Source: an uncultured Eubacteriales bacterium (GTDB lineage Bacteria > Bacillota > Clostridia > Christensenellales > Aristaeellaceae). Taken from it: 53,923 nucleotides of DNA. The translations under genes and the position numbers were made by a program. Location: the NCBI GenBank assembly GCA_902799045.1, contig CADBZH010000006.1:1-53923 (forward strand), given 5' to 3'. The notes under the pieces were generated by a model. The model made no database searches, had not been told where the DNA came from, and saw nothing but the letters and a program-made list of their open reading frames with translations. Positions 1 through 53,923 of the stretch are shown here, in pieces (position 1 is the stretch's first letter; each line of letters starts with the position of its first letter).

Positions 1-80
1 TGCCCGTAGGGCGGAGAGGGGGATCTTCTCAATTCCCCAAGTTTCCGTAAAGAGCCCTTATTTCCAACTGCGCGCACGGC

Positions 81-98
81 ATGACTGCCACGAGTCAT
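81..98. repeat. Palindrome below a leftward promoter
   Basis: Perfect inverted repeat: ATGACT (81-86) and AGTCAT (93-98) around a six-base centre. It lies just downstream of the -10 box of the leftward promoter at 104-132, near the expected transcription start. It could be an operator or the first hairpin of a leader for a gene off the left edge. Confidence 0.45.
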
Positions 99-103
99 AA
101 TTA

Positions 104-132
104 ATTGTAAGATATTTATTAATAAATGTCAA
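104..132 (-). promoter_or_regulatory. Strong sigma-A-type promoter reading off the left edge
   Basis: On the minus strand TTGACA (132-127), a 17-base spacer and TACAAT (109-104). It starts directly after the stop codon of the dipeptidase gene at 133 and reads leftward out of the window. The stretch 1-103 holds no convincing gene on either strand, so this probably drives a gene beyond the edge. Confidence 0.65.
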
Positions 133-786
133 CTATTTCTTCAAATACTGGGGCGACACCGGGAATTCAAAGTAGGTTTCCGGATACGGCTCATCCTTCA
201 GGGAGAAGTGCCACCATTCACAGTCGATGGGCTGGAAGCCGTTGCGCGTCATGGCCCGCTGCAGGAACATCCTGTTTTCAAACTGCTCGTCCGTCACCGC
301 GCGGGAATCGGGATGCGAAAGCTCGCTGAACAGGTCGAAGGGGCTTCCCATATCCATTTCCCGGCCGGTGCGCATGTCCAGCAGCGTCAGGTCCACCGCG
401 CTGCCGCGGCTGTGGGAGGACTGGCTGGCGATGTAGCCCTGCTTGAACAGCTCCTGCTTTTCAAGCTCCGGATAGAAATAGGGCTTCATGCGCAGGTCGA
501 GGTCCTCGATGCCCCAGAGCACGAAGTGCTTCACGGCGCAGGCCGGCCGGTAGGCATCGAACACCTTCAGGCGATAGCCTTGGGCGTTCACCTCCCCCGC
601 CACCGCCTTCAGCGCCCGCGCCGCCTCGATGCTGAGGAGCGCCACGGGCTGCTCATAGCCGTCGATGCGATCGCCGACGAAGTTATAGGTGGAAAAGTAT
701 CGAATCTCCTGCACAATGGAGGGCACAAAGTCCGCCAGGAGCACAAAGCCGGAGGCGTCCATCGTCACCTGACGCTTGTAATCCAT
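133..786 (-). CDS. D-Ala-D-Ala dipeptidase, VanX type (peptidase M15D)
   Basis: Zinc dipeptidase of 217 aa that would hydrolyse D-alanyl-D-alanine in the cytoplasm. The family zinc motif is present as SSHSRGSAVD (residues 123-132, ligands H125 and D132). EWWH follows at 190-193, with E190 the expected base and H193 the third zinc ligand. DAYRP (77-81) holds the conserved arginine. There is no signal peptide. The length is normal for the family. No vanH, vanA or vanRS gene is nearby, so peptidoglycan recycling or nutrient use is more likely than glycopeptide resistance. It follows preA by 27 bases on the same strand, so the two may be co-transcribed. Confidence 0.9.
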   Translation of the reverse strand: MDYKRQVTMDASGFVLLADFVPSIVQEIRYFSTYNFVGDRIDGYEQPVALLSIEAARALKAVAGEVNAQGYRLKVFDAYRPACAVKHFVLWGIEDLDLRMKPYFYPELEKQELFKQGYIASQSSHSRGSAVDLTLLDMRTGREMDMGSPFDLFSELSHPDSRAVTDEQFENRMFLQRAMTRNGFQPIDCEWWHFSLKDEPYPETYFEFPVSPQYLKK

Positions 787-813
787 CGATCTTCAATCCC
801 TTCTCGGATAATG

Positions 814-2310
814 TCAGCGCGCGACGCGCTTCCTGGAGGGCGTGATGGCCCTCTGGGGGCAGACCAGCAGGCAAAGGTGGCACCCGACGCACTTCCTGCC
901 GTCCAGCACCGGTTGGCGCGCTTCGTTCAGGCGGAGCGCCTGGTGCCCTCCGTCGGCGCAGGAGATCACGCAGCGGCCACAGCCGACGCATCGCTCGCGA
1001 TTAAACCTGGGGAACACGACCGTGTCGCGCTCCAGCGCGTCCGTCGTGGGGTCGAGCGCGTCCAGGCCCAGCCCGACCGCCTGCTTGACGCCGGGAAAGC
1101 CCTTCTCCGCGAGGTAGAGGTTCAGGCCCTCCTTCAGATCGTCGATGATGCGATAGCCGTACTGCATCACGGCGGTGGTCACCTGGATGGAGCCGCCGCC
1201 CAGCAGGATGAACTCCAGCGCGTCCTGCCAGGTCTCCACGCCGCCCATGGCGGTAAGGTGCATGCCCTGAAGCGCGGGGTTCTTGCCAAGCTCCGCGATG
1301 AAGCGCAGGGCGATGGGCTTCACGGCGTTGCCGCTGTAGCCGCCCACGGCGCTCTGGCCGTGCACGGCGGGCTGCGCCACGAAGGTGTGCAGATTGACGC
1401 CCGTCACGGACTTGATGGTGTTGATGGCGGCGATGCCGTCCGCGCCGCCCCGGCGCGCCGCCTCCGCCGCGGGGCTCATGCTCGCCACGTTCGGCGTCAG
1501 CTTTGCCAGCACCGGGATGTGGCAGGCCCGCTTGGCCGCAGCGGTGAAGCGCTCCACCAGCTCCGGCACCTGCCCAATGTCCGACCCCAGGCCGCCTTCG
1601 GCCATGTTGGGGCAGGAGAAGTTCAGCTCGATGGCGTCCGCGCCGTTTTCCTCGCAGAGGCGGGCCAGCGTTCCCCACTCGGCCTCGTCCTGACCCATGA
1701 TGGACGCGAGGATGAACTTGTTCGGATACTTCGCCTTCAGGCGGCGGAAGATCTCCATGTTTTCCGCCACGCTGTGGTCGGAGAGCTGCTCGATGTTCTT
1801 GAAGCCCACGATGCTGCCGCCGTCGCCGGTGAGCGCGGAGAAGCGCGGCGAGGCCTCATGGATGTCCATCGAGCAGATAGTCTTGAAGCAGGCGCCCGCC
1901 CACCCCGCGTCGAAGGCCCGGGCGCACATGTCATACGTGCTGGCCACCACGGAGGAGGAGAGCAGGAACGGGTTTTCCAGCGGGATGCCACAGAGATCGC
2001 ACTTCAGGCGCGCCTCGTCCTCCGGCAGGGGCGTTTCCGCCACGGGAAGCACTTCGTCGCGCAGCTTTCGGATGAGGCCGCGTATGGGTACCTGGCCCGG
2101 ACGCACACACGCGCGTTCACAGGGCGCGTCGCAATCCGCACAGCGATCCGCCTCAAGCCGGTGCGCCGCTCCCTGCTCGTTCCGAAACCAGATGCTGCGC
2201 AGCAATCCGGAGGGGTTCAGCGCTTCGCAGGCTGCGTCGCAGGGCGCGTCGGCGCACAGGGCGCATCGGATCATATCGCTTCGTTGAATGATGGGAGTGT
2301 TCTGAATCAT
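814..2310 (-). CDS. preA: NAD-dependent dihydropyrimidine dehydrogenase subunit PreA with extra N-terminal Fe-S domain
   Basis: 498 aa. Residues about 104-420 are a dihydroorotate-dehydrogenase-like FMN barrel (NFSCPN, GGVETWQDALEF). The C-terminus has two [4Fe-4S] motifs (CVGCGRCVISC and CVGCHLCLLVCP). PreA reduces uracil or thymine with its partner PreT. Here about 90 residues precede the barrel and carry two CX2CX4CX3C clusters (C16, C19, C24, C28 and C57, C60, C64, C68), resembling the N-terminal Fe-S domain of PreT or animal DPYD. The FAD/NAD(P)H domain that normally follows it is missing, and no preT is adjacent. The start has AGGAGGG about ten bases upstream. It could also be a related DHOD-like oxidoreductase of other specificity. 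Confidence 0.85.
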   Translation of the reverse strand: MIQNTPIIQRSDMIRCALCADAPCDAACEALNPSGLLRSIWFRNEQGAAHRLEADRCADCDAPCERACVRPGQVPIRGLIRKLRDEVLPVAETPLPEDEARLKCDLCGIPLENPFLLSSSVVASTYDMCARAFDAGWAGACFKTICSMDIHEASPRFSALTGDGGSIVGFKNIEQLSDHSVAENMEIFRRLKAKYPNKFILASIMGQDEAEWGTLARLCEENGADAIELNFSCPNMAEGGLGSDIGQVPELVERFTAAAKRACHIPVLAKLTPNVASMSPAAEAARRGGADGIAAINTIKSVTGVNLHTFVAQPAVHGQSAVGGYSGNAVKPIALRFIAELGKNPALQGMHLTAMGGVETWQDALEFILLGGGSIQVTTAVMQYGYRIIDDLKEGLNLYLAEKGFPGVKQAVGLGLDALDPTTDALERDTVVFPRFNRERCVGCGRCVISCADGGHQALRLNEARQPVLDGRKCVGCHLCLLVCPQRAITPSRKRVAR

Positions 2311-2442
2311 CTGTCGTATCCCTCCTGTCGTCGCGTCGAAGCTTGATTGGGTTTCCAGGTAGCGGGAAATGCTGTATGAAGGTCATCAGGCGGCACCCAA
2401 TGCGCTTCTGGGCCTATCAGAAGCACGCTTTATAAAGGAAAC

Positions 2443-2473
2443 GCCCGCATCCAGGCACGGTCCGGCTGCGGGC
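2443..2473 (-). terminator. Probable terminator of the partner-switch operon
   Basis: Inverted repeat GCCCGCA (2443-2449) and TGCGGGC (2467-2473) directly after the stop of the LURP-one-related gene. On the minus strand it is followed by GTTTCCTTT, a weak U-rich tail. A second small hairpin (GCTTCTG 2404-2410, CAGAAGC 2418-2424) lies between it and preA. Confidence 0.5.
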
Positions 2474-2479
2474 AATCGG

Positions 2480-3091
2480 TCATCCGTTGTTGGAGGAGGA
2501 CGAGGAATAGGAAGAGGAGGACGCTGCCGCCTCGCGGTCCTTGACCATATGCTGGAGCGTGACCAGTATGGCGACGACCTTGTCCTCGAACTCCGGCCGA
2601 TAGATATCGATGCAATACTTGTCGTGGATCGAGATCGCCTTCTGTCCGATGACGGCGATGACGCTGTCGTCCACGTCGTAAAGCTCGAAGTTCAGGCCGA
2701 TGATGTTTCCGCGCAGCTGCCAGCCGAGGCCCTCGATGTTGTTGATGTCCTTCACCAGGTGCAGCAGCTCCGTCGACACCTCAAACACCGTGCCGTCCGC
2801 CATCGTGATGAAGTGGCGCTGGTGCAGCGTGAGGATCTTCCGCTCAATGTGGGCCACGTGGCTCCCGTCCGCGCGGTTGACGTCCGTCTTGTCGTGCAGC
2901 GAGGGGAACTTCGTATTCGCTTCATAGACCACGCGCTCCTGGGCGTCGGTGATGTCGATGTGCTTGTGCAGCGTGAAGACCTTCGACGTGGTGAACAGCG
3001 AATGGGACGGTTCACCGAATCGGGCGACATTGTTCACGTTCGCGGATTCACCTGCTTCCCGAAAGCGGTGATACTTGGATAAAGAACCCAT
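2480..3091 (-). CDS. LURP-one-related (tubby-C-like fold) family protein
   Basis: 203 aa, cytoplasmic, no signal peptide. Repeated strand motifs such as SLFTTSKVFTLHKHIDI, VAHIERKILTLHQRHFI and IGQKAISIHDKYCIDIY fit the beta-barrel of the LURP-one-related/YxjI family, relatives of phospholipid scramblases and tubby proteins. The family's molecular role in bacteria is largely unknown. The last 20 residues are a low-complexity Ser/Asn tail (about 185-203). It is the last gene of a six-gene operon starting near 8.1 kb and lies 30 bases after the degenerate RsbW-like gene. Confidence 0.75.
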   Translation of the reverse strand: MGSLSKYHRFREAGESANVNNVARFGEPSHSLFTTSKVFTLHKHIDITDAQERVVYEANTKFPSLHDKTDVNRADGSHVAHIERKILTLHQRHFITMADGTVFEVSTELLHLVKDINNIEGLGWQLRGNIIGLNFELYDVDDSVIAVIGQKAISIHDKYCIDIYRPEFEDKVVAILVTLQHMVKDREAAASSSSYSSSSSNNG

Positions 3092-3121
3092 ATCCGCGCC
3101 TCCCCCTGTCGTTTCAGCCGA

Positions 3122-3745
3122 TCAGAATCGCTTCTTGATGATCATGTCGATCCGGTCGCCCTTGACGCCCACGACCACGTCGTCCGCGATCTTGCCGACG
3201 ATGGATTTTTCCAGCTCGTCCCAGGCCTCTTCCGCCGCGCCGTTTACGCCGCGGGCCTGGTCCAGGCCGTTGCGGTAGGTCTGCAAGGTCCAGATCGTCA
3301 TCATATCGCTGTTGGCGGAAAGCACGGTCGGCGTATGCACGATGCCATAGTGCATGGTCTCCTGCCCATAGGCGTCCATCGTGCGGCTGGCGCTGCGCAG
3401 CGTGCCGGTGATCACCTCGCCCAGCTTCGCCATGAAGCCCTTGGTCGAGGCGTTTTTGCCGCTGCTGGACACGGAGAGCAGCTCGTCCTTCTTGTCCGCG
3501 TTCATGTCCGCCGTGGCCTCGAAGTGGATCTCGCAGGCCTTGCCGTCAGCCACAAACCAGATCTGGCCGTAGAATTCGTCCAGCATGGTCTTGGCCATGC
3601 CCAGTGTCTCCTCCACCAGCAGTTCCAGGCGCAGGGTGTCCCGCGCGTCCAGTTTGGCCTTCGAGGCAAAATCCTCCGTGGCATAGCGCGCCGCGGCCAT
3701 GCGCTCGGCGTCGCTGTTGAGCATGAACTTATCCGATACCATCAT
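3122..3745 (-). CDS. Degenerate RsbW-like (GHKL-fold) protein
   Basis: 207 aa. The N-terminal region, with RLELLVEETLGMAKTML at about 38-54, aligns by eye with the N-box helix of RsbW/SpoIIAB anti-sigma kinases. The N-box asparagine and the usual glycine-rich ATP-lid motifs are not visible. A long middle part (about 75-180) has no match I recognise. Its neighbours in the same operon are a true RsbW-like kinase and a STAS protein, so I infer a partner-switch component that has lost kinase activity. The start follows GGAGG by eight bases. The family assignment is tentative. Confidence 0.55.
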   Translation of the reverse strand: MMVSDKFMLNSDAERMAAARYATEDFASKAKLDARDTLRLELLVEETLGMAKTMLDEFYGQIWFVADGKACEIHFEATADMNADKKDELLSVSSSGKNASTKGFMAKLGEVITGTLRSASRTMDAYGQETMHYGIVHTPTVLSANSDMMTIWTLQTYRNGLDQARGVNGAAEEAWDELEKSIVGKIADDVVVGVKGDRIDMIIKKRF

Positions 3746-3763
3746 ATTGGGTTCCTCCGGTTG

Positions 3764-5692
3764 TTATTTCGCCGCAAATAGTTTGTCGGTGTTGATCGCG
3801 TAGTTCTCATCCAGCTCCGGAAGGTCCACGGGGAGCACGCCGTTCGCCTCGCCCATGCCGAAGCAGGCGCACAGCGCCGCCGGCAGGTTCGGCGCGCAGG
3901 CGCTGCCCGCGCCCGTCTCCGGGGGCACGGCGCGCAACGGTGAGGCGCCGTAGGTCAACAGCACGGCGTCGGCCTCTGGGAATCGCGCGGCGTCGTAGGG
4001 CAGCTGGCAGGACACGAGGATCACGGGCTTGCCGATGGCGTGCCGAGCTTCGATGATCTGGTCGAAGATCGCCGTGGAGAAGCCGTCGCTGCTGTTGGGG
4101 TCGAGGCAGGCCGCCTTGTACATCCGGTGCACCAGCACCACATGATCCGCCTTTGAGGCAGCCTGAAGGCATTGCTCGCCATTTTCGGCGTCGTTCGTCA
4201 TCACGGTGATCGACTCGCCGACATCGCCCAGCATCTGCTTCGCCCATTCGCCGGTACCGGCGCGGCTGGCGCAGGAATCGGCAAACAGGACAAGCGCTGT
4301 CTCGCCGTCGCCCATATGAATCGGGAACGCGCCGTCTTCATTCTTCAGGAGCGTGTTGGCCCTTTCGGCCAGCTCCCAGGCCGCCTGGCGGTGCGCGTCG
4401 CTGCCGCAGCCGTTGACCGCTGCCTCGACCTGCGCGTCCGTGACGGTGAAATCAATCCGATCCAGCAAACCGTACTTCTGCTTGAGTGTCAGGATCTGCC
4501 GCACGGATTCGTCGATGCGCGCCTCGTCGATTGCGCCGCTTTGAACCAGGCGAACCGCCGCGTCCACCATGGCCTTGTTCCTGCGGAATTGGTTGGTGTC
4601 CGAGATTTCCGGCAGGATCAGCATGTCCACGCCGGCGTTGATGGTCAGACGCAGGATATCCTCGTCGGTGAAATGGTCGTGGATCGCGGCCATGTCCAGC
4701 GCGTCGGAGACCACTACGCCATTGAAGCCCATGTCGTCCCGGAGGATATCCTTCAGGATCGTCCGGCTCATGGTGGCGGGCAGACAGATCTCCTCCCCGG
4801 TGGAGACGGAGGTGTAGGTCTCCTTCTCGATCTGGGGATACTGGATGTGCGCGGTCATCACCATGTCCGCGCCCGCGTCGATGGCCGCCTGGAAGGGCAC
4901 GAGCTCGAAGGCCTTCAGCGCTTCATAGGTGCTGTCGATGCGCGGCAGGCCAGTGTGGCTGTCTGTGTCGGTATTGCCGTGGCCGGGAAAGTGCTTCACC
5001 GTGGCAATGGCGCCCTGGCTGTGCAGGCCTTCGATGTAGGCGACGCCGTATTCGGACACCGTCTCCGGCACATCCGAAAAGGCGCGTACGCCGATGATCG
5101 GGTTGTTGGCGTTGTTGTTCGTGTCCATCACCGGCGCGAAGTTGGTGTTGATGCCCACCCATTTAAGCTCCTCGCCGTAGATCGCGGCCATCGCCCGGGC
5201 GTTTGCGGGGTCGCCGGTGGCGGTCAGGGCCATGTTGCCAACGCCGGTGGTGCCGAAGCGGAGGCGGGCGACGCTGCCGCCGCCCTCCTGATCGGCGGCC
5301 ACGATCATCGGAAGACCGCCGCCAGCCTGGTTCTCCGCCTGAAGGTCCGCCACGAGACGCAGCGTCTGTTCGGCATCCTGGCAATTCTCCGCATACAGCA
5401 GCGTGCCGCCGAAGTGATAGTCGTGCAGGCAGGCGCGAATATCGTCGTTCAACTCCGTGATGTTGATCGCTTCGGGCGCTTCGGCCGCTTCAGCATCCTC
5501 CGGCGCCTCCTCGGGCACTTCCTTCCAGATCCTGAAGGAGACGATCATCATCTGGCCGACCTTTTCCTCCAGCGTCATGTTGCCGATCAGCGCGTCGATC
5601 TCCGTGGCATCCGCGGTTTCGCCGATCGCCGCGGTGGGCAGCAGCGCGGCGGCCAGCACCAGCGCAAGAAGCAAAGCAAATCCGCGTCTCAT
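3764..5692 (-). CDS. Secreted glycoside hydrolase family 3 (beta-N-acetylhexosaminidase-like)
   Basis: 642 aa with a signal peptide (about residues 1-24, MRRGFALLLALVLAAALLPT then AIGETA). It carries the NagZ-type hallmark KHFPGHG (233-239) with DSH (244-246), and the nucleophile aspartate in VVVSDALDM (D330). A C-terminal GH3 domain follows from about 430. NagZ-type GH3 enzymes release N-acetylglucosamine from peptidoglycan or chitin fragments. The export signal puts this one outside the membrane. An acidic insert (about 60-78, EEAPEDAEAAEAPEA) near the N-terminus is unusual. It sits inside the partner-switch operon, with AGGAG six bases before the ATG. Confidence 0.9.
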   Translation of the reverse strand: MRRGFALLLALVLAAALLPTAAIGETADATEIDALIGNMTLEEKVGQMMIVSFRIWKEVPEEAPEDAEAAEAPEAINITELNDDIRACLHDYHFGGTLLYAENCQDAEQTLRLVADLQAENQAGGGLPMIVAADQEGGGSVARLRFGTTGVGNMALTATGDPANARAMAAIYGEELKWVGINTNFAPVMDTNNNANNPIIGVRAFSDVPETVSEYGVAYIEGLHSQGAIATVKHFPGHGNTDTDSHTGLPRIDSTYEALKAFELVPFQAAIDAGADMVMTAHIQYPQIEKETYTSVSTGEEICLPATMSRTILKDILRDDMGFNGVVVSDALDMAAIHDHFTDEDILRLTINAGVDMLILPEISDTNQFRRNKAMVDAAVRLVQSGAIDEARIDESVRQILTLKQKYGLLDRIDFTVTDAQVEAAVNGCGSDAHRQAAWELAERANTLLKNEDGAFPIHMGDGETALVLFADSCASRAGTGEWAKQMLGDVGESITVMTNDAENGEQCLQAASKADHVVLVHRMYKAACLDPNSSDGFSTAIFDQIIEARHAIGKPVILVSCQLPYDAARFPEADAVLLTYGASPLRAVPPETGAGSACAPNLPAALCACFGMGEANGVLPVDLPELDENYAINTDKLFAAK

Positions 5693-5717
5693 TTTCTACT
5701 CCTCGATGTTCAGTGGA

Positions 5718-6014
5718 TTATTCGATATTCAGGATGTCGATGAAGCCGGTCACATCAAACACCTCGCGGACGATATCGTTGACGTTCGTCACCTTCATGC
5801 CGCCCTTGGGAGCCATGACCTTGTGGGCGCTCAGCAGCACGCGCAGGCCTGCGGAGGAGATGTACTCCAGCTTGGCAAAGTCCATCGTCAGCTCGGTGGC
5901 GGCGGGAAGCAGGTCCTTCATTTCCTTTTCGAGTTCCGGCGCGGTGGTGGTGTCGAGGCGGCCCTCCAGGGCGATGGTCAGGGCGGTTCCGTTCTGAGTC
6001 TTGGTGATGTTCAT
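5718..6014 (-). CDS. STAS-domain anti-sigma factor antagonist (RsbV/SpoIIAA-like)
   Basis: 98 aa, a whole STAS domain. The phosphorylation loop is YISSAGLRVLL with candidate serines 53 and 54. Proteins of this family bind an anti-sigma kinase when unphosphorylated and release its target. It lies 87 bases after the RsbW-like kinase gene and 26 bases before the GH3 gene. The RBS is AAGGAGGAAAA. The presumed partner is the kinase at 6101-6511. No sigma factor gene is in the operon, so the released target is unknown. Confidence 0.9.
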   Translation of the reverse strand: MNITKTQNGTALTIALEGRLDTTTAPELEKEMKDLLPAATELTMDFAKLEYISSAGLRVLLSAHKVMAPKGGMKVTNVNDIVREVFDVTGFIDILNIE

Positions 6015-6100
6015 GGTTTTTCCTCCTTAATGAATTCTGTTGTCACATGGCCTGAGCGGCCGGTTGCAGAGGTGGCGTTCGACAGGTATCCCGAAGCACC

Positions 6101-6511
6101 TCATCCAATTTTCTTGACGATCGTCAGTACGTTGCGGTCATTCTCCCGGCGATAGACGACGTCGTCCATCGTCTTTTTTACAAGGAAGATGCCCAGTCCG
6201 CCGATCTGGCGCTCCTCCGCCGAGAGCGTGACGTTCGGGTCCGGCTTCGCGAGCGGATCGAACGGCGCGCCGGCGTCGATGAACGTGATGGACGCCATGT
6301 GCGTGGCTTCGTCATATTCAAAGCGCACGACGGCGTCGCCCACTTCACCGGAGTAGGCATAGAACGCGATGTTGCCAAACAGCTCGTCGATGGCCACATC
6401 GATTTGCGTCTGAGCGCGGAGCGGGCAGTCCAGGGCTTCCAGCTCCATGTCGATAAACTCTGTCACCTGCGGAATGTTTTCTACCATTGCCTTGACGGTG
6501 ATTTCCTTCAA
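6101..6511 (-). CDS. RsbW-like serine kinase/anti-sigma factor
   Basis: 136 aa GHKL ATPase of the HATPase_c_2 type. The N-box is IDVAIDELFGNIAFYA (about 38-53), the first glycine box is FIDAGAPFDP, and the ATP lid is GGLGIFLVKKTMDD. Family members bind a sigma factor or other target and phosphorylate the STAS antagonist encoded next door. The start codon is TTG at 6511, right after a long purine-rich stretch (GGGGAGGGGAGAGG). The next ATG, eight codons on, has a weaker site. It follows the HAD gene by 39 bases. Confidence 0.85.
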   Translation of the reverse strand: MKEITVKAMVENIPQVTEFIDMELEALDCPLRAQTQIDVAIDELFGNIAFYAYSGEVGDAVVRFEYDEATHMASITFIDAGAPFDPLAKPDPNVTLSAEERQIGGLGIFLVKKTMDDVVYRRENDRNVLTIVKKIG

Positions 6512-6550
6512 GACCTCTCCCCTCCCCTCGTTATGATTTCTGTATGGCCG

Positions 6551-8005
6551 TCATTCACCGCTATAGAACTCGGTGGTGGTCGGATTGGCCTGGATCAGCA
6601 CGGAGCTCTGGTTGAATACCTCCAGCAACTCGTCCGCCGCTGCGTGCACCGCGTCCAGCGTGGTATCGGACAGGGAGATCACCAGGGTGTACTCCTGGTA
6701 GGCTGTGCCGTCGTCGCCCAGCCAGCCGCCCTCGGCATCCTGGATGGTGTAGCCGCCGAAGTGGTTCAGCAGGATGGTCTTCGCCTGCTCCATGGCCTCC
6801 GCCTGGGTGAACACGGGCTTGTTGGTGTCCTTGTCGTTGGTGCCGAGGTACATCACGTACTGCACGTCGCCCTCGCTCTCCGCCTCCGCCTCCGCAGCCT
6901 CAACGGGGGTGATGTTCTCCGCGAGGTCGTCCAGCCAGTGGAATTCGTTGGTCTTGACCACGTCCTCGCCGTAGATGGTCTTCCAGTCGTCATGCATGGA
7001 GATCACGGTAAAGCCCATGCCCTCCCACTTCTCGCGCAGCTCGGGGCCCTTGTCGGGATTGCCGTAGTCGCGCTCGCCGTCGTCGGCGATCAGCTGGAAG
7101 GCCGCGCTCCTGTACTCGTTGTTGTAGAGCGCATAGTTGTGCATGCTCACGTCGCCGGAGCTGTTGCCGAAGGAGAGCACCGGCTGGCGGCCGATCTCCT
7201 GGGCGATCTGCAGCACCTTGTTGGTCTTCAGGTTCTTGATGAGCAGCCTGTCCGTGCGCACCAGCGTGTCATTGTTGGCGTACACGTAGTTCAGGCCGTC
7301 GGCGTCGCCCTGGTGGGTGGCCTCCAGCGCCACGTCCATGCCGATGATCTGATCGTAGGGAATGTCGATCATGCCCTCGATGAACGTGCGGCAGATGAAG
7401 CGGTCGCTGCCGGAGCAGATGTAGCACTTGAAGCCGTTGTCCTGCAGGTATTCGATGACCTCAATCATGGGCAGATAGAAGGACTCGGCGTAGGTCATGC
7501 CGTCAAAGCCGTCCGCCTCGCGCACGATCTGGCGGGTGACAAAGTCCGCAAACTCATTGACGGTCATGCCCGAGTAGGCCTTCGCCGCGTGGGTGGCGTG
7601 CAGCATGTCCATGCCGTCCGGGAACGACCGGTCCAAAGCGCAGTCGCGCAGCATGCGGCCAAACTCCAGCATCTCCGCGTCCGGCGCGTAGGTCGGGTCC
7701 GCCAGGATGCGGCGGGCCAGCAGATAGTACTCAAGATACGTGGGGTTCAGCTCGGCACAGAGCGTGCCGTCCATATCGAAGGTGGCGATGCGATCCTCCC
7801 GGGGGATGTAGTCGGGCGACTCCTCGTCCGTCACCGCCTCGACATACTCGATCAGCGCGTTCAGCGAGGGCGCGTCGGAGTTCCACAGCTCAAACGGTGC
7901 TTCCCCGTCGGCTTCCTCGGCCAGCGCGAAGCCGGACAGCGCGGAGACCGCCAGCAGCAGGGCAACCAGCAGGGCCAGCAGGGTCGTTCCCTTGTTCTTC
8001 ATCAT
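6551..8005 (-). CDS. Secreted HAD-superfamily phosphatase with C-terminal DUF3574-like domain
   Basis: 484 aa. The signal peptide (about 1-29) ends near FALAEEADG. HAD motif I is ATFDMDGTLCAE (D77 nucleophile, D79), motif II includes CYICSGSDRF, and motif IV is SFGNSSGDVSM. A long cap lies between motifs I and II. After an acidic linker (EAAEAEAESEGD) the last 115 residues contain YLGTNDKD and GGYTIQDAEGGWLGDDG, resembling the DUF3574 family, which usually occurs as a stand-alone secreted protein. The substrate is unknown. It is the first gene of the operon behind the promoter at 8102-8130. GAGGAGG lies seven bases before the tandem ATGATG start. Confidence 0.8.
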   Translation of the reverse strand: MMKNKGTTLLALLVALLLAVSALSGFALAEEADGEAPFELWNSDAPSLNALIEYVEAVTDEESPDYIPREDRIATFDMDGTLCAELNPTYLEYYLLARRILADPTYAPDAEMLEFGRMLRDCALDRSFPDGMDMLHATHAAKAYSGMTVNEFADFVTRQIVREADGFDGMTYAESFYLPMIEVIEYLQDNGFKCYICSGSDRFICRTFIEGMIDIPYDQIIGMDVALEATHQGDADGLNYVYANNDTLVRTDRLLIKNLKTNKVLQIAQEIGRQPVLSFGNSSGDVSMHNYALYNNEYRSAAFQLIADDGERDYGNPDKGPELREKWEGMGFTVISMHDDWKTIYGEDVVKTNEFHWLDDLAENITPVEAAEAEAESEGDVQYVMYLGTNDKDTNKPVFTQAEAMEQAKTILLNHFGGYTIQDAEGGWLGDDGTAYQEYTLVISLSDTTLDAVHAAADELLEVFNQSSVLIQANPTTTEFYSGE

Positions 8006-8101
8006 TCGAAGTCCTCCTCACAATGCTTTGTCCAACAGGGCCGTCTGCCGTTCGCGACCGATGGATCGGGGCGCGGAGCCGGTGCGGTACCCATTTATAC
8101 C

Positions 8102-8130
8102 ATTATACAATATTTTGCCGCCCGTGTCGA
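8102..8130 (-). promoter_or_regulatory. Promoter of the HAD/partner-switch/GH3 operon
   Basis: On the minus strand TCGACA (8130-8125), a 17-base spacer and a perfect TATAAT (8107-8102), about 97 bases before the HAD start codon. It is placed to transcribe the six genes 8005 to 2480. Confidence 0.7.
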
Positions 8131-8177
8131 CTGACTGCGGCCCAAAAATCAAAAAATATTTCACCGCATCGGGAAAC

Positions 8178-8197
8178 GGCGACGCTATCGCGTCGCC
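8178..8197 (-). terminator. Hairpin overlapping the stop codon of the GGDEF fragment
   Basis: GGCGACGC (8178-8185), loop of four, GCGTCGCC (8190-8197): a perfect 8-bp stem that includes the stop codon of the leftward gene. On the minus strand GTTTCCC follows immediately, and TATTTTTTGATTTTT about 20 bases later. It is a plausible but not textbook terminator. Confidence 0.4.
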
Positions 8198-9258
8198 GCC
8201 CCCATGCTCTTGAGGAGCTGTTTCTCCTTGTACATCAGCGCGTCCGCCCTTTCAAACACGCTGCGCAGGCGCGCGTCCTTGCCCGGTTCAAATTCCGACA
8301 GGCCCGCGGAGATGACCACGTCGCCGGTGGCGATGTTGGCGACGGACAGCTCGTGCAGCGAATCCATCAGGTCTGCCCGCTCTTCAAAATCGCTGCCGGA
8401 CAGGTAGACCACGAACTCATCGCCGCCGTTCCGGTAGACGGGGCTGTGGGAGAAGATGCGACAGATCACCCGGCTCGCCTGCTTCAGGCGCTCGTCGCCG
8501 GCCTTGTGGCCCAGGGCGTCGTTGATGAATTTGAGGCCGTTCAAGTCGCAAACGGCGATGGCAAATTCCGCGGCGGTGCCGCCGGCAATCGCGCTGTCCA
8601 GCTCCTTCTCCTTCTCGGTATAGGCGTGGCGGCTCTTGACGCCCGTGAGGGAATCGCGGCTGGCCAGCTCCTGGACCGCGCCCAGTCTGGCCTCGTTGAA
8701 CCGCGCGCGCTCGCTGATCATGCGGAAGTTGCGGATCAGCATCGTCAGCGAAAGCGCGATCAGGAACACCACCACCGTCACGGCCCCGCCCGTGGACAGG
8801 CGCGCCCGCTGGATCTCACCGGCCACCGCCGCCGTCGAGGCGTCGCCGACGCCGTTTTCAGCGAAGAACAGAGCGATGTTCGTCATGCCGGTGCCCATCG
8901 CGGTGAGGAAACTCTGCACCAGGAACACCAGCGACACGAACAGCACCATCGTGAACAGTGCGATCCACACGACAATGGACTTGCCGAACCGATGCGCCCC
9001 GTCCGCCTTTAGCAGCCGATGGAAGTAGATGAAGCCCAGCACCGCCCAGACGATGAAGAAGAAATAGGATTCCCGCGCCATGGAGCCGGCGTCATAGAGG
9101 TTCGGCACCAGCAGGTAGATGCCGAAGCCGATCATGATGATCACGCCCGCGACGCCCAGCCAGCGCTCCCGGTGATCCCTGCGCTCCTTTCCCAGCCGCA
9201 TCGCGGAGGCGGAAACCAGGCCGTAGATCAGCGTGGCGCCGATGGTCGTCACGTCCAC
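8185..9258 (-). CDS. C-terminal part of a frameshifted permease-GGDEF protein: membrane segments and diguanylate cyclase
   Basis: 357 aa, beginning in frame at a GTG with MDVTTIGATLIYG, which matches the middle of the intact paralog at 16302-20261. It holds the last permease helices, an extra helix, a short extracytoplasmic stretch (about 130-160), a final helix, then a GGDEF domain with the intact motif RNGGDEF and CDLNGLKFINDALGH. The domain should make c-di-GMP if the protein is expressed. The preceding permease half is in another reading frame (9249-10382) because of a missing base near 9306. Translation from this internal GTG has no good ribosome binding site. Confidence 0.75.
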   Translation of the reverse strand: MDVTTIGATLIYGLVSASAMRLGKERRDHRERWLGVAGVIIMIGFGIYLLVPNLYDAGSMARESYFFFIVWAVLGFIYFHRLLKADGAHRFGKSIVVWIALFTMVLFVSLVFLVQSFLTAMGTGMTNIALFFAENGVGDASTAAVAGEIQRARLSTGGAVTVVVFLIALSLTMLIRNFRMISERARFNEARLGAVQELASRDSLTGVKSRHAYTEKEKELDSAIAGGTAAEFAIAVCDLNGLKFINDALGHKAGDERLKQASRVICRIFSHSPVYRNGGDEFVVYLSGSDFEERADLMDSLHELSVANIATGDVVISAGLSEFEPGKDARLRSVFERADALMYKEKQLLKSMGAATR

Positions 9259-10382
9259 GATCCAACCGATGGCGGTTCGTCCGAGGAACGGGAAAAACGC
9301 CGATACGCCGCCACCAGCAGGATGGCGCTTCCGGGGATCTGGCGGCTGTTCAGCTTGCCAAAGCGCCCGGGAAGGACACCGTCCCGCCCCATCGCGTAAA
9401 AGAGGCGGCTGACGGCAGTGATGTTGCCGATCAGGCTCGTGACGATCAGCGAAAGCAGCACCAGCATCAGCGTGACGACGCCAAAGGAGCCCATGTAGTG
9501 CTCCGCGGCGTAGAAGGCGGGCAGGCCCTTCAGGCCCTCCAGGTTGTCGTGGTCGCGGATGTAGTCAAGCCAGGAGGCGTACTCCGGCGGATAGGCCGTT
9601 GCCGAAAGCAGCGTGACGAATATGTGCAATACCGTGGTCGAAATGACGGAGATGAGCAGGATGCGGAAGAAGCGCGTATTCCTGAACCGGGTCTCCTCCG
9701 TCGAATGGGAGATGTTCTCAAAGCCGATGAACGCCCAGGGCGAAATCACCGCGATCTTCACGACCTGCGAAAACGCGGAGCGGTCCGGTACATAGGACGG
9801 CTCAAACCGCAGGCCGTTTTGCGCCGCCGCGAAGGCGAAGCAGATCACGATGCCCAGAGTGAAAACGATGGCCAGCACCGTCATGGACACGGCCATGGCG
9901 TGCTTCCAGCGGGCGCAGAGCAACGCCACGATCAGCAGGCAGGCGATGGAAAGCAGCGCCTCCCCCAGGTAGACGTCGTAGCCGAAGAGCGTATACAGGT
10001 GCCCGATTTTGAAGATATCCCCCAGTAAATAGCGCGCGAACAGCGGAATGGAGGTGGCGTTCGCCCAGAGCACGGCCAGGTAGGTCAGGCTGAGGAACCA
10101 GGCGGTCAGGAAGCCATAGTCGTGGCCCAGCGTCTCGCAGGCATAGGTGTACGCACCGCCGGAGCTGGGATAGACGTTCATCAGGTAAGCGTAATTGGCG
10201 GTGATGATCAGCATGATCAGGCCACCGACGATCATGCCGATGGCGCTGCCCCACGGCCCCGCCTGCGCCAGATAGGTATTGCTGGTGACGACCAGGGAGC
10301 CCCAGCCGATACTCGTGCCGATTGAAAACGCCCATGCTGCCGTCGGCGACAGATTCCGGGTCAGCTTTCTTTCGTCCTGCAC
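9249..10382 (-). CDS. N-terminal part of a frameshifted permease-GGDEF protein: APC-superfamily amino acid permease
   Basis: 377 aa with about ten hydrophobic helices. TM1 carries GTSIGWGSLVVTSNTYLAQA and TM6 FISPWAFIGFENISHSTEE-like sequence (here AVISPWAFIGFENISH), the regions that bind amino acids in the APC family. The last 19 residues after AILLVAA are frameshift junk. The start is GTG at 10382 with GAGG eight bases before it. It is transcribed from the promoter at 10467-10495. If made alone it would be a permease lacking its final helices, so function is doubtful unless the frame is restored. Confidence 0.75.
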   Translation of the reverse strand: MQDERKLTRNLSPTAAWAFSIGTSIGWGSLVVTSNTYLAQAGPWGSAIGMIVGGLIMLIITANYAYLMNVYPSSGGAYTYACETLGHDYGFLTAWFLSLTYLAVLWANATSIPLFARYLLGDIFKIGHLYTLFGYDVYLGEALLSIACLLIVALLCARWKHAMAVSMTVLAIVFTLGIVICFAFAAAQNGLRFEPSYVPDRSAFSQVVKIAVISPWAFIGFENISHSTEETRFRNTRFFRILLISVISTTVLHIFVTLLSATAYPPEYASWLDYIRDHDNLEGLKGLPAFYAAEHYMGSFGVVTLMLVLLSLIVTSLIGNITAVSRLFYAMGRDGVLPGRFGKLNSRQIPGSAILLVAAYRRFSRSSDEPPSVGSWT

Positions 10383-10466
10383 GTGCCCAGCCTCTTTTCA
10401 ACGGAGGATACCTCTCGCCAAGCGCGAGGCAAACGTGATCGCTGGATTCCATCCAAATCCATTTTT

Positions 10467-10495
10467 ATCATACCATATTCTCCCGCGGTTGGCAA
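10467..10495 (-). promoter_or_regulatory. Promoter of the permease-GGDEF gene
   Basis: Minus strand TTGCCA (10495-10490), 17-base spacer, TATGAT (10472-10467). It lies about 85 bases before the GTG start at 10382. Confidence 0.65.
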
Positions 10496-10610
10496 CTGTT
10501 TTCCGCACATCAGGTTACACACATGATTACATATAAAGCAAAATCGTCTCACACTTTTTTCGCTTTTCGGGAAATACAAGGGGTGCATGAAGGCATACGG
10601 AAGAACACCG

Positions 10611-10680
10611 CCCTCATTGCCGAAGGATCTGTTCGTAACGTCAAGAGGTTGCATTCTGCAAATCTCCCAGTTTTCCGTGG
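10611..10680. repeat. Partial copy of dispersed palindromic repeat (family R1)
   Basis: Contains CGAAGGATCTGTTCG followed by CGTCAAGAGGTTGCATTCTGCAAATC in two adjoining pieces and ends at TTTTCCGTGG. The matching GATCC arm on the left is missing or degraded. The tail matches, in reverse complement, the flank of the copies near 49.4 and 51.8 kb. Confidence 0.65.
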
Positions 10681-10754
10681 AGAACCGTTTTTTGCGCTTT
10701 TCGGGGGATTTGCGCGAAAAGCATTGTAACATTTTGAATTTTGGATTATTATGG

Positions 10755-10783
10755 TTGAATTAATTATAAAAGAATGCTATAAT
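10755..10783 (+). promoter_or_regulatory. Promoter of the PAS-GGDEF-EAL gene
   Basis: TTGAAT (10755-10760), a 17-base spacer and a perfect TATAAT (10778-10783), giving a leader of about 77 bases before the ATG at 10867. Confidence 0.75.
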
Positions 10784-10866
10784 GGAGCCACAACCGGCGC
10801 TGGGCGCGGTTGGCCGGGTCGAAAGCTGCATTTCGCGCGACCACGACGATCAAGCGAGGTTTGGTT

Positions 10867-13437
10867 ATGGACACCTATCAATTCAGCGACGCCGAACGCC
10901 GGGTCCTGGAGCGGATGAGCGCTCCGCTGGGCGTCTATCAGTATGTCAACCAGCGCGTGGTGGCGCTGGTATTTTCCGAGGGCTTCCGGCGGCTTTTCAA
11001 CTACGCGGATCTGGACGAGGCCTATCGCGACATGAACAGGGATATGTACAAGGATACGCATCCCGACGACACGGCGCGCATCTCGGAATCCGCCTGGCAC
11101 TTCGCCACCGCGGACAAGCCCTATGACATCATCTACCGCACCCGCAAGTGCGGCGGCGGCTATCACGTCATTCACGCCACCGGGGAACACGTGTTCACCG
11201 ACACGGGCGCGCGCCTTTCCTACGTCTGGTACATGGACGAAGGCGCCTATGTGGAGGATTCGGACGCCCATGGCACCCGCCTGAACCAAAAACTGAACGC
11301 CGCCCTGCACGAGGCGAGCTTCCTGAAGGCCAGCCGATACGACTATCTGACGGGCCTGCCCAGCATGACCTGGTTCTTCGAGCGGGCCGGGAGCGGCAAG
11401 GACGCCATCCTCCGGGAGGGCGGCAGTCCGACCCTGCTGTATCTGGATTTCAGCGGCATGAAGTATTACAACACGCGCCACGGCTTTGCCGAGGGCGACA
11501 AGCTGCTTCAGGCATTCGCGAAGCTGTTGGCGCGCACCTTCACCAGCGAAAACTGCTGCCGCATCAGTTCCGACCACTTTGTCGCCATCGCGCCGGAGGA
11601 GGGGCTTGAGGAGCGGCTGCAAAGCCTCATCGCGCAGAGCGAAGGTCTGAACGAAGGCCGTTCGCTGCCCGTCCACATCGGCATCTATCCCTCGCGCATC
11701 GAGCCGGTGCCCGCTTCCACCGCGTGCGACCGGGCGAAGGTGGCCTGCGACGCGCTGAAGAAGAACTACGCCTCCTGCTACGGCTTCTATACCCTGAAAA
11801 CGAGGGACAGCGCCGAGCATCGCCAGCACATTCTCTCAAACCTCGACCGGGCCATTCGGGAAAAGTGGATCCAGGTGTACTATCAGCCCATCGTCCGCGC
11901 CGTGAATGGCAAGGTGTGCGACGAGGAAGCTCTGGCCCGCTGGATCGATCCGCAGCGCGGCTTCCTTTCCCCCGCCGACTTCATCCCGGTGCTGGAGGAA
12001 TCCGGGCAGATCTACAAGCTGGATCTGTACGTGCTGGAGGAGGTGCTCGACAAGCTGAAGCGGCAGGAGAAGGCCGACTACTTCCTGGTGCCGCAGTCCG
12101 TGAACCTCTCCCGCTCCGACTTCAACGCCTGCGACATCGTCGAGGAGATTCGCCGCCGCGTGGACGCCGCGGGCGTTCGCCGCGAGCTGATCACCATCGA
12201 AATCACCGAGAGCACCGTCGGCAGCGATTTTGAATTCATGAAGGAGCAGATCGCCCGCTTCCGGAAGCTGGGCTTCCCGGTCTGGATGGACGACTTTGGC
12301 AGCGGCTATTCCTCGCTGGACGTGTTGCAGAGCATTCCCTTCGACCTGCTGAAGTTCGACATGAGCTTCATGAAGCGGCTGGACGAGGGCGAGGGCGGCA
12401 AGGTGATCCTGACGGAGCTGATGCGCATGGCCACGTCGCTGGGCGTGGATACCGTCTGCGAGGGCGTGGAAACCGAAGCGCAGGTGCGCTTCCTGCGGGA
12501 AATCGGCTGTTCCAAGCTTCAGGGCTATTACTTCTGCAAGCCCATTCCCATGAGCGAGATCCGGGCGCGCTATGAGAAGGGCGTCCAGATTGGGTTTGAA
12601 AACCCGCAGGAATCTGCCTACTACGAATCCATCGGCCGCGTGAACCTCTACGACCTGACGGTGATCGCCCAGGAGGACAGCTTTCGCCTGGAGAACGTGT
12701 TCAACACGCTGCCGATGGGCATACTGGAGATCCGCGGCGACCGTCTGCGGTTTGTCCGGTCAAGCCACACCTTTCGGGACTTCATTCGCCGCTTTTACGG
12801 CCTGAACATTTCCGACGGAAAGACCGAGGTGTCGGCCACGAGCGAGAAGGTGGGCAGCGCGCTGCTGAGCCTGATGCGCTGCTGCTGCGACAGCGACAGC
12901 CGCGCCTTCTTTGACGAGCCGATGAGGGACGGCTCCGTCGCCCATGCCTTCGCCCGCCGCATCAGCTTCAATTCCGTGACCGGCGCGTCCGCGGTGGCCA
13001 TGGCGGTGCTCTCCATCACCGAGCCAAACGCGGGCGCCACCTACGCCGGGATCGCCCGCGCGCTGGCCGCCGACTATTACAACATCTATTACGTGGACCT
13101 GGAAACCGACCGCTTCATCGAATACACCTCCCCCGTCGGCGGCGAGGAGCTGGCCATGGAACGCCACGGCGAGAACTTCTTCGACGCCTGCGTGCGGGAA
13201 GCCCATCGCATCTACGAGCAGGATCGCGAGGCCTTCTACGCCGCATTCTCCAAGGAGCAGATCATCCGCGCGCTGGATGAGCAGGGCGTCTTCACCATGA
13301 CCTATCGCCTGGTGGACACCGGCAAGCCGGTCTACGTGAACATGAAGGTCACGCGCATGCAGCCGGACAAGCGGCACATCATCATGGGCATCAGCATCAT
13401 TGATTCCCAGATGAAGCACGATCGCGGAGGAGAATGA
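10867..13437 (+). CDS. PAS-GGDEF(degenerate)-EAL protein, probable c-di-GMP phosphodiesterase
   Basis: 856 aa, cytoplasmic. Residues about 15-130 are PAS-like. A GGDEF-type domain (about 155-310) has SSDHF (234-238) in place of GGDEF, so it should not make c-di-GMP. The EAL domain (about 322-570) looks active: EEALARW (353-359), ITIEITES, WMDDFGSGYSSLD, CEGVETEAQ and LQGYYFCKP are all present. About 280 C-terminal residues contain two further PAS-like regions (VFNTLPMGILEI and YYNIYYVDLETDRFIEY). I chose ATG 10867 because GAGG lies eight bases upstream. An in-frame TTG at 10810 lacks this. It is divergent from the broken permease-GGDEF gene, which it may have opposed enzymatically. Confidence 0.88.
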   Translation: MDTYQFSDAERRVLERMSAPLGVYQYVNQRVVALVFSEGFRRLFNYADLDEAYRDMNRDMYKDTHPDDTARISESAWHFATADKPYDIIYRTRKCGGGYHVIHATGEHVFTDTGARLSYVWYMDEGAYVEDSDAHGTRLNQKLNAALHEASFLKASRYDYLTGLPSMTWFFERAGSGKDAILREGGSPTLLYLDFSGMKYYNTRHGFAEGDKLLQAFAKLLARTFTSENCCRISSDHFVAIAPEEGLEERLQSLIAQSEGLNEGRSLPVHIGIYPSRIEPVPASTACDRAKVACDALKKNYASCYGFYTLKTRDSAEHRQHILSNLDRAIREKWIQVYYQPIVRAVNGKVCDEEALARWIDPQRGFLSPADFIPVLEESGQIYKLDLYVLEEVLDKLKRQEKADYFLVPQSVNLSRSDFNACDIVEEIRRRVDAAGVRRELITIEITESTVGSDFEFMKEQIARFRKLGFPVWMDDFGSGYSSLDVLQSIPFDLLKFDMSFMKRLDEGEGGKVILTELMRMATSLGVDTVCEGVETEAQVRFLREIGCSKLQGYYFCKPIPMSEIRARYEKGVQIGFENPQESAYYESIGRVNLYDLTVIAQEDSFRLENVFNTLPMGILEIRGDRLRFVRSSHTFRDFIRRFYGLNISDGKTEVSATSEKVGSALLSLMRCCCDSDSRAFFDEPMRDGSVAHAFARRISFNSVTGASAVAMAVLSITEPNAGATYAGIARALAADYYNIYYVDLETDRFIEYTSPVGGEELAMERHGENFFDACVREAHRIYEQDREAFYAAFSKEQIIRALDEQGVFTMTYRLVDTGKPVYVNMKVTRMQPDKRHIIMGISIIDSQMKHDRGGE

Positions 13438-13480
13438 AGCCATACAATGGTTCTTCACGTTTTCCTGTGGTATTCAGTCA

Positions 13481-13632
13481 ACTCGCTCAGTCGCCGTCGG
13501 CGCCAGCTCCCTCAAAGAGGGAGCCATTACGGGAGCCAGAACGGGAGCCCTTTGGCGATGACGACAGGTGTATGAGCCTCCCTCACCGAGGGAGGTGGCA
13601 GCCCGCAGGGCTGACGGAGGGAGTCGGCATCC
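13481..13632. repeat. Palindromic repeat family R2 (GAGGGAG type)
   Basis: Contains AGCTCCCTCAAAGAGGGAGC (13505-13524), an almost perfect hairpin, and CCTCCCTCACCGAGGGAGG (13577-13595), another, followed by TGGCAGCCCGCAGGGCTGACG and GGAGGGAG. Similar CTCCCTC/GAGGGAG palindromes are dispersed in many Clostridia. Only one clear copy lies in this window. Confidence 0.65.
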
Positions 13633-13699
13633 CTCAACATTCCGTGAAGAGCCCAAAAAATCCACAGAGCGTCTCTTTCGACGCCGGTCGCCGCACAAC

Positions 13700-13770
13700 G
13701 CACAGATCCTTCGCCTCGCACGGGATAACGGGCCTATTGGCGTCATCCCGGGCGAAGCGAAGGATCTGCT
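13700..13770. repeat. Dispersed palindromic repeat R1, copy 2
   Basis: Perfect 12-bp arms CAGATCCTTCGC (13703-13714) and GCGAAGGATCTG (13757-13768) around a GC-rich centre with CGGGAT and ATCCCG. It lies just after the end of the serine dehydratase gene. Confidence 0.75.
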
Positions 13771-13791
13771 TGCACGGTTGGGCATCATAAT

Positions 13792-14988
13792 TCAGTTTGC
13801 GTAATAGATCTGCGCGAGGCCGCCGTGGCTGGTCTCGCGATACTTTTCGTCCATGTCCTTGCCGGTGCGGTACATCGTGGCCACCACCTCGTCGAAGGAG
13901 ATCTTCCGGGTGGAGAACAGAAAGCGCGACAGGTTCACGGAGCTGATGGCCCTCATGGCGGCGACGGCGTTGCGCTCGATGCAGGGAATCTGCACCAGGC
14001 CCTTCACCGGGTCGCAGGTCAGGCCCAGGTTGTGCTCCATGGCGATCTCGGCGGCGTATTCGATCTGGTCGATATTCAGCCCATACAGCGACGCCAGCGC
14101 CGCCGCGGTCATCGAGCAGGCGCTGCCGATCTCAGCCTGACAGCCGCATTCCGCGCCGGAAATGGAGGCGTTGGTGCGGATCACGTTGCCGATCAGCGCC
14201 GCCACGGCCAGGGCGTCGAGGATCTCCTCCTCCGGGAAGCCGCGATCCGCGTACATGTAGTACATCACGGCGGGCAGCACGCCGCAGCTGCCGCAGGTGG
14301 GCGCGGTGACGACGATGTTCTCGTCGGCGTTCTCCTCGCTGACGGCGTAGGCATAGGCGGCGATCACGCGGTTCATGGTCACGTCGGCGCTCTCGTTGTA
14401 GCAGCGCTTTTCAAACAGCGTCTTGGCCTTGCGCGCCACGCCCAGCCCGCCGGGCAGCGTGCCCTCGGCGACAAGGCCCCGCCGGATGGAATCCTTCATG
14501 GCTTCCCAGACGGTCTTCAGGCCGTCGCGCAGGCGATCATCCTCCATGCGATAGATGAACTGCGCCAGGTTCAGGCTGCGGCGCTTGCAGATTTCCAGGA
14601 TCTCGGTAAAATTCCGCTGGGGATAGACCTCCACCTCGTCCTCGGAGGCCTCGCCCTCGATGCGAATGGAGCCGCCGCCGATGGAGAAGATGCGGTTCTG
14701 GCCGATCCGCTCGCCGCCCTTGAAGGCCTCGAACAGCATGGTGTTCGGATGCGGCAGGTCCTGCTCCTCGCGGTCGAACACCACCTCCGCCCCCGGCAGG
14801 CCGGACACGATTGCCTTGCCGGTGCCGTGGCCCTCGCCGGTGAAGGCCAGCGAGCCGTACAGCGTCACGCGAAAGCGGTCCGCCTGGGGATAGCGCGCGC
14901 CGAAGATCTGCGCGGCGTGGTACGGGCCGACGGTATGCGAGGACGAAGGCCCGTTGCCGATCTTGTAGACACTCTTGATCGTTTTCAT
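13792..14988 (-). CDS. L-serine ammonia-lyase (iron-sulphur-dependent serine dehydratase)
   Basis: 398 aa, a single-chain fusion of the beta and alpha domains. It converts L-serine to pyruvate and ammonia in the cytoplasm. The N-terminal domain begins SVYKIGNGPSSSHTVGP, the family signature. The alpha domain has TAPTCGSCGVLPA (about 228-240), GAECGCQAEIGSACS (278-292) and CDPVKGLVQIPC (325-336), which supply the [4Fe-4S] cysteines. It is slightly shorter than the enteric enzymes of about 455 aa. It starts 12 bases after the serine transporter gene, so the pair forms a serine uptake and degradation unit, which may itself be the tail of the long signalling operon upstream. Confidence 0.93.
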   Translation of the reverse strand: MKTIKSVYKIGNGPSSSHTVGPYHAAQIFGARYPQADRFRVTLYGSLAFTGEGHGTGKAIVSGLPGAEVVFDREEQDLPHPNTMLFEAFKGGERIGQNRIFSIGGGSIRIEGEASEDEVEVYPQRNFTEILEICKRRSLNLAQFIYRMEDDRLRDGLKTVWEAMKDSIRRGLVAEGTLPGGLGVARKAKTLFEKRCYNESADVTMNRVIAAYAYAVSEENADENIVVTAPTCGSCGVLPAVMYYMYADRGFPEEEILDALAVAALIGNVIRTNASISGAECGCQAEIGSACSMTAAALASLYGLNIDQIEYAAEIAMEHNLGLTCDPVKGLVQIPCIERNAVAAMRAISSVNLSRFLFSTRKISFDEVVATMYRTGKDMDEKYRETSHGGLAQIYYAN

Positions 14989-15000
14989 GGCAGGCCCTCC

Positions 15001-16227
15001 TTACAGCGGCAGCTTCCTGCCCTGCTTCTTCCAATCGTGGAATTCCGCGGTGGCCGTGAACAGCACGTCGCCGGACGAATTCAGCGCCGTCTCAAGCGAA
15101 TCCTGGATCACGCTGATGATGAAGCCGACGCCGACCAGCTGCATGGCGATGTCATTGGAAATGCCGAACAGCGAGCAGCCCAGCGGCACCAGCATCAGCG
15201 AGCCGCCCGCCACGCCGGAGGTGCCGCAGGCGGAGAACGTCGCCACGATGCTCAGGAAGATGGCCATCGGCAGCGTGACGTTCACGCCGGTGGTGAAGGC
15301 CGCGGCCAGCGAGAAGATGGTGATCGTCACAGCCGCACCGTCCATGTTGATGGTGGAGCCCAGCGGGATCGAAACGGAATACAGGTCCTCGTCCAGGCCC
15401 AGGTCCTTGCACAGCTCCATGTTCACGGGGATGTTGGCGGCGGAGCTGCGGGTGAAGAAGGCGGTGACGCCGCTCTGCCTCAGGCAGCGGAACACCAGCG
15501 GATAGGGGTTGTGCCGCAGCACCAGGAACACGATCAGCGGATTGATCACCAGCGCGGTGAACAACATCGTTCCCACCAGCAGGGCGATCAGATGGCCATA
15601 GGTCCTGAAGATATCCACGCCGCTGGTGGCGACGGCCGTGTACATCAGGCCCAGGATGCCGAGCGGGGCGCAGGCGATCACCCAGCGCACCACGGTGGAC
15701 ACCGCGTCGGCCAGGTTCTCCATCATCTGCTTGGTGGCGGGAGCGGCCAGCTTCAGCGCGATGCCGAACACCACGGCCCAGAACAGTATGCCGATGTAGT
15801 TCGCCCTGGCGAGGGCGTCCACGGGGTTGGCGATGATGCTCCTGAGCAGGTTCTTCACCACCTCGGCCATGCCCTGCGGCGCGGCGGACGCGTCAGCGGC
15901 GTCCAGGCCGGTCAGCGGAATGGTGACCGGGAACAGGAAGCTGGTGAAGACCGACACGATGGCGGCGCAGAGCGTGCTGAGCAGATACAGCACGATCACC
16001 GTGCGAAACTTTTGCATGTTGCCGCCCTTGGAGTTCGCCAGCGACGAAGCCACCAACACGAACACCAGAATCGGCGCGACGGCCTTCAGCGCGCCGACGA
16101 ACAGCTCGCCCAGCTCGCCGATCCACGTGAGCTTCGGCGCGATAAAGCCCAATGCTGCGCCGATGACCAGCCCGATCAGTATGCGCACGATCAGGCTCAT
16201 TGAGTTCCACTTCTTGATGATACCCAT
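15001..16227 (-). CDS. sstT: Serine/threonine:sodium symporter SstT
   Basis: 408 aa, dicarboxylate/amino acid:cation symporter family, about eight membrane helices with two re-entrant loops. N-terminus [20 protein letters not shown] and the segments [17 protein letters not shown] and [20 protein letters not shown] are typical of SstT. It imports L-serine and L-threonine with sodium. GGGAGGAAG lies just before the ATG. Only 74 bases separate it from the permease-GGDEF-REC-EAL gene upstream. I see no promoter there, and the small hairpin present (around 16251-16270) has no U tail, so read-through from the signalling operon is likely. Confidence 0.93.
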
Positions 16228-16301
16228 GTTTTCTTCCTCCCATCAACCGACCATCCGGCCGGTTCGTTTCCCCCCTGCGTCGTCAAACATATCGATCGAT
16301 A

Positions 16302-19300
16302 TCAGCCATTCTGATTCATGCGCTCGACGATAAAGCGGTCGAATTCCTCCGGCGGCACGGGCCTGGAGAAGTAATAGCCCTGCACCAGGTCGCAGCCCAG
16401 CTCCCTCAGGGCCAGGTACTGCTCCTCGGTCTCCACGCCCTCCGCCGTGACGGGCACGTTCAGGTATTTCGCGATATCGATGATCAGCTCGATCATGCGC
16501 ACATCCTTCTTTTCGCCAAAGGCGCTGCGCACGAAGCTCATGTCCAGCTTCAGCACGTCGATGGGCAGATGAGAGAGCATGCCCAGCGAGGAATAGCCGG
16601 TGCCGAAGTCGTCCATCTCGATGCGGAAGCCCATGCCCACGCTGCGCAGCTCCCTGGCCATCAGGATCACTTGGTCGGAATCGCCGGTATAAGCCGATTC
16701 CGTGATCTCCAGCATCAGGTCCTGCGCGGTGAGCTGATAGCAGTCCAGGATCTCCCTGAAGATGTTCTTCAGGTTCGGCGTGAGCATGTCGATGCGCGAA
16801 ACGTTCACCGAGACGGGAATGGAGAAGCTGTAGCGATCCTTCCAGGCGCGCACCTGCGCCGCCGTCCGCCGCCAGACGTACTGGTCCAGCTCGAGGATCA
16901 GGCCGTTGTCCTCCAGCAGCGGGATGAACACGCCGGGGCTGATCAGGCCCAGCTCCGGGTGGTCCCAGCGCACCAGCGCCTCCGCGCCGGAGAGCACCGG
17001 CTTCTCGGGGCGGATGTCAAACTTCGGCTGGAGGTACACCTTGAAGCAGTCGCTCTTCAGCGAGCCCCGGAAATCCTCCAGCAGGCGCGACTTGTACAGA
17101 TCCGCCTTGTGCATCTCGTCGTCATAGATGCCCACGTTAGTCAGGTAGCCGGCCTTCACGGTGTTGGCCGCCGTGCGGGCATAGTCAAAGCGGCGCTCGA
17201 TCTCCAGCGTCTTGTCCACGTTCATGTAGACGCCCATGCGCAGCCGCACGCGGTTCGAGGCGGCGTCCTCCTCGCTCAGGCCCCCGGCGATGCTGCTCAG
17301 CAGCGCCTCGTAATCCTCGCGATGCGGGCAATAGATGAAGAAGGTGTCCGCGCTGCGGCGACAGGCGACGCCGCCCAGGTCGCGCGCGATCTTTCGGATG
17401 CCGTTGCCGATGCGCCCGAGCACGCCGTCGCCGTACTGCTTGCCATAGCGCTCGTTGATCATGTGGAAGCGGTTGATATCCACCACGATGGCGTCCATCG
17501 GCATATCCATATAGTGCCGGTCATAGAGCCGCACGTAGCGCAGGAAGTAATCCAGGTTCAACAGCTTCGTCAGGCTGTCGCGCTCGGTGGAATGGATGAT
17601 GTTGCGCTTTTCGGAAAGCTCGATGCAGCGGGTGGCGCGCGCCCGAACGATCTCCCAGGAGGGATAGGGCTTGGGGATGAAGTCCATCGCGCCCAGCTTG
17701 AGGCATTCCACCTCTGCGCTCTGATCCGCCGTGAGCACGATGACGGGGATGTCCCGTATCTCCTGGGATTCCGCCATCACCTTCAGCACTTCCATGCCGC
17801 TCATGCCCGGCATCTGCAGATCCAGCATCACCAGGGCCAGCTCGCCCTTGTGGGTCTTCATCTGCTCCAGCGCCTCGGAGCCGTCGGAGGCGTAGAGCAG
17901 TTCATAGGCGTCCTGAAGCATGTTGCCCAGCATCATCAGGTTCACGGCCTCGTCCTCGACGATGAGGATGTGGCGCTTGAGGTGCATGACCTCGGATTCC
18001 TCCACCATCGGGATGATGGCCTTCGCCTCCTCCTCGAGGGAGTCGCGGGTCACCGCGCCGAGGCCCTTGAGCAGCTGCTTTTCCTCATACATGCGCTCGT
18101 CGGCGCGCTCAAACACGTCGTGATAGCTCTTGTCCTCGCCGGGCCGGTAATCCGACAGGCCGCCGGACACCACCACGCCGCCGCTGCCGATGTTGGCGAC
18201 CGAACGGTCATGCAGCGCCAGCAACAGCTCCTTGCGGATGATGAAATCGCGTCCGGTCATGATGATGACGAACTCGTCGCCGCCGATGCGGTAGACCGGG
18301 CTGTGCTGGAAGATATCGCAGATCATCTCGAAGGCCTTGCGGATGTACTCGTCGCCCGCCTTGTGGCCCAGCGTGTCGTTGATCTTCTTCAGTCCGTTCA
18401 CGTCGCAGACCACCACGGCGAACCGCTCGGGCGTCCCGTCGCCGATCTTCTGGTCGATCTCCTTTTCGTGCAGCATATAGGCGTGCTTGCTCTTGGCGCC
18501 GGTCATCGGGTCCTTGAAGGCGGTCTCCCGGGCGGCGTCGCGCTCCTGCACGGCTTTGTTCTCCCACTTCTGCATCGAGAGGTGGTTGATGAGCATCGCG
18601 CCGAGCGCCATGACGAACAGGCCGATGATCAGGAGCGTGTTCATCGTGTTCGTGCGATGGATCTGCTGGATCTGATCCTGGATGAACTCCGATTCAGCCT
18701 GCGGGGAGTCGGCTTCGTCCGACTCGCCGGAATAGTATTCCTGCACAGCGTAGATGGCGTCGTTCGTGGTCTGCTCGTCCACGCGGCCGGACCAGATCAT
18801 CGCCATGAACACCACCAGCGCCAGCAGCACGATCCACACGATGATGGCCTTTCCAAAGCGGCGGGTGTGGTCGCGCCTGACTATCTGCCGGAAGTAGAAG
18901 AAGCCGGCCACCGTCCAGACCATGAACAGGATGTAGGTCTCCGTCGCGAGCATCGCGTCTCCGAACAGGTTCGGGAACAGCAGGTACACGCCGAACACCA
19001 GCATCACGGCAAAGCCGATCAGGCCGGTGACGGTCTCGCGGCGCCTGTTTTGCTTCTGCGCGGTCTTCAGCGCGGCGGCGGAGACGAAGCCGTAGAGCAT
19101 CGTCGCGCCGAGGGTGGTGACGTCGACGATCCAGCTGATGGCCGTGCGGCCAACGAACGGGATCAAGGCGCTCACCGCCGCCACCAGCAGCATGGCGTGG
19201 GCGGGAATGCCCTTGTCGTTCAGCGCGGCAAACCGCTGCGGCAGGATGCCGTCGCAGGCCGTGGCGAAGAACAGCCGGCTCAGCGAGCGCAGGTTGCCGA

Positions 19301-20261
19301 TCAGGCTGGTCACGACCAGCGAGAGCAGCGAGGCCATCAGCACGGCCACGCCGAAGCCGCCCAGATAGTGATGGGCGGCATAGAAGGCGGGTAAGCCCTC
19401 GATGCCGGAATAGCTGTCCAGGTTGCGGATGTAGTCCAGCCAGCTTTCGCAGCCCTCGGGATAGGCCGAGATGCTGAGCAGCGTGACGAACAGGTACAAC
19501 GCCGTAGACGTCAGCACCGAGATCACCAGGATGCGGTGCAGCTTGTCGCGCTTGAAGCTGAATTCCTCCGCCGAGTGGGTGATGCTCTCAAAGCCGATGA
19601 ACGCCCAGGGCGAGATGAACGCGATCTGAAGCGTCTGGGAGAAGGCGTTGCGATCCGGCAGGAACGCCGGCTCCCAGCTTCCCCCGCGCTCCGCCACCGC
19701 GACGACGAAGCACAGCGCGATGCCCGCCGTGAACAGCAGCGACAGGCCGACCATCATGTGCGCGGTCAGCCGGCTGCTGCGAACGCTCAGCCAGGTCACC
19801 GCCGCAATGGCCGCCAGCGTCAGCAGCGCCTCGCCGAGGTAGACCTCATAGCCGAACAGCGTGAACAGGTAGCCTGTCTTGAAGGTCTCGCCGATGAAGA
19901 ACCGGGCGAACAGCGGCAGGCTCGTGGCGTTGGCCCAGAACATGGCGATGTACGTCAGGCTCAAAAACCAGAACACCAGGAAGGCCTGGTCGTAGCCGAA
20001 CACCTCCTTCGTGTAGTCGTAGATGCCGCCCGCCCGGGGATACTGGCTCGACATGAACGAGAAGTTTCGGCAGATGACCAGCATCAGCGCCATGCCAATG
20101 AGCAGGCCGAGGATGCTGCCGAGGGGCCCTGCCTGGGCCAGGTAGGTATTGCTGGTGACGACCAGCGATCCCCAGCCGACGCTGGTGCCCACTGCCAGGG
20201 CCCACGCCGCCGCCGGTGAAAGATGTGGTCTGAGACTTGTGTTCGGGGTTTGATCTGTCAT
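16302..20261 (-). CDS. APC permease-GGDEF-REC-GGDEF(degenerate)-EAL fusion protein
   Basis: 1319 aa from the ATG at 20261, which has AGGGGAAAGGG upstream. A GTG at 20294 (GTGA overlap with the previous stop) is the alternative start. Residues about 10-460 are a full APC amino acid permease (VGTSVGWGSLVVTSNTYLAQ in TM1, FISPWAFIGFESITHSAEE in TM6). Two more helices (about 470-490 and 540-560) enclose a 50-residue extracytoplasmic segment. Then come GGDEF (GGDEF at 660-664, intact), REC (D814, LTAD, K864), a second GGDEF with SADTF (970-974), and EAL (EAL 1094-1096, EITES, MDDFGTGYSSL, AEGVETEEQ). Predicted role: an amino-acid-responsive, phosphorylation-controlled enzyme making and degrading c-di-GMP. 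Confidence 0.88.
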   Translation of the reverse strand: MTDQTPNTSLRPHLSPAAAWALAVGTSVGWGSLVVTSNTYLAQAGPLGSILGLLIGMALMLVICRNFSFMSSQYPRAGGIYDYTKEVFGYDQAFLVFWFLSLTYIAMFWANATSLPLFARFFIGETFKTGYLFTLFGYEVYLGEALLTLAAIAAVTWLSVRSSRLTAHMMVGLSLLFTAGIALCFVVAVAERGGSWEPAFLPDRNAFSQTLQIAFISPWAFIGFESITHSAEEFSFKRDKLHRILVISVLTSTALYLFVTLLSISAYPEGCESWLDYIRNLDSYSGIEGLPAFYAAHHYLGGFGVAVLMASLLSLVVTSLIGNLRSLSRLFFATACDGILPQRFAALNDKGIPAHAMLLVAAVSALIPFVGRTAISWIVDVTTLGATMLYGFVSAAALKTAQKQNRRRETVTGLIGFAVMLVFGVYLLFPNLFGDAMLATETYILFMVWTVAGFFYFRQIVRRDHTRRFGKAIIVWIVLLALVVFMAMIWSGRVDEQTTNDAIYAVQEYYSGESDEADSPQAESEFIQDQIQQIHRTNTMNTLLIIGLFVMALGAMLINHLSMQKWENKAVQERDAARETAFKDPMTGAKSKHAYMLHEKEIDQKIGDGTPERFAVVVCDVNGLKKINDTLGHKAGDEYIRKAFEMICDIFQHSPVYRIGGDEFVIIMTGRDFIIRKELLLALHDRSVANIGSGGVVVSGGLSDYRPGEDKSYHDVFERADERMYEEKQLLKGLGAVTRDSLEEEAKAIIPMVEESEVMHLKRHILIVEDEAVNLMMLGNMLQDAYELLYASDGSEALEQMKTHKGELALVMLDLQMPGMSGMEVLKVMAESQEIRDIPVIVLTADQSAEVECLKLGAMDFIPKPYPSWEIVRARATRCIELSEKRNIIHSTERDSLTKLLNLDYFLRYVRLYDRHYMDMPMDAIVVDINRFHMINERYGKQYGDGVLGRIGNGIRKIARDLGGVACRRSADTFFIYCPHREDYEALLSSIAGGLSEEDAASNRVRLRMGVYMNVDKTLEIERRFDYARTAANTVKAGYLTNVGIYDDEMHKADLYKSRLLEDFRGSLKSDCFKVYLQPKFDIRPEKPVLSGAEALVRWDHPELGLISPGVFIPLLEDNGLILELDQYVWRRTAAQVRAWKDRYSFSIPVSVNVSRIDMLTPNLKNIFREILDCYQLTAQDLMLEITESAYTGDSDQVILMARELRSVGMGFRIEMDDFGTGYSSLGMLSHLPIDVLKLDMSFVRSAFGEKKDVRMIELIIDIAKYLNVPVTAEGVETEEQYLALRELGCDLVQGYYFSRPVPPEEFDRFIVERMNQNG

Positions 20262-20290
20262 GGGCTTGCCCTTTCCCCTGTTCGGTGTCG

Positions 20291-23200
20291 TCACTGCTCA
20301 CCATGCCGCGCGATCAGTCGCGCCATCGTCTCGTAGAGCCTGTCCGGCTCAATGGGTTTGGAAAGGTGCGCGTTCATGCCGGACTGGAGGGAGCGCTCCA
20401 CGTCCTCGTCGAACACATTCGCCGTCATGGCGATGATGGGGATCGACTTCGCGTCCGTATGATCCAGCGCGCGGATCGCCCGGGTGGCGGACAGGCCGTC
20501 CATCACCGGCATGCGCACGTCCATCAGGATCGCGTCGTAGTAGCCCGCCGGATGCTCTGAGAACAGCTTCACGGCGATCTCGCCGTTGGCCGCGTGCTCG
20601 CTCTCCACGTCCTCCAGCTCCAGGAGGTCCGCCAGGATCTCGGCGTTCTGCTCCACGTCCTCGGCCATCAACACCCGGCGTCCCGCCAGGACGCCCTCCG
20701 CAGCGGGCAGCTCCGCCGCTTCTTCCGGGTCCGGCGCGACGCCGCTCTTTTTCAGCAGCACCGCGTGGATCTGCCTGAGCAGGCTGTCTGAGAACAGCGG
20801 CTTGGCCATGATGCCGTCCACGCCGTTCGCCGTGGCCTCGTCCTCGATGATATCCCAGTTGTAGCCGGTCAGCATGATGACCGCCGTCTCGCCACCGTCG
20901 AAGGCGCGCACCCGGCGCACCAGCTCCAGGCCGTTCATCCCGGGCATCCTGTAGTCCGTCAGCAGCAGCCCAAAGGCGTTCCCGGCGTCTCGCGCCGCGC
21001 GGAAGCGGCGCAGCGCCTCGTTCGGGTCGGTGGCGGTCTCGGCCTCGATGCCCAGGCTGTTCAGCACCACCTGGGTTTGCTCGCAGGCGATCTCGTCGTC
21101 GTCCACCACGAAGGCGCGCAGGCCTTCCGGCAGCACCAGGCCGTGCTCCTGCGGCGCGCTGCGCCCGGAGGCCTTCAGCGTCACCGTCACCGTGAAGGTG
21201 GAGCCCACGCCCTTTTGGCTCTTGACGTCGATATCGCCGTTCATCATCTCCACGAAGCTCTTCGTGATGGACATGCCCAGGCCGCTGCCGCCGCAGCGGT
21301 TGGTGCTGGTGGCGTCCTCCTGGCTGAAGGCCTCGAACAGCCTGGGGATGAATTCCTCGTCCATGCCGATGCCGGTGTCCTTCATCGTGAAGCGCATCGT
21401 GCACATGCCCTCGAAGCTGGCGATCTGCTCCACGGTGAGGGTCACCTCGCCGGGGGTGTCCGTGAATTTCACGGAGTTGCCCAGGATGTTGATCAGCACC
21501 TGCTTCAGCTTCATGTCGTCGCCGCAGTAGAAGTCACAGACGTTGCCGACGATCTGGCACTCATAGCGCAGGCCCTTGTCCTGGCACTGGCCGTTGATGA
21601 TGATGTTGATCTGGTCCAGAAACTCCCGGAACGAGAATTCCTCGTTCTTCAGCACCATCCTGCCGGATTCGATACGGCTCATGTCCAGTATGTCGTTGAT
21701 GAGGCCCAGCAGGTGCCTGGCGCTGGCACCGATCTTTTCCAGGTGATCCCGGGTACGGGGCGTCAGGTCCGGGTCCCTCAGGGCGATGTTGTCCAGGCCG
21801 ATGATGGCGTTCATCGGCGTGCGGATCTCGTGGCTCATGTTGGAGAGGAAGCTGGTCTTGGCGCGGCTGCTCTCCTCAGCCAGCGCCTTTTCCACCTCGA
21901 CCTGCCGCTCGCGCTTTTGCATCTGGGTGTAGATCTCCAGCAGGATCAGCAGCGCAACGACGATCAGCACGATCATGATCAGGCTCGAATTCCCCAGCGA
22001 ACGGTCCACCTGGTCCAGCGTCTCCTGGATATAGGTGAGGTCGTGCTCCTCCGAAGCGACGGCCAGGTCCACGCCCGCTTCCTCAAGCCTGTCCATGTAG
22101 TATTCCTGGACCGGCGTGATGGCGCGCTCGATGCTCGCCTCCGTCGACTGGCGCATCCAGACGCTGGAGGTGAATATGATCAACCCCAGCAGCACGACCC
22201 AGGCCACGATGGACCGGCCCATGCGCCGCTGTTTGTCGCGCCTGAGCAGCTGCCGGAAGACCACGAAGCCCAGGATGCCCCAGGCCGCGAGGATCAGGTA
22301 GGACTCGGTGGACAGCGTCTTCACCGAGGTCAGGTTCGGGATCAGGAATTCCAGCGCGAACAGCACCGACACGACGAGGCCCATTAGGCCCATCGCCGCC
22401 ATGCGCCCGTTCTTCTCCTGCCGGGCCGTCTTCCACGCCGAAGCGGCCGTGAAGGCGTAGGCGATGGTCGCGCCGACGGTGGTCACATCCACGATCCAGC
22501 TGATGGCGGTGCGCCCGAAGAAGGGCAGCGCCACCGACACGGCCAGGATCGCGAGGATGGCGCGCCGGGGCACGCCGCGGTCATCCAGCTCGCCCATCCG
22601 GCCGCCGATCATGCCGTCCTCCGACAGCGCGCGCAGCAGGCGGCTCAGGGCGATGTAGTTGCCGACGAGCCCCGTGAGGATCGCGCAGAGGGAGGCGACG
22701 CCCAGAAGCGCCGCGCCCGCGCCACCCATGGCAGTCTGAGCCGCGAAGAAGGCGGGCTGGGAGGCGACGCCTGAATAGTCGCCCAGCCTGGTCACATACG
22801 CCGTCCAGTCGGAGACGTCCTCCGGCTGCGCAGACGCGGCCATCACGCCCAGGGCGATGTAGGCGATCGCCGCGGTCACGAGGCCAGCGGCCATGATGGC
22901 GAAGGATCGCTTCATTGGGAACTTCGCCTCGGCGGCGGAGTGGGAAATGGATTCAAAGCCCACGAAGGCCCAGGGAGCCAGGGCGAAGATCGTAAACGTG
23001 CCGCCCAACGCGGAATGCTGCGGCGCAAACGCCGGCGCGAGCGCCGCGGCGGAAGAGCGCCCCAGGGCGGCGACGAAGCAGACGATGACGCCGCCCAGCA
23101 GCAGCACCGCCGCGACGATCTGCACCCGAACGGCGAGGCTCCTGCGCAGGCAGAACAGCGCCGCGATCATCAGCGAGGCGACGGCCAGCAGGATCTCGCC

Positions 23201-23635
23201 CATGTAGATTTGGTAGCCCGCGATCTCATATTCAAAGCCGAACTGGAACGTGCCGCCCAGCAGCGTCCGCGCGATCAGCGGCAGCGCCGTGGCGTTGGCC
23301 CAGATGATGGCAATATAGGTCAGGATCAGAAACCAGGCGCTCAGAAAGCCGTGATCGTAGCCGAAGCACCGACTGGTATAGGTATAGGTGCCGCCGCCGT
23401 CCGGGTAGCGGTTCATCAGATAGTGATAGTTCACCCCGAGGATCAGCATCACCAGCGCGCCAACGCCGATGCCCAGGGCCGTCCCCGCCGGGCCGGCGAT
23501 GGGGAGGAAGGTGGTTCCGGGCATGACAAACGCGCCCCAGCCCACGCTGCAGCCAAAGGCCAGGGCCCAGGCGCCCAGGGACGACAGATAGGGGGCAGGC
23601 TTGCGCCCTCTGGAATGATCCGGCGATCGATTCAA
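20291..23635 (-). CDS. APC permease-histidine kinase-REC-REC fusion protein
   Basis: 1114 aa. Residues about 15-460 form an APC amino acid permease (GWGAFVMPGTTFLPIAGP in TM1, FALAPWAFVGFESISHSAAE in TM6). A helix (about 475-492), an extracytoplasmic segment of about 55 residues and another helix (551-568) follow. Then a kinase: HisKA NMSHEIRTP with H602, N-box N720, DTGIGMDEEF (753-762), GGSGLGMSI. REC1 has D894 with T923 and K945. REC2 has D1039 with T1071 and K1093. All key residues look intact. The start is TTG at 23635. An in-frame stop lies just upstream and AGGAG lies 11 bases before. It follows the Hpt gene by 40 bases. Confidence 0.88.
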   Translation of the reverse strand: MNRSPDHSRGRKPAPYLSSLGAWALAFGCSVGWGAFVMPGTTFLPIAGPAGTALGIGVGALVMLILGVNYHYLMNRYPDGGGTYTYTSRCFGYDHGFLSAWFLILTYIAIIWANATALPLIARTLLGGTFQFGFEYEIAGYQIYMGEILLAVASLMIAALFCLRRSLAVRVQIVAAVLLLGGVIVCFVAALGRSSAAALAPAFAPQHSALGGTFTIFALAPWAFVGFESISHSAAEAKFPMKRSFAIMAAGLVTAAIAYIALGVMAASAQPEDVSDWTAYVTRLGDYSGVASQPAFFAAQTAMGGAGAALLGVASLCAILTGLVGNYIALSRLLRALSEDGMIGGRMGELDDRGVPRRAILAILAVSVALPFFGRTAISWIVDVTTVGATIAYAFTAASAWKTARQEKNGRMAAMGLMGLVVSVLFALEFLIPNLTSVKTLSTESYLILAAWGILGFVVFRQLLRRDKQRRMGRSIVAWVVLLGLIIFTSSVWMRQSTEASIERAITPVQEYYMDRLEEAGVDLAVASEEHDLTYIQETLDQVDRSLGNSSLIMIVLIVVALLILLEIYTQMQKRERQVEVEKALAEESSRAKTSFLSNMSHEIRTPMNAIIGLDNIALRDPDLTPRTRDHLEKIGASARHLLGLINDILDMSRIESGRMVLKNEEFSFREFLDQINIIINGQCQDKGLRYECQIVGNVCDFYCGDDMKLKQVLINILGNSVKFTDTPGEVTLTVEQIASFEGMCTMRFTMKDTGIGMDEEFIPRLFEAFSQEDATSTNRCGGSGLGMSITKSFVEMMNGDIDVKSQKGVGSTFTVTVTLKASGRSAPQEHGLVLPEGLRAFVVDDDEIACEQTQVVLNSLGIEAETATDPNEALRRFRAARDAGNAFGLLLTDYRMPGMNGLELVRRVRAFDGGETAVIMLTGYNWDIIEDEATANGVDGIMAKPLFSDSLLRQIHAVLLKKSGVAPDPEEAAELPAAEGVLAGRRVLMAEDVEQNAEILADLLELEDVESEHAANGEIAVKLFSEHPAGYYDAILMDVRMPVMDGLSATRAIRALDHTDAKSIPIIAMTANVFDEDVERSLQSGMNAHLSKPIEPDRLYETMARLIARHGEQ

Positions 23636-23675
23636 TCTGGGTCAGTCTCCTTTCAACGGCCGTTCACGGGAAGGA

Positions 23676-24044
23676 TCAGAGGGCTTCATACCTGCGGATG
23701 CCCGCCTCGGCCCGTCGGTACGCCTCCGCGATTTCATCCAGCTTCCGGCGAACCTGTTCGTCGGTCATCCGGCGGGGGTTCCCGGGGCGATACTCCTCGG
23801 CCAGCTCCGAAGCCATTTCGGAGAGATGGCTGAGGCCCAGGTTGCCGCACACGCCCTTGGCCGCGTGAGCCGCTTCAAACAGCCGGACGGCGTCCATGCT
23901 CTCCCCCGCCGCCAAAAGCCGGTCCACGACGCCGCTCTGCGTCAGCCTCCGAATGTGCTTGTCGATCAGCTTTTCCACGCGAAGCACGCGCAGGGCCTGG
24001 TCATAGTCCCCGCCGATTTCCTGATACAACTCCCGAATCGTCAT
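23676..24044 (-). CDS. Stand-alone Hpt (histidine phosphotransfer) protein
   Basis: 122 aa, all-helical. The phosphotransfer motif is FEAAHAAKGVCGNLGL (57-72), with H60 the acceptor histidine, in the family form HxxKGxxxxLG. Hpt proteins shuttle phosphate between receiver aspartates of different proteins. It sits 4 bases after the REC-EAL gene and 40 bases before the permease-kinase gene. The operon therefore has two hybrid kinases with receivers, one Hpt and two output proteins with receivers, a complete set for a phosphorelay. The start has AAAGGGGATAGGG upstream. Confidence 0.88.
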   Translation of the reverse strand: MTIRELYQEIGGDYDQALRVLRVEKLIDKHIRRLTQSGVVDRLLAAGESMDAVRLFEAAHAAKGVCGNLGLSHLSEMASELAEEYRPGNPRRMTDEQVRRKLDEIAEAYRRAEAGIRRYEAL

Positions 24045-24048
24045 ATCC

Positions 24049-25743
24049 CTATCCCCTTTCGATGGTCATTTCCCTTTCGATCAACGCCTCAAACGCCTCC
24101 GGCGGCAGCGGGCGGGAGAAGTAATAGCCCTGCACCAGGTCGCATCCGGCGTCCCTGAGCAGCTTCAGCTGGCCCTCGGTCTCCACGCCCTCGGCCACCA
24201 CGCGCAGCTTCAGGTTCCTGGCGATGTCCAGGATCAGCTTCACGAGGCGGAGGTCTTTTTCGTTGTTCTCGATGTTCCGCACGAACTTCATGTCCATCTT
24301 CAGCACGTCGATGGGCATGGCGGAGAGCATGTTCAGCGAGGAATAGCCGCTGCCGAAGTCGTCCATCTCGATCTCAAAGCCCAGCTGGCGCAGGTCGTGC
24401 ACCACCTCCAGCAGGTCGTTGGCCTTGTCGGTGTAGGCGGATTCGGTCACCTCCAGCTTCATATCGCTGAAGCTCAGGCCGTTGTCGCGGACGATGCGCT
24501 CCAGCCGGTCCACCAGCGTCGGGTCGAAAACGTCCGCCCGGGACAGGTTCACCGACACGGGGATCCGGCGCCCTAACTTCTCCTCCCAGCGGCGGATCTG
24601 CGCCGCCGTCTCGTGCCAGACGAAGGTATCCACAATGCTGATCTGCCCGTTGCGCTCGAACAGCGGCACAAAGTCGCCCGGCGAGATCATGCCCAGCTCC
24701 GGATGGTTCCAGCGGATCAGCGCCTCCGCGCTGCCGAGGCGCGGCGGGTCGCACTGTATGTCATACTTCGGCTGGTAGAACACCGTCAGCTGGCGGTTTT
24801 CCACCGCGCTGCGCAGGTCGTTCAGCAGCCTTTGGTTCAGCAGCTCCCGCTTGCGCATGTCCTCGTCATAGATCATCAGCGGGTTCTGGTAGTCGCCGCG
24901 CACCATGTTGCAGGCGGCCCGGGCGCAGTCAAACATGAATTCCGGCTCCACGCCATCCTGCCAGGGCTTCACGCCCATGCGCAGGTGCACGCTGACGTTT
25001 TGTGACAGGCCGTTCACCTTGCTCTGGATGCGATCCAGCAGGGCCTGGTAATCCGTCTGGGGGGCGCAGTACATAGCGAACCGGTCGCCCTCGAAGTGGC
25101 TGGCGATGCCCTCTGTCTCCAGGAGGAAGCCGCGGATCTCCCCGCCGATCGTCCGGATCACCTCATCGCCGAAATCGCGGCCGTTCACGGCGTTGATGGT
25201 GTGAAACTGCTCGATGTTCATCACGATGGCGTCCATGTGCAGCTCCGGCGAATAGTGGAACAGCCGGTGGGCGTATTCAAAGAAGAAGTTGCGGCTGTAG
25301 AGCCCGGTCATCCGGTCGTGCTCGGCGGCGGAGATCAGCTGGCGGCCCTCGCTGAGCTCGATGATCCTGGCCACGCGGGCGATGATGACCTCCGGCACGT
25401 CGAAGGGCTTGGTGATAAAGTCCGCCGCGCCCATCTCCAGCGCGCGCAGCTCCGCGTTCTTCTCGGCCGTCAGCACGATGACGGGGATGTGGCGCAGGTG
25501 CTCCTCCGCGTTGACCCGATTCAAAACCTCAAAGCCATCCATCACCGGCATCATCAGGTCCAGGAGGACGACGGACAGGCGGTCTGCGTTTTTTTCGATC
25601 TGTTCCATCGCCTCGAGGCCGTTGGAGGCCTGGATGATCTCATAGTCCTCCTCCAGGGTCACTTCGAGGGCGTCGCGGTTGATTTCCTGATCGTCCACCA
25701 CCAGCACGAGCTTCGGTCTCTTTATCAATTTGGATTGGATCAT
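24049..25743 (-). CDS. REC-GGDEF(degenerate)-EAL response regulator, probable c-di-GMP phosphodiesterase
   Basis: 564 aa, soluble. The receiver domain (about 10-125) has DD17-18, D62 in VVLLDLMMP, LTAE and K112. The GGDEF-type domain (about 140-300) has EGDRF (218-222) instead of GGDEF and should be inactive as a cyclase. The EAL domain (about 315-560) keeps SAEALIRW (EAL 340-342), LEVTESAY, MDDFGSGYSSLN, AEGVETEGQ and VQGYYFSRP. The ATGA overlap with the stop of the upstream kinase and GAGG four bases before the ATG imply translational coupling. The C-terminal half closely resembles that of the 16302-20261 protein, which points to duplication. Confidence 0.9.
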   Translation of the reverse strand: MIQSKLIKRPKLVLVVDDQEINRDALEVTLEEDYEIIQASNGLEAMEQIEKNADRLSVVLLDLMMPVMDGFEVLNRVNAEEHLRHIPVIVLTAEKNAELRALEMGAADFITKPFDVPEVIIARVARIIELSEGRQLISAAEHDRMTGLYSRNFFFEYAHRLFHYSPELHMDAIVMNIEQFHTINAVNGRDFGDEVIRTIGGEIRGFLLETEGIASHFEGDRFAMYCAPQTDYQALLDRIQSKVNGLSQNVSVHLRMGVKPWQDGVEPEFMFDCARAACNMVRGDYQNPLMIYDEDMRKRELLNQRLLNDLRSAVENRQLTVFYQPKYDIQCDPPRLGSAEALIRWNHPELGMISPGDFVPLFERNGQISIVDTFVWHETAAQIRRWEEKLGRRIPVSVNLSRADVFDPTLVDRLERIVRDNGLSFSDMKLEVTESAYTDKANDLLEVVHDLRQLGFEIEMDDFGSGYSSLNMLSAMPIDVLKMDMKFVRNIENNEKDLRLVKLILDIARNLKLRVVAEGVETEGQLKLLRDAGCDLVQGYYFSRPLPPEAFEALIEREMTIERG

Positions 25744-27287
25744 TTTTCCTCAATCCTCTTTTCATTTGCCGCATTGATCCACCGATTCAGCGCGGCGTAC
25801 AGCCGGTCCGCGTCCACGGGCTTCGGCAGATGCTCGTTCATGCCCGCCTCCAGCGTCTTTTGCAGGTCGGTTTCGGCGTCGTTGGCCGACAGCGCAATGA
25901 TCGGAACGACCTTCGCGTCCTCCCGATCCAGCGCGCGGATCCGCCGCGCCGCCTCCATGCCGTCCATCACGGGCATGCGCAGGTCCATCAATACCGCGTC
26001 GTAATAAAAGCTGCTGGACTTTTCCACCATCTCCACGGCGATTTGGCCGTTCGAGGCGGTGTCGCTTTCCACGTCCTCCAGCTCCAGAAGGTCGGAGACG
26101 ATCTCGGCGTTTTCGACCATGTCGTCCACCACCAGCACGCGGCGTCCCGCCAGGGAAACGGGCGCCGGCGGCGCCTCCTCGGCGCTGGCGCAGCCTCCGC
26201 AGCCGTTGTAGCACTCGCATTTGCCGATGCAGGCCTTTTCGCCCGGGCCTGAAGGCGTCATCGGCAGGATGACGGTGAAGGTGGAACCCTCGCCCTTTTT
26301 GCTGACGACCTCGATCCTGCCGCCCATCTTCCGGACGATGCTGTTGGCGATGGGCAGGCCCAGGCCGCTGCCGCTGAAGCGGTTGGTGTAGCTGGCGTCC
26401 TCCTGGGCGAAGGGCTCCATGATCTTCGGCAGGAAATCCTCGTCAATGCCGATGCCGGTGTCCGAGACGATGAAGCGGATCTCCGAGCAGACGCCCTCGG
26501 CCTTCGAGCTGGCCACCGAGAACCGCACCGTTCCTGGCGCGTCCGTGAACTTCACGGCGTTTTCAAGCAGGCATATCACCACCTGCTTCAGGTGCAGCGC
26601 GTCGCCGGTGTATTCCCGGGTGGTGCACTGGGCGAAGGCAGTCTGATACTCCAGGCCCTTCTTTTCACAGGCCATGGAGACGTAGGCGTTCACCTGCTCC
26701 AGCGCCTCCTTCAGCGAGAAGGATTCCATGTGCATCACCAGCTCGCCGCTCTCGATCTGCTGCATGTCCAGTATGCCGTTGATGAGCCTGGAGAGGTAGC
26801 GGGCGCTGTTTTCGATCTTCTCCAGCTGTTCCCGGGTCTCTGTGGGCAGATCCGGGTTTTTCAGCGCCAGCGTGCCCATGCCCTGGATCACGTTCATGGG
26901 CGTGCGCATCTCGTGGCTGACGCTGGCGAGGAAGCTGGTCTTGGCGCGGTTGCTCGCCTCGGCCGCCAGCAGCTCCGCCTCCAGGTGTTCGATCTCGATC
27001 ACCCGCTCAACGATCATGCTGAACAGCTTGACCATGACGAATACGAACACGCTGCCGCCGAAGAGTATGCCGGCGACGAGGAGATCGGGCTTGCCGAAGA
27101 TGCCCACCATCAAATAGCCCAGCAGGAAGGAGACCAGCAGGACGATCGGAATATACAGCATGCGATAGCCCCAGCGCCACATCTTCATGCCGCGGATGTT
27201 GCGGGTAAACCTCAGAAAGCCGATGATGTTGTAGACCATCAGCGCGCTTCCCAGGTAGACCATGGCGTAGACCGCCCATCGAACCAA
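25740..27287 (-). CDS. Membrane hybrid histidine kinase with REC domain and a cysteine cluster
   Basis: 515 aa. Two to four hydrophobic segments (about 5-22, 46-64, 68-88) lead into a coiled coil (about 92-115). HisKA has SVSHEMRTP with H125. HATPase has LLENAVKF, SDTGIGIDEDF and GSGLGLPI. Receiver: VVDDM (about 386-390), phosphoacceptor D435 in VLMDLRMPVMDG. Between HATPase and REC (353-366) lies CIGKCECYNGCGGC with cysteines 353, 357, 359, 363 and 366. The TTG start at 27287 is set by GGAGG seven bases before it. An ATG nearby is out of frame. First gene of the long operon. Confidence 0.88.
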   Translation of the reverse strand: MVRWAVYAMVYLGSALMVYNIIGFLRFTRNIRGMKMWRWGYRMLYIPIVLLVSFLLGYLMVGIFGKPDLLVAGILFGGSVFVFVMVKLFSMIVERVIEIEHLEAELLAAEASNRAKTSFLASVSHEMRTPMNVIQGMGTLALKNPDLPTETREQLEKIENSARYLSRLINGILDMQQIESGELVMHMESFSLKEALEQVNAYVSMACEKKGLEYQTAFAQCTTREYTGDALHLKQVVICLLENAVKFTDAPGTVRFSVASSKAEGVCSEIRFIVSDTGIGIDEDFLPKIMEPFAQEDASYTNRFSGSGLGLPIANSIVRKMGGRIEVVSKKGEGSTFTVILPMTPSGPGEKACIGKCECYNGCGGCASAEEAPPAPVSLAGRRVLVVDDMVENAEIVSDLLELEDVESDTASNGQIAVEMVEKSSSFYYDAVLMDLRMPVMDGMEAARRIRALDREDAKVVPIIALSANDAETDLQKTLEAGMNEHLPKPVDADRLYAALNRWINAANEKRIEEK

Positions 27288-27324
27288 GCATACCCCTCCT
27301 TCCCCTTTTATCCTATATTAATTT

Positions 27325-27353
27325 ATTTTACCACAAAAAGGTTGCATTGACAA
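27325..27353 (-). promoter_or_regulatory. Promoter of the phosphorelay/c-di-GMP operon
   Basis: Minus strand TTGTCA (27353-27348), 17-base spacer, TAAAAT (27330-27325), about 37 bases before the TTG start of the hybrid kinase. It is the only promoter I see for the genes 27287 to 13792. Confidence 0.68.
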
Positions 27354-27412
27354 TACGCGCAGGCCGAAAAACGCCGGAATTCAGGCCTTTCGCGGGGTTT
27401 GAATCCCCCCCA

Positions 27413-27441
27413 TTGACGAAAGCTGCCGCATCGGTTATAAT
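27413..27441 (+). promoter_or_regulatory. Promoter of the rightward GGDEF-EAL gene
   Basis: TTGACG (27413-27418), 17-base spacer, perfect TATAAT (27436-27441), 43 bases before the ATG at 27485. It is back to back with the operon promoter at 27325-27353. Their -35 boxes are about 60 bases apart. Confidence 0.75.
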
Positions 27442-27484
27442 AAAAGTTAACAAATCATCAACAAATGAAAGGGAAGTCTGCGAT

Positions 27485-30016
27485 ATGGCGGGTACGATCG
27501 CGCGATTTGCCAAGGAACACCCCGAATTCCCCCTCGTGGAGTTTCTCGAACACTCCGCGTTTGACGAGTTGATTTCCATCGACCTTCAGCGGGATACCTA
27601 TCAATTCATATTCAACGTGGAGCAGAAATACTGGTCACCCTCCATGGAAGGCGTCTACAGCACGTTCTGCGACTACGTGGTCAATCGCATGGTACACCCG
27701 CAGGACCAGCCGCTCTACCTGGACATGATGAGCCCCAAAGCCCTGCCCATTCACCTGGAATCCACCGACGGGATCCTCGACTTCGAGTTTCGCGTGCGCA
27801 ATTCCAGTGGCGGCTGGCACTGGTGCGAGCAGTACGTCGTCAGCGGCGCACAGCACGGCGTGCCCGAGGGTCTGGCCTACTGCTACGTATTTGACATTCA
27901 GAGCCGCAAGGATCGCGAGGAGGGCAAGACCCGGGTCGCCTACAAGCAGAACGTCCTGCTCGACCCGCTGACCGGCCTGCCCCGGGAGAAGGATTTTTAC
28001 GCCCAGGCTGAATCGATGCTGGCCAATACCGAGGTCAGTTGGCTGTTGGTGGCCATCGACCTGCAGCACTTCAAGCTGTTCAACGAGTGGTATGGGCGCG
28101 ATCTGGGCGATCACATTCTGGAGGATATCGGGCGCGAGCTGGCCCGGACCGCCGAGCGCCACGGAGGCGCGGCCGGCTATATCGGCGGGGACGACTTCGC
28201 CCTGCTGGTCCCGGCGGAAACCTTCAGAATCGAAGCCCTGTACCAGCGCCTTCAGGAGATCATCAACGAGCACGGCGTGTCCATCGGCTTCCTGCCCGCC
28301 CTCGGCGCCTGCCATTCCAACGGCTCGACCTCCATCTACACGCTGCACGACGAGGCCTCCCTCGCCTGCCAGGAGGCCAAGAAGGACTATCGAAACCGCG
28401 TGGTCTTCTATTCCACATCGCTGGTGGAGCAGACGGCGGAGGATTATCGCACGCTCTCCGCGTTCAAGGACGCGCTGGCCAACGGCGAGATCACGTTCTT
28501 CCTCCAGCCCCAGTGCCGCGCCATCAACAGCCAGATCGTTGGCGCGGAGGCTTTAGCCCGCTGGATCAAGCCCGATGGCACCATGATCCCCCCGTTCCGC
28601 TTTGTGCCCACGCTGGAGCGCTACGGCTTCATCCCGGATCTGGACCGATACATCTGGAACGCCGTGTGCCAGTGGAGCCGGCGGTCGCTGGACGCGGGCA
28701 ACCCGCTGATCCCCGTTTCCGTGAACATCAGCCCCGTGGACATCTTCACGATGGACGTGCCGCAATACTTTGAGGAGCTGATCGCGAAGTACGGGCTGCC
28801 CCGGTCCGCCGTGAAGGTGGAGATCACCGAATCCGCCTACGGCGAGGACTCCGAACGGGTGCGCGAAACGGTGCAGACCTTCCGCGACATGGGCTTCATG
28901 GTGCTGATGGACGACTTCGGAAGCGGCTTCTCCTCGCTGAACATGCTGCGCGAATTGAACGTGGACATGATCAAGCTGGACGCCTACTTCCTGCGCATGG
29001 ACGAAGCCACCGAGAAAAAGGGCATGCACATCCTCGAATCCGTGGTGAACATGGCCAAGACCATGTCCATGCCGATCATCGTCGAGGGCGTGAAGACGAC
29101 GGAACAGTGCGCCTATCTGATGAGCCTGGGCTGCCGCTACATACAGGGCTATTACTTCTACAAGCCCATGCCGAAGGAGCAGTTCGAGGCGCTGATCGCC
29201 GATCCCACGAAGGTGGATCCCAAGGGCTTCACGTTCAAGTTCAACGAGGAATTCCACATCCGGGAGTTCCTGAACGACGATGTGTACTCCGATTCGATGC
29301 TGAACCACATCATCGGCCCGGCGGCCATCTATGCCTGGCACGGCGACGACGTGGACATCACCCGCTTCAACCAGCAGTTCTACCAGGCCGTACACGTGAC
29401 GGACTTCACCGACCGGCTGCTCCGAATCCAGCAATTCATGCCCAAGGGAGAACCCCAGGCCCTGGTCGACGTGCTGCAGCGCGCCTTTGACGACCGGCTG
29501 AACGGCGCAAGCGCGGTGCTCTCCTTCAATCGCACGGACGGCACCCGCGCCCGCTTCCTGATCCACTTCTACTTCCTGAACACCGATGGCGAGACGCGGC
29601 GCTTCTACGGCTCGGCCCGCGACATCACCGATATCGCCTATCTCCAGCAGCAGATGGAGCTGCTCTCCCGCTTCGTCTCGCGCACCGTGCTGTTCCTCGT
29701 CATGCACGAGGAGAGCTACACCTTCGAGGTGGTGGCCAACGGCCTGGAGCAGGCCATGGGGCTCAATCGCGCCGAAATGGAGAATGAGCTGAACACCGGC
29801 CGGTTCTACAAGCGCCTGATCCCGAAAAATGAGAGCGTGCTGTGGAAGATCGCGCTGAAGTGTGTGGAGACGCGCCAGAGCGCCTCCCGGACGTTCAAGA
29901 TGATCGGCGCCGACGGTTCGGAGCTGGGCCTCGTGGTGGACGCCGACTTCGTCGACGACCCGATGAGCGACGTCAAGTGCATCCTGGCGATGCGACGGGA
30001 GAACGCCCTGCCGTGA
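27485..30016 (+). CDS. PAS-GGDEF-EAL-PAS protein, c-di-GMP cyclase/phosphodiesterase
   Basis: 843 aa, cytoplasmic. A PAS-like N-terminus (about 25-140, RDTYQFIFNVEQKYWSPS) precedes a GGDEF domain whose motif is GGDDF (234-238), a form that can be active or serve as an allosteric site. The EAL domain (about 325-580) has GAEALARW (EAL 355-357), VEITESAYGED, LMDDFGSGFSSLN, IVEGVKTTEQ and IQGYYFYKP, so phosphodiesterase activity is likely. About 240 C-terminal residues hold two PAS-like parts (PAAIYAWHGDDVDITRFNQ and FLVMHEESYTFEVVANGL). The ATG at 27485 follows AAAGGGAAG. The open frame continues upstream but has no better start. It diverges from the phosphorelay operon. Confidence 0.88.
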   Translation: MAGTIARFAKEHPEFPLVEFLEHSAFDELISIDLQRDTYQFIFNVEQKYWSPSMEGVYSTFCDYVVNRMVHPQDQPLYLDMMSPKALPIHLESTDGILDFEFRVRNSSGGWHWCEQYVVSGAQHGVPEGLAYCYVFDIQSRKDREEGKTRVAYKQNVLLDPLTGLPREKDFYAQAESMLANTEVSWLLVAIDLQHFKLFNEWYGRDLGDHILEDIGRELARTAERHGGAAGYIGGDDFALLVPAETFRIEALYQRLQEIINEHGVSIGFLPALGACHSNGSTSIYTLHDEASLACQEAKKDYRNRVVFYSTSLVEQTAEDYRTLSAFKDALANGEITFFLQPQCRAINSQIVGAEALARWIKPDGTMIPPFRFVPTLERYGFIPDLDRYIWNAVCQWSRRSLDAGNPLIPVSVNISPVDIFTMDVPQYFEELIAKYGLPRSAVKVEITESAYGEDSERVRETVQTFRDMGFMVLMDDFGSGFSSLNMLRELNVDMIKLDAYFLRMDEATEKKGMHILESVVNMAKTMSMPIIVEGVKTTEQCAYLMSLGCRYIQGYYFYKPMPKEQFEALIADPTKVDPKGFTFKFNEEFHIREFLNDDVYSDSMLNHIIGPAAIYAWHGDDVDITRFNQQFYQAVHVTDFTDRLLRIQQFMPKGEPQALVDVLQRAFDDRLNGASAVLSFNRTDGTRARFLIHFYFLNTDGETRRFYGSARDITDIAYLQQQMELLSRFVSRTVLFLVMHEESYTFEVVANGLEQAMGLNRAEMENELNTGRFYKRLIPKNESVLWKIALKCVETRQSASRTFKMIGADGSELGLVVDADFVDDPMSDVKCILAMRRENALP

Positions 30017-30058
30017 GCCGGAATACAGAGGCTCGTCACGGATGCCCGGAAAACAAGC

Positions 30059-30172
30059 GCACAGGTCCTTCGCTTCGCTCAGGATGACAAACGACGCAAT
30101 TCCTGTCATCCTGTGCGCAGCGAAGGATCTGTACGTTTTTTCAAGAGACTGTATTCTGCAAATCCACCGGCG
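30059..30172. repeat. Dispersed palindromic repeat R1, copy 3 (near complete)
   Basis: Arms of 29 bases: 30061-30089 (starts ACAGGTCCTTCGC, ends AGGATGACA) and 30104-30132 (starts TGTCATCCTGTGC, ends GAAGGATCTGT), with a 14-base centre. The conserved tail with TATTCTGCAAATCC follows. It lies between convergent genes. Confidence 0.8.
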
Positions 30173-30203
30173 TTCCGCAATGAGCCAAAGGCTCATCGCG
30201 GAA
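30173..30203 (-). terminator. Strong hairpin after the aldo/keto reductase gene
   Basis: TTCCGCAATGAGCC (30173-30186), loop AAA, GGCTCATCGCGGAA (30190-30203): a 14-bp stem with one mismatch, six bases beyond the stop at 30210. There is no U tract on the minus strand, so it is a stable 3' end or weak terminator. It abuts repeat R1 copy 3. Confidence 0.5.
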
Positions 30204-30209
30204 GCCCCG

Positions 30210-31211
30210 TCACGCCCGCTTCGGGGGACGGTTCTGGGCCATGACGCCCGCCAGCGCGTGAGGCACGTAGTGCTCCTCCAGGAACGCGATCTCCTCATCG
30301 GTCAGCTCCAGCTCCACGGCCTTCGCCGCGCCTTCAACGTGGCGGAACTTCGTCGCGCCCACCACCGGAGCGGTCACCTTTGTGAGCAGCCACGCCAGGG
30401 ATATCTCCGTCATGGAGACGCCGCGCTTCTCCGCCAGCTCTGAGACGCGATTGATGATGACCTCGTCCTGCTCCTTCGTTGCGTCATACTTGAATTTGGC
30501 GTAGGCGTCCTTCTCCAGGCGGTTGCTGGTCTCCCCCGGCTTCCTCGCCAGGCGGCCCGCGGCCAGCGCGCTGTAGGGCGTCAGGGCGATGTTTTCCTCA
30601 TTGCAATAGGGAACCATCTCGCGCTCCTCCTCGCGGAAGAGCAGGTTGTAGTGGCCCTGGATGGAGACGAACTTCGCCCATCCCTCACGTTCGGCGATGG
30701 CGTTGGCCTTGGCGATTTGCCAGGCAAAACAGTTGGAAATGCCGATGGCCCGCGCCTTGCCGGCCCTGACCTGTCGGTTCAGCCCGTCCAGCACGTCCTC
30801 GATGGGCGTGTTCCAGTCCCACATGTGATAGATGTACAGATCCACATACTCCATGCCCAGGTTTTTGAGGCTCTGGTTCAGCATGTTTTCAATGTGCTGC
30901 TGGCCGGTGACGCCCGCTTCGATCTCCTCCCGCGTCCGGGGCAGGAATTTCGTCGCCAGCACCACCTCGTCGCGCCGCGCGAAATCCCGCAGCGCCCGGC
31001 CCACGTACTGCTCGCTGGTGCCGTTTTGATAAGCGATGGCCGTGTCATAGAAGTTGACGCCCAGCTCCAGGCCGTGCTTGATGATCTCCCGGGAGTGCTC
31101 CTCGTCCAGGGTCCAGCCGTGCTGGCCCTGCGCGGCTTCGCCGAAACCCATGCAGCCCATGCACACGCGGGAGACCTTCAGGTCAGAGTTGCCGAGTTTC
31201 GTATACTTCAT
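30210..31211 (-). CDS. Aldo/keto reductase
   Basis: 333 aa TIM-barrel NADPH-dependent oxidoreductase, cytoplasmic. The catalytic tetrad is recognisable: NFYDTAIAYQNG (D and Y), LATKFLP (K) and YIYHMWDW (H). The C-terminal cofactor-binding part follows (VTAPVVGATKFRHVEGA). Members of this branch reduce sugar aldehydes or ketones. The ATG overlaps the stop of the GH78 gene (ATGA) and has GGAGG before it, so the two are translationally coupled. A role in handling sugars released by the rhamnosidase is an inference from this coupling. Confidence 0.92.
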   Translation of the reverse strand: MKYTKLGNSDLKVSRVCMGCMGFGEAAQGQHGWTLDEEHSREIIKHGLELGVNFYDTAIAYQNGTSEQYVGRALRDFARRDEVVLATKFLPRTREEIEAGVTGQQHIENMLNQSLKNLGMEYVDLYIYHMWDWNTPIEDVLDGLNRQVRAGKARAIGISNCFAWQIAKANAIAEREGWAKFVSIQGHYNLLFREEEREMVPYCNEENIALTPYSALAAGRLARKPGETSNRLEKDAYAKFKYDATKEQDEVIINRVSELAEKRGVSMTEISLAWLLTKVTAPVVGATKFRHVEGAAKAVELELTDEEIAFLEEHYVPHALAGVMAQNRPPKRA

Positions 31212-33850
31212 CCTCTTTCCTCCCCTTCAATCCGCTGTTCAAACGATCCTGCCGCTTCGATGGTCCATATGCCGCGCGTCAGCGTCAGCTCCGCCGCCTG
31301 CGTGGGCTTGCCGTTCACGCGAACGATGCGGCTGCCCTTCGGCGCAACGAACCGCGCCTCGGCGTCGAAGGGCACCGCGACGGTATAGACCGTCCCGCCC
31401 TCCCGGCGCTCCCAGCGCGCTTCGTAGCGGCCGGACGCGGAATCATAGGCGCACGCCGCCCAGTCCAGCCGCGCGTCCGGCTCCGGCGCGATCACCGCCC
31501 GCTTGAAGCCGGGCGCCGCGTCGTCCGGGCGCAGGCCGGTCACGGTCTGGTAGATCCACTGCACGATGGAGCCGTAGGCGTAGTGGTTCATGCTGTTCAT
31601 GCCGGTGTCCGAGACGCTGCCGTCCGGCAGGACGGAATTCCAGCGCTCCCAGATGGTGGTCGCGCCGAGGTTCACCTCGTACAGCCAGCCGGGGAAATCC
31701 TCGTTAAACAGCAGCGTGTAGGCCACGTCCGTCATGCCGCATTTGCTGAGCGTCGGACAGAGCTGGTAGGTGCCCACAAAGCCGGTGTCCAGGTGATCGC
31801 CCTTCGCCCTGAGCAGCGCCCGAAGGCCTTCAGCCACGGTCTTTGTCTGTTCGGCCGGCAGCAGTTCAAGGTTCAGGGCCAGCACGTGGGCGGTCTGGGT
31901 TGGGATGGCAAGCGTGCCGTCGCTTTTCAGGTATTCCCTTCGGAACGCCTCCCGGATCGCGTCGGCCAGCGCGGCGTATGCGTCGGCGTCGTCGGCGCGT
32001 CCCAGCGCCCTGGCGGCCCTTGCCACAAGCGTGGCCGACAGGTAGTAATAGCAGGTGGCCACACAGGCGCTGTCCGTGCCGCCCAGCGGACTGTTCGCAT
32101 CCGGGTTGTCCAGCGCCAGCCAGTCGGCAAAGTGGAAGCCGCTCGACCAGATGTGGCTGCCGCCGCACTTTGACTCGTCCTCGCGGCGGATGAAATCCAC
32201 CCACCGCTTCATGTTCTCGTACTGCTTCTCCAGCAGCGTCGGATCGCCGTAGTAGCGGTACAGGTTCCAGGGGATCACCGTGGCCGCGTCGCCCCAGGCG
32301 CAGGAGCCGTCGACCACGCCAAAGTCGCCCTCCTGCACGCCGTATTTGTCCAGGCGCACCTTTAGGGCGTCCGGCACCACAAAGGGCACGCTGCCGCCCC
32401 GATGCCGCTGCTCGAGGAGCATATCCGACAGGAATTTGCCGTAGAACGCCGGGGTGTACATGTTGTAGGAGGCCGTCTCGGAAAACACCTGCGCGTCGCC
32501 GGTCCAGCCCATGCGCTCGTCGCGCTGGGGGCAGTCGGTGGGAATGTCCACGAAGTTGCCCCGCTGGCTCCAGAGCGCGTTTTCGATCAGGCGGTTGATC
32601 CTGCCGTCAGACGTGCGCAGCGTGCCGGTGTCGTCCAGCGCCGACCAGATGGCCTCGGCCTGAAAGCCCGCCGCGCGGATCTGCGCTTCGGTCATGCCCT
32701 CCACCTTTACGAAGCGAAAGCCGTAGTAGGTGAACCGGGGCCGCGCGATCACGGGCCTGCCGCCGGAGATACAGGTGTACTCCGCCAGGGCTGAGCGCAG
32801 GTTTTCCCGGTAAAAGCAGCCGTTTTGCAGGAGCTCGCCGTATTGCAGGCGCACCTTCTCCCCCGCCGGCACATCGCAGGTGAACGTCGCCCAGCCCGCC
32901 ATGTTCTGGCCGAAGTCCAGCACCCACTCCCCGGCAGGGGTGTGGATCAGCTCATAGTCAGCAAAGATCTTCAAGACCTTCACCGGCAGGCCGATGCGCT
33001 CGATCAGCCTGCCCTCCGGGGCTTCATCGCAAATGGCCTCGAAGGCGGGCTCTGCGCCCTCCAGCCGCGCGTCATACGTCTCGCCGTCGTAGAGGTTTCC
33101 GTCGGTCACCGGCGCGACGCCGCAGCGCCACGTATCGTCCGTGGCGACGACCGTTTCCGTGCCGTCCGCGTATTCCAGGCGAAGCTCGGCCAGCAGCAAC
33201 AGGTGGTCGCCGTACAGCTTGTCGGTGGACTTGCCGAAGCCGTAGCGGCCCGCGTACCAGCCCGGCCCCAGCATCACGGACAGCGCGTTTTCACCCGCCC
33301 GCAGCCCGTCGGTCACATCATAGGTCTGGTACTGGATCTGGTATTGGTAGCTGTCATAGCCCGGCGCGAGGACTTCGTCGCCGATCCTCTTCCCGTTGAG
33401 GCCGGCCTCGTAGAGCCCCAGCCCGCAGATGTACAGCCGCGCCCGCTTCACGGGCCGGTCGGCCTCAAACCGCTTTGAAAAGACCGGAAAGCCCTCGAAG
33501 GGCGCGCGGATCCAGCTTCCCTGCCAGGGCTCATCCCGCTTGGCGGTCTCAAACCAGGCAACCCCGGAGACGCCGCTGTCGCCGTCGTCCGCCGTCACCG
33601 CCACCTGCCAGTAATAGCGCGTGCGCGGCTTCAGCGGCAAATCCACCGGCACCGCCAGGGAGGAGATATCCGCCCGCTCGCCGGAATCGAACAGCGTGTC
33701 CGTCATGCCCGCGTCCGACGCCACGCGCACCCGCGCCGTCCTCTGCCTGACGCCGGACGAATCCGCCACGACCCAGGAAAACACGGGCTTATCCATCTGA
33801 AAGCCAAGTGGATCGGTCAGGTGATTGGTCCTCAATTTCTCAATTCTCAT
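31208..33850 (-). CDS. Alpha-L-rhamnosidase (glycoside hydrolase family 78)
   Basis: 880 aa, cytoplasmic by the lack of a signal peptide. It has the usual GH78 order: an N-terminal fibronectin-like domain (about 1-110), the Bac_rhamnosid_N region with ARLYICGLGLYEAGLNGKRI, a concanavalin-like domain, the (alpha/alpha)6 catalytic barrel with DIPTDCPQRDERMGWTGDAQ (the conserved acidic cluster), and a C-terminal beta domain. It removes terminal alpha-L-rhamnose from plant glycosides or pectic oligosaccharides. It lies 45 bases after the HD-GYP gene and overlaps the aldo/keto reductase by four bases. GAGGAG precedes the ATG. Confidence 0.93.
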   Translation of the reverse strand: MRIEKLRTNHLTDPLGFQMDKPVFSWVVADSSGVRQRTARVRVASDAGMTDTLFDSGERADISSLAVPVDLPLKPRTRYYWQVAVTADDGDSGVSGVAWFETAKRDEPWQGSWIRAPFEGFPVFSKRFEADRPVKRARLYICGLGLYEAGLNGKRIGDEVLAPGYDSYQYQIQYQTYDVTDGLRAGENALSVMLGPGWYAGRYGFGKSTDKLYGDHLLLLAELRLEYADGTETVVATDDTWRCGVAPVTDGNLYDGETYDARLEGAEPAFEAICDEAPEGRLIERIGLPVKVLKIFADYELIHTPAGEWVLDFGQNMAGWATFTCDVPAGEKVRLQYGELLQNGCFYRENLRSALAEYTCISGGRPVIARPRFTYYGFRFVKVEGMTEAQIRAAGFQAEAIWSALDDTGTLRTSDGRINRLIENALWSQRGNFVDIPTDCPQRDERMGWTGDAQVFSETASYNMYTPAFYGKFLSDMLLEQRHRGGSVPFVVPDALKVRLDKYGVQEGDFGVVDGSCAWGDAATVIPWNLYRYYGDPTLLEKQYENMKRWVDFIRREDESKCGGSHIWSSGFHFADWLALDNPDANSPLGGTDSACVATCYYYLSATLVARAARALGRADDADAYAALADAIREAFRREYLKSDGTLAIPTQTAHVLALNLELLPAEQTKTVAEGLRALLRAKGDHLDTGFVGTYQLCPTLSKCGMTDVAYTLLFNEDFPGWLYEVNLGATTIWERWNSVLPDGSVSDTGMNSMNHYAYGSIVQWIYQTVTGLRPDDAAPGFKRAVIAPEPDARLDWAACAYDSASGRYEARWERREGGTVYTVAVPFDAEARFVAPKGSRIVRVNGKPTQAAELTLTRGIWTIEAAGSFEQRIEGEERG

Positions 33851-33895
33851 GCGCGTCTCCTCGTTTCTGTCTTAAATACGGGCAGCGGCGCATCC

Positions 33896-36280
33896 TCACA
33901 GCTGGAAGATGATGATCTCGTTCCGATAGGTCTTGACCGCGGAATCGTAGTATCGCCGCCCGTAGCAGGCGACCTGCACCTTCCCGCCGTCCTTGCGGCG
34001 GATGGCGTGCCTGAGGTAGGCCATGTCGCCCTGGGTGAACTGCCGGTTCACCTGGAGCATGTAGTGGGCGCGATCCTCCTCGGGGATCAGGTCGAACTGG
34101 GTCATGCGGCCCACCGCGTCCCCGCGGGAATAGCCGGTGATCACCTCGAACCGGTCGTCCACCTCGATGATGGTCTCGTTCAGATCCAGCTTGTACCGGC
34201 TGTAGGCGATGGGCACCGTGGCGCCGGTGGCTTCCGCGTTCGCCGGAGGCACGCCGTCGCGCCGTTTCTCCGCCTCCGGGCCGACCTTCTCGCCCCGGGC
34301 GATCTCCGGGTGTTCGTCCAGCAGGCTCAGGAATTCCCCGGCCAGCACCGGGTCAAACTGCGAGCCGGCGTTCACGCGGATCTCCTCCCGGGCCTTCTCC
34401 GGCTTCAAAGCCTTCCGATAGCTGCGGTCGTTCACCATGGCGTCGTAGGCGTCCACGATGGAGATGATCCGCGAAAGGACGGGAATCTCCTCCCCCTTCA
34501 GGCCCTTGGGATAGCCGCGGCCGTCCCAGCGCTCGTGGTGATAGAGGATCATGTCCGCGATGGTACTCAGCTCGTCGGTGGACATGGCGATCTGATAGCC
34601 CTTGTCCGGATGCGTGCGAAGCACCTCCCACTCCTGGTCCGCCAGCTTGCCCGGCTTGTTCAGGATCTCCAGCGGAATGCCGATCTTGCCGATGTCATGC
34701 AGCAGGCACAGAAGCTCCAGCTGGGCCAGCTGCACGTCCGTCAGGCCGATCCTTCTTCCCAGCAGCGCGCCCATCTTCTGGGTCCGGCGCACGTGGTCCT
34801 CCGTGTCGGCGTCCGCCTCCTTCAGGGCGCGGACGAGCGAGGCCAGCGATTGCGAGCGCAGGGAGCCGGAACAGAGCAGCTTCTTGACCTGGATGCCGCG
34901 ATACGCCGTCCTCAGCGCCTCGGAGAGCGTCTGTTTGCCGGTCGTACACATGGCGAAAATGCGCTCTCCGGGGGCTTCGGCGACGATTTCCTCCGCCATG
35001 GCGGCGACGCCCGCCTCGTCCAGGCCCGGGCAGATGGCGATCAGGTAGGCCTCGAATCCGCGAAGCAGCTTCGCGTCCTGCGGCAGCACGCCGCGCATGC
35101 GCTTGGCCAGCGCGCGGATGAGCCTGTCGCCCCGGTCCCGTCCCTGAACGCGGTTGATCTCCCGCAGGCCGATCACGTCAAACACGATCACCGTCGTCGG
35201 CGCGGGATAGTCTGCGGCGTGCCGGTCGGTATAGGCATAGTCCTTGGCGTATTCAAAGCCGGTGGTGAGGTCGGTGTCCCTGGTGATGTCCGTGAAGGCG
35301 TAGAGGCGTCCGATGACGCCGTCGCGCTCATCCTTCAGCGTTCGATAGTCGCAGCGCATCGGCGCGCAGCCCTCGATGTCGCACTGGGCGCTGTAGCGCT
35401 CGGCGTCTTGGGCGGGAAGGCCGATGGCCTCCAGGAACCGGCCGACGGGCATCCCGTTCGCCAGCGGCACGCCCTTCAGGAGCGCCTCCGCGCGATGGTT
35501 GACCATGATCAGCTCGTCCATGTAGTCAAACAGCACGATGCCCTGGTTGACGTTCTCCACCACGGTCTTAGACAGTGAGTTCAGCATGTCGTTGGGCTTG
35601 TAGTCATAGGCCGTCCAGTACATCAGGTATAGGCCGATGCTGTAGCCCAGGGTGGAGCAGTCCACCTTGGTAAAGAAGGAGTCGCGGTCCTGGAACAGGA
35701 AGATGGCGTTGATCAGCACCACCACGCCGATGGCCGCGATGATGAGCAGGTATTGGTTGCGGTACTTCCGGGGCGTGTGCGCGCTCTTGTGAATGAGCAC
35801 GATCAGCGTCACGACGACGAGGAAATAGTTGAACACCAGATGGACGATGTAGGGCGTCTTCATCTGATAGCTGACGCCTACCGGCGACTGAAGCGCAAAG
35901 GTGACGGCCACGCCGGTGAAGAGGTTGGCGATCAGCATCAGGATGTCCAGGCTGGCAAAGATGCGGATCAGATTATTGACGGTCACGCACCCGCGCAGCC
36001 TGTTGATCCCCGTAACCAGGAAGGCATAGTACGCCAGCGACACGAGCATGCAGTCGATGCTGATGAAGGTGATGTTTGAGCACAGGGAGACCAGCGCGGC
36101 ATTGGCGGTGTGCACGCTGCCCAGATAGGCCAGCGTGATGATGCCCGCGAACGCCGCCGACCAGCTCACCACCCGGCCGACCTTGTCCCCTCTCCTGAAG
36201 GCCTTGACCGCAAAGTAAAAATCCACGAGTGACAGCAACAGGGCGATGATCGTATACCCACGGAAATAGATATCAGTCAT
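33896..36280 (-). CDS. 7TM-PAS-GGDEF(degenerate)-HD-GYP-PAS protein, c-di-GMP phosphodiesterase
   Basis: 794 aa from the ATG at 36280, which has GGAGG eight bases upstream. Two earlier ATGs are too close to that site. Residues 1-225 are seven hydrophobic helices like the 7TM sensor found before some histidine kinases. Then come a PAS domain (about 235-330), a degenerate GGDEF domain (RGFEA at about 407-411, where GGDEF would be) and HD-GYP with LLHDIGKIGIP (HD 528-529) and HHERWDGRGYP (581-591). A C-terminal PAS follows (about 690-794). HD-GYP enzymes hydrolyse c-di-GMP. It is the first gene of a unit with the rhamnosidase and aldo/keto reductase. Confidence 0.9.
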   Translation of the reverse strand: MTDIYFRGYTIIALLLSLVDFYFAVKAFRRGDKVGRVVSWSAAFAGIITLAYLGSVHTANAALVSLCSNITFISIDCMLVSLAYYAFLVTGINRLRGCVTVNNLIRIFASLDILMLIANLFTGVAVTFALQSPVGVSYQMKTPYIVHLVFNYFLVVVTLIVLIHKSAHTPRKYRNQYLLIIAAIGVVVLINAIFLFQDRDSFFTKVDCSTLGYSIGLYLMYWTAYDYKPNDMLNSLSKTVVENVNQGIVLFDYMDELIMVNHRAEALLKGVPLANGMPVGRFLEAIGLPAQDAERYSAQCDIEGCAPMRCDYRTLKDERDGVIGRLYAFTDITRDTDLTTGFEYAKDYAYTDRHAADYPAPTTVIVFDVIGLREINRVQGRDRGDRLIRALAKRMRGVLPQDAKLLRGFEAYLIAICPGLDEAGVAAMAEEIVAEAPGERIFAMCTTGKQTLSEALRTAYRGIQVKKLLCSGSLRSQSLASLVRALKEADADTEDHVRRTQKMGALLGRRIGLTDVQLAQLELLCLLHDIGKIGIPLEILNKPGKLADQEWEVLRTHPDKGYQIAMSTDELSTIADMILYHHERWDGRGYPKGLKGEEIPVLSRIISIVDAYDAMVNDRSYRKALKPEKAREEIRVNAGSQFDPVLAGEFLSLLDEHPEIARGEKVGPEAEKRRDGVPPANAEATGATVPIAYSRYKLDLNETIIEVDDRFEVITGYSRGDAVGRMTQFDLIPEEDRAHYMLQVNRQFTQGDMAYLRHAIRRKDGGKVQVACYGRRYYDSAVKTYRNEIIIFQL

Positions 36281-36340
36281 GTCCATGCCCTCCAGTCTTC
36301 GCAATGGAAAAAGTCCTTCATAGCGATGGCCTGCATCTAT

Positions 36341-36369
36341 ACTATAAAGGACTTTGTTATTTTTGTCAA
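36341..36369 (-). promoter_or_regulatory. Promoter of the HD-GYP/rhamnosidase unit
   Basis: Minus strand perfect TTGACA (36369-36364), 17-base spacer, TATAGT (36346-36341), about 60 bases before the start at 36280. An inverted repeat AAAGTCCTT (36310-36318) and AAGGACTTT (36347-36355) places one arm in the spacer and one in the leader. Confidence 0.78.
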
Positions 36370-36442
36370 TTACACAGACTTAATCCATTATAAAATGATG
36401 AGGGAAGCCCTCCTTGTAAAACGCAGTTGGCAGCCAACGCGC

Positions 36443-36471
36443 ACAGATCCTTCGCCGCGCTCAGGATGACA
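36443..36471. repeat. Dispersed palindromic repeat R1, single arm
   Basis: ACAGATCCTTCGCCGCGCTC followed by AGGATGACA. The matching second arm is not present. It lies between the GNAT gene end and the HD-GYP promoter. The rest of 36370-36545 shows no gene. Confidence 0.65.
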
Positions 36472-36545
36472 TAGAAGAATCCTGTACACAGCGTCAACCG
36501 TCTGCATGACGCCGGTGGCGGGACGCACCGCGACGATCCTCTCGA

Positions 36546-36977
36546 TCATTCCACGGTGAATTCCGTCCACTCGATGTGGTTGTACTGCATCACGTCGTCG
36601 GCGCGCTTCATGCCCAGCTTTTCATAGAAAGGCACGGCGCCTTCATGGGCGATGAGATAGACGGCGATGTCCTTCTCCCCGCCCGCCAGCTCGAGCGCAC
36701 GCCGCATCAGCCGCCTGCCGATGCCCTGCCGGAGGCAGCTCCGATCCACGCCCAGGTCGGTGACATACAGCCAATAGGCGAAGTCGGTCAGCCCCAGCAG
36801 CACGCCCATCAGCTGCCCGTCCGCATCCCGCGCCGTGAGGCTGATCGAGGCGTTCTGCAGCAGCCTTGGGATGCGCGCCTCAAAGCGCTCTCTGGGATAC
36901 TGCGCGCCCAGGTCGGTGCGCTTCAGAAAGTCGACGTACGCCTCGGGCGAGAGCCGTTCGCTTGCGATGCGGATCAT
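36546..36977 (-). CDS. GNAT-family N-acetyltransferase
   Basis: 143 aa, one GNAT domain. The acetyl-CoA-binding motif A is LYVTDLGVDRSCLRQGIGRRL (Q/RxxGxG/A form RQGIGR at about 84-89). The C-terminal motif B is VPFYEKLGMKRADDVMQY. It transfers an acetyl group to an amine of unknown identity. It lies 37 bases after the GH5 gene on the same strand with AAGGAGATC before the ATG, so it is likely co-transcribed from the promoter at 38104-38131. Confidence 0.88.
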   Translation of the reverse strand: MIRIASERLSPEAYVDFLKRTDLGAQYPRERFEARIPRLLQNASISLTARDADGQLMGVLLGLTDFAYWLYVTDLGVDRSCLRQGIGRRLMRRALELAGGEKDIAVYLIAHEGAVPFYEKLGMKRADDVMQYNHIEWTEFTVE

Positions 36978-37014
36978 GATTGATCTCCTTATCGTCGGTC
37001 GCTGAAATGCAGTT

Positions 37015-38052
37015 CTATCGGATGATCCCGATCAGCTGCTCCCGCGCGCCGTCGTAGTGGGGGTCGACGAGGCCGAAATCCTTGCGCTTGTAGTTCCACA
37101 TCGCCCGGCCGATGCCGTGCCGCTCGAACACGGCGTTGATGTCCGTCAGCCAGCGCAGCGCCGAATCCACGGGCGCCTGGTCGATCACGCCGTATTCGCC
37201 GCAGTACAGCGGCGCGCCGTTGCGCCCGGCGGCCTCGATGGCCGAAGCGAACAGTGCCTCGAAGAAATCCGGCCCCATGGCGTCCAGCGGCTGGCCCTCG
37301 ATGGCCCCGGCCAGGTCAAAGGAGAGCTGCTTTGAAAGCGCCTGATAGGTCTCCATGTCGCCGGGATACTCAACCTCCAGGTCCCGTGGCATGTTTTCGA
37401 CCCAATAGGCCTTCTGGTGGGTGAACACCATCGGCTCGTAGCAGTGGAAGTTGTACACCACGCGCTCGTCCAGCGGCGGGTTCAAAAGCGGCACGCTCTT
37501 GACGTTGTTGTAGCAGACGCCGCCCACCACAACCCACGCGCGGGGCGCGAATTCCCGGATGGCCTTAATGGTGCGGTCCGCGATGCCGTTCCAGGCGTCC
37601 GCCACCGTGGAGGGCACCACCTCGTTCAACAGCTCGAAGGCCACGAAGTCATATTTTCCGTAGCGCTGCGCGAGGCGTTTCCAGAGGGCGATGAAACGCG
37701 CCTGCAGGGCCTCGTCGTGGAAGAAGATCTCGCGGTCGGCGTTCACCTCCAGCGGGTCGAACGTGTAGCCGAAGGCCTTGTGCAGATCGATCAACAGGTT
37801 GAGCCCCGCGGCCTTGCACCAGCGCACGCTGTCATCGATGTGCCGCATGCCGGCCTCGATGGGCTCGCCGTCCTCGGTCTCGATCCAGTTGTAGTCCACG
37901 GGGACGCGCACGTGGTCCATGCCGATCCCGGCGATGTAACGGATGTCGTCTTCGGTGATGAAGGTATCAAAGTACTCCTCGGTGGTGCCGTCGGCCTGGG
38001 AGAGCCAGCCGCCCAGGTTGAGGCCGTGCCTGTAGCCGGTGAATTCGCGCAT
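37015..38052 (-). CDS. Glycoside hydrolase family 5 (cellulase/glucanase-type), intracellular
   Basis: 345 aa (alpha/beta)8 barrel. The family GH5 acid/base glutamate is in VAFELLNEVVPS and the nucleophile in LYCGEYGVID. MDHVRVPVDYNW and LLIDLHKAFGY are other conserved barrel segments. No signal peptide is present, so it should act on imported oligosaccharides or glucosides. The substrate is not predictable by eye (beta-glucan, mannan or steroid-type glucosides). AGGAGGGAATCGAT precedes the ATG. It is followed by the GNAT gene. A LacI-type palindrome lies between its promoter and start. Confidence 0.9.
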   Translation of the reverse strand: MREFTGYRHGLNLGGWLSQADGTTEEYFDTFITEDDIRYIAGIGMDHVRVPVDYNWIETEDGEPIEAGMRHIDDSVRWCKAAGLNLLIDLHKAFGYTFDPLEVNADREIFFHDEALQARFIALWKRLAQRYGKYDFVAFELLNEVVPSTVADAWNGIADRTIKAIREFAPRAWVVVGGVCYNNVKSVPLLNPPLDERVVYNFHCYEPMVFTHQKAYWVENMPRDLEVEYPGDMETYQALSKQLSFDLAGAIEGQPLDAMGPDFFEALFASAIEAAGRNGAPLYCGEYGVIDQAPVDSALRWLTDINAVFERHGIGRAMWNYKRKDFGLVDPHYDGAREQLIGIIR

Positions 38053-38076
38053 ATCGATTCCCTCCTGATTGATGTT

Positions 38077-38088
38077 TGAAGCGCTTCG
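38077..38088. promoter_or_regulatory. LacI/CcpA-type operator-like palindrome
   Basis: TGAAGCGCTTCG, with GAAGCGCTTC (38078-38087) a perfect palindrome centred on CG. LacI-family operators have this form. It lies in the leader of the GH5 gene between the predicted transcription start (about 38097) and the ATG at 38052, a position suited to repression. Confidence 0.5.
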
Positions 38089-38103
38089 CGGGTTCCTGCC
38101 ATC

Positions 38104-38131
38104 ATTGTACTATAAACGGGCGGTTTGTCAA
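38104..38131 (-). promoter_or_regulatory. Promoter of the GH5-GNAT genes
   Basis: Minus strand perfect TTGACA (38131-38126), 16-base spacer, TACAAT (38109-38104). Confidence 0.65.
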
Positions 38132-38254
38132 GGCGGCAAATGACCCGTTCCGGGGCAGACGCATGCGTGACAATAAGGACCAGGACGCCGATGCTACAGC
38201 GTAACAGCTGATCGTACCCTTTCAGGGAACGACCTCTTCCGATTGTGGAAGGGC

Positions 38255-38283
38255 TTGTCATTTGAAGAAAAACGTTGTATGAT
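38255..38283 (+). promoter_or_regulatory. Promoter of the secreted protein/nitroreductase/asparaginase genes
   Basis: TTGTCA (38255-38260), 17-base spacer, TATGAT (38278-38283), about 40 bases before the ATG at 38323. Confidence 0.65.
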
Positions 38284-38322
38284 AGTGTCAGCTCAGTGAT
38301 CGCAAAGCGAGGGATTCAAGGC

Positions 38323-39087
38323 ATGACGAAGCGATTCTATCGGATGACCGCGTTCGTTGTGACGGCGGCCTGCCTGCTGTTGGGCATCGCCCGCGCGGAG
38401 GAGGCGGACGCCTTCCATGGTCTGTGGGAGGCCGACGGCGTCGAGGTGGAGATCTGGAGCGAGGCGGATGAGACGCGCTGCCGGGCCGTGTTCACCGAAG
38501 CCGACGGGACCGCCGCCGTCTGGGCCTGCGACACCTGCTTTCTCTACGAGGGCGTTCTGCTGTGTCCGAACGTCACGCGCACCCGCGAGCGCTATGACTT
38601 CCTGTGGGATTCGCTCGAGGAGCTGGATTGGTCGCTGAACGATATGAGCGACAGCTCCTTCGCCTTTTCGGGGGAAGCGCTCGTCTTTTCCGACGAGCAC
38701 CTGGCCGCGCCGATCACCCTGACGCGGCTGTCGCTGGACGAGGCCGTCCAGCGCTCGAGCGCCCTGGCCCTCTCGGGCATTTGGACGAGCGACTCCGCCG
38801 AGCTGCAGGTGGAGAATCACGGCGTCTGCTATCTGCTGACCGTCACCGTGCCCGTCGACGATCGAACCAGCCACCGATGGACCTACACCTGCCTCTACGA
38901 CTCCGACGCCCGGCGCATGGATTCTACGGGCGTCTCCCCGCTCACGGTCATCACCTATGAGGAGGACAGCATCTTTGAGGTGGAAGAGGACCGCGACGAG
39001 GGCAGCGCGTCGTTCGTCCTGGAGGACGCGAACCGACTGGTCTGGACGCGGGACGGCGTCGAAACGGCGTTTGTGCGCGCGGAATAA
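38323..39087 (+). CDS. Secreted protein of unknown function
   Basis: 254 aa from the ATG at 38323, giving an N-terminus with basic residues, a hydrophobic core (about 8-21) and cleavage near GIARAEEAD. I do not recognise a family. The mature part is acidic and strand-rich, with two similar stretches, AFHGLWEADGVEVEIWSEAD and LALSGIWTSDSAELQVENHG, which suggests two copies of a lipocalin-like or DUF4488-type beta fold. Only one cysteine pair (CDTC region) is present. It lies upstream of the nitroreductase gene on the same strand with a 35-base gap. An in-frame upstream ATG at 38275 falls inside the promoter. Confidence 0.7.
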   Translation: MTKRFYRMTAFVVTAACLLLGIARAEEADAFHGLWEADGVEVEIWSEADETRCRAVFTEADGTAAVWACDTCFLYEGVLLCPNVTRTRERYDFLWDSLEELDWSLNDMSDSSFAFSGEALVFSDEHLAAPITLTRLSLDEAVQRSSALALSGIWTSDSAELQVENHGVCYLLTVTVPVDDRTSHRWTYTCLYDSDARRMDSTGVSPLTVITYEEDSIFEVEEDRDEGSASFVLEDANRLVWTRDGVETAFVRAE

Positions 39088-39122
39088 GCTGTAGAATCTG
39101 ACCCAGGAACGGAGGAGCATCC

Positions 39123-39710
39123 ATGTTCATTGATCTCGTGAAAGCCAACCGCAGCTACAGGGGCTACGATCACAGCCGAAAGGTCGCGAAGGAGGAGCTT
39201 TTGAAGCTGGTGGAGGCGGCGCGCCTGTGCCCGTCCAGCGTCAACGTGCAGCCCTTCAAGTACTTCCTGGCCTATGCCCCGGATGTCGTCGCGACCGTTC
39301 AGGCCGAGACCCGGTGGGCCAAGGGCCTGCCCGAGCTGACGCTGCCCCACCCCGGCAAGGAGCCCACCGCCTTCATCGTCATCTGCCAGGACACGGCGAT
39401 CCACGAAAACCTGTCCCGGTTCCAGCGGGACGTGGGCATCGTGGCGCAGACCATGCTGCTCGCCGCCGTGGAGATGGGCCTCGGGGGATGCATGATCGGC
39501 AATTTCAACGCCGGCTCCGTGCACGCCGCGCTGGGGCTTGACGAGGCCGTTCGCCCGCTGCTCATCGTCGCCATCGGCAAGCCGGACGAGGAAATCATCC
39601 TCACGGACGTGGTGGACGGCAAGACCGGCTACTATCGCGACGAGCAGGACCGACATTATGTGCCGAAGCGGGCATTGGAGGATATCGTCATTGATGCGCT
39701 CGATCGATAG
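39123..39710 (+). CDS. Nitroreductase-family FMN oxidoreductase
   Basis: 195 aa, usual length. The N-terminus (FIDLVKANRSYRGYD) carries the conserved RSxR-type FMN phosphate site. LVEAARLCPSSVNVQPFKYF and MGLGGCMIGNFN are family signatures. These enzymes use NAD(P)H to reduce nitro groups, quinones or flavins. The natural substrate is unknown. It overlaps the asparaginase gene by 17 bases, so translation is probably coupled. GGAGGAG precedes the ATG. Confidence 0.9.
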   Translation: MFIDLVKANRSYRGYDHSRKVAKEELLKLVEAARLCPSSVNVQPFKYFLAYAPDVVATVQAETRWAKGLPELTLPHPGKEPTAFIVICQDTAIHENLSRFQRDVGIVAQTMLLAAVEMGLGGCMIGNFNAGSVHAALGLDEAVRPLLIVAIGKPDEEIILTDVVDGKTGYYRDEQDRHYVPKRALEDIVIDALDR

Positions 39711-40728
39711 CGAAAGCAAGCGGATCCTGGTGATCTACACCGGCGGGACGATCGGCATGGTGAATACGCCCCAGGGCTATGCGCCCCAAAAGGAGGCGTT
39801 CCACGCGCTGCTGAACTCCCTGCCGGAGCTGCACGCCCGGGCCATGCCGCAATGGGACATCGTGGACATGGAGCCGCTTCTGGATTCGTCCAACATCACC
39901 GTGGTGGAATGGAACGCCATCGGGCGCATGATCGCCGAGCGCTACGACGCCTACGACGGCTTTGTGATCCTGCACGGCACGGACACCATGGCCTACACCG
40001 CCTCCGCGCTCTCGTTCATGCTGAGATACAACAACAAGCCCGTCGTGCTGACGGGCTCGCAGATTCCGCTGTGTGAGATTCGCAACGACGCGCGGGACAA
40101 CCTCATCACCGCGCTGCTGATCGCGGCGGGCGGCATGGTGCACGAGGTGTGCCTGTACTTCGGCGGCAAGCTGCTTCGCGGCAACCGCACCATCAAGTAT
40201 TCCGCGGACGACCTCATCGCCTTTGAATCGCCGAACTATCCGGCCCTGGCAGAGGCGGGCATCGCCATTCGCTACAATCGCGCCGCGCTGCTTCCGCCCT
40301 GCAAGGGCGACTTCTCCCTCCAGCCGCTTGAAAACTTCCCCATCGGCGTCATCAAGGTGTTCCCGGGCATACAGTTCGACCTGTTCGACTCCATCATGAC
40401 GGAGCGCCTGCGCGGCATCGTGATCGAGACCTTCGGCGCCGGCAACATCCCGGGCCACGCGGGTGCCCTGCTGCCCATCATCCGCAGGGCCTCTGAAAAC
40501 GGCACGATCATCATCGTCTGCTCCCAGTGTCCCCACGGAACCGTCTCGCTCGGGGCCTATGAGACTTCCTCCGCGCTGCGAGAGGCCGGCGCCGTCAGCG
40601 GCTACGACATCACCACGGAGGCGGCGGTGGCCAAACTCTACTACCTGTTCAGCCGCGGCCTCTCTTCGGACGCCATACGGACGCGCATGGAGCGGAGCTT
40701 GCGCGGAGAGATCAGCCCGGCGCGCTAG
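39694..40728 (+). CDS. ansA: Type I (cytosolic) L-asparaginase
   Basis: 345 aa from the ATG at 39694. Two catalytic threonine motifs are present: VIYTGGTIGM (about 11-20) and VILHGTDTMAYTASALSFM (about 90-108). There is no signal peptide, which fits the type I cytoplasmic enzyme that converts L-asparagine to aspartate and ammonia. The open frame extends upstream through the nitroreductase gene but that part is the wrong frame of another gene. GGAGG lies 13 bases before the start, somewhat far. It ends five bases before the convergent small membrane protein gene. Confidence 0.9.
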   Translation: MRSIDSESKRILVIYTGGTIGMVNTPQGYAPQKEAFHALLNSLPELHARAMPQWDIVDMEPLLDSSNITVVEWNAIGRMIAERYDAYDGFVILHGTDTMAYTASALSFMLRYNNKPVVLTGSQIPLCEIRNDARDNLITALLIAAGGMVHEVCLYFGGKLLRGNRTIKYSADDLIAFESPNYPALAEAGIAIRYNRAALLPPCKGDFSLQPLENFPIGVIKVFPGIQFDLFDSIMTERLRGIVIETFGAGNIPGHAGALLPIIRRASENGTIIIVCSQCPHGTVSLGAYETSSALREAGAVSGYDITTEAAVAKLYYLFSRGLSSDAIRTRMERSLRGEISPAR

Positions 40729-40733
40729 CGCAA

Positions 40734-41039
40734 TCAGATCAGGCGGATATCCCCCACGAACGGCAGCGGCTCGTCGCTGCCCTTCACGGCGCGGACGATG
40801 CCGACGATCGCCAGGATCAGGACGAACACGCTGAGGATGTCGCCGACCAGCCCGAAGAGGCCGTGGAAGCGGGACAGCGCGTGCGTGACGCTGCCGGCGA
40901 TGGCCAGGATAAAGCCCTGGTTCAGGTGCAGGCGCGAGAGCTGATCTTCCTTGTTGCGGATGATAAAGGCGATGACCCAGCCAATCCAGCTGAAGTAGCT
41001 GAGGATCGCGGCGGCCTTGTCCTTCTTATCGGTATACAT
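40734..41039 (-). CDS. Small membrane protein, DUF4870-like
   Basis: 101 aa from the ATG at 41039 (GGAGGG upstream). Three hydrophobic segments: about 10-24, 38-54 and 60-80. The pattern AAILSYFSWIGWVIAFIIRN, a charged EDQLSRLHLNQG loop and two more helices is typical of DUF4870/TM2-like small membrane proteins of unknown role. It ends with VGDIRLI. It is convergent with the asparaginase gene and has its own promoter at 41088-41115. Confidence 0.75.
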   Translation of the reverse strand: MYTDKKDKAAAILSYFSWIGWVIAFIIRNKEDQLSRLHLNQGFILAIAGSVTHALSRFHGLFGLVGDILSVFVLILAIVGIVRAVKGSDEPLPFVGDIRLI

Positions 41040-41087
41040 GGTTTTTCCCTCCTGTCGAGCCATTGTGTTTCCCCGGTTGACGGATAC

Positions 41088-41115
41088 AGTATAGCATCGC
41101 CAGATGAGACTGCAA
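41088..41115 (-). promoter_or_regulatory. Promoter of the small membrane protein gene
   Basis: Minus strand TTGCAG (41115-41110), 16-base spacer, TATACT (41093-41088). Confidence 0.5.
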
Positions 41116-41140
41116 GTATAAAATCATTAGAAAGTGATGA

Positions 41141-41190
41141 GAAACAGGCGACCCGGCAGGCCGTGTGTATGGCCGCCGGGTCGCGTTTCC
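41141..41190 (-). terminator. Terminator of the 7TM-PAS-GGDEF-EAL gene
   Basis: Long hairpin: GGCGACCCGGCAGGCC (41147-41162) and GGCCGCCGGGTCGC (41171-41184) with an 8-base loop and extra pairing of GAAAC with GTTTC at the base. It lies between the EAL gene end (41245) and the next gene. The tail on the minus strand is only moderately U-rich. Confidence 0.75.
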
Positions 41191-41244
41191 TGTTCGGTTT
41201 GCTCCTCTGGAATGTGTTTCAGGCGCCGCATGAGGCCCATTCAC

Positions 41245-43518
41245 TCACGCCGCGTTGACGTACTGCGCCTCGAAATCGGCCACCGGCATCGGCTTGGCGA
41301 AGAAGTAGCCCTGGAACAGCTTGCAGCCCATCTTCGAGAGGTCGTCGTATTGCTTTTCCGTCTCCACGCCCTCTGTCAGCGGCACGATGCGCAGGTCTGT
41401 GGACATGTTGATGATGTTGTGCAGGATCATCAACGACTTGTCGTCCTGCTCGGAATTGCGCAGGAACACCATGTCGATCTTGATCACGTCGATGGGCATG
41501 TTCTTGAGCATGTTCAGCGAGGAATAGCCGCTGCCAAAGTCGTCCATCTCCACGATGAAGCCCGCCTCGCGCAGGTCGGTCAGCAGGTTCACCTTGTTTT
41601 CGACGTCGGAGATCATCACGCTCTCGGTGATTTCCAGCCGCAGCCGCCCGGGATCGACGCCGTACTCCCGGACCAGGCCCTTGATCTCCGCGGCCACGTC
41701 CATGAAGAAGAAGTCCTTCGGGGAGATGTTGACGGAGATGAAAAGATCATTGTCCCGCCATTCCTTCAGCTGCTCGCAGGCGCAGCGCCACATGTAGCGG
41801 TCCACCTCCGCGATCATGCCGTTCTGCTCGAAGATCGGTATGAACCTTCCGGGCGCCAGGAAGCCGTGCTCCGGATGGTTCCAGCGCACCAGCGCCTCCG
41901 CGCCGACCACCCTGCCGCCCGCGTCCACCAGCGGCTGGAGGTAGGGCACGATCTGGCGCTGCCGGATGGCGTTCGGCAGGTCGCCGGAGATCTCCTGCTC
42001 CCACAGCATGTTCACGCGCATCTTTTCATCGTACCAGGCGATGTGGGTCTTGAAGTCTCTTCTCAGGCTGGAAGCGGCGATCCGTGCCCGGTCGAACATC
42101 ACAGAGACCTCCAGGTCGGCATCCTTCACCTCATAGACGCCCAGGTGGATCAGCACGTGGTAGTGCAGCTCGCCGTTATCGACGGTGAAGCCGTCCAGCA
42201 GCCTGTCAAAGCGCTCCTTGGAAAAAGCCGCCGTGGGCAGCAGGATGCCGAAGGTGTCGCCGGCGAGGCGGCCGTAGACGCCGCCCTCCGGCACGGAGCG
42301 GCGGAGCATATCGGCGATCTCGCAGAGCACCTTGTCGCCGAAGCGAACGCCGAAGACGTCGTTGATGAGCTTGAAGTTGTTGACATTGGCGAATACGACG
42401 CAGAAGCTCTCCCCCGCGCCTTCCTCGAGCCTTTGCCGGATGCAGTGATACAGATGGGTCCTGGTGTAGAGCCCGGTCAGCTCGTCGTGCCTGGCCTGAT
42501 AGGTCTGCCTCATCAGGTTCAGCTGGGCGTCGGTATCGTCGCGAATGTTCAAAAAGGAGCCGTCGATAAATCCCCTGCTGTCGCGAATCGTCCGGCGCTC
42601 CAGAATGTAGTAGCGGTGGCCGTCCTCCCGGTCCAGCTCCAGCTTCGCGGCCCAGCTGTCCTGCTTCGGCATGTTTTCGCAGAAGGGCTTCAGCTTTTCA
42701 GGCGCGTCGCTCAGATCCTGACCGCGAATGTCCAAAAGCTGGCGCGCCTCCTTGTTCAGCCAGATGCACCGGCCCGCGTCGTCAAAGAAGAGCAGCGCGT
42801 CGGGCAGCTCGGCCGAAATATCCATCATGATCCTGTTCAGCAGGCGAACGGGCTTGTAATACAGGGAGAAATAGAAGGCCAGCAGGCCGAACACCGCGTA
42901 GCCGATCATCGAGCGATCCATCGGCGTGCGGGAAATGACATAGTATGAGCACCAGATGATGACGACCACCATGGTAAAGAAAATGACGCCATACCGCCTC
43001 GTGTTGATGCGCGAGCAATGGATCATCTTCAGGAAGAGTATGCCCACCGCCCACGCCAGCACGCCGTAAACCAGCAGGCGGTGCAGCTGCTGGGGCAGAT
43101 AGGGCACCATGCTGTAATAGGGCCGGCCGTAGAGCTCGATCAGCTCCAGGGAATAGGCATGGCCGGTGAACGGGTTTGCCGCAAGCTGAACGACGTCCAG
43201 GCCCAGCAGGGACAACACCAGCACCCGGGACCGGTTGTTATCCCAGGAGACGTTGCAATAGGACAGGATGTATCGCAGCAGGCTGAAGGCGGTGAAGTCT
43301 ATGCCGATGTAATACAGGCAGCAGCCGATCATTGCCGGGATTTTCGTGGTGGCGCCGATGATCAACAGGTTGCCGACGACGGGCGGGATCAGACAGAACA
43401 GCATTCGCCCCAGCGTCACGCCGATGGCCTTCTTCGAGCGAAGGGCAGTCGTCCCGCAGACCGCGAGCGCCGCGGACAGCGCGACAAAGACGAACGAATA
43501 GATGAATCTGATATTCAT
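41245..43518 (-). CDS. 7TM-PAS-GGDEF(degenerate)-EAL protein, probable c-di-GMP phosphodiesterase
   Basis: 757 aa. Seven hydrophobic helices in 1-222 form a membrane sensor similar in layout to that of the HD-GYP protein. A PAS domain follows (about 232-330), then a GGDEF-type domain (about 340-500) with AGDTF (419-423) in place of GGDEF, then EAL (about 515-750) with GAEALVRW (EAL 541-543), LEITESVM, MDDFGSGYSSLN, TEGVETEKQ and FQGYFFAKP. It should hydrolyse c-di-GMP in response to a membrane or extracellular signal. Cysteine-containing helices are notable (CCLYY, CNV). It has its own promoter (43570-43598) and terminator, so it is monocistronic. Confidence 0.9.
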   Translation of the reverse strand: MNIRFIYSFVFVALSAALAVCGTTALRSKKAIGVTLGRMLFCLIPPVVGNLLIIGATTKIPAMIGCCLYYIGIDFTAFSLLRYILSYCNVSWDNNRSRVLVLSLLGLDVVQLAANPFTGHAYSLELIELYGRPYYSMVPYLPQQLHRLLVYGVLAWAVGILFLKMIHCSRINTRRYGVIFFTMVVVIIWCSYYVISRTPMDRSMIGYAVFGLLAFYFSLYYKPVRLLNRIMMDISAELPDALLFFDDAGRCIWLNKEARQLLDIRGQDLSDAPEKLKPFCENMPKQDSWAAKLELDREDGHRYYILERRTIRDSRGFIDGSFLNIRDDTDAQLNLMRQTYQARHDELTGLYTRTHLYHCIRQRLEEGAGESFCVVFANVNNFKLINDVFGVRFGDKVLCEIADMLRRSVPEGGVYGRLAGDTFGILLPTAAFSKERFDRLLDGFTVDNGELHYHVLIHLGVYEVKDADLEVSVMFDRARIAASSLRRDFKTHIAWYDEKMRVNMLWEQEISGDLPNAIRQRQIVPYLQPLVDAGGRVVGAEALVRWNHPEHGFLAPGRFIPIFEQNGMIAEVDRYMWRCACEQLKEWRDNDLFISVNISPKDFFFMDVAAEIKGLVREYGVDPGRLRLEITESVMISDVENKVNLLTDLREAGFIVEMDDFGSGYSSLNMLKNMPIDVIKIDMVFLRNSEQDDKSLMILHNIINMSTDLRIVPLTEGVETEKQYDDLSKMGCKLFQGYFFAKPMPVADFEAQYVNAA

Positions 43519-43569
43519 GGTCTGATACTCCTCGGCGATTCGATCAGGCGCATTTGTACTATTACATCG

Positions 43570-43598
43570 ATTCTACCACATTTAACCAACGTATACAA
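43570..43598 (-). promoter_or_regulatory. Promoter of the 7TM-PAS-GGDEF-EAL gene
   Basis: Minus strand TTGTAT (43598-43593), 17-base spacer, TAGAAT (43575-43570), in an AT-rich stretch 52 bases before the ATG. Confidence 0.6.
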
Positions 43599-43668
43599 CT
43601 TGTTTTTATCATACAAATCCATCAAAAATCTGTGTTAAGCGGTCGCGAAAACGTTTTAGCCCGCTGAT

Positions 43669-43708
43669 AAAAAACTGCCCGGGATGCGGGCAGCCCCGCG
43701 TCCCGGGC
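43669..43708 (-). terminator. Rho-independent terminator of the APH-type kinase gene
   Basis: GCCCGGGATGCGGG (43677-43690) pairs with CCCGCGTCCCGGGC (43695-43708), one mismatch, loop of four. On the minus strand it is followed by AG and a run of six T. It is the clearest intrinsic terminator in the window. Confidence 0.9.
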
Positions 43709-43723
43709 AAAACGGACGGCCTG

Positions 43724-44476
43724 TCACTGGTATTCCGCCACGCTGATCCACTTTTCGAGCAGCTCGCGCTCGGCCTCCCGATGCTTGGTCAGCTGCTGGG
43801 CGGCCACCACGGGCATCCAGGTTTGCACGTACTGGATGGCCATGTCCGCTTTCCGGCAGAACAGCCGAAGGTACTTTTCCGCCAGCTCCGGCCGGTCCAG
43901 CGAGAAGCGCAGGTAGGTGATCGCGGCGTCCGCGCCGGCGTTGCCGGCGGAGGCGTGGGCCCAGTCCAGGATGCAATAGCTGCCGTCCTCCCGGAGCACG
44001 ATGTTGGAGGGCACCAGGTCGCCGTGGCAGAGCTTGGAGTGCTGGGCCATGCCGTGCACGCGCTGCAAAAGCTCATAGCGGGTGCTGGCGTCGATCTCCG
44101 TCAGCGTCTGGATGGCGTCGATCATCTTCTGGCGGGTGTTGCGCAGATTCGGCACGCGATACTTTCCCGTAGCCAGCTGGATGTCCACCAGCTTTTCCAG
44201 ATACTCGTCGGCCTTGTCCGGGTTCTCATCCATCAGCTCCTTGAGCGTCTTGCCGGAGACATACTCCATGGCAATGCTCCAGCCGCCGTTTTCAGAGGGC
44301 GTCACGCCCAGCAGCCGCGGCACCGGCACGCCCGCGTCCTCCACGCAGGCATGGATATAGGCCTCGTTCAGCACGCCGGACATGGGATGGGAGGCGGTAA
44401 ACTCCTTGACGATTCGGCTGCCCTCCCGATAGACCGTCTTGTTCGCGGCCTGTTCAAGGATGATTCTTTCTGACAT
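43724..44476 (-). CDS. Aminoglycoside phosphotransferase/choline kinase-fold protein
   Basis: 250 aa kinase-like protein. The catalytic loop is LCHGDLVPSNIVL (HGDxxxxN, about 149-161) and the metal-binding aspartate is in CILDWAHA. An N-terminal lobe has AANKTVYREGSRIVKEF and the hinge MEYVSGKTL. The APH fold covers antibiotic kinases and metabolic kinases (choline, sugars, thiamine). Nothing here identifies a drug substrate, so I do not call it a resistance gene. The neighbours give no clue. AAGGAGG precedes the ATG. Confidence 0.82.
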   Translation of the reverse strand: MSERIILEQAANKTVYREGSRIVKEFTASHPMSGVLNEAYIHACVEDAGVPVPRLLGVTPSENGGWSIAMEYVSGKTLKELMDENPDKADEYLEKLVDIQLATGKYRVPNLRNTRQKMIDAIQTLTEIDASTRYELLQRVHGMAQHSKLCHGDLVPSNIVLREDGSYCILDWAHASAGNAGADAAITYLRFSLDRPELAEKYLRLFCRKADMAIQYVQTWMPVVAAQQLTKHREAERELLEKWISVAEYQ

Positions 44477-44500
44477 AACTCGTTCCTCCTTGAAACTTTT

Positions 44501-44590
44501 AAGATTCTTCGACTTCGGCTTCGCCTTCGCTCAGAATGACACCGACAAAGCGCAGCCCTGTCATCCTGAGCGGAGCGAAGGATCTGTACG
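44501..44590. repeat. Dispersed palindromic repeat R1, copy 5
   Basis: Left arm with AGATTCTTCGACTTCGGC and TTCGCTCAGAATGACA (44502-44531), right arm TGTCATCCTGAGCGGAGCGA plus AGGATCTGT (44559-44587). The left arm holds a short local expansion of CTTCG units. It lies between adhE and the APH gene and could act as a 3' hairpin for adhE. Confidence 0.75.
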
Positions 44591-44613
44591 AATGGTTCAG
44601 AACTGCATTTTGT

Positions 44614-47244
44614 TTATATCTTTTCCGCTTCCTTGGTCGGCTTGCCGTAGTACGCCAGCAAATACAGCTGCTTGATCTCGCTCATCAGCGGATAGCGGGG
44701 GTTCGCACCGGTGCACTGGTCGTTGAAGGCGTTCTCGGTCATCTCGTCCAGCGTCGCGAGGAAGTCCTCTTCCTTGACGCCGAAATCCCTGATGGACGCC
44801 GGGATACCGATGGTCTTTTTCAGCTCCTCCAGCTTGTCGATCAGCATATCGAAGGTCTCCCGGTCGTCCTTCCCCACCAGGCCGTTGTAGCGGGCGATGT
44901 CGCAATAGCGCTCAAGCGTATGCGGGTACTCGTACTGCGGGAAGGTGCCCATCTTGGTGGGGACCTCGCTGGCGTTGTAGCGCATCACGTAGGTCAGGAT
45001 CAGCGCGTTTGCCACGCCGTGCGGGATGTGGTGGTACGCGCCCAGCTTGTGGGCCATGGAGTGATTGACGCCCAGGAAGGCGTTGGCGAACGCCTCGCCC
45101 GCCAGCGTGGAAGCCATGGCCATGTGCTCGCGCGCCTTCGGTGCCTTCGCGCCCAGGTTGTAGGCGTCCGGCAGGTTGTCGAACACCAGCTTCGTGGCCT
45201 TGAGGGCAATGCCGTCGGTCATGTCGGACGCCATCACGGACACATACGCCTCCAGCGCGTGTGTCATCACGTCGATGCCGCTGGCGCTGGTCAGACCCTT
45301 GGGCTGGTTCATCATGTTGTCCACGTCCACGATGGCCATATTCGGCATCAGCTCGTAGTCCGCCAGGGGCCACTTGGTGCCGGTCTCGGCGTCGGTGATG
45401 ATGGCAAAGGGCGTCACCTCGCTGCCCGTGCCGGAGGAGGTGGGAATCGCCACGAAATAGGCCTTCTTCCCCATCTCCGGATAGGTGTAGATACGCTTTC
45501 GGATGTCCATGAAGTCCATGGCCATGTCCTCGAAGTTGGCGTCAGGATGCTCGTACAGCACCCACATGATCTTCGCCGCGTCCATGGGCGAGCCGCCGCC
45601 CAGCGCGATAATCACGTCCGGCTCGAAGGAGCGCATCTGCTTCACGCCCTCCAGCGCGCACTGCAGCGTCGGGTCCGGCGCCACGTCCCAGAAGCAGGCG
45701 TGCCGGATGCCCATTTCATTGAGCTTGTCCTCGATGGGCTTCACGTAGCCGTTCTTGTACAGGAAGGTGTCGGTGACGATGAAGGCCTTCTTCTTGTGCA
45801 TCACATTTCCCAGCTCGTCCAGCGCCACGGGCATGCAGCCCCGCTTGAAATACACCTTCTCGGGCAGACGCAGCCAAAGCATGTTCTCTCTCCTCTCCGC
45901 CACCGTCTTGATGTTGATGAGGTCAAACGCGCCCACGTTGTGGGACACGGAATTGCCGCCCCAGCTTCCGCAGCCCAGCGTCAGCGAGGGCGTGAGCCGG
46001 AAGTTGTAGATATCCCCGATGCCACCGTGGCTGGACGGGGTGTTTACGACGATGCGGCTGGCGTGCATGCGCGCGGCGTGGGCGGCCAGCTTTTCCTTTT
46101 CGGAGGGGTCGATGAAGATCGACGCCGTGTGGCCGGGGCCGCCGTCCATCAGCAGCTGCTCGGACATGTCCAGCGCCTGCTCGAAGGTCTCGGCCCTGTA
46201 CATGGCAAGCACCGGCGACAGCTTCTCGTGGGCGAATGGCTCGGAGATGTCCGTGGAGGTGACTTCGCCGATCAGGATCTTCGTCTTCTCCGGCACCTTC
46301 ACGCCGGCGAGCTTCGCGATATTGTAGGCGCTCTGGCCGACGATCTTCGCGTTCACCGCGCCGTTGATGATGATGGTTTTGCCGACCTTCTCGATCTCCT
46401 TCCCCTTCAGGAAGTAGCAGCCGCGGCGCTCGAACTCGGCCTTCACCTCGCCGTACACGTCCGCCAGCGCCGTCACGCTCTGCTCGGAGGCGCAGATCAT
46501 GCCGTTGTCGAAGGTCTTGGAGTGGATGATGGAATTGACGGCGAGTTTAATATCGGCGGAAGAATCGATGATGGCCGGGACGTTGCCCGCGCCCACGCCC
46601 AGCGCCGGCTTGCCGGAGGAGTACGCCGCGCGCACCATGCCCGGGCCGCCGGTGGCCAGGATGATGTCCGCTTCCTTCATCACCTTGTTGGTGAGCTCCA
46701 GAGACGGCTCGTCGATCCAGCCGATGATGTCCTTCGGCGCGCCGGCCTTCACCGCCGCCTCATAGACGATCCGCGCCGCCTCGATGGTGCACTTCTTGGC
46801 CCTCGGATGGGGGCTGATGATGATGGCGTTGCGGGTCTTGAGGCAAATGAGCGTCTTGAAGATCGCCGTGCTGGTGGGGTTGGTGGTCGGGATGACCGCC
46901 GCCACCAGGCCGATGGGCTCCGCGATCTTCTTGATGCCGTAGGCGGGGTCCTCCTCGATCACGCCGCAGGTCTTCGCTTTTCGGTAGGTGTTGTAGATGT
47001 ACTCGGCTGCGTAGTGGTTCTTGATGACCTTGTCCTCCACCACGCCCATGCCGGTTTCCTCCACAGCCATCTTCGCCAGCGGAATCCTGGCCTTATTCGC
47101 CGCCATAGCCGCGGCCCGGAAGATTGTATCCACCTGCTCCTGGCTGTACTTGCCGAACTCGCGCTGCGCCGCGCGCATGACGGCCAGCTTCGCCTCCAGC
47201 TGCTCCAAATTGGTGATGCGGGTTTCATTCCGCTCTTCAGCCAT
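44614..47244 (-). CDS. adhE: Bifunctional acetaldehyde-CoA/alcohol dehydrogenase AdhE
   Basis: 876 aa from the ATG at 47244, which has AGGAAAGGTGG eight bases upstream. The N-terminal aldehyde dehydrogenase domain (about 1-440) has the catalytic cysteine in [10 protein letters not shown] and the NAD site around [14 protein letters not shown]. The C-terminal iron alcohol dehydrogenase domain (about 455-876) has [13 protein letters not shown] and the metal-binding [18 protein letters not shown]. It reduces acetyl-CoA to ethanol with two NADH, regenerating NAD in fermentation, and typically forms spirosome filaments. The length is normal. The long plus-strand open frame opposite it is a high-GC shadow. 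Confidence 0.97.
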
Positions 47245-47404
47245 GTTGAAAACCACCTTTCCTGGCTCTATCGCTTTACCATTCTATCAGGCGTTGATTA
47301 ATTCTGATAGCTGTCCGCGTGAAGATATGGTTTTTAGAAACATACTCTAGCGTTCCCCCGTCGACGGGCATTATCCCGGTCCGTCCGAATCCCTCGGTTC
47401 GCCT

Positions 47405-48268
47405 TTATGCATGCTTCTTCTTCAGGCGCAGCTGCCGTGCCGATTCTTCCGTGTCGTCGTCCTCCACATAGCCGTCGTAGGGCGCTTCCGGATCGGTGTA
47501 TTTCTTCGTAAAGGGCTTGCAGATCTCCGCCCGGTGGGCAAAGGCGAAGTCCAGATCGTCCGTCCAGCCGGTGTGGCCGGTGATCACGGCGATGCGGCGT
47601 TTCCTGGCTCGCATGTTCGCCTCCAGCTTTTCAAGGGACTGAACGGCCAACCGGTTGTCCTCCGCCAGCGTGCTGATAAAGCTGTAGCCACCATCCGCGC
47701 CGAACCAGATCGTGTCGCCGGTGAACAGGTATTCATCGTCGATCAGGTAGACCATGTGGCCCCAGGTGTGCCCCGGCACCAGCAGGCACTCGACCTTGAT
47801 GCCGTCGATGGTGAACACGTCGCCGTCCTTCAGCAGCACCTTTTGGTTGTCCATCTTCACCATGGGCAGCTTGTACAGCCCGTGGATCACCTTGCGCCGC
47901 TTTTCGCCGGTCAGGTAGCGGTTTTCGATCTCGCCGATGTAGACGGTGGTGTCCCTGAACAGGCGCTCGCTGTCCGGCTCCAGCGCACCGACGTGGTCGG
48001 TGTCCTGGTGAGTGATCAGGATGTGTTTGATCGTCGCCGGGTCGATGTCCAGCCAGCCCATCTTCTCCTGCAATCGGGCGTAGTTGTAGCCCGCGTCGAT
48101 CATGATCGTCGTGCCGTTCTTCGTGTAGAAAAAGATGTTCGCCACCCACTCCCGAACGCAGGCGACGCGCTCGTCGATGCGGCCGGTGTTCAGCGGCTTG
48201 AAGATCGCCCTGCCGCGAAACATCGCGCTCATCGATCGCTTTTGGTTGTCAGAATCCTTCCTTGCCAT
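47405..48268 (-). CDS. Metallo-beta-lactamase-fold hydrolase
   Basis: 287 aa, cytoplasmic. The metal-binding motif is ITHQDTDHVGAL (HxDxDH, with Asp where the second His usually is), followed by PGHTWGHM, FTGDTIW and VITGHTGWTDDLDF, which supply the remaining ligands. This is the general MBL hydrolase type (glyoxalase II or lactonase-like), not a drug beta-lactamase. The substrate is unknown. A basic C-terminal tail (RQLRLKKKHA) follows. AAGGAGG lies eight bases before the ATG. It is downstream of a region rich in small repeats and upstream of adhE by 160 bases. Confidence 0.87.
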   Translation of the reverse strand: MARKDSDNQKRSMSAMFRGRAIFKPLNTGRIDERVACVREWVANIFFYTKNGTTIMIDAGYNYARLQEKMGWLDIDPATIKHILITHQDTDHVGALEPDSERLFRDTTVYIGEIENRYLTGEKRRKVIHGLYKLPMVKMDNQKVLLKDGDVFTIDGIKVECLLVPGHTWGHMVYLIDDEYLFTGDTIWFGADGGYSFISTLAEDNRLAVQSLEKLEANMRARKRRIAVITGHTGWTDDLDFAFAHRAEICKPFTKKYTDPEAPYDGYVEDDDTEESARQLRLKKKHA

Positions 48269-48307
48269 GGTATCGCCTCCTTGTACTACTCTCAGGTTAA
48301 CACAGTG

Positions 48308-48427
48308 AAAACCGCGGAGGGCTTTTTTCGTCCTGGCAGGCTCGCTGGCGGCAAGCTGAAAGGGCTCAACGCAGCCAGGGCGGAAAGGGCACCCGCAGAA
48401 TCGGTGCGTAAATGAATCAGCGGCTAC
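48308..48427. repeat. Small palindromic element E, copy A
   Basis: Shares GTGAA, GCGGAG, TTTTTCGTCCTG and, near its end, AGGGCGGAAA and CCCGCAGA with copy B next to it. The end CAGAATCGGTGCGTAAATGA plus ATCAGCGGCTAC (48396-48427) recurs, inverted, at 51719-51750. Confidence 0.6.
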
Positions 48428-48435
48428 TTATACTA

Positions 48436-48584
48436 AACTCAATCTAAAAGTGAACATATGCGGAGCGGATTTTTCGTTCTGCCTGAGCAGAGCGGAGGGA
48501 GGCGATGCAGCGCATCGTTGACCGCAGCGAGGCGACGGCAGGGCGGAAAAGACGCCCGCAGATGGTTGCAATTTAGATTGAGTT
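48436..48584. repeat. MITE-like element E, copy B, with 13-bp terminal inverted repeats
   Basis: Perfect termini AACTCAATCTAAA (48436-48448) and TTTAGATTGAGTT (48572-48584). The interior has TTTTTCGTTCTGCC facing GGCAGGGCGGAAAA, an imperfect stem, and an internal hairpin CGATGC/GCATCG. No coding capacity. The right end lies just beyond the stop of the ATC-hydrolase-like gene. Confidence 0.65.
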
Positions 48585-48585
48585 G

Positions 48586-49218
48586 TTAAATGCTCCTGGT
48601 TCGCTCCCAGCCATCGCCGGCGTCGGTGCCGTGGCGGACAAAGTCAAAGTCGCAGCAGTCGCCGCCCTGGCACAGCGTCTTGGTGCGCCTGAAGTCGGTA
48701 TAGGGCAGGCTGCCGAAGTTGATCACGTCCGAATGGCAGAACATCGCGCCCAGCTTTATCAGGTTCTGCTCCTCGAAGATGTGCCGGTAGACGCACTCGC
48801 GACATTCGAAGTGAAAGCGGTCCTTCGGGTCGTCCGCGTGCCATTCATAGCGCCAGCCCACGCCGGAGCCGTGCCGGAATCCGAAGGGCAGCACCTTCTT
48901 CATCAGCGGGAGAAAGACGGGCAGCCGCGCCAGCCTCTGATAGGTCTTCGGCGTCAGCGCTTTCCACATCTCCGTGGAGGTGATCCTGTAGGCCTCCGCC
49001 TCGCTCATGCCGTGCGCCTGCAGGGCCCGGTAGAGGGCAATGGATGTGAAGATCTGCGCCATATGCTTGTAGTTGCCCTGGTCGCAGTACCTGCTCTCCG
49101 CCTCGATCAGCGCGCCGATGCGGCTGTAGATATCCCGCCGGAGCGCCTCCGGCAGGGTGGGAATGTACTTCCGGTAGCGGCTGATCGCCACCAGCTTTTC
49201 CGGCACGTATGCTTTCAT
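48586..49218 (-). CDS. L-2-amino-thiazoline-4-carboxylate hydrolase-like protein
   Basis: 210 aa from the ATG at 49218 (AAAGGAGCGGAGTC upstream). It resembles the ATC hydrolase family by its C-terminal cysteine pattern: FECRECVYRHIFEE, MFCHSDVINFGSLPYTDF and TLCQGGDCCDFDF. The N-terminal half is helical. Characterised members open a thiazoline ring on the way to L-cysteine, but most relatives in gut Clostridia are uncharacterised and occur in many copies, so the substrate is open. The promoter lies at 49280-49307, and a repeat element abuts its 3' end. Confidence 0.75.
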   Translation of the reverse strand: MKAYVPEKLVAISRYRKYIPTLPEALRRDIYSRIGALIEAESRYCDQGNYKHMAQIFTSIALYRALQAHGMSEAEAYRITSTEMWKALTPKTYQRLARLPVFLPLMKKVLPFGFRHGSGVGWRYEWHADDPKDRFHFECRECVYRHIFEEQNLIKLGAMFCHSDVINFGSLPYTDFRRTKTLCQGGDCCDFDFVRHGTDAGDGWERTRSI

Positions 49219-49279
49219 GACTCCGCTCCTTTGCCCGACGGATCTCACCGCGGGCTTTCTGTTAGGTCTTTCTTACCCA

Positions 49280-49307
49280 ATTATATCCGCCAAACTTCGG
49301 AACACAA
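49280..49307 (-). promoter_or_regulatory. Promoter of the ATC-hydrolase-like gene
   Basis: Minus strand TTGTGT (49307-49302), 16-base spacer, perfect TATAAT (49285-49280). Confidence 0.6.
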
Positions 49308-49365
49308 GCCATGTTTGGTAAATCTAACTTTAACTTGGAATAAGGCGGTCTCCGGAAACGCCGAA

Positions 49366-49530
49366 TTGAGGTTTTCGCGGAAAGCTGAACGATTTGCAGG
49401 ATGCAACCTCTCGACGTGTCAAACAGATCCTTCACTGCGCTCAAGATGCCAGGAATTGCGGCGTTTGTCATCCTGTGCGGAAGGTCTCCAGGTCCGGCCC
49501 ATGGGCCGCGCCGTGCGAAGGATCCTTTCT
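49366..49530. repeat. Dispersed palindromic repeat R1, copy with insertion
   Basis: Conserved flank CGGAAAGCTGAACGATTTGC and ATGCAACCTCTCGACGT, then ACAGATCCTTCACTGCGCTC. The right side TGTCATCCTGTGCGGAAGG is interrupted by about 35 GC-rich bases containing GGCCCATGGGCC (49496-49507) before TGCGAAGGATCC. Confidence 0.65.
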
Positions 49531-49561
49531 ATATCTTGTTTGATGACAGCATGGGCATACA

Positions 49562-49638
49562 AACAGATCCCGACGTTGCGCTCGGGATGACAGGGATTGA
49601 ATCTCATTGTCATCCTGAACGTAGCGTCAGGATCTGTG
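49562..49638. repeat. Dispersed palindromic repeat R1, copy 7
   Basis: Arms of 30 bases: 49563-49592 (ACAGATCCCGACG to GGGATGACA) and 49608-49637 (TGTCATCCTGAACG to CAGGATCTGT) with a 15-base centre. Confidence 0.78.
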
Positions 49639-49703
49639 CACGCTCTCGCTTGAGTGGCTATATTTGATCCCCCGGCGCTCCGTTGGGTGCGCAAGGAGGC
49701 TGC

Positions 49704-50912
49704 CTACTCCTGGACCAGGTATTCGAGCACCTCTTCCGGCGTCATGCCGCCGAGGCCCTCGGGATCGCTCATCTCTCCCCCGTCGGTGTCCCAGCGGAAG
49801 AGGCCCTGATTCTCGTTGGAAAAGGCGAAATAGACCTCCGGATCGCACAGCTTGACCGGATAGCGCTGATGCCACACCGGATAGTGTTCAGCCATGAAGC
49901 GATCCGCCAGCCGCCAGGCCTCGCAATCTTCATCGGGACCGATGGCGCTCAGCTCCACGCCGCCGCCGGGCTGGCCGGTCCGGCTGTTGGCGGGCGTGCT
50001 GTGCAGGATGAGCACGCTGCCGTCGCCGCAGGTTCCAAGGCTCACCCAGACGTGGCCGCTGATGCTCATGATGTCGCCCGGCTTCAGCGCGCCGTCCAGG
50101 TCCCCGGTCGGCGCTTGGACGTCGTGCGTGAAGCTGCCCAAGCCCATGTCCGCAAGCCGTTTGGCAAAGGCGCTCGAAGAGCCCACATAGCCGGGCCTGC
50201 CGCTTTCCGTCTCAAACGTGTTGTAGATGATCCAGCCCACGTAGCCCGAGCAATCCAGGCCGGCGTAGTAATACTCGTTGTAGCCGCCGTAGGGATAGTA
50301 GCTGGTCGCGGGGTCGGCATTGGCCTCGTCCCCGTCCTTTGACTTGTAGGTGAAGTTCTCGTCCTGCTCGCGGAAGAAGCGCACCCAGTCCGGCGACACG
50401 CCGAGGCTGCGCGCCTGGCTGGACGATCCCACGTCCTGCCAGTCCCATCCGCCGCCGTAGATGTACAGCGTCGTCCCGACCGGCTCCATCGCGGTCTTCA
50501 GGAAGTTGCCCAGGGTTTTCACGCCGCAGGTTCCGCGGATGACCGGCACAAAACCGGTCTCCGCCTGTCCCGGAAGCTCCCGGACAGACACGACGGTCTC
50601 GCCCTGTACGGCGATGTCGTAGGCGTAATTCTCCTTCAGCGCGTTCTGGATCGGATAGTCGAATTCGCCGTCCGCATTCGGCGCGCCGTCGTCGATGCCC
50701 AGCGTCCTCTCTTCCCCGTCGATGGAAAAGCGGTATTCAAAATCGGCCTTCGCATCCTTGTTGACCGCCTCGGAGCCATAGTCCTTCACGCCCAGGTAGA
50801 TCGCTTCATAGTGCGTCAAATCCGCATTCTCCCCCTCCGCGAATGCCATACCTCCAATCATCAGCGCCAGGCACAGCGCCAGCGCGAGAATCCGCGGTCT
50901 GTTTTTCTTCAT
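49704..50912 (-). CDS. Secreted NlpC/P60-type peptidase-like protein
   Basis: 402 aa from the ATG at 50912, which gives a proper signal peptide (MKKNRPRILALALCLALMIG then GMAFAEG). Residues about 25-115 are a domain I do not recognise, with a beta-rich YEYRFSIDGEERTLG-like stretch. From about 130 the sequence fits NlpC/P60: YIYGGGWDWQD, the cysteine in GLDCSGYVGWIIYN, the histidine in SISGHVWVSLG, and ILHSTP. Such enzymes cut peptide cross-links in cell walls. A Tyr-rich insert (TSYYPYGGYNEYYYAG) precedes the catalytic cysteine. The domain is longer than usual, so activity is likely but not certain. Confidence 0.78.
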   Translation of the reverse strand: MKKNRPRILALALCLALMIGGMAFAEGENADLTHYEAIYLGVKDYGSEAVNKDAKADFEYRFSIDGEERTLGIDDGAPNADGEFDYPIQNALKENYAYDIAVQGETVVSVRELPGQAETGFVPVIRGTCGVKTLGNFLKTAMEPVGTTLYIYGGGWDWQDVGSSSQARSLGVSPDWVRFFREQDENFTYKSKDGDEANADPATSYYPYGGYNEYYYAGLDCSGYVGWIIYNTFETESGRPGYVGSSSAFAKRLADMGLGSFTHDVQAPTGDLDGALKPGDIMSISGHVWVSLGTCGDGSVLILHSTPANSRTGQPGGGVELSAIGPDEDCEAWRLADRFMAEHYPVWHQRYPVKLCDPEVYFAFSNENQGLFRWDTDGGEMSDPEGLGGMTPEEVLEYLVQE

Positions 50913-51150
50913 GGCAAACACTTCTTTCCCTGAACATTGCTCAGCCCGCGACCCGCTCACGCGTTCAACGGGACGCTGCTTGTCATTATAGCACGTTTTC
51001 CGATCCTTTCCATCCCATTTTTGGCTCCTTCACGGAAAGCCGATGGATTTTCATAACGGGATCTGTACGTTGCGTTGTCCAGCGGGCTTGCGAATCCCTC
51101 CGACCTGTGATACACTCATACGGGATCCTACAGATACGGAGGTAGACACT
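50913..51150. other. Divergent intergenic region
   Basis: Between the NlpC/P60-like gene and the HD gene. It holds TATAAT for the leftward gene (50990-50985, no good -35), a degraded R1 fragment (about 51028-51072, with CACGGAAAGC and GGGATCTGTACGTTGC) and the rightward promoter at 51088-51116. Confidence 0.5.
51088..51116 (+). promoter_or_regulatory. Promoter of the HD-domain gene
   Basis: TTGCGA (51088-51093), 17-base spacer, TACACT (51111-51116), 34 bases before the ATG at 51151. Confidence 0.55.
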
Positions 51151-51717
51151 ATGCTGACGCTGGAAAGAGCCCGGGAGCTGAACAACTCCATGGTGACGGA
51201 GGAGCATCTGCGCCTTCACGCGCTGAACGTCTGCTACGCCATGGGCGCGATGGCGCGCCACTTCGGCGGCGACGTGGAGCATTGGCAGGCCATCGGGCTG
51301 CTGCACGATTACGACTATGAGAAGTATCCCGAGGAGCACCTACAGCACACGGAGGCGCCGCTGCTGGCGGCGGGCGTTTCGCCGGAGGAGGTGCGCGCCA
51401 TACTCTCCCACGGCTACGGCATCTGCTCAGACGTGGAGCCGATCACCGACCTGGAGAAGTCGCTGTTCACCGTGGACGAGCTGACGGGCATCATCCAGGC
51501 CTGCGCCCGGATGCGCCCCAACGGCATCACGGACCTGGAGATCAAGAGCTTCATGAAGAAGTTCAAGGACAAGAAATTCGCGGCAAAGTGTGACCGGGCG
51601 CTGGTGCTGAAGGGCTGCGAAATGCTGGGGATGGAGCTTCGCGACGTGGCGGAGCTTTGCATCGAGGGCATGCGGGAGCACGCGGCGGAAATCGGGCTCC
51701 TCGGAACCGGGGCGTAG
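51151..51717 (+). CDS. HD-domain hydrolase (HDIG type)
   Basis: 188 aa from the ATG at 51151, with GGAGG eight bases upstream. HD-domain residues: HALNVCYAM (first His), IGLLHDYDYEKYPEEH (HD pair) and ILSHGYG. The family hydrolyses phosphate esters of nucleotides and others, and the substrate here cannot be read from the sequence. A conserved middle stretch EKSLFTVDELTGIIQACARM and a C-terminal helix pair follow. Proteins of this size and motif set are common and uncharacterised in Clostridia. It lacks the GYP motif, so it is not a c-di-GMP phosphodiesterase of the known type. Confidence 0.85.
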   Translation: MLTLERARELNNSMVTEEHLRLHALNVCYAMGAMARHFGGDVEHWQAIGLLHDYDYEKYPEEHLQHTEAPLLAAGVSPEEVRAILSHGYGICSDVEPITDLEKSLFTVDELTGIIQACARMRPNGITDLEIKSFMKKFKDKKFAAKCDRALVLKGCEMLGMELRDVAELCIEGMREHAAEIGLLGTGA

Positions 51718-51718
51718 A

Positions 51719-51770
51719 GTAGCCGCTGATTCATTCCCGCACCGATTCTACGGCGCCTTTTCCGGCATCT
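51719..51770. repeat. Small palindromic element E, inverted partial copy C
   Basis: GTAGCCGCTGATTCATTCCC then GCACCGATTCTACGGCGCC and TTTTCCGGCATCTG, the reverse complement of the right end of copy A at 48380-48427 with few differences. It begins two bases after the stop region of the HD gene. Confidence 0.65.
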
Positions 51771-51831
51771 GTCTCTTGCAGATTTCTCGATTTACCCAAA
51801 CGGCCGCAAGTCAAGAAAGACAGGTTCATCC

Positions 51832-51949
51832 CGGAAAGCTGAGGGATTTACAGAATGGAAGCACTTGACGCTTCGTACAGATTCTTTGCTGTGCTCAGAA
51901 TGACAGAGATTGCGATTCGTTGTCATCCTGAACACAGCGAAGGATCTGT
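51832..51949. repeat. Dispersed palindromic repeat R1, copy 8 (complete)
   Basis: Flank CGGAAAGCTGAGGGATTTAC and AGAATGGAAGCACTTGACGC, then 29-base arms 51877-51905 (ACAGATTCTTTGC to AGAATGACA) and 51921-51949 (TGTCATCCTGAAC to GAAGGATCTGT) around a 15-base centre. Confidence 0.8.
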
Positions 51950-52068
51950 ACGCAACGTCTACATACTACGATATACCAATCACACAACATTCCGTGAAGA
52001 ACCGATTAAAAGCTTGTTCCTTGGATTCCTCCCGTTGGTCGTTTGGAGTGTGTTTCCGGAATGCCGCC

Positions 52069-52749
52069 TCACGGCTTTCCTCGGTTCAGCCTGGCCATCG
52101 AGGCCAGGGTCGGAATCTTCATGGGGCAGACCTCCATGCACGAGAGCGACTTGGAGCAGTCCCTCCCGAAGTGCTCCGCGTAGATCCTTCGTATCTCCTT
52201 CGCCTTGTCGCGGTTGCGGGACGCGACCAGATAGCAGTCGTTGGCGAAGGCCGCGCCGAAGAAGGTCTTCCCATTCACGTAATTCGGGCAGACCTCCAGG
52301 CACAGCCCGCACTTCAGGCATTTCGCCGCGGCGTACTGGTGCGCGTGGTCGGCGTCGGCGGCGGGTCGATATTCCCCGATGCACACGTCGGCCTGCTTCA
52401 GGTTCTCGTGTATGGAAGACCGGTCCACCACCAGGTCGTGGATGACGGGAAACTTTTGCAGCGGCCGGATCGTGATTTCCCTCTCCTTCATATCCCGCAC
52501 GAACGTCTCGCAGGCGAGGGCCGGTCGCCCGTTGATCACCATGGCGCACGCGCCGCAGATGCCCTGCAGGCATGAGCATTCCCAGCCGATGCGCGTCGTG
52601 CGTTTGCCTTCCACATCGACGATATCGTCGTGATAGTTCAGGTAGTCCAGCACCCCGGCCACGGAATTATCTTCCGGGCCGTCGTATTCAAACGCCTCCC
52701 AGTAGGGCGCGCTGCCGGGGAACAGCTGCCGCAAAACGCTAACTTTCAT
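52069..52749 (-). CDS. Succinate dehydrogenase/fumarate reductase iron-sulphur subunit
   Basis: 226 aa from the ATG at 52749 (AGGAG upstream). The [2Fe-2S] ferredoxin domain has CSCLQGICGACAMVINGRPA (about 58-77). The C-terminal helical domain has KCLKCGLCLEVCPNY and, further on, CSKSLSCMEVCPMKIPTLAS, which bind the other two Fe-S clusters. It passes electrons between the flavoprotein and a quinone or other carrier at the membrane. Translation is coupled to the flavoprotein gene by an 11-base overlap. No cytochrome b subunit gene follows. If there is one it is upstream, outside the window. Confidence 0.92.
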   Translation of the reverse strand: MKVSVLRQLFPGSAPYWEAFEYDGPEDNSVAGVLDYLNYHDDIVDVEGKRTTRIGWECSCLQGICGACAMVINGRPALACETFVRDMKEREITIRPLQKFPVIHDLVVDRSSIHENLKQADVCIGEYRPAADADHAHQYAAAKCLKCGLCLEVCPNYVNGKTFFGAAFANDCYLVASRNRDKAKEIRRIYAEHFGRDCSKSLSCMEVCPMKIPTLASMARLNRGKP

Positions 52750-53923
52750 AGGCACGCTCCTCATCCAGCCGCACGCTGTATTTCCCGCCGTCGTATTTGA
52801 TGATCGTCGCCGAGCGCTGCGCCTCGTCCGCCTCCGAGAAGTCGCCGCGGCAGTGCGCGCCCCGGCTCTCCCGGCGGGACAGCGCGCAGGTCATCGTTGC
52901 CCGGGCCAGCGCCAGGATCGCCGTCAGGCTGTAGTTGAAGTAGGGCATCACATTGGGATCGTAGTTCAGGCGCCCGGCAATCGAAAGGTAGTAGTCGATA
53001 TCCTCCAGCCCTTTTGCAAGGTTCGCCTCATCGCGCACGATTCCCAGCCGCTTTTGCATCGTTTCGGCCAGCATGTCCCGGAGGTACATGACGGGGAACT
53101 GGCTGCGCGTATCCCGGCGCTCGGCAAGCCGCGCCCGCTCGCGCTCCAGCTCGCCGCTGAAATCGGGATGCGCCGGGGCTTCTTCCTTCCGGCTCGCGAT
53201 TTCATCCGCCGCCACGTGGCCGCTGTAGATTGCCGCCAGCAGCGAGTTACCGCCCAGCCGGTTCGCGCCGTGGTACATGGAGGCGCACTCCCCCACGGCG
53301 AATAGGCTGCGGATATTCGTCTCGTGGTTCAGGCGCACCGCCAGGCCGCCCATGAAAAAGTGCACCGAGGGCTGCACCGGGATCGGCTCGCGCGTCACGT
53401 CGATCCCGCCGTACTTCGCGCAGAGGTCGCGCACCTCCGGCAGGCGTTCGTTGATGACTGACCGATCCAGGAAAGAGATGTCCAGGAAGGCCCTGCCGCC
53501 CCGCGCGTCGATCTCCCGGGAGACGATGTCCCGCGTCATCAGATTGCCGCCCGGGCCGTACTTCTCCTCCATGAAATAGACGTTGTGGCCGTTATCTTTG
53601 ATAAACAGCCGACCGCCCTCGCCCCGCGCCGCCTCGGAGACCAGCATGCGCTTCTGCGCGGTCTCCAGCGTCGTGGGGTGATACTGTATGAACTCCAGGT
53701 TTTTGAGCTCCGCGCCCTGCATGAACAGCTTGCCCGCGGCGTAGCCGTCGCATTGGGTGGAGCCGGTGGTCTTGCCGAACAGCGCGTTCTGTCCGCCCGT
53801 GGCAATCACCACCGCGTCGGCATTGACGGCTTCCAGCCCGCCGCGCGCCTCGTCGAACAGCAGCGCGCCGTGGCAGACGCCGTCCTCGATCAGCGCGGAG
53901 TGAAAGCAGCACCACAGCCGGCG
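52739..53923 (-). CDS. Succinate dehydrogenase/fumarate reductase flavoprotein subunit (5' end outside the window)
   Basis: 394 codons visible. The frame stays open to the right edge, so the N-terminal FAD-binding part and the start are missing. Recognisable parts: VVIATGGQ, the capping-domain region QYHPTT...SEAARGEGG, QPSVHFFMGGL, and HGANRLGGNSLLAAIYSG, which holds conserved active-site and FAD residues of SdhA/FrdA. The C-terminal helical domain has RDTRSQF and CALSRRESRGAHCRGDF. It oxidises succinate or reduces fumarate. In an anaerobe with AdhE-type fermentation, fumarate reduction is the more likely direction, which is inference. Confidence 0.92.
   Translation of the reverse strand, partial: RRLWCCFHSALIEDGVCHGALLFDEARGGLEAVNADAVVIATGGQNALFGKTTGSTQCDGYAAGKLFMQGAELKNLEFIQYHPTTLETAQKRMLVSEAARGEGGRLFIKDNGHNVYFMEEKYGPGGNLMTRDIVSREIDARGGRAFLDISFLDRSVINERLPEVRDLCAKYGGIDVTREPIPVQPSVHFFMGGLAVRLNHETNIRSLFAVGECASMYHGANRLGGNSLLAAIYSGHVAADEIASRKEEAPAHPDFSGELERERARLAERRDTRSQFPVMYLRDMLAETMQKRLGIVRDEANLAKGLEDIDYYLSIAGRLNYDPNVMPYFNYSLTAILALARATMTCALSRRESRGAHCRGDFSEADEAQRSATIIKYDGGKYSVRLDEERAYES

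Follow-up and report, generated by a model that had tools for sequence, protein, structure and literature searches.

A family of putative receptors joining an APC permease to cyclic di-GMP enzymes and histidine kinases in rumen and other gut bacteria

Introduction

The closest described systems are the SLC5/STAC sensor kinases, such as CbrA, CrbS/MxtR and RpuS, in which signalling domains lie behind an N-terminal transporter domain. Ammonium transporter-GGDEF fusions also exist, and in yeast the SPS sensor Ssy1 is an APC-superfamily permease that signals amino acids. Both Ssy1 and Gap1 are eukaryotic, and we know of no enzyme fused to either. Amino acid signalling by Gap1, likewise an APC-superfamily permease, is referenced in the available part of PMC11109136.

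The substrate of CbrA is histidine, an amino acid (PMC7918813 and PMC13022988, available sections), and in the same sections of PMC13022988 bacterial transporter-receptor fusions have been described as rare. In the accessible text on them, SLC5/STAC proteins have an SLC5 domain of 13 TM, a soluble STAC four-helix domain and a PAS domain; kinase outputs are described for them, as are proteins with HATPase, GAF and PP2C in Actinobacteria (PMC7918813, in whose accessible sections neither "GGDEF" nor "diguanylate" is mentioned). The proteins described here carry an APC permease and a transmembrane hairpin, and their outputs are a cyclase, a phosphodiesterase or a kinase. Ks-Amt5 is another transporter-derived receptor fused to a kinase, in which transport has been lost and ligand binding kept. 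It differs in being an Amt trimer fused directly to its kinase without PAS, HAMP or STAC, and no hairpin is mentioned in the excerpts of PMC5764959; "GGDEF" is unmentioned both there and in PMC10433425. In 5TMR kinases with an S-component fold the receptor part also has a transporter fold, but the fold is a different one and the kinship was seen by structure; the case has been termed the first prokaryotic transceptor, by a definition based on fold (PMC11109136, available part). GkApcT, CATs, LATs and AdiC are APC transporters without an output domain, and a census review of c-di-GMP inputs does not mention "permease" (PMC8846402).

The preliminary description of the present locus recognized no described family of this kind. 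Full-text searches of largely open-access papers likewise listed no description of an APC fusion to GGDEF, EAL, HD-GYP or a kinase.

Fused Receptors of the Locus

The window, i.e., the whole stretch of DNA analyzed (bases 1-53923), is contig 6 of a 2.9 Mb genome in 54 contigs. Three minus-strand paralogs share an N-terminal part, in which an APC permease of 12 helices is followed by a hairpin of two. The output behind it is GGDEF in one gene, which a frameshift divides, GGDEF-REC-GGDEF-EAL in another and histidine kinase-REC-REC in the third. This anatomy, with a common permease and two extra helices ahead of differing outputs, had been proposed from a first reading of the letters and was confirmed from the sequence. 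The features are:

20291..23635, minus strand: hybrid kinase of 1114 aa, APC permease-two-helix hairpin-HisKA-HATPase-REC-REC
22220..23584, minus strand: its permease part, residues ~18-472
21911..22219, minus strand: its hairpin, two extra helices and a loop
20321..21892, minus strand: its kinase core and two receivers
16302..20294, minus strand: GGDEF/EAL receptor of 1330 aa, APC permease-hairpin-GGDEF-REC-degenerate GGDEF-EAL
18855..20219, minus strand: its permease part
18519..18854, minus strand: its hairpin
18060..18515, minus strand: its first GGDEF domain, motif GGDEF intact
17637..17972, minus strand: its receiver domain
17115..17600, minus strand: its second GGDEF domain, degenerate (SADTF)
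16359..17075, minus strand: its EAL domain
9249..10382, minus strand: split APC-GGDEF gene, piece 1, most of the permease
8185..9258, minus strand (open frame to 9564): split APC-GGDEF gene, piece 2, permease end, hairpin and GGDEF with intact motif

The permease part has the 12-TM fold of APC transporters. With AA_permease_2 (PF13520), whose curated cut-off is 27 bits, the window proteins scored 111.6, 75.4 and 103.5 bits, and a piece of the split gene covered profile positions 2-332 of 427. At E 0.001, neither SSF nor the ammonium transporter family was among the Pfam matches of the window receptors; AA_permease families were reported instead. By its transporter domain, as assigned from these profiles, the family is placed outside the SLC5/STAC and Amt sensor families. 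In the kinase protein, Pfam located AA_permease_2 at residues 17-456, HisKA at 592-658, HATPase at 705-820 and two receivers behind, so that the H-box, HATPase and receivers of a hybrid histidine kinase are all present; its hairpin (21911..22219) matched no Pfam family above cut-off. Given a GTG start, the GGDEF/EAL receptor gene overlaps the kinase gene by 4 bases. In this numbering its permease has G40, W41 and G42 in TM1, W230, E236 and H240 in TM6, and N334 in TM8.

The pieces of the split gene gave dN 0.148/dS 0.600 and dN 0.201/dS 0.636 in close-relative pairs, and the low dN relative to dS indicates that the frameshift is either recent or an error. The gene may be dead in this organism.

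Distribution and Authenticity of the Fusions

A pattern scan of 84,980 species genomes gave at least 597 stretches and at least 575 relatives of any kind, of which the best 80 loci were retained. In 79 of these best 80 (of at least 575) the fusion is a single open reading frame (ORF). The outputs among the same best 80 are GGDEF-REC-GGDEF-EAL (43), GGDEF (32), HD-GYP (3) and HK-REC-REC (1). In locus L006 the ORF ends after the hairpin by a frame change, and GGDEF-REC-GGDEF-EAL follows in the next frame; four ORFs among the best 80 of at least 575 loci overrun a contig end. Nearly all of these 80 loci are titled MAG or uncultured; named isolates are L049 (Lachnospiraceae bacterium AC2029, on a 3.9 Mb contig), with a GGDEF-REC-GGDEF-EAL output, and L062 (Ruminococcus sp. 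YE71), with HD-GYP. The preliminary description had raised the concern that the fusions could be assembly joins between adjacent genes. This explanation was rejected, with 79 of the best 80 loci holding one fused ORF and two of them in named isolates. Its idea of an APC permease exchanged among cyclase, phosphodiesterase and kinase outputs was borne out, with HD-GYP as a fourth output. Chance neighbours were rejected on the tree split of fused and stand-alone rows and the fixed linker length, both presented below.

By record title, 66 of the best 80 of at least 575 loci belong to Bacillota and 11 to Actinomycetota (Coriobacteriia); Chloroflexota, Pseudomonadota and Spirochaetota have one locus each among the best 80, by MAG labels alone. 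In the window's own genus 26 of 28 genomes, its own counted, match at 1e-20, and 31 of 60 near genomes do so, partial and stand-alone matches being included in both counts. Further samples were scored with 3 or 4 candidates per genome, and their counts are lower bounds. An even phylum sample gave a match at 1e-40 in at least 18 of 398 genomes and a long fused frame in at least 4 of 398 (the own genome, G420, G305 and G088), the rest being permease frames of 411-532 aa. A class sample gave a match at 1e-100 in at least 6 of 291, at least 5 of them fused. The receptor family is abundant in some rumen lineages and patchy elsewhere.

Phylogeny and Exchange of Outputs

A tree of the permease part, hairpin excluded, was built from 138 rows (150 matching ORFs less 1 short and 11 duplicates). 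A fully supported branch (100) parts 112 fused rows from 26 stand-alone permeases. The same split was observed at 100/100 in a second, more carefully built tree, which used 71 of the 138 rows; 7 stand-alone rows were among those removed by hand. As far as this sample shows, the receptor part appears to have been joined once.

With the stand-alone set as root, three kinase lineages branch first, followed by a 93-row clade (100) of mostly GGDEF types. Within this clade kinase outputs arise twice (L107; L106 with L078 and L111), as does HD-GYP (L024; L041 with L062). L113 is a long branch of unsure position. With all six labels, stand-alone and no-output included, 16 changes are required against a floor of 5. 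For the 110 rows with an output 13 output changes are required, of which 8 are only the gain or loss of a REC-GGDEF-EAL tail; merging GGDEF with GGDEF-REC-GGDEF-EAL reduces the changes to 5. Because of these 8 tail changes out of 13, complete exchange of outputs was given less weight as the dominant pattern in the tree. On this tree the kind of enzyme is estimated to have changed at least five times, and the EAL tail to have been gained or lost more often.

Two early branches of five rows each, designated type B, have kinase outputs or none. The profile match stops near position 495-508 in type B, so that its hairpin is short. Contig 13 of the own genome encodes a type B protein of 562 aa (L001:2933-4621, minus strand) in which permease and hairpin are followed by a short tail and lack an output domain. 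At L106:1580-7399 (minus strand) a 1940-aa open frame has about 550 residues ahead of the permease and kinase-REC-REC behind; the front part gave no Pfam match at E 0.01.

Ligand Site of the Permease

Site positions were mapped through a profile alignment onto the numbering of GkApcT (PMC5803215, available part). The TM1 and TM6 ligand-site motifs are nearly invariant across outputs. In type A rows (n = 102), Gly42 and Gly44 are each kept in 101, Arg327 in 100 and Ala232 in 102. Thr43 is Trp in 100 of 102 and Phe231 is Trp in all 102; Trp at Thr43 was also found in 20 of 26 stand-alone rows, and GWG is not peculiar to receptors. The preliminary description had allowed that the permease part might prove to have lost its ligand site in all homologs. 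This is not the case, the motif being kept across the 102 type A rows. The three window paralogs are identical at 14 of 16 tabulated site positions, differing at Lys191 and Ile234; since these positions agree, the three probably see one ligand class.

GkApcT has Glu115, Lys191 and Asp237, all of which are replaced in the APC receptors. In the available sections on GkApcT, Glu115 and Lys191 are required for transport or proton coupling, and an alanine mutant of Asp237 lost transport wholly (PMC5803215). Both Glu115 and Lys191 are absent from the receptors and from their stand-alone kin alike. As a receptor hallmark, the missing TM5 lysine and TM3 glutamate were rejected, since the stand-alone kin are without them too. 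The absence of Glu115 weakly suggests a neutral ligand, not a cationic one. At Asp237 all 102 type A rows have Glu, and 25 of 26 stand-alone rows have Asp. Thr241 is His in 96 of 102 and Gln in 26 of 26 stand-alone rows. Met321 is Asn in 60 and Met in 37 of 102 type A rows, and Phe in 25 of 26 stand-alone rows.

These data bear on the possibility of a true transceptor, in which the permease would still transport and flux or occupancy in its cycle would set the output, as proposed for CbrA. The receptors retain the glycine motifs, the TM6 aromatic gate and the TM8 Arg, and CbrA both transports histidine and bears a kinase (PMC7918813, in the part available). Yet the transport-critical Asp237 is changed throughout type A, if only mildly, and Glu115 and Lys191 are missing, though from stand-alone kin as well. 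We consider a transceptor unlikely, if the most serious of the alternatives. Because three gate or pocket positions differ from stand-alone kin, binding seems a likelier driver of signalling than transport.

Hairpin and Linker

In the predicted model two long hairpin helices with a turn between them follow the transporter domain, at the place that STAC has in SLC5/STAC kinases. In the AlphaFold model of the GGDEF/EAL protein the second of these is a single continuous helix over residues 534-592 and reaches the GGDEF domain. A conserved Asn marks the end of TM14 in 82 of 84 GGDEF rows. The distance from it to DxLTG is 25 residues in 69 of 84 rows and 18 in the other 15, with no other value; it is also 25 in the split window gene. 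The two lengths differ by one heptad, and the change occurred once on the tree, which means that the argument from register leans mostly on the absence of other indels. In type A kinases (12 of 13 measured) the distance to the H-box is 33 in nine and 324-325 in L078, L106 and L111. The latter have some 290 residues inserted between the hairpin and the kinase, with PAS_4 detected in L078 and L111, and a direct helix is therefore not universal. In L107, where a kinase was regained inside the GGDEF clade, the run between the QK behind TM14 and the H-box counts 28 letters by eye, a length shared with the window kinase. HD-GYP proteins, acquired twice independently, have a linker of 40 in one and 47 in two. 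Judged from the linker lengths and the AlphaFold helix model, coupling probably proceeds through a helix of fixed length, and the fixed linker fits a helix that would pass on rotation or tilt in register.

Helix-loop-helix sensors are common ahead of GGDEF or HisKA domains, and the two hairpin helices with their turn in the predicted model could be read as one more of them. The permease would then be mainly a membrane anchor or dimer former, with the extracytoplasmic loop as the real sensor. However, conservation is lowest in the outer loop (0.37), whose length ranges over 37-86 residues, in contrast to the nearly invariant ligand-site motifs, and the hairpin of type B is short. We regard a loop sensor as improbable; with the loop so poorly conserved, the permease is the likely sensor.

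Output Domains

The permease-adjacent GGDEF domain has the exact motif in 80 of 84 rows, and both window GGDEF proteins have it. The 49 further GGDEF domains yielded no exact motif, 8 of them being unreadable by pattern. The EAL motif is intact in 44 of 44 and DDFG in 42 of 44; 5 of 49 such rows end before the domain. The 22 kinase rows gave 20 HisKA matches, 19 of them with the H-box pattern, and the HD-GYP motifs were found in 3 of 3. RxxD at the usual product-site place before GGDEF was found in none of 20 listed four-letter stretches. In five close-relative pairs the permease, GGDEF, EAL and kinase core have fewer amino acid than silent changes. The hairpin of the kinase protein, at dN 0.25-0.27 and dS 0.40-0.50, is under weaker constraint, and so is one receiver (dN 0.144, dS 0.208).

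A reverse flow, in which cytoplasmic nucleotide binding or phosphorylation would govern uptake by the permease much as c-di-AMP regulates the APC-fold transporter KimA, whose c-di-AMP-bound form was among the structural matches, is very improbable, given that RxxD is lacking from the stretches listed and that catalytic motifs, needless for a mere nucleotide sensor, are kept in four kinds of enzyme, kinases with receivers included.

Gene Neighbourhood

Neighbouring genes include:

25740..27287, minus strand: HK-REC, first gene of an array recurring in the genus
24049..25743, minus strand: REC-GGDEF-EAL, with the domain order of the tail of the GGDEF/EAL receptor
15001..16227, minus strand: SDF-family sodium symporter, 74 bases downstream of the GGDEF/EAL receptor
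13792..14988, minus strand: single-chain serine dehydratase with alpha and beta parts
13042-13434, plus strand: copy of a domain of ~120-135 aa

The REC-GGDEF-EAL gene (24049-25743) overlaps the preceding HK-REC gene by 4 bases, and both are upstream of the receptors. Among 17 loci compared, the array HK-REC, REC-GGDEF-EAL, APC-HK was also found in L094, L096, L097 and L098, and cut at a contig end in L095; L090 repeats the order REC-GGDEF-EAL, APC-HK, APC-GGDEF-REC-GGDEF-EAL. L003 has three tandem fusions behind a REC-GGDEF-EAL gene, with kinase, EAL and GGDEF outputs in this order; in the GGDEF fusion, Pfam detects no more than the first half of the GGDEF domain.

The symporter presumably resembles SstT, and with the dehydratase it forms a candidate pair for serine uptake and breakdown (13792-16227, minus strand). 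A tblastn search with both proteins against 111 loci, with flanks of up to ~6-10 kb often ended by short contigs, gave one weak SDF match only (L032, 24% identity, E 7e-4). Serine as the ligand of the family was rejected, since with this single match the context is not conserved in the 111 loci compared; for this organism only, there is a hint of serine as ligand.

GGDEF matched 24 times in the genome (one match below cut-off), with 8 of the matches on this 54 kb contig. No PilZ and no flagellin match was found in the genome, whereas 5 and 4, respectively, of 14 control genomes gave one. A search for the c-di-GMP-I riboswitch is uninformative, as none of the 14 controls gave a match either. 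No Rfam family was found in the window at gathering score.

The domain of ~120-135 aa is C-terminal in many GGDEF-REC-GGDEF-EAL receptors and in a PAS-GGDEF-EAL protein of the window (10867-13437); further copies lie in L009 (~10018-10380) and, between PAS and HisKA, in L078. Two copies searched had no Pfam match above cut-off. A three-copy profile matched 54 of 2275 ORFs, 37 of them receptors. HisKA_7TM sensor regions are fused in the window to an HD-type phosphodiesterase and to GGDEF-EAL (33896-36304 and 41245-43518, minus strand). With two kinds of output, they make a second membrane sensor swapped among c-di-GMP outputs on this contig. An aldo-keto reductase, an alpha-L-rhamnosidase and a GH5 cellulase-family enzyme lie amid signalling genes at 30210-38052 (minus strand).

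Proposed Mechanism and Significance

Based on the sequences and the structural model, the best reading, and one towards which we lean, is that the permease senses a ligand and a helix couples it to the output. The permease would bind a small amino acid-like ligand from outside at the usual LeuT-fold site, as the kept motif suggests. Closure of the site might then shift TM12 and the two added helices. The second of these would span the membrane straight to the output domain, and its piston movement, tilt or rotation within a dimer could toggle the output, as suggested by the helix model and the fixed linker length. The predicted consequences are c-di-GMP synthesis (GGDEF), two-way control (GGDEF-REC-GGDEF-EAL), c-di-GMP breakdown (HD-GYP) or a phosphorelay (HK-REC). 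The window kinase may also phosphorylate the EAL protein, which carries a receiver and is encoded by the adjoining gene. As the weakest step, little or no net transport would be expected of the receptor form.

We further propose, tentatively and with chances that fall somewhat short of even, that the APC fold can act as a general non-transporting ligand-binding module: fused once, its pocket retuned once, and with a helix fixed in heptads, it would have been plugged repeatedly, across several groups of gut bacteria, into phosphorelay and into the synthesis and the breakdown of c-di-GMP.

The family is large, its stand-alone transporter kin are close, and it has at least four kinds of output, with measurable products such as c-di-GMP. 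This makes the conversion of a transporter to a receptor testable at a handful of gate and pocket residues, fused against stand-alone, and the transmission of LeuT-fold motion to a cytoplasmic enzyme testable through helix length. The findings suggest that bacteria have made an interchangeable sensor of nutrients out of an old nutrient transporter, and that rumen Clostridia, Coriobacteriia and Erysipelotrichia may sense amino acids directly by permease-like receptors feeding c-di-GMP.
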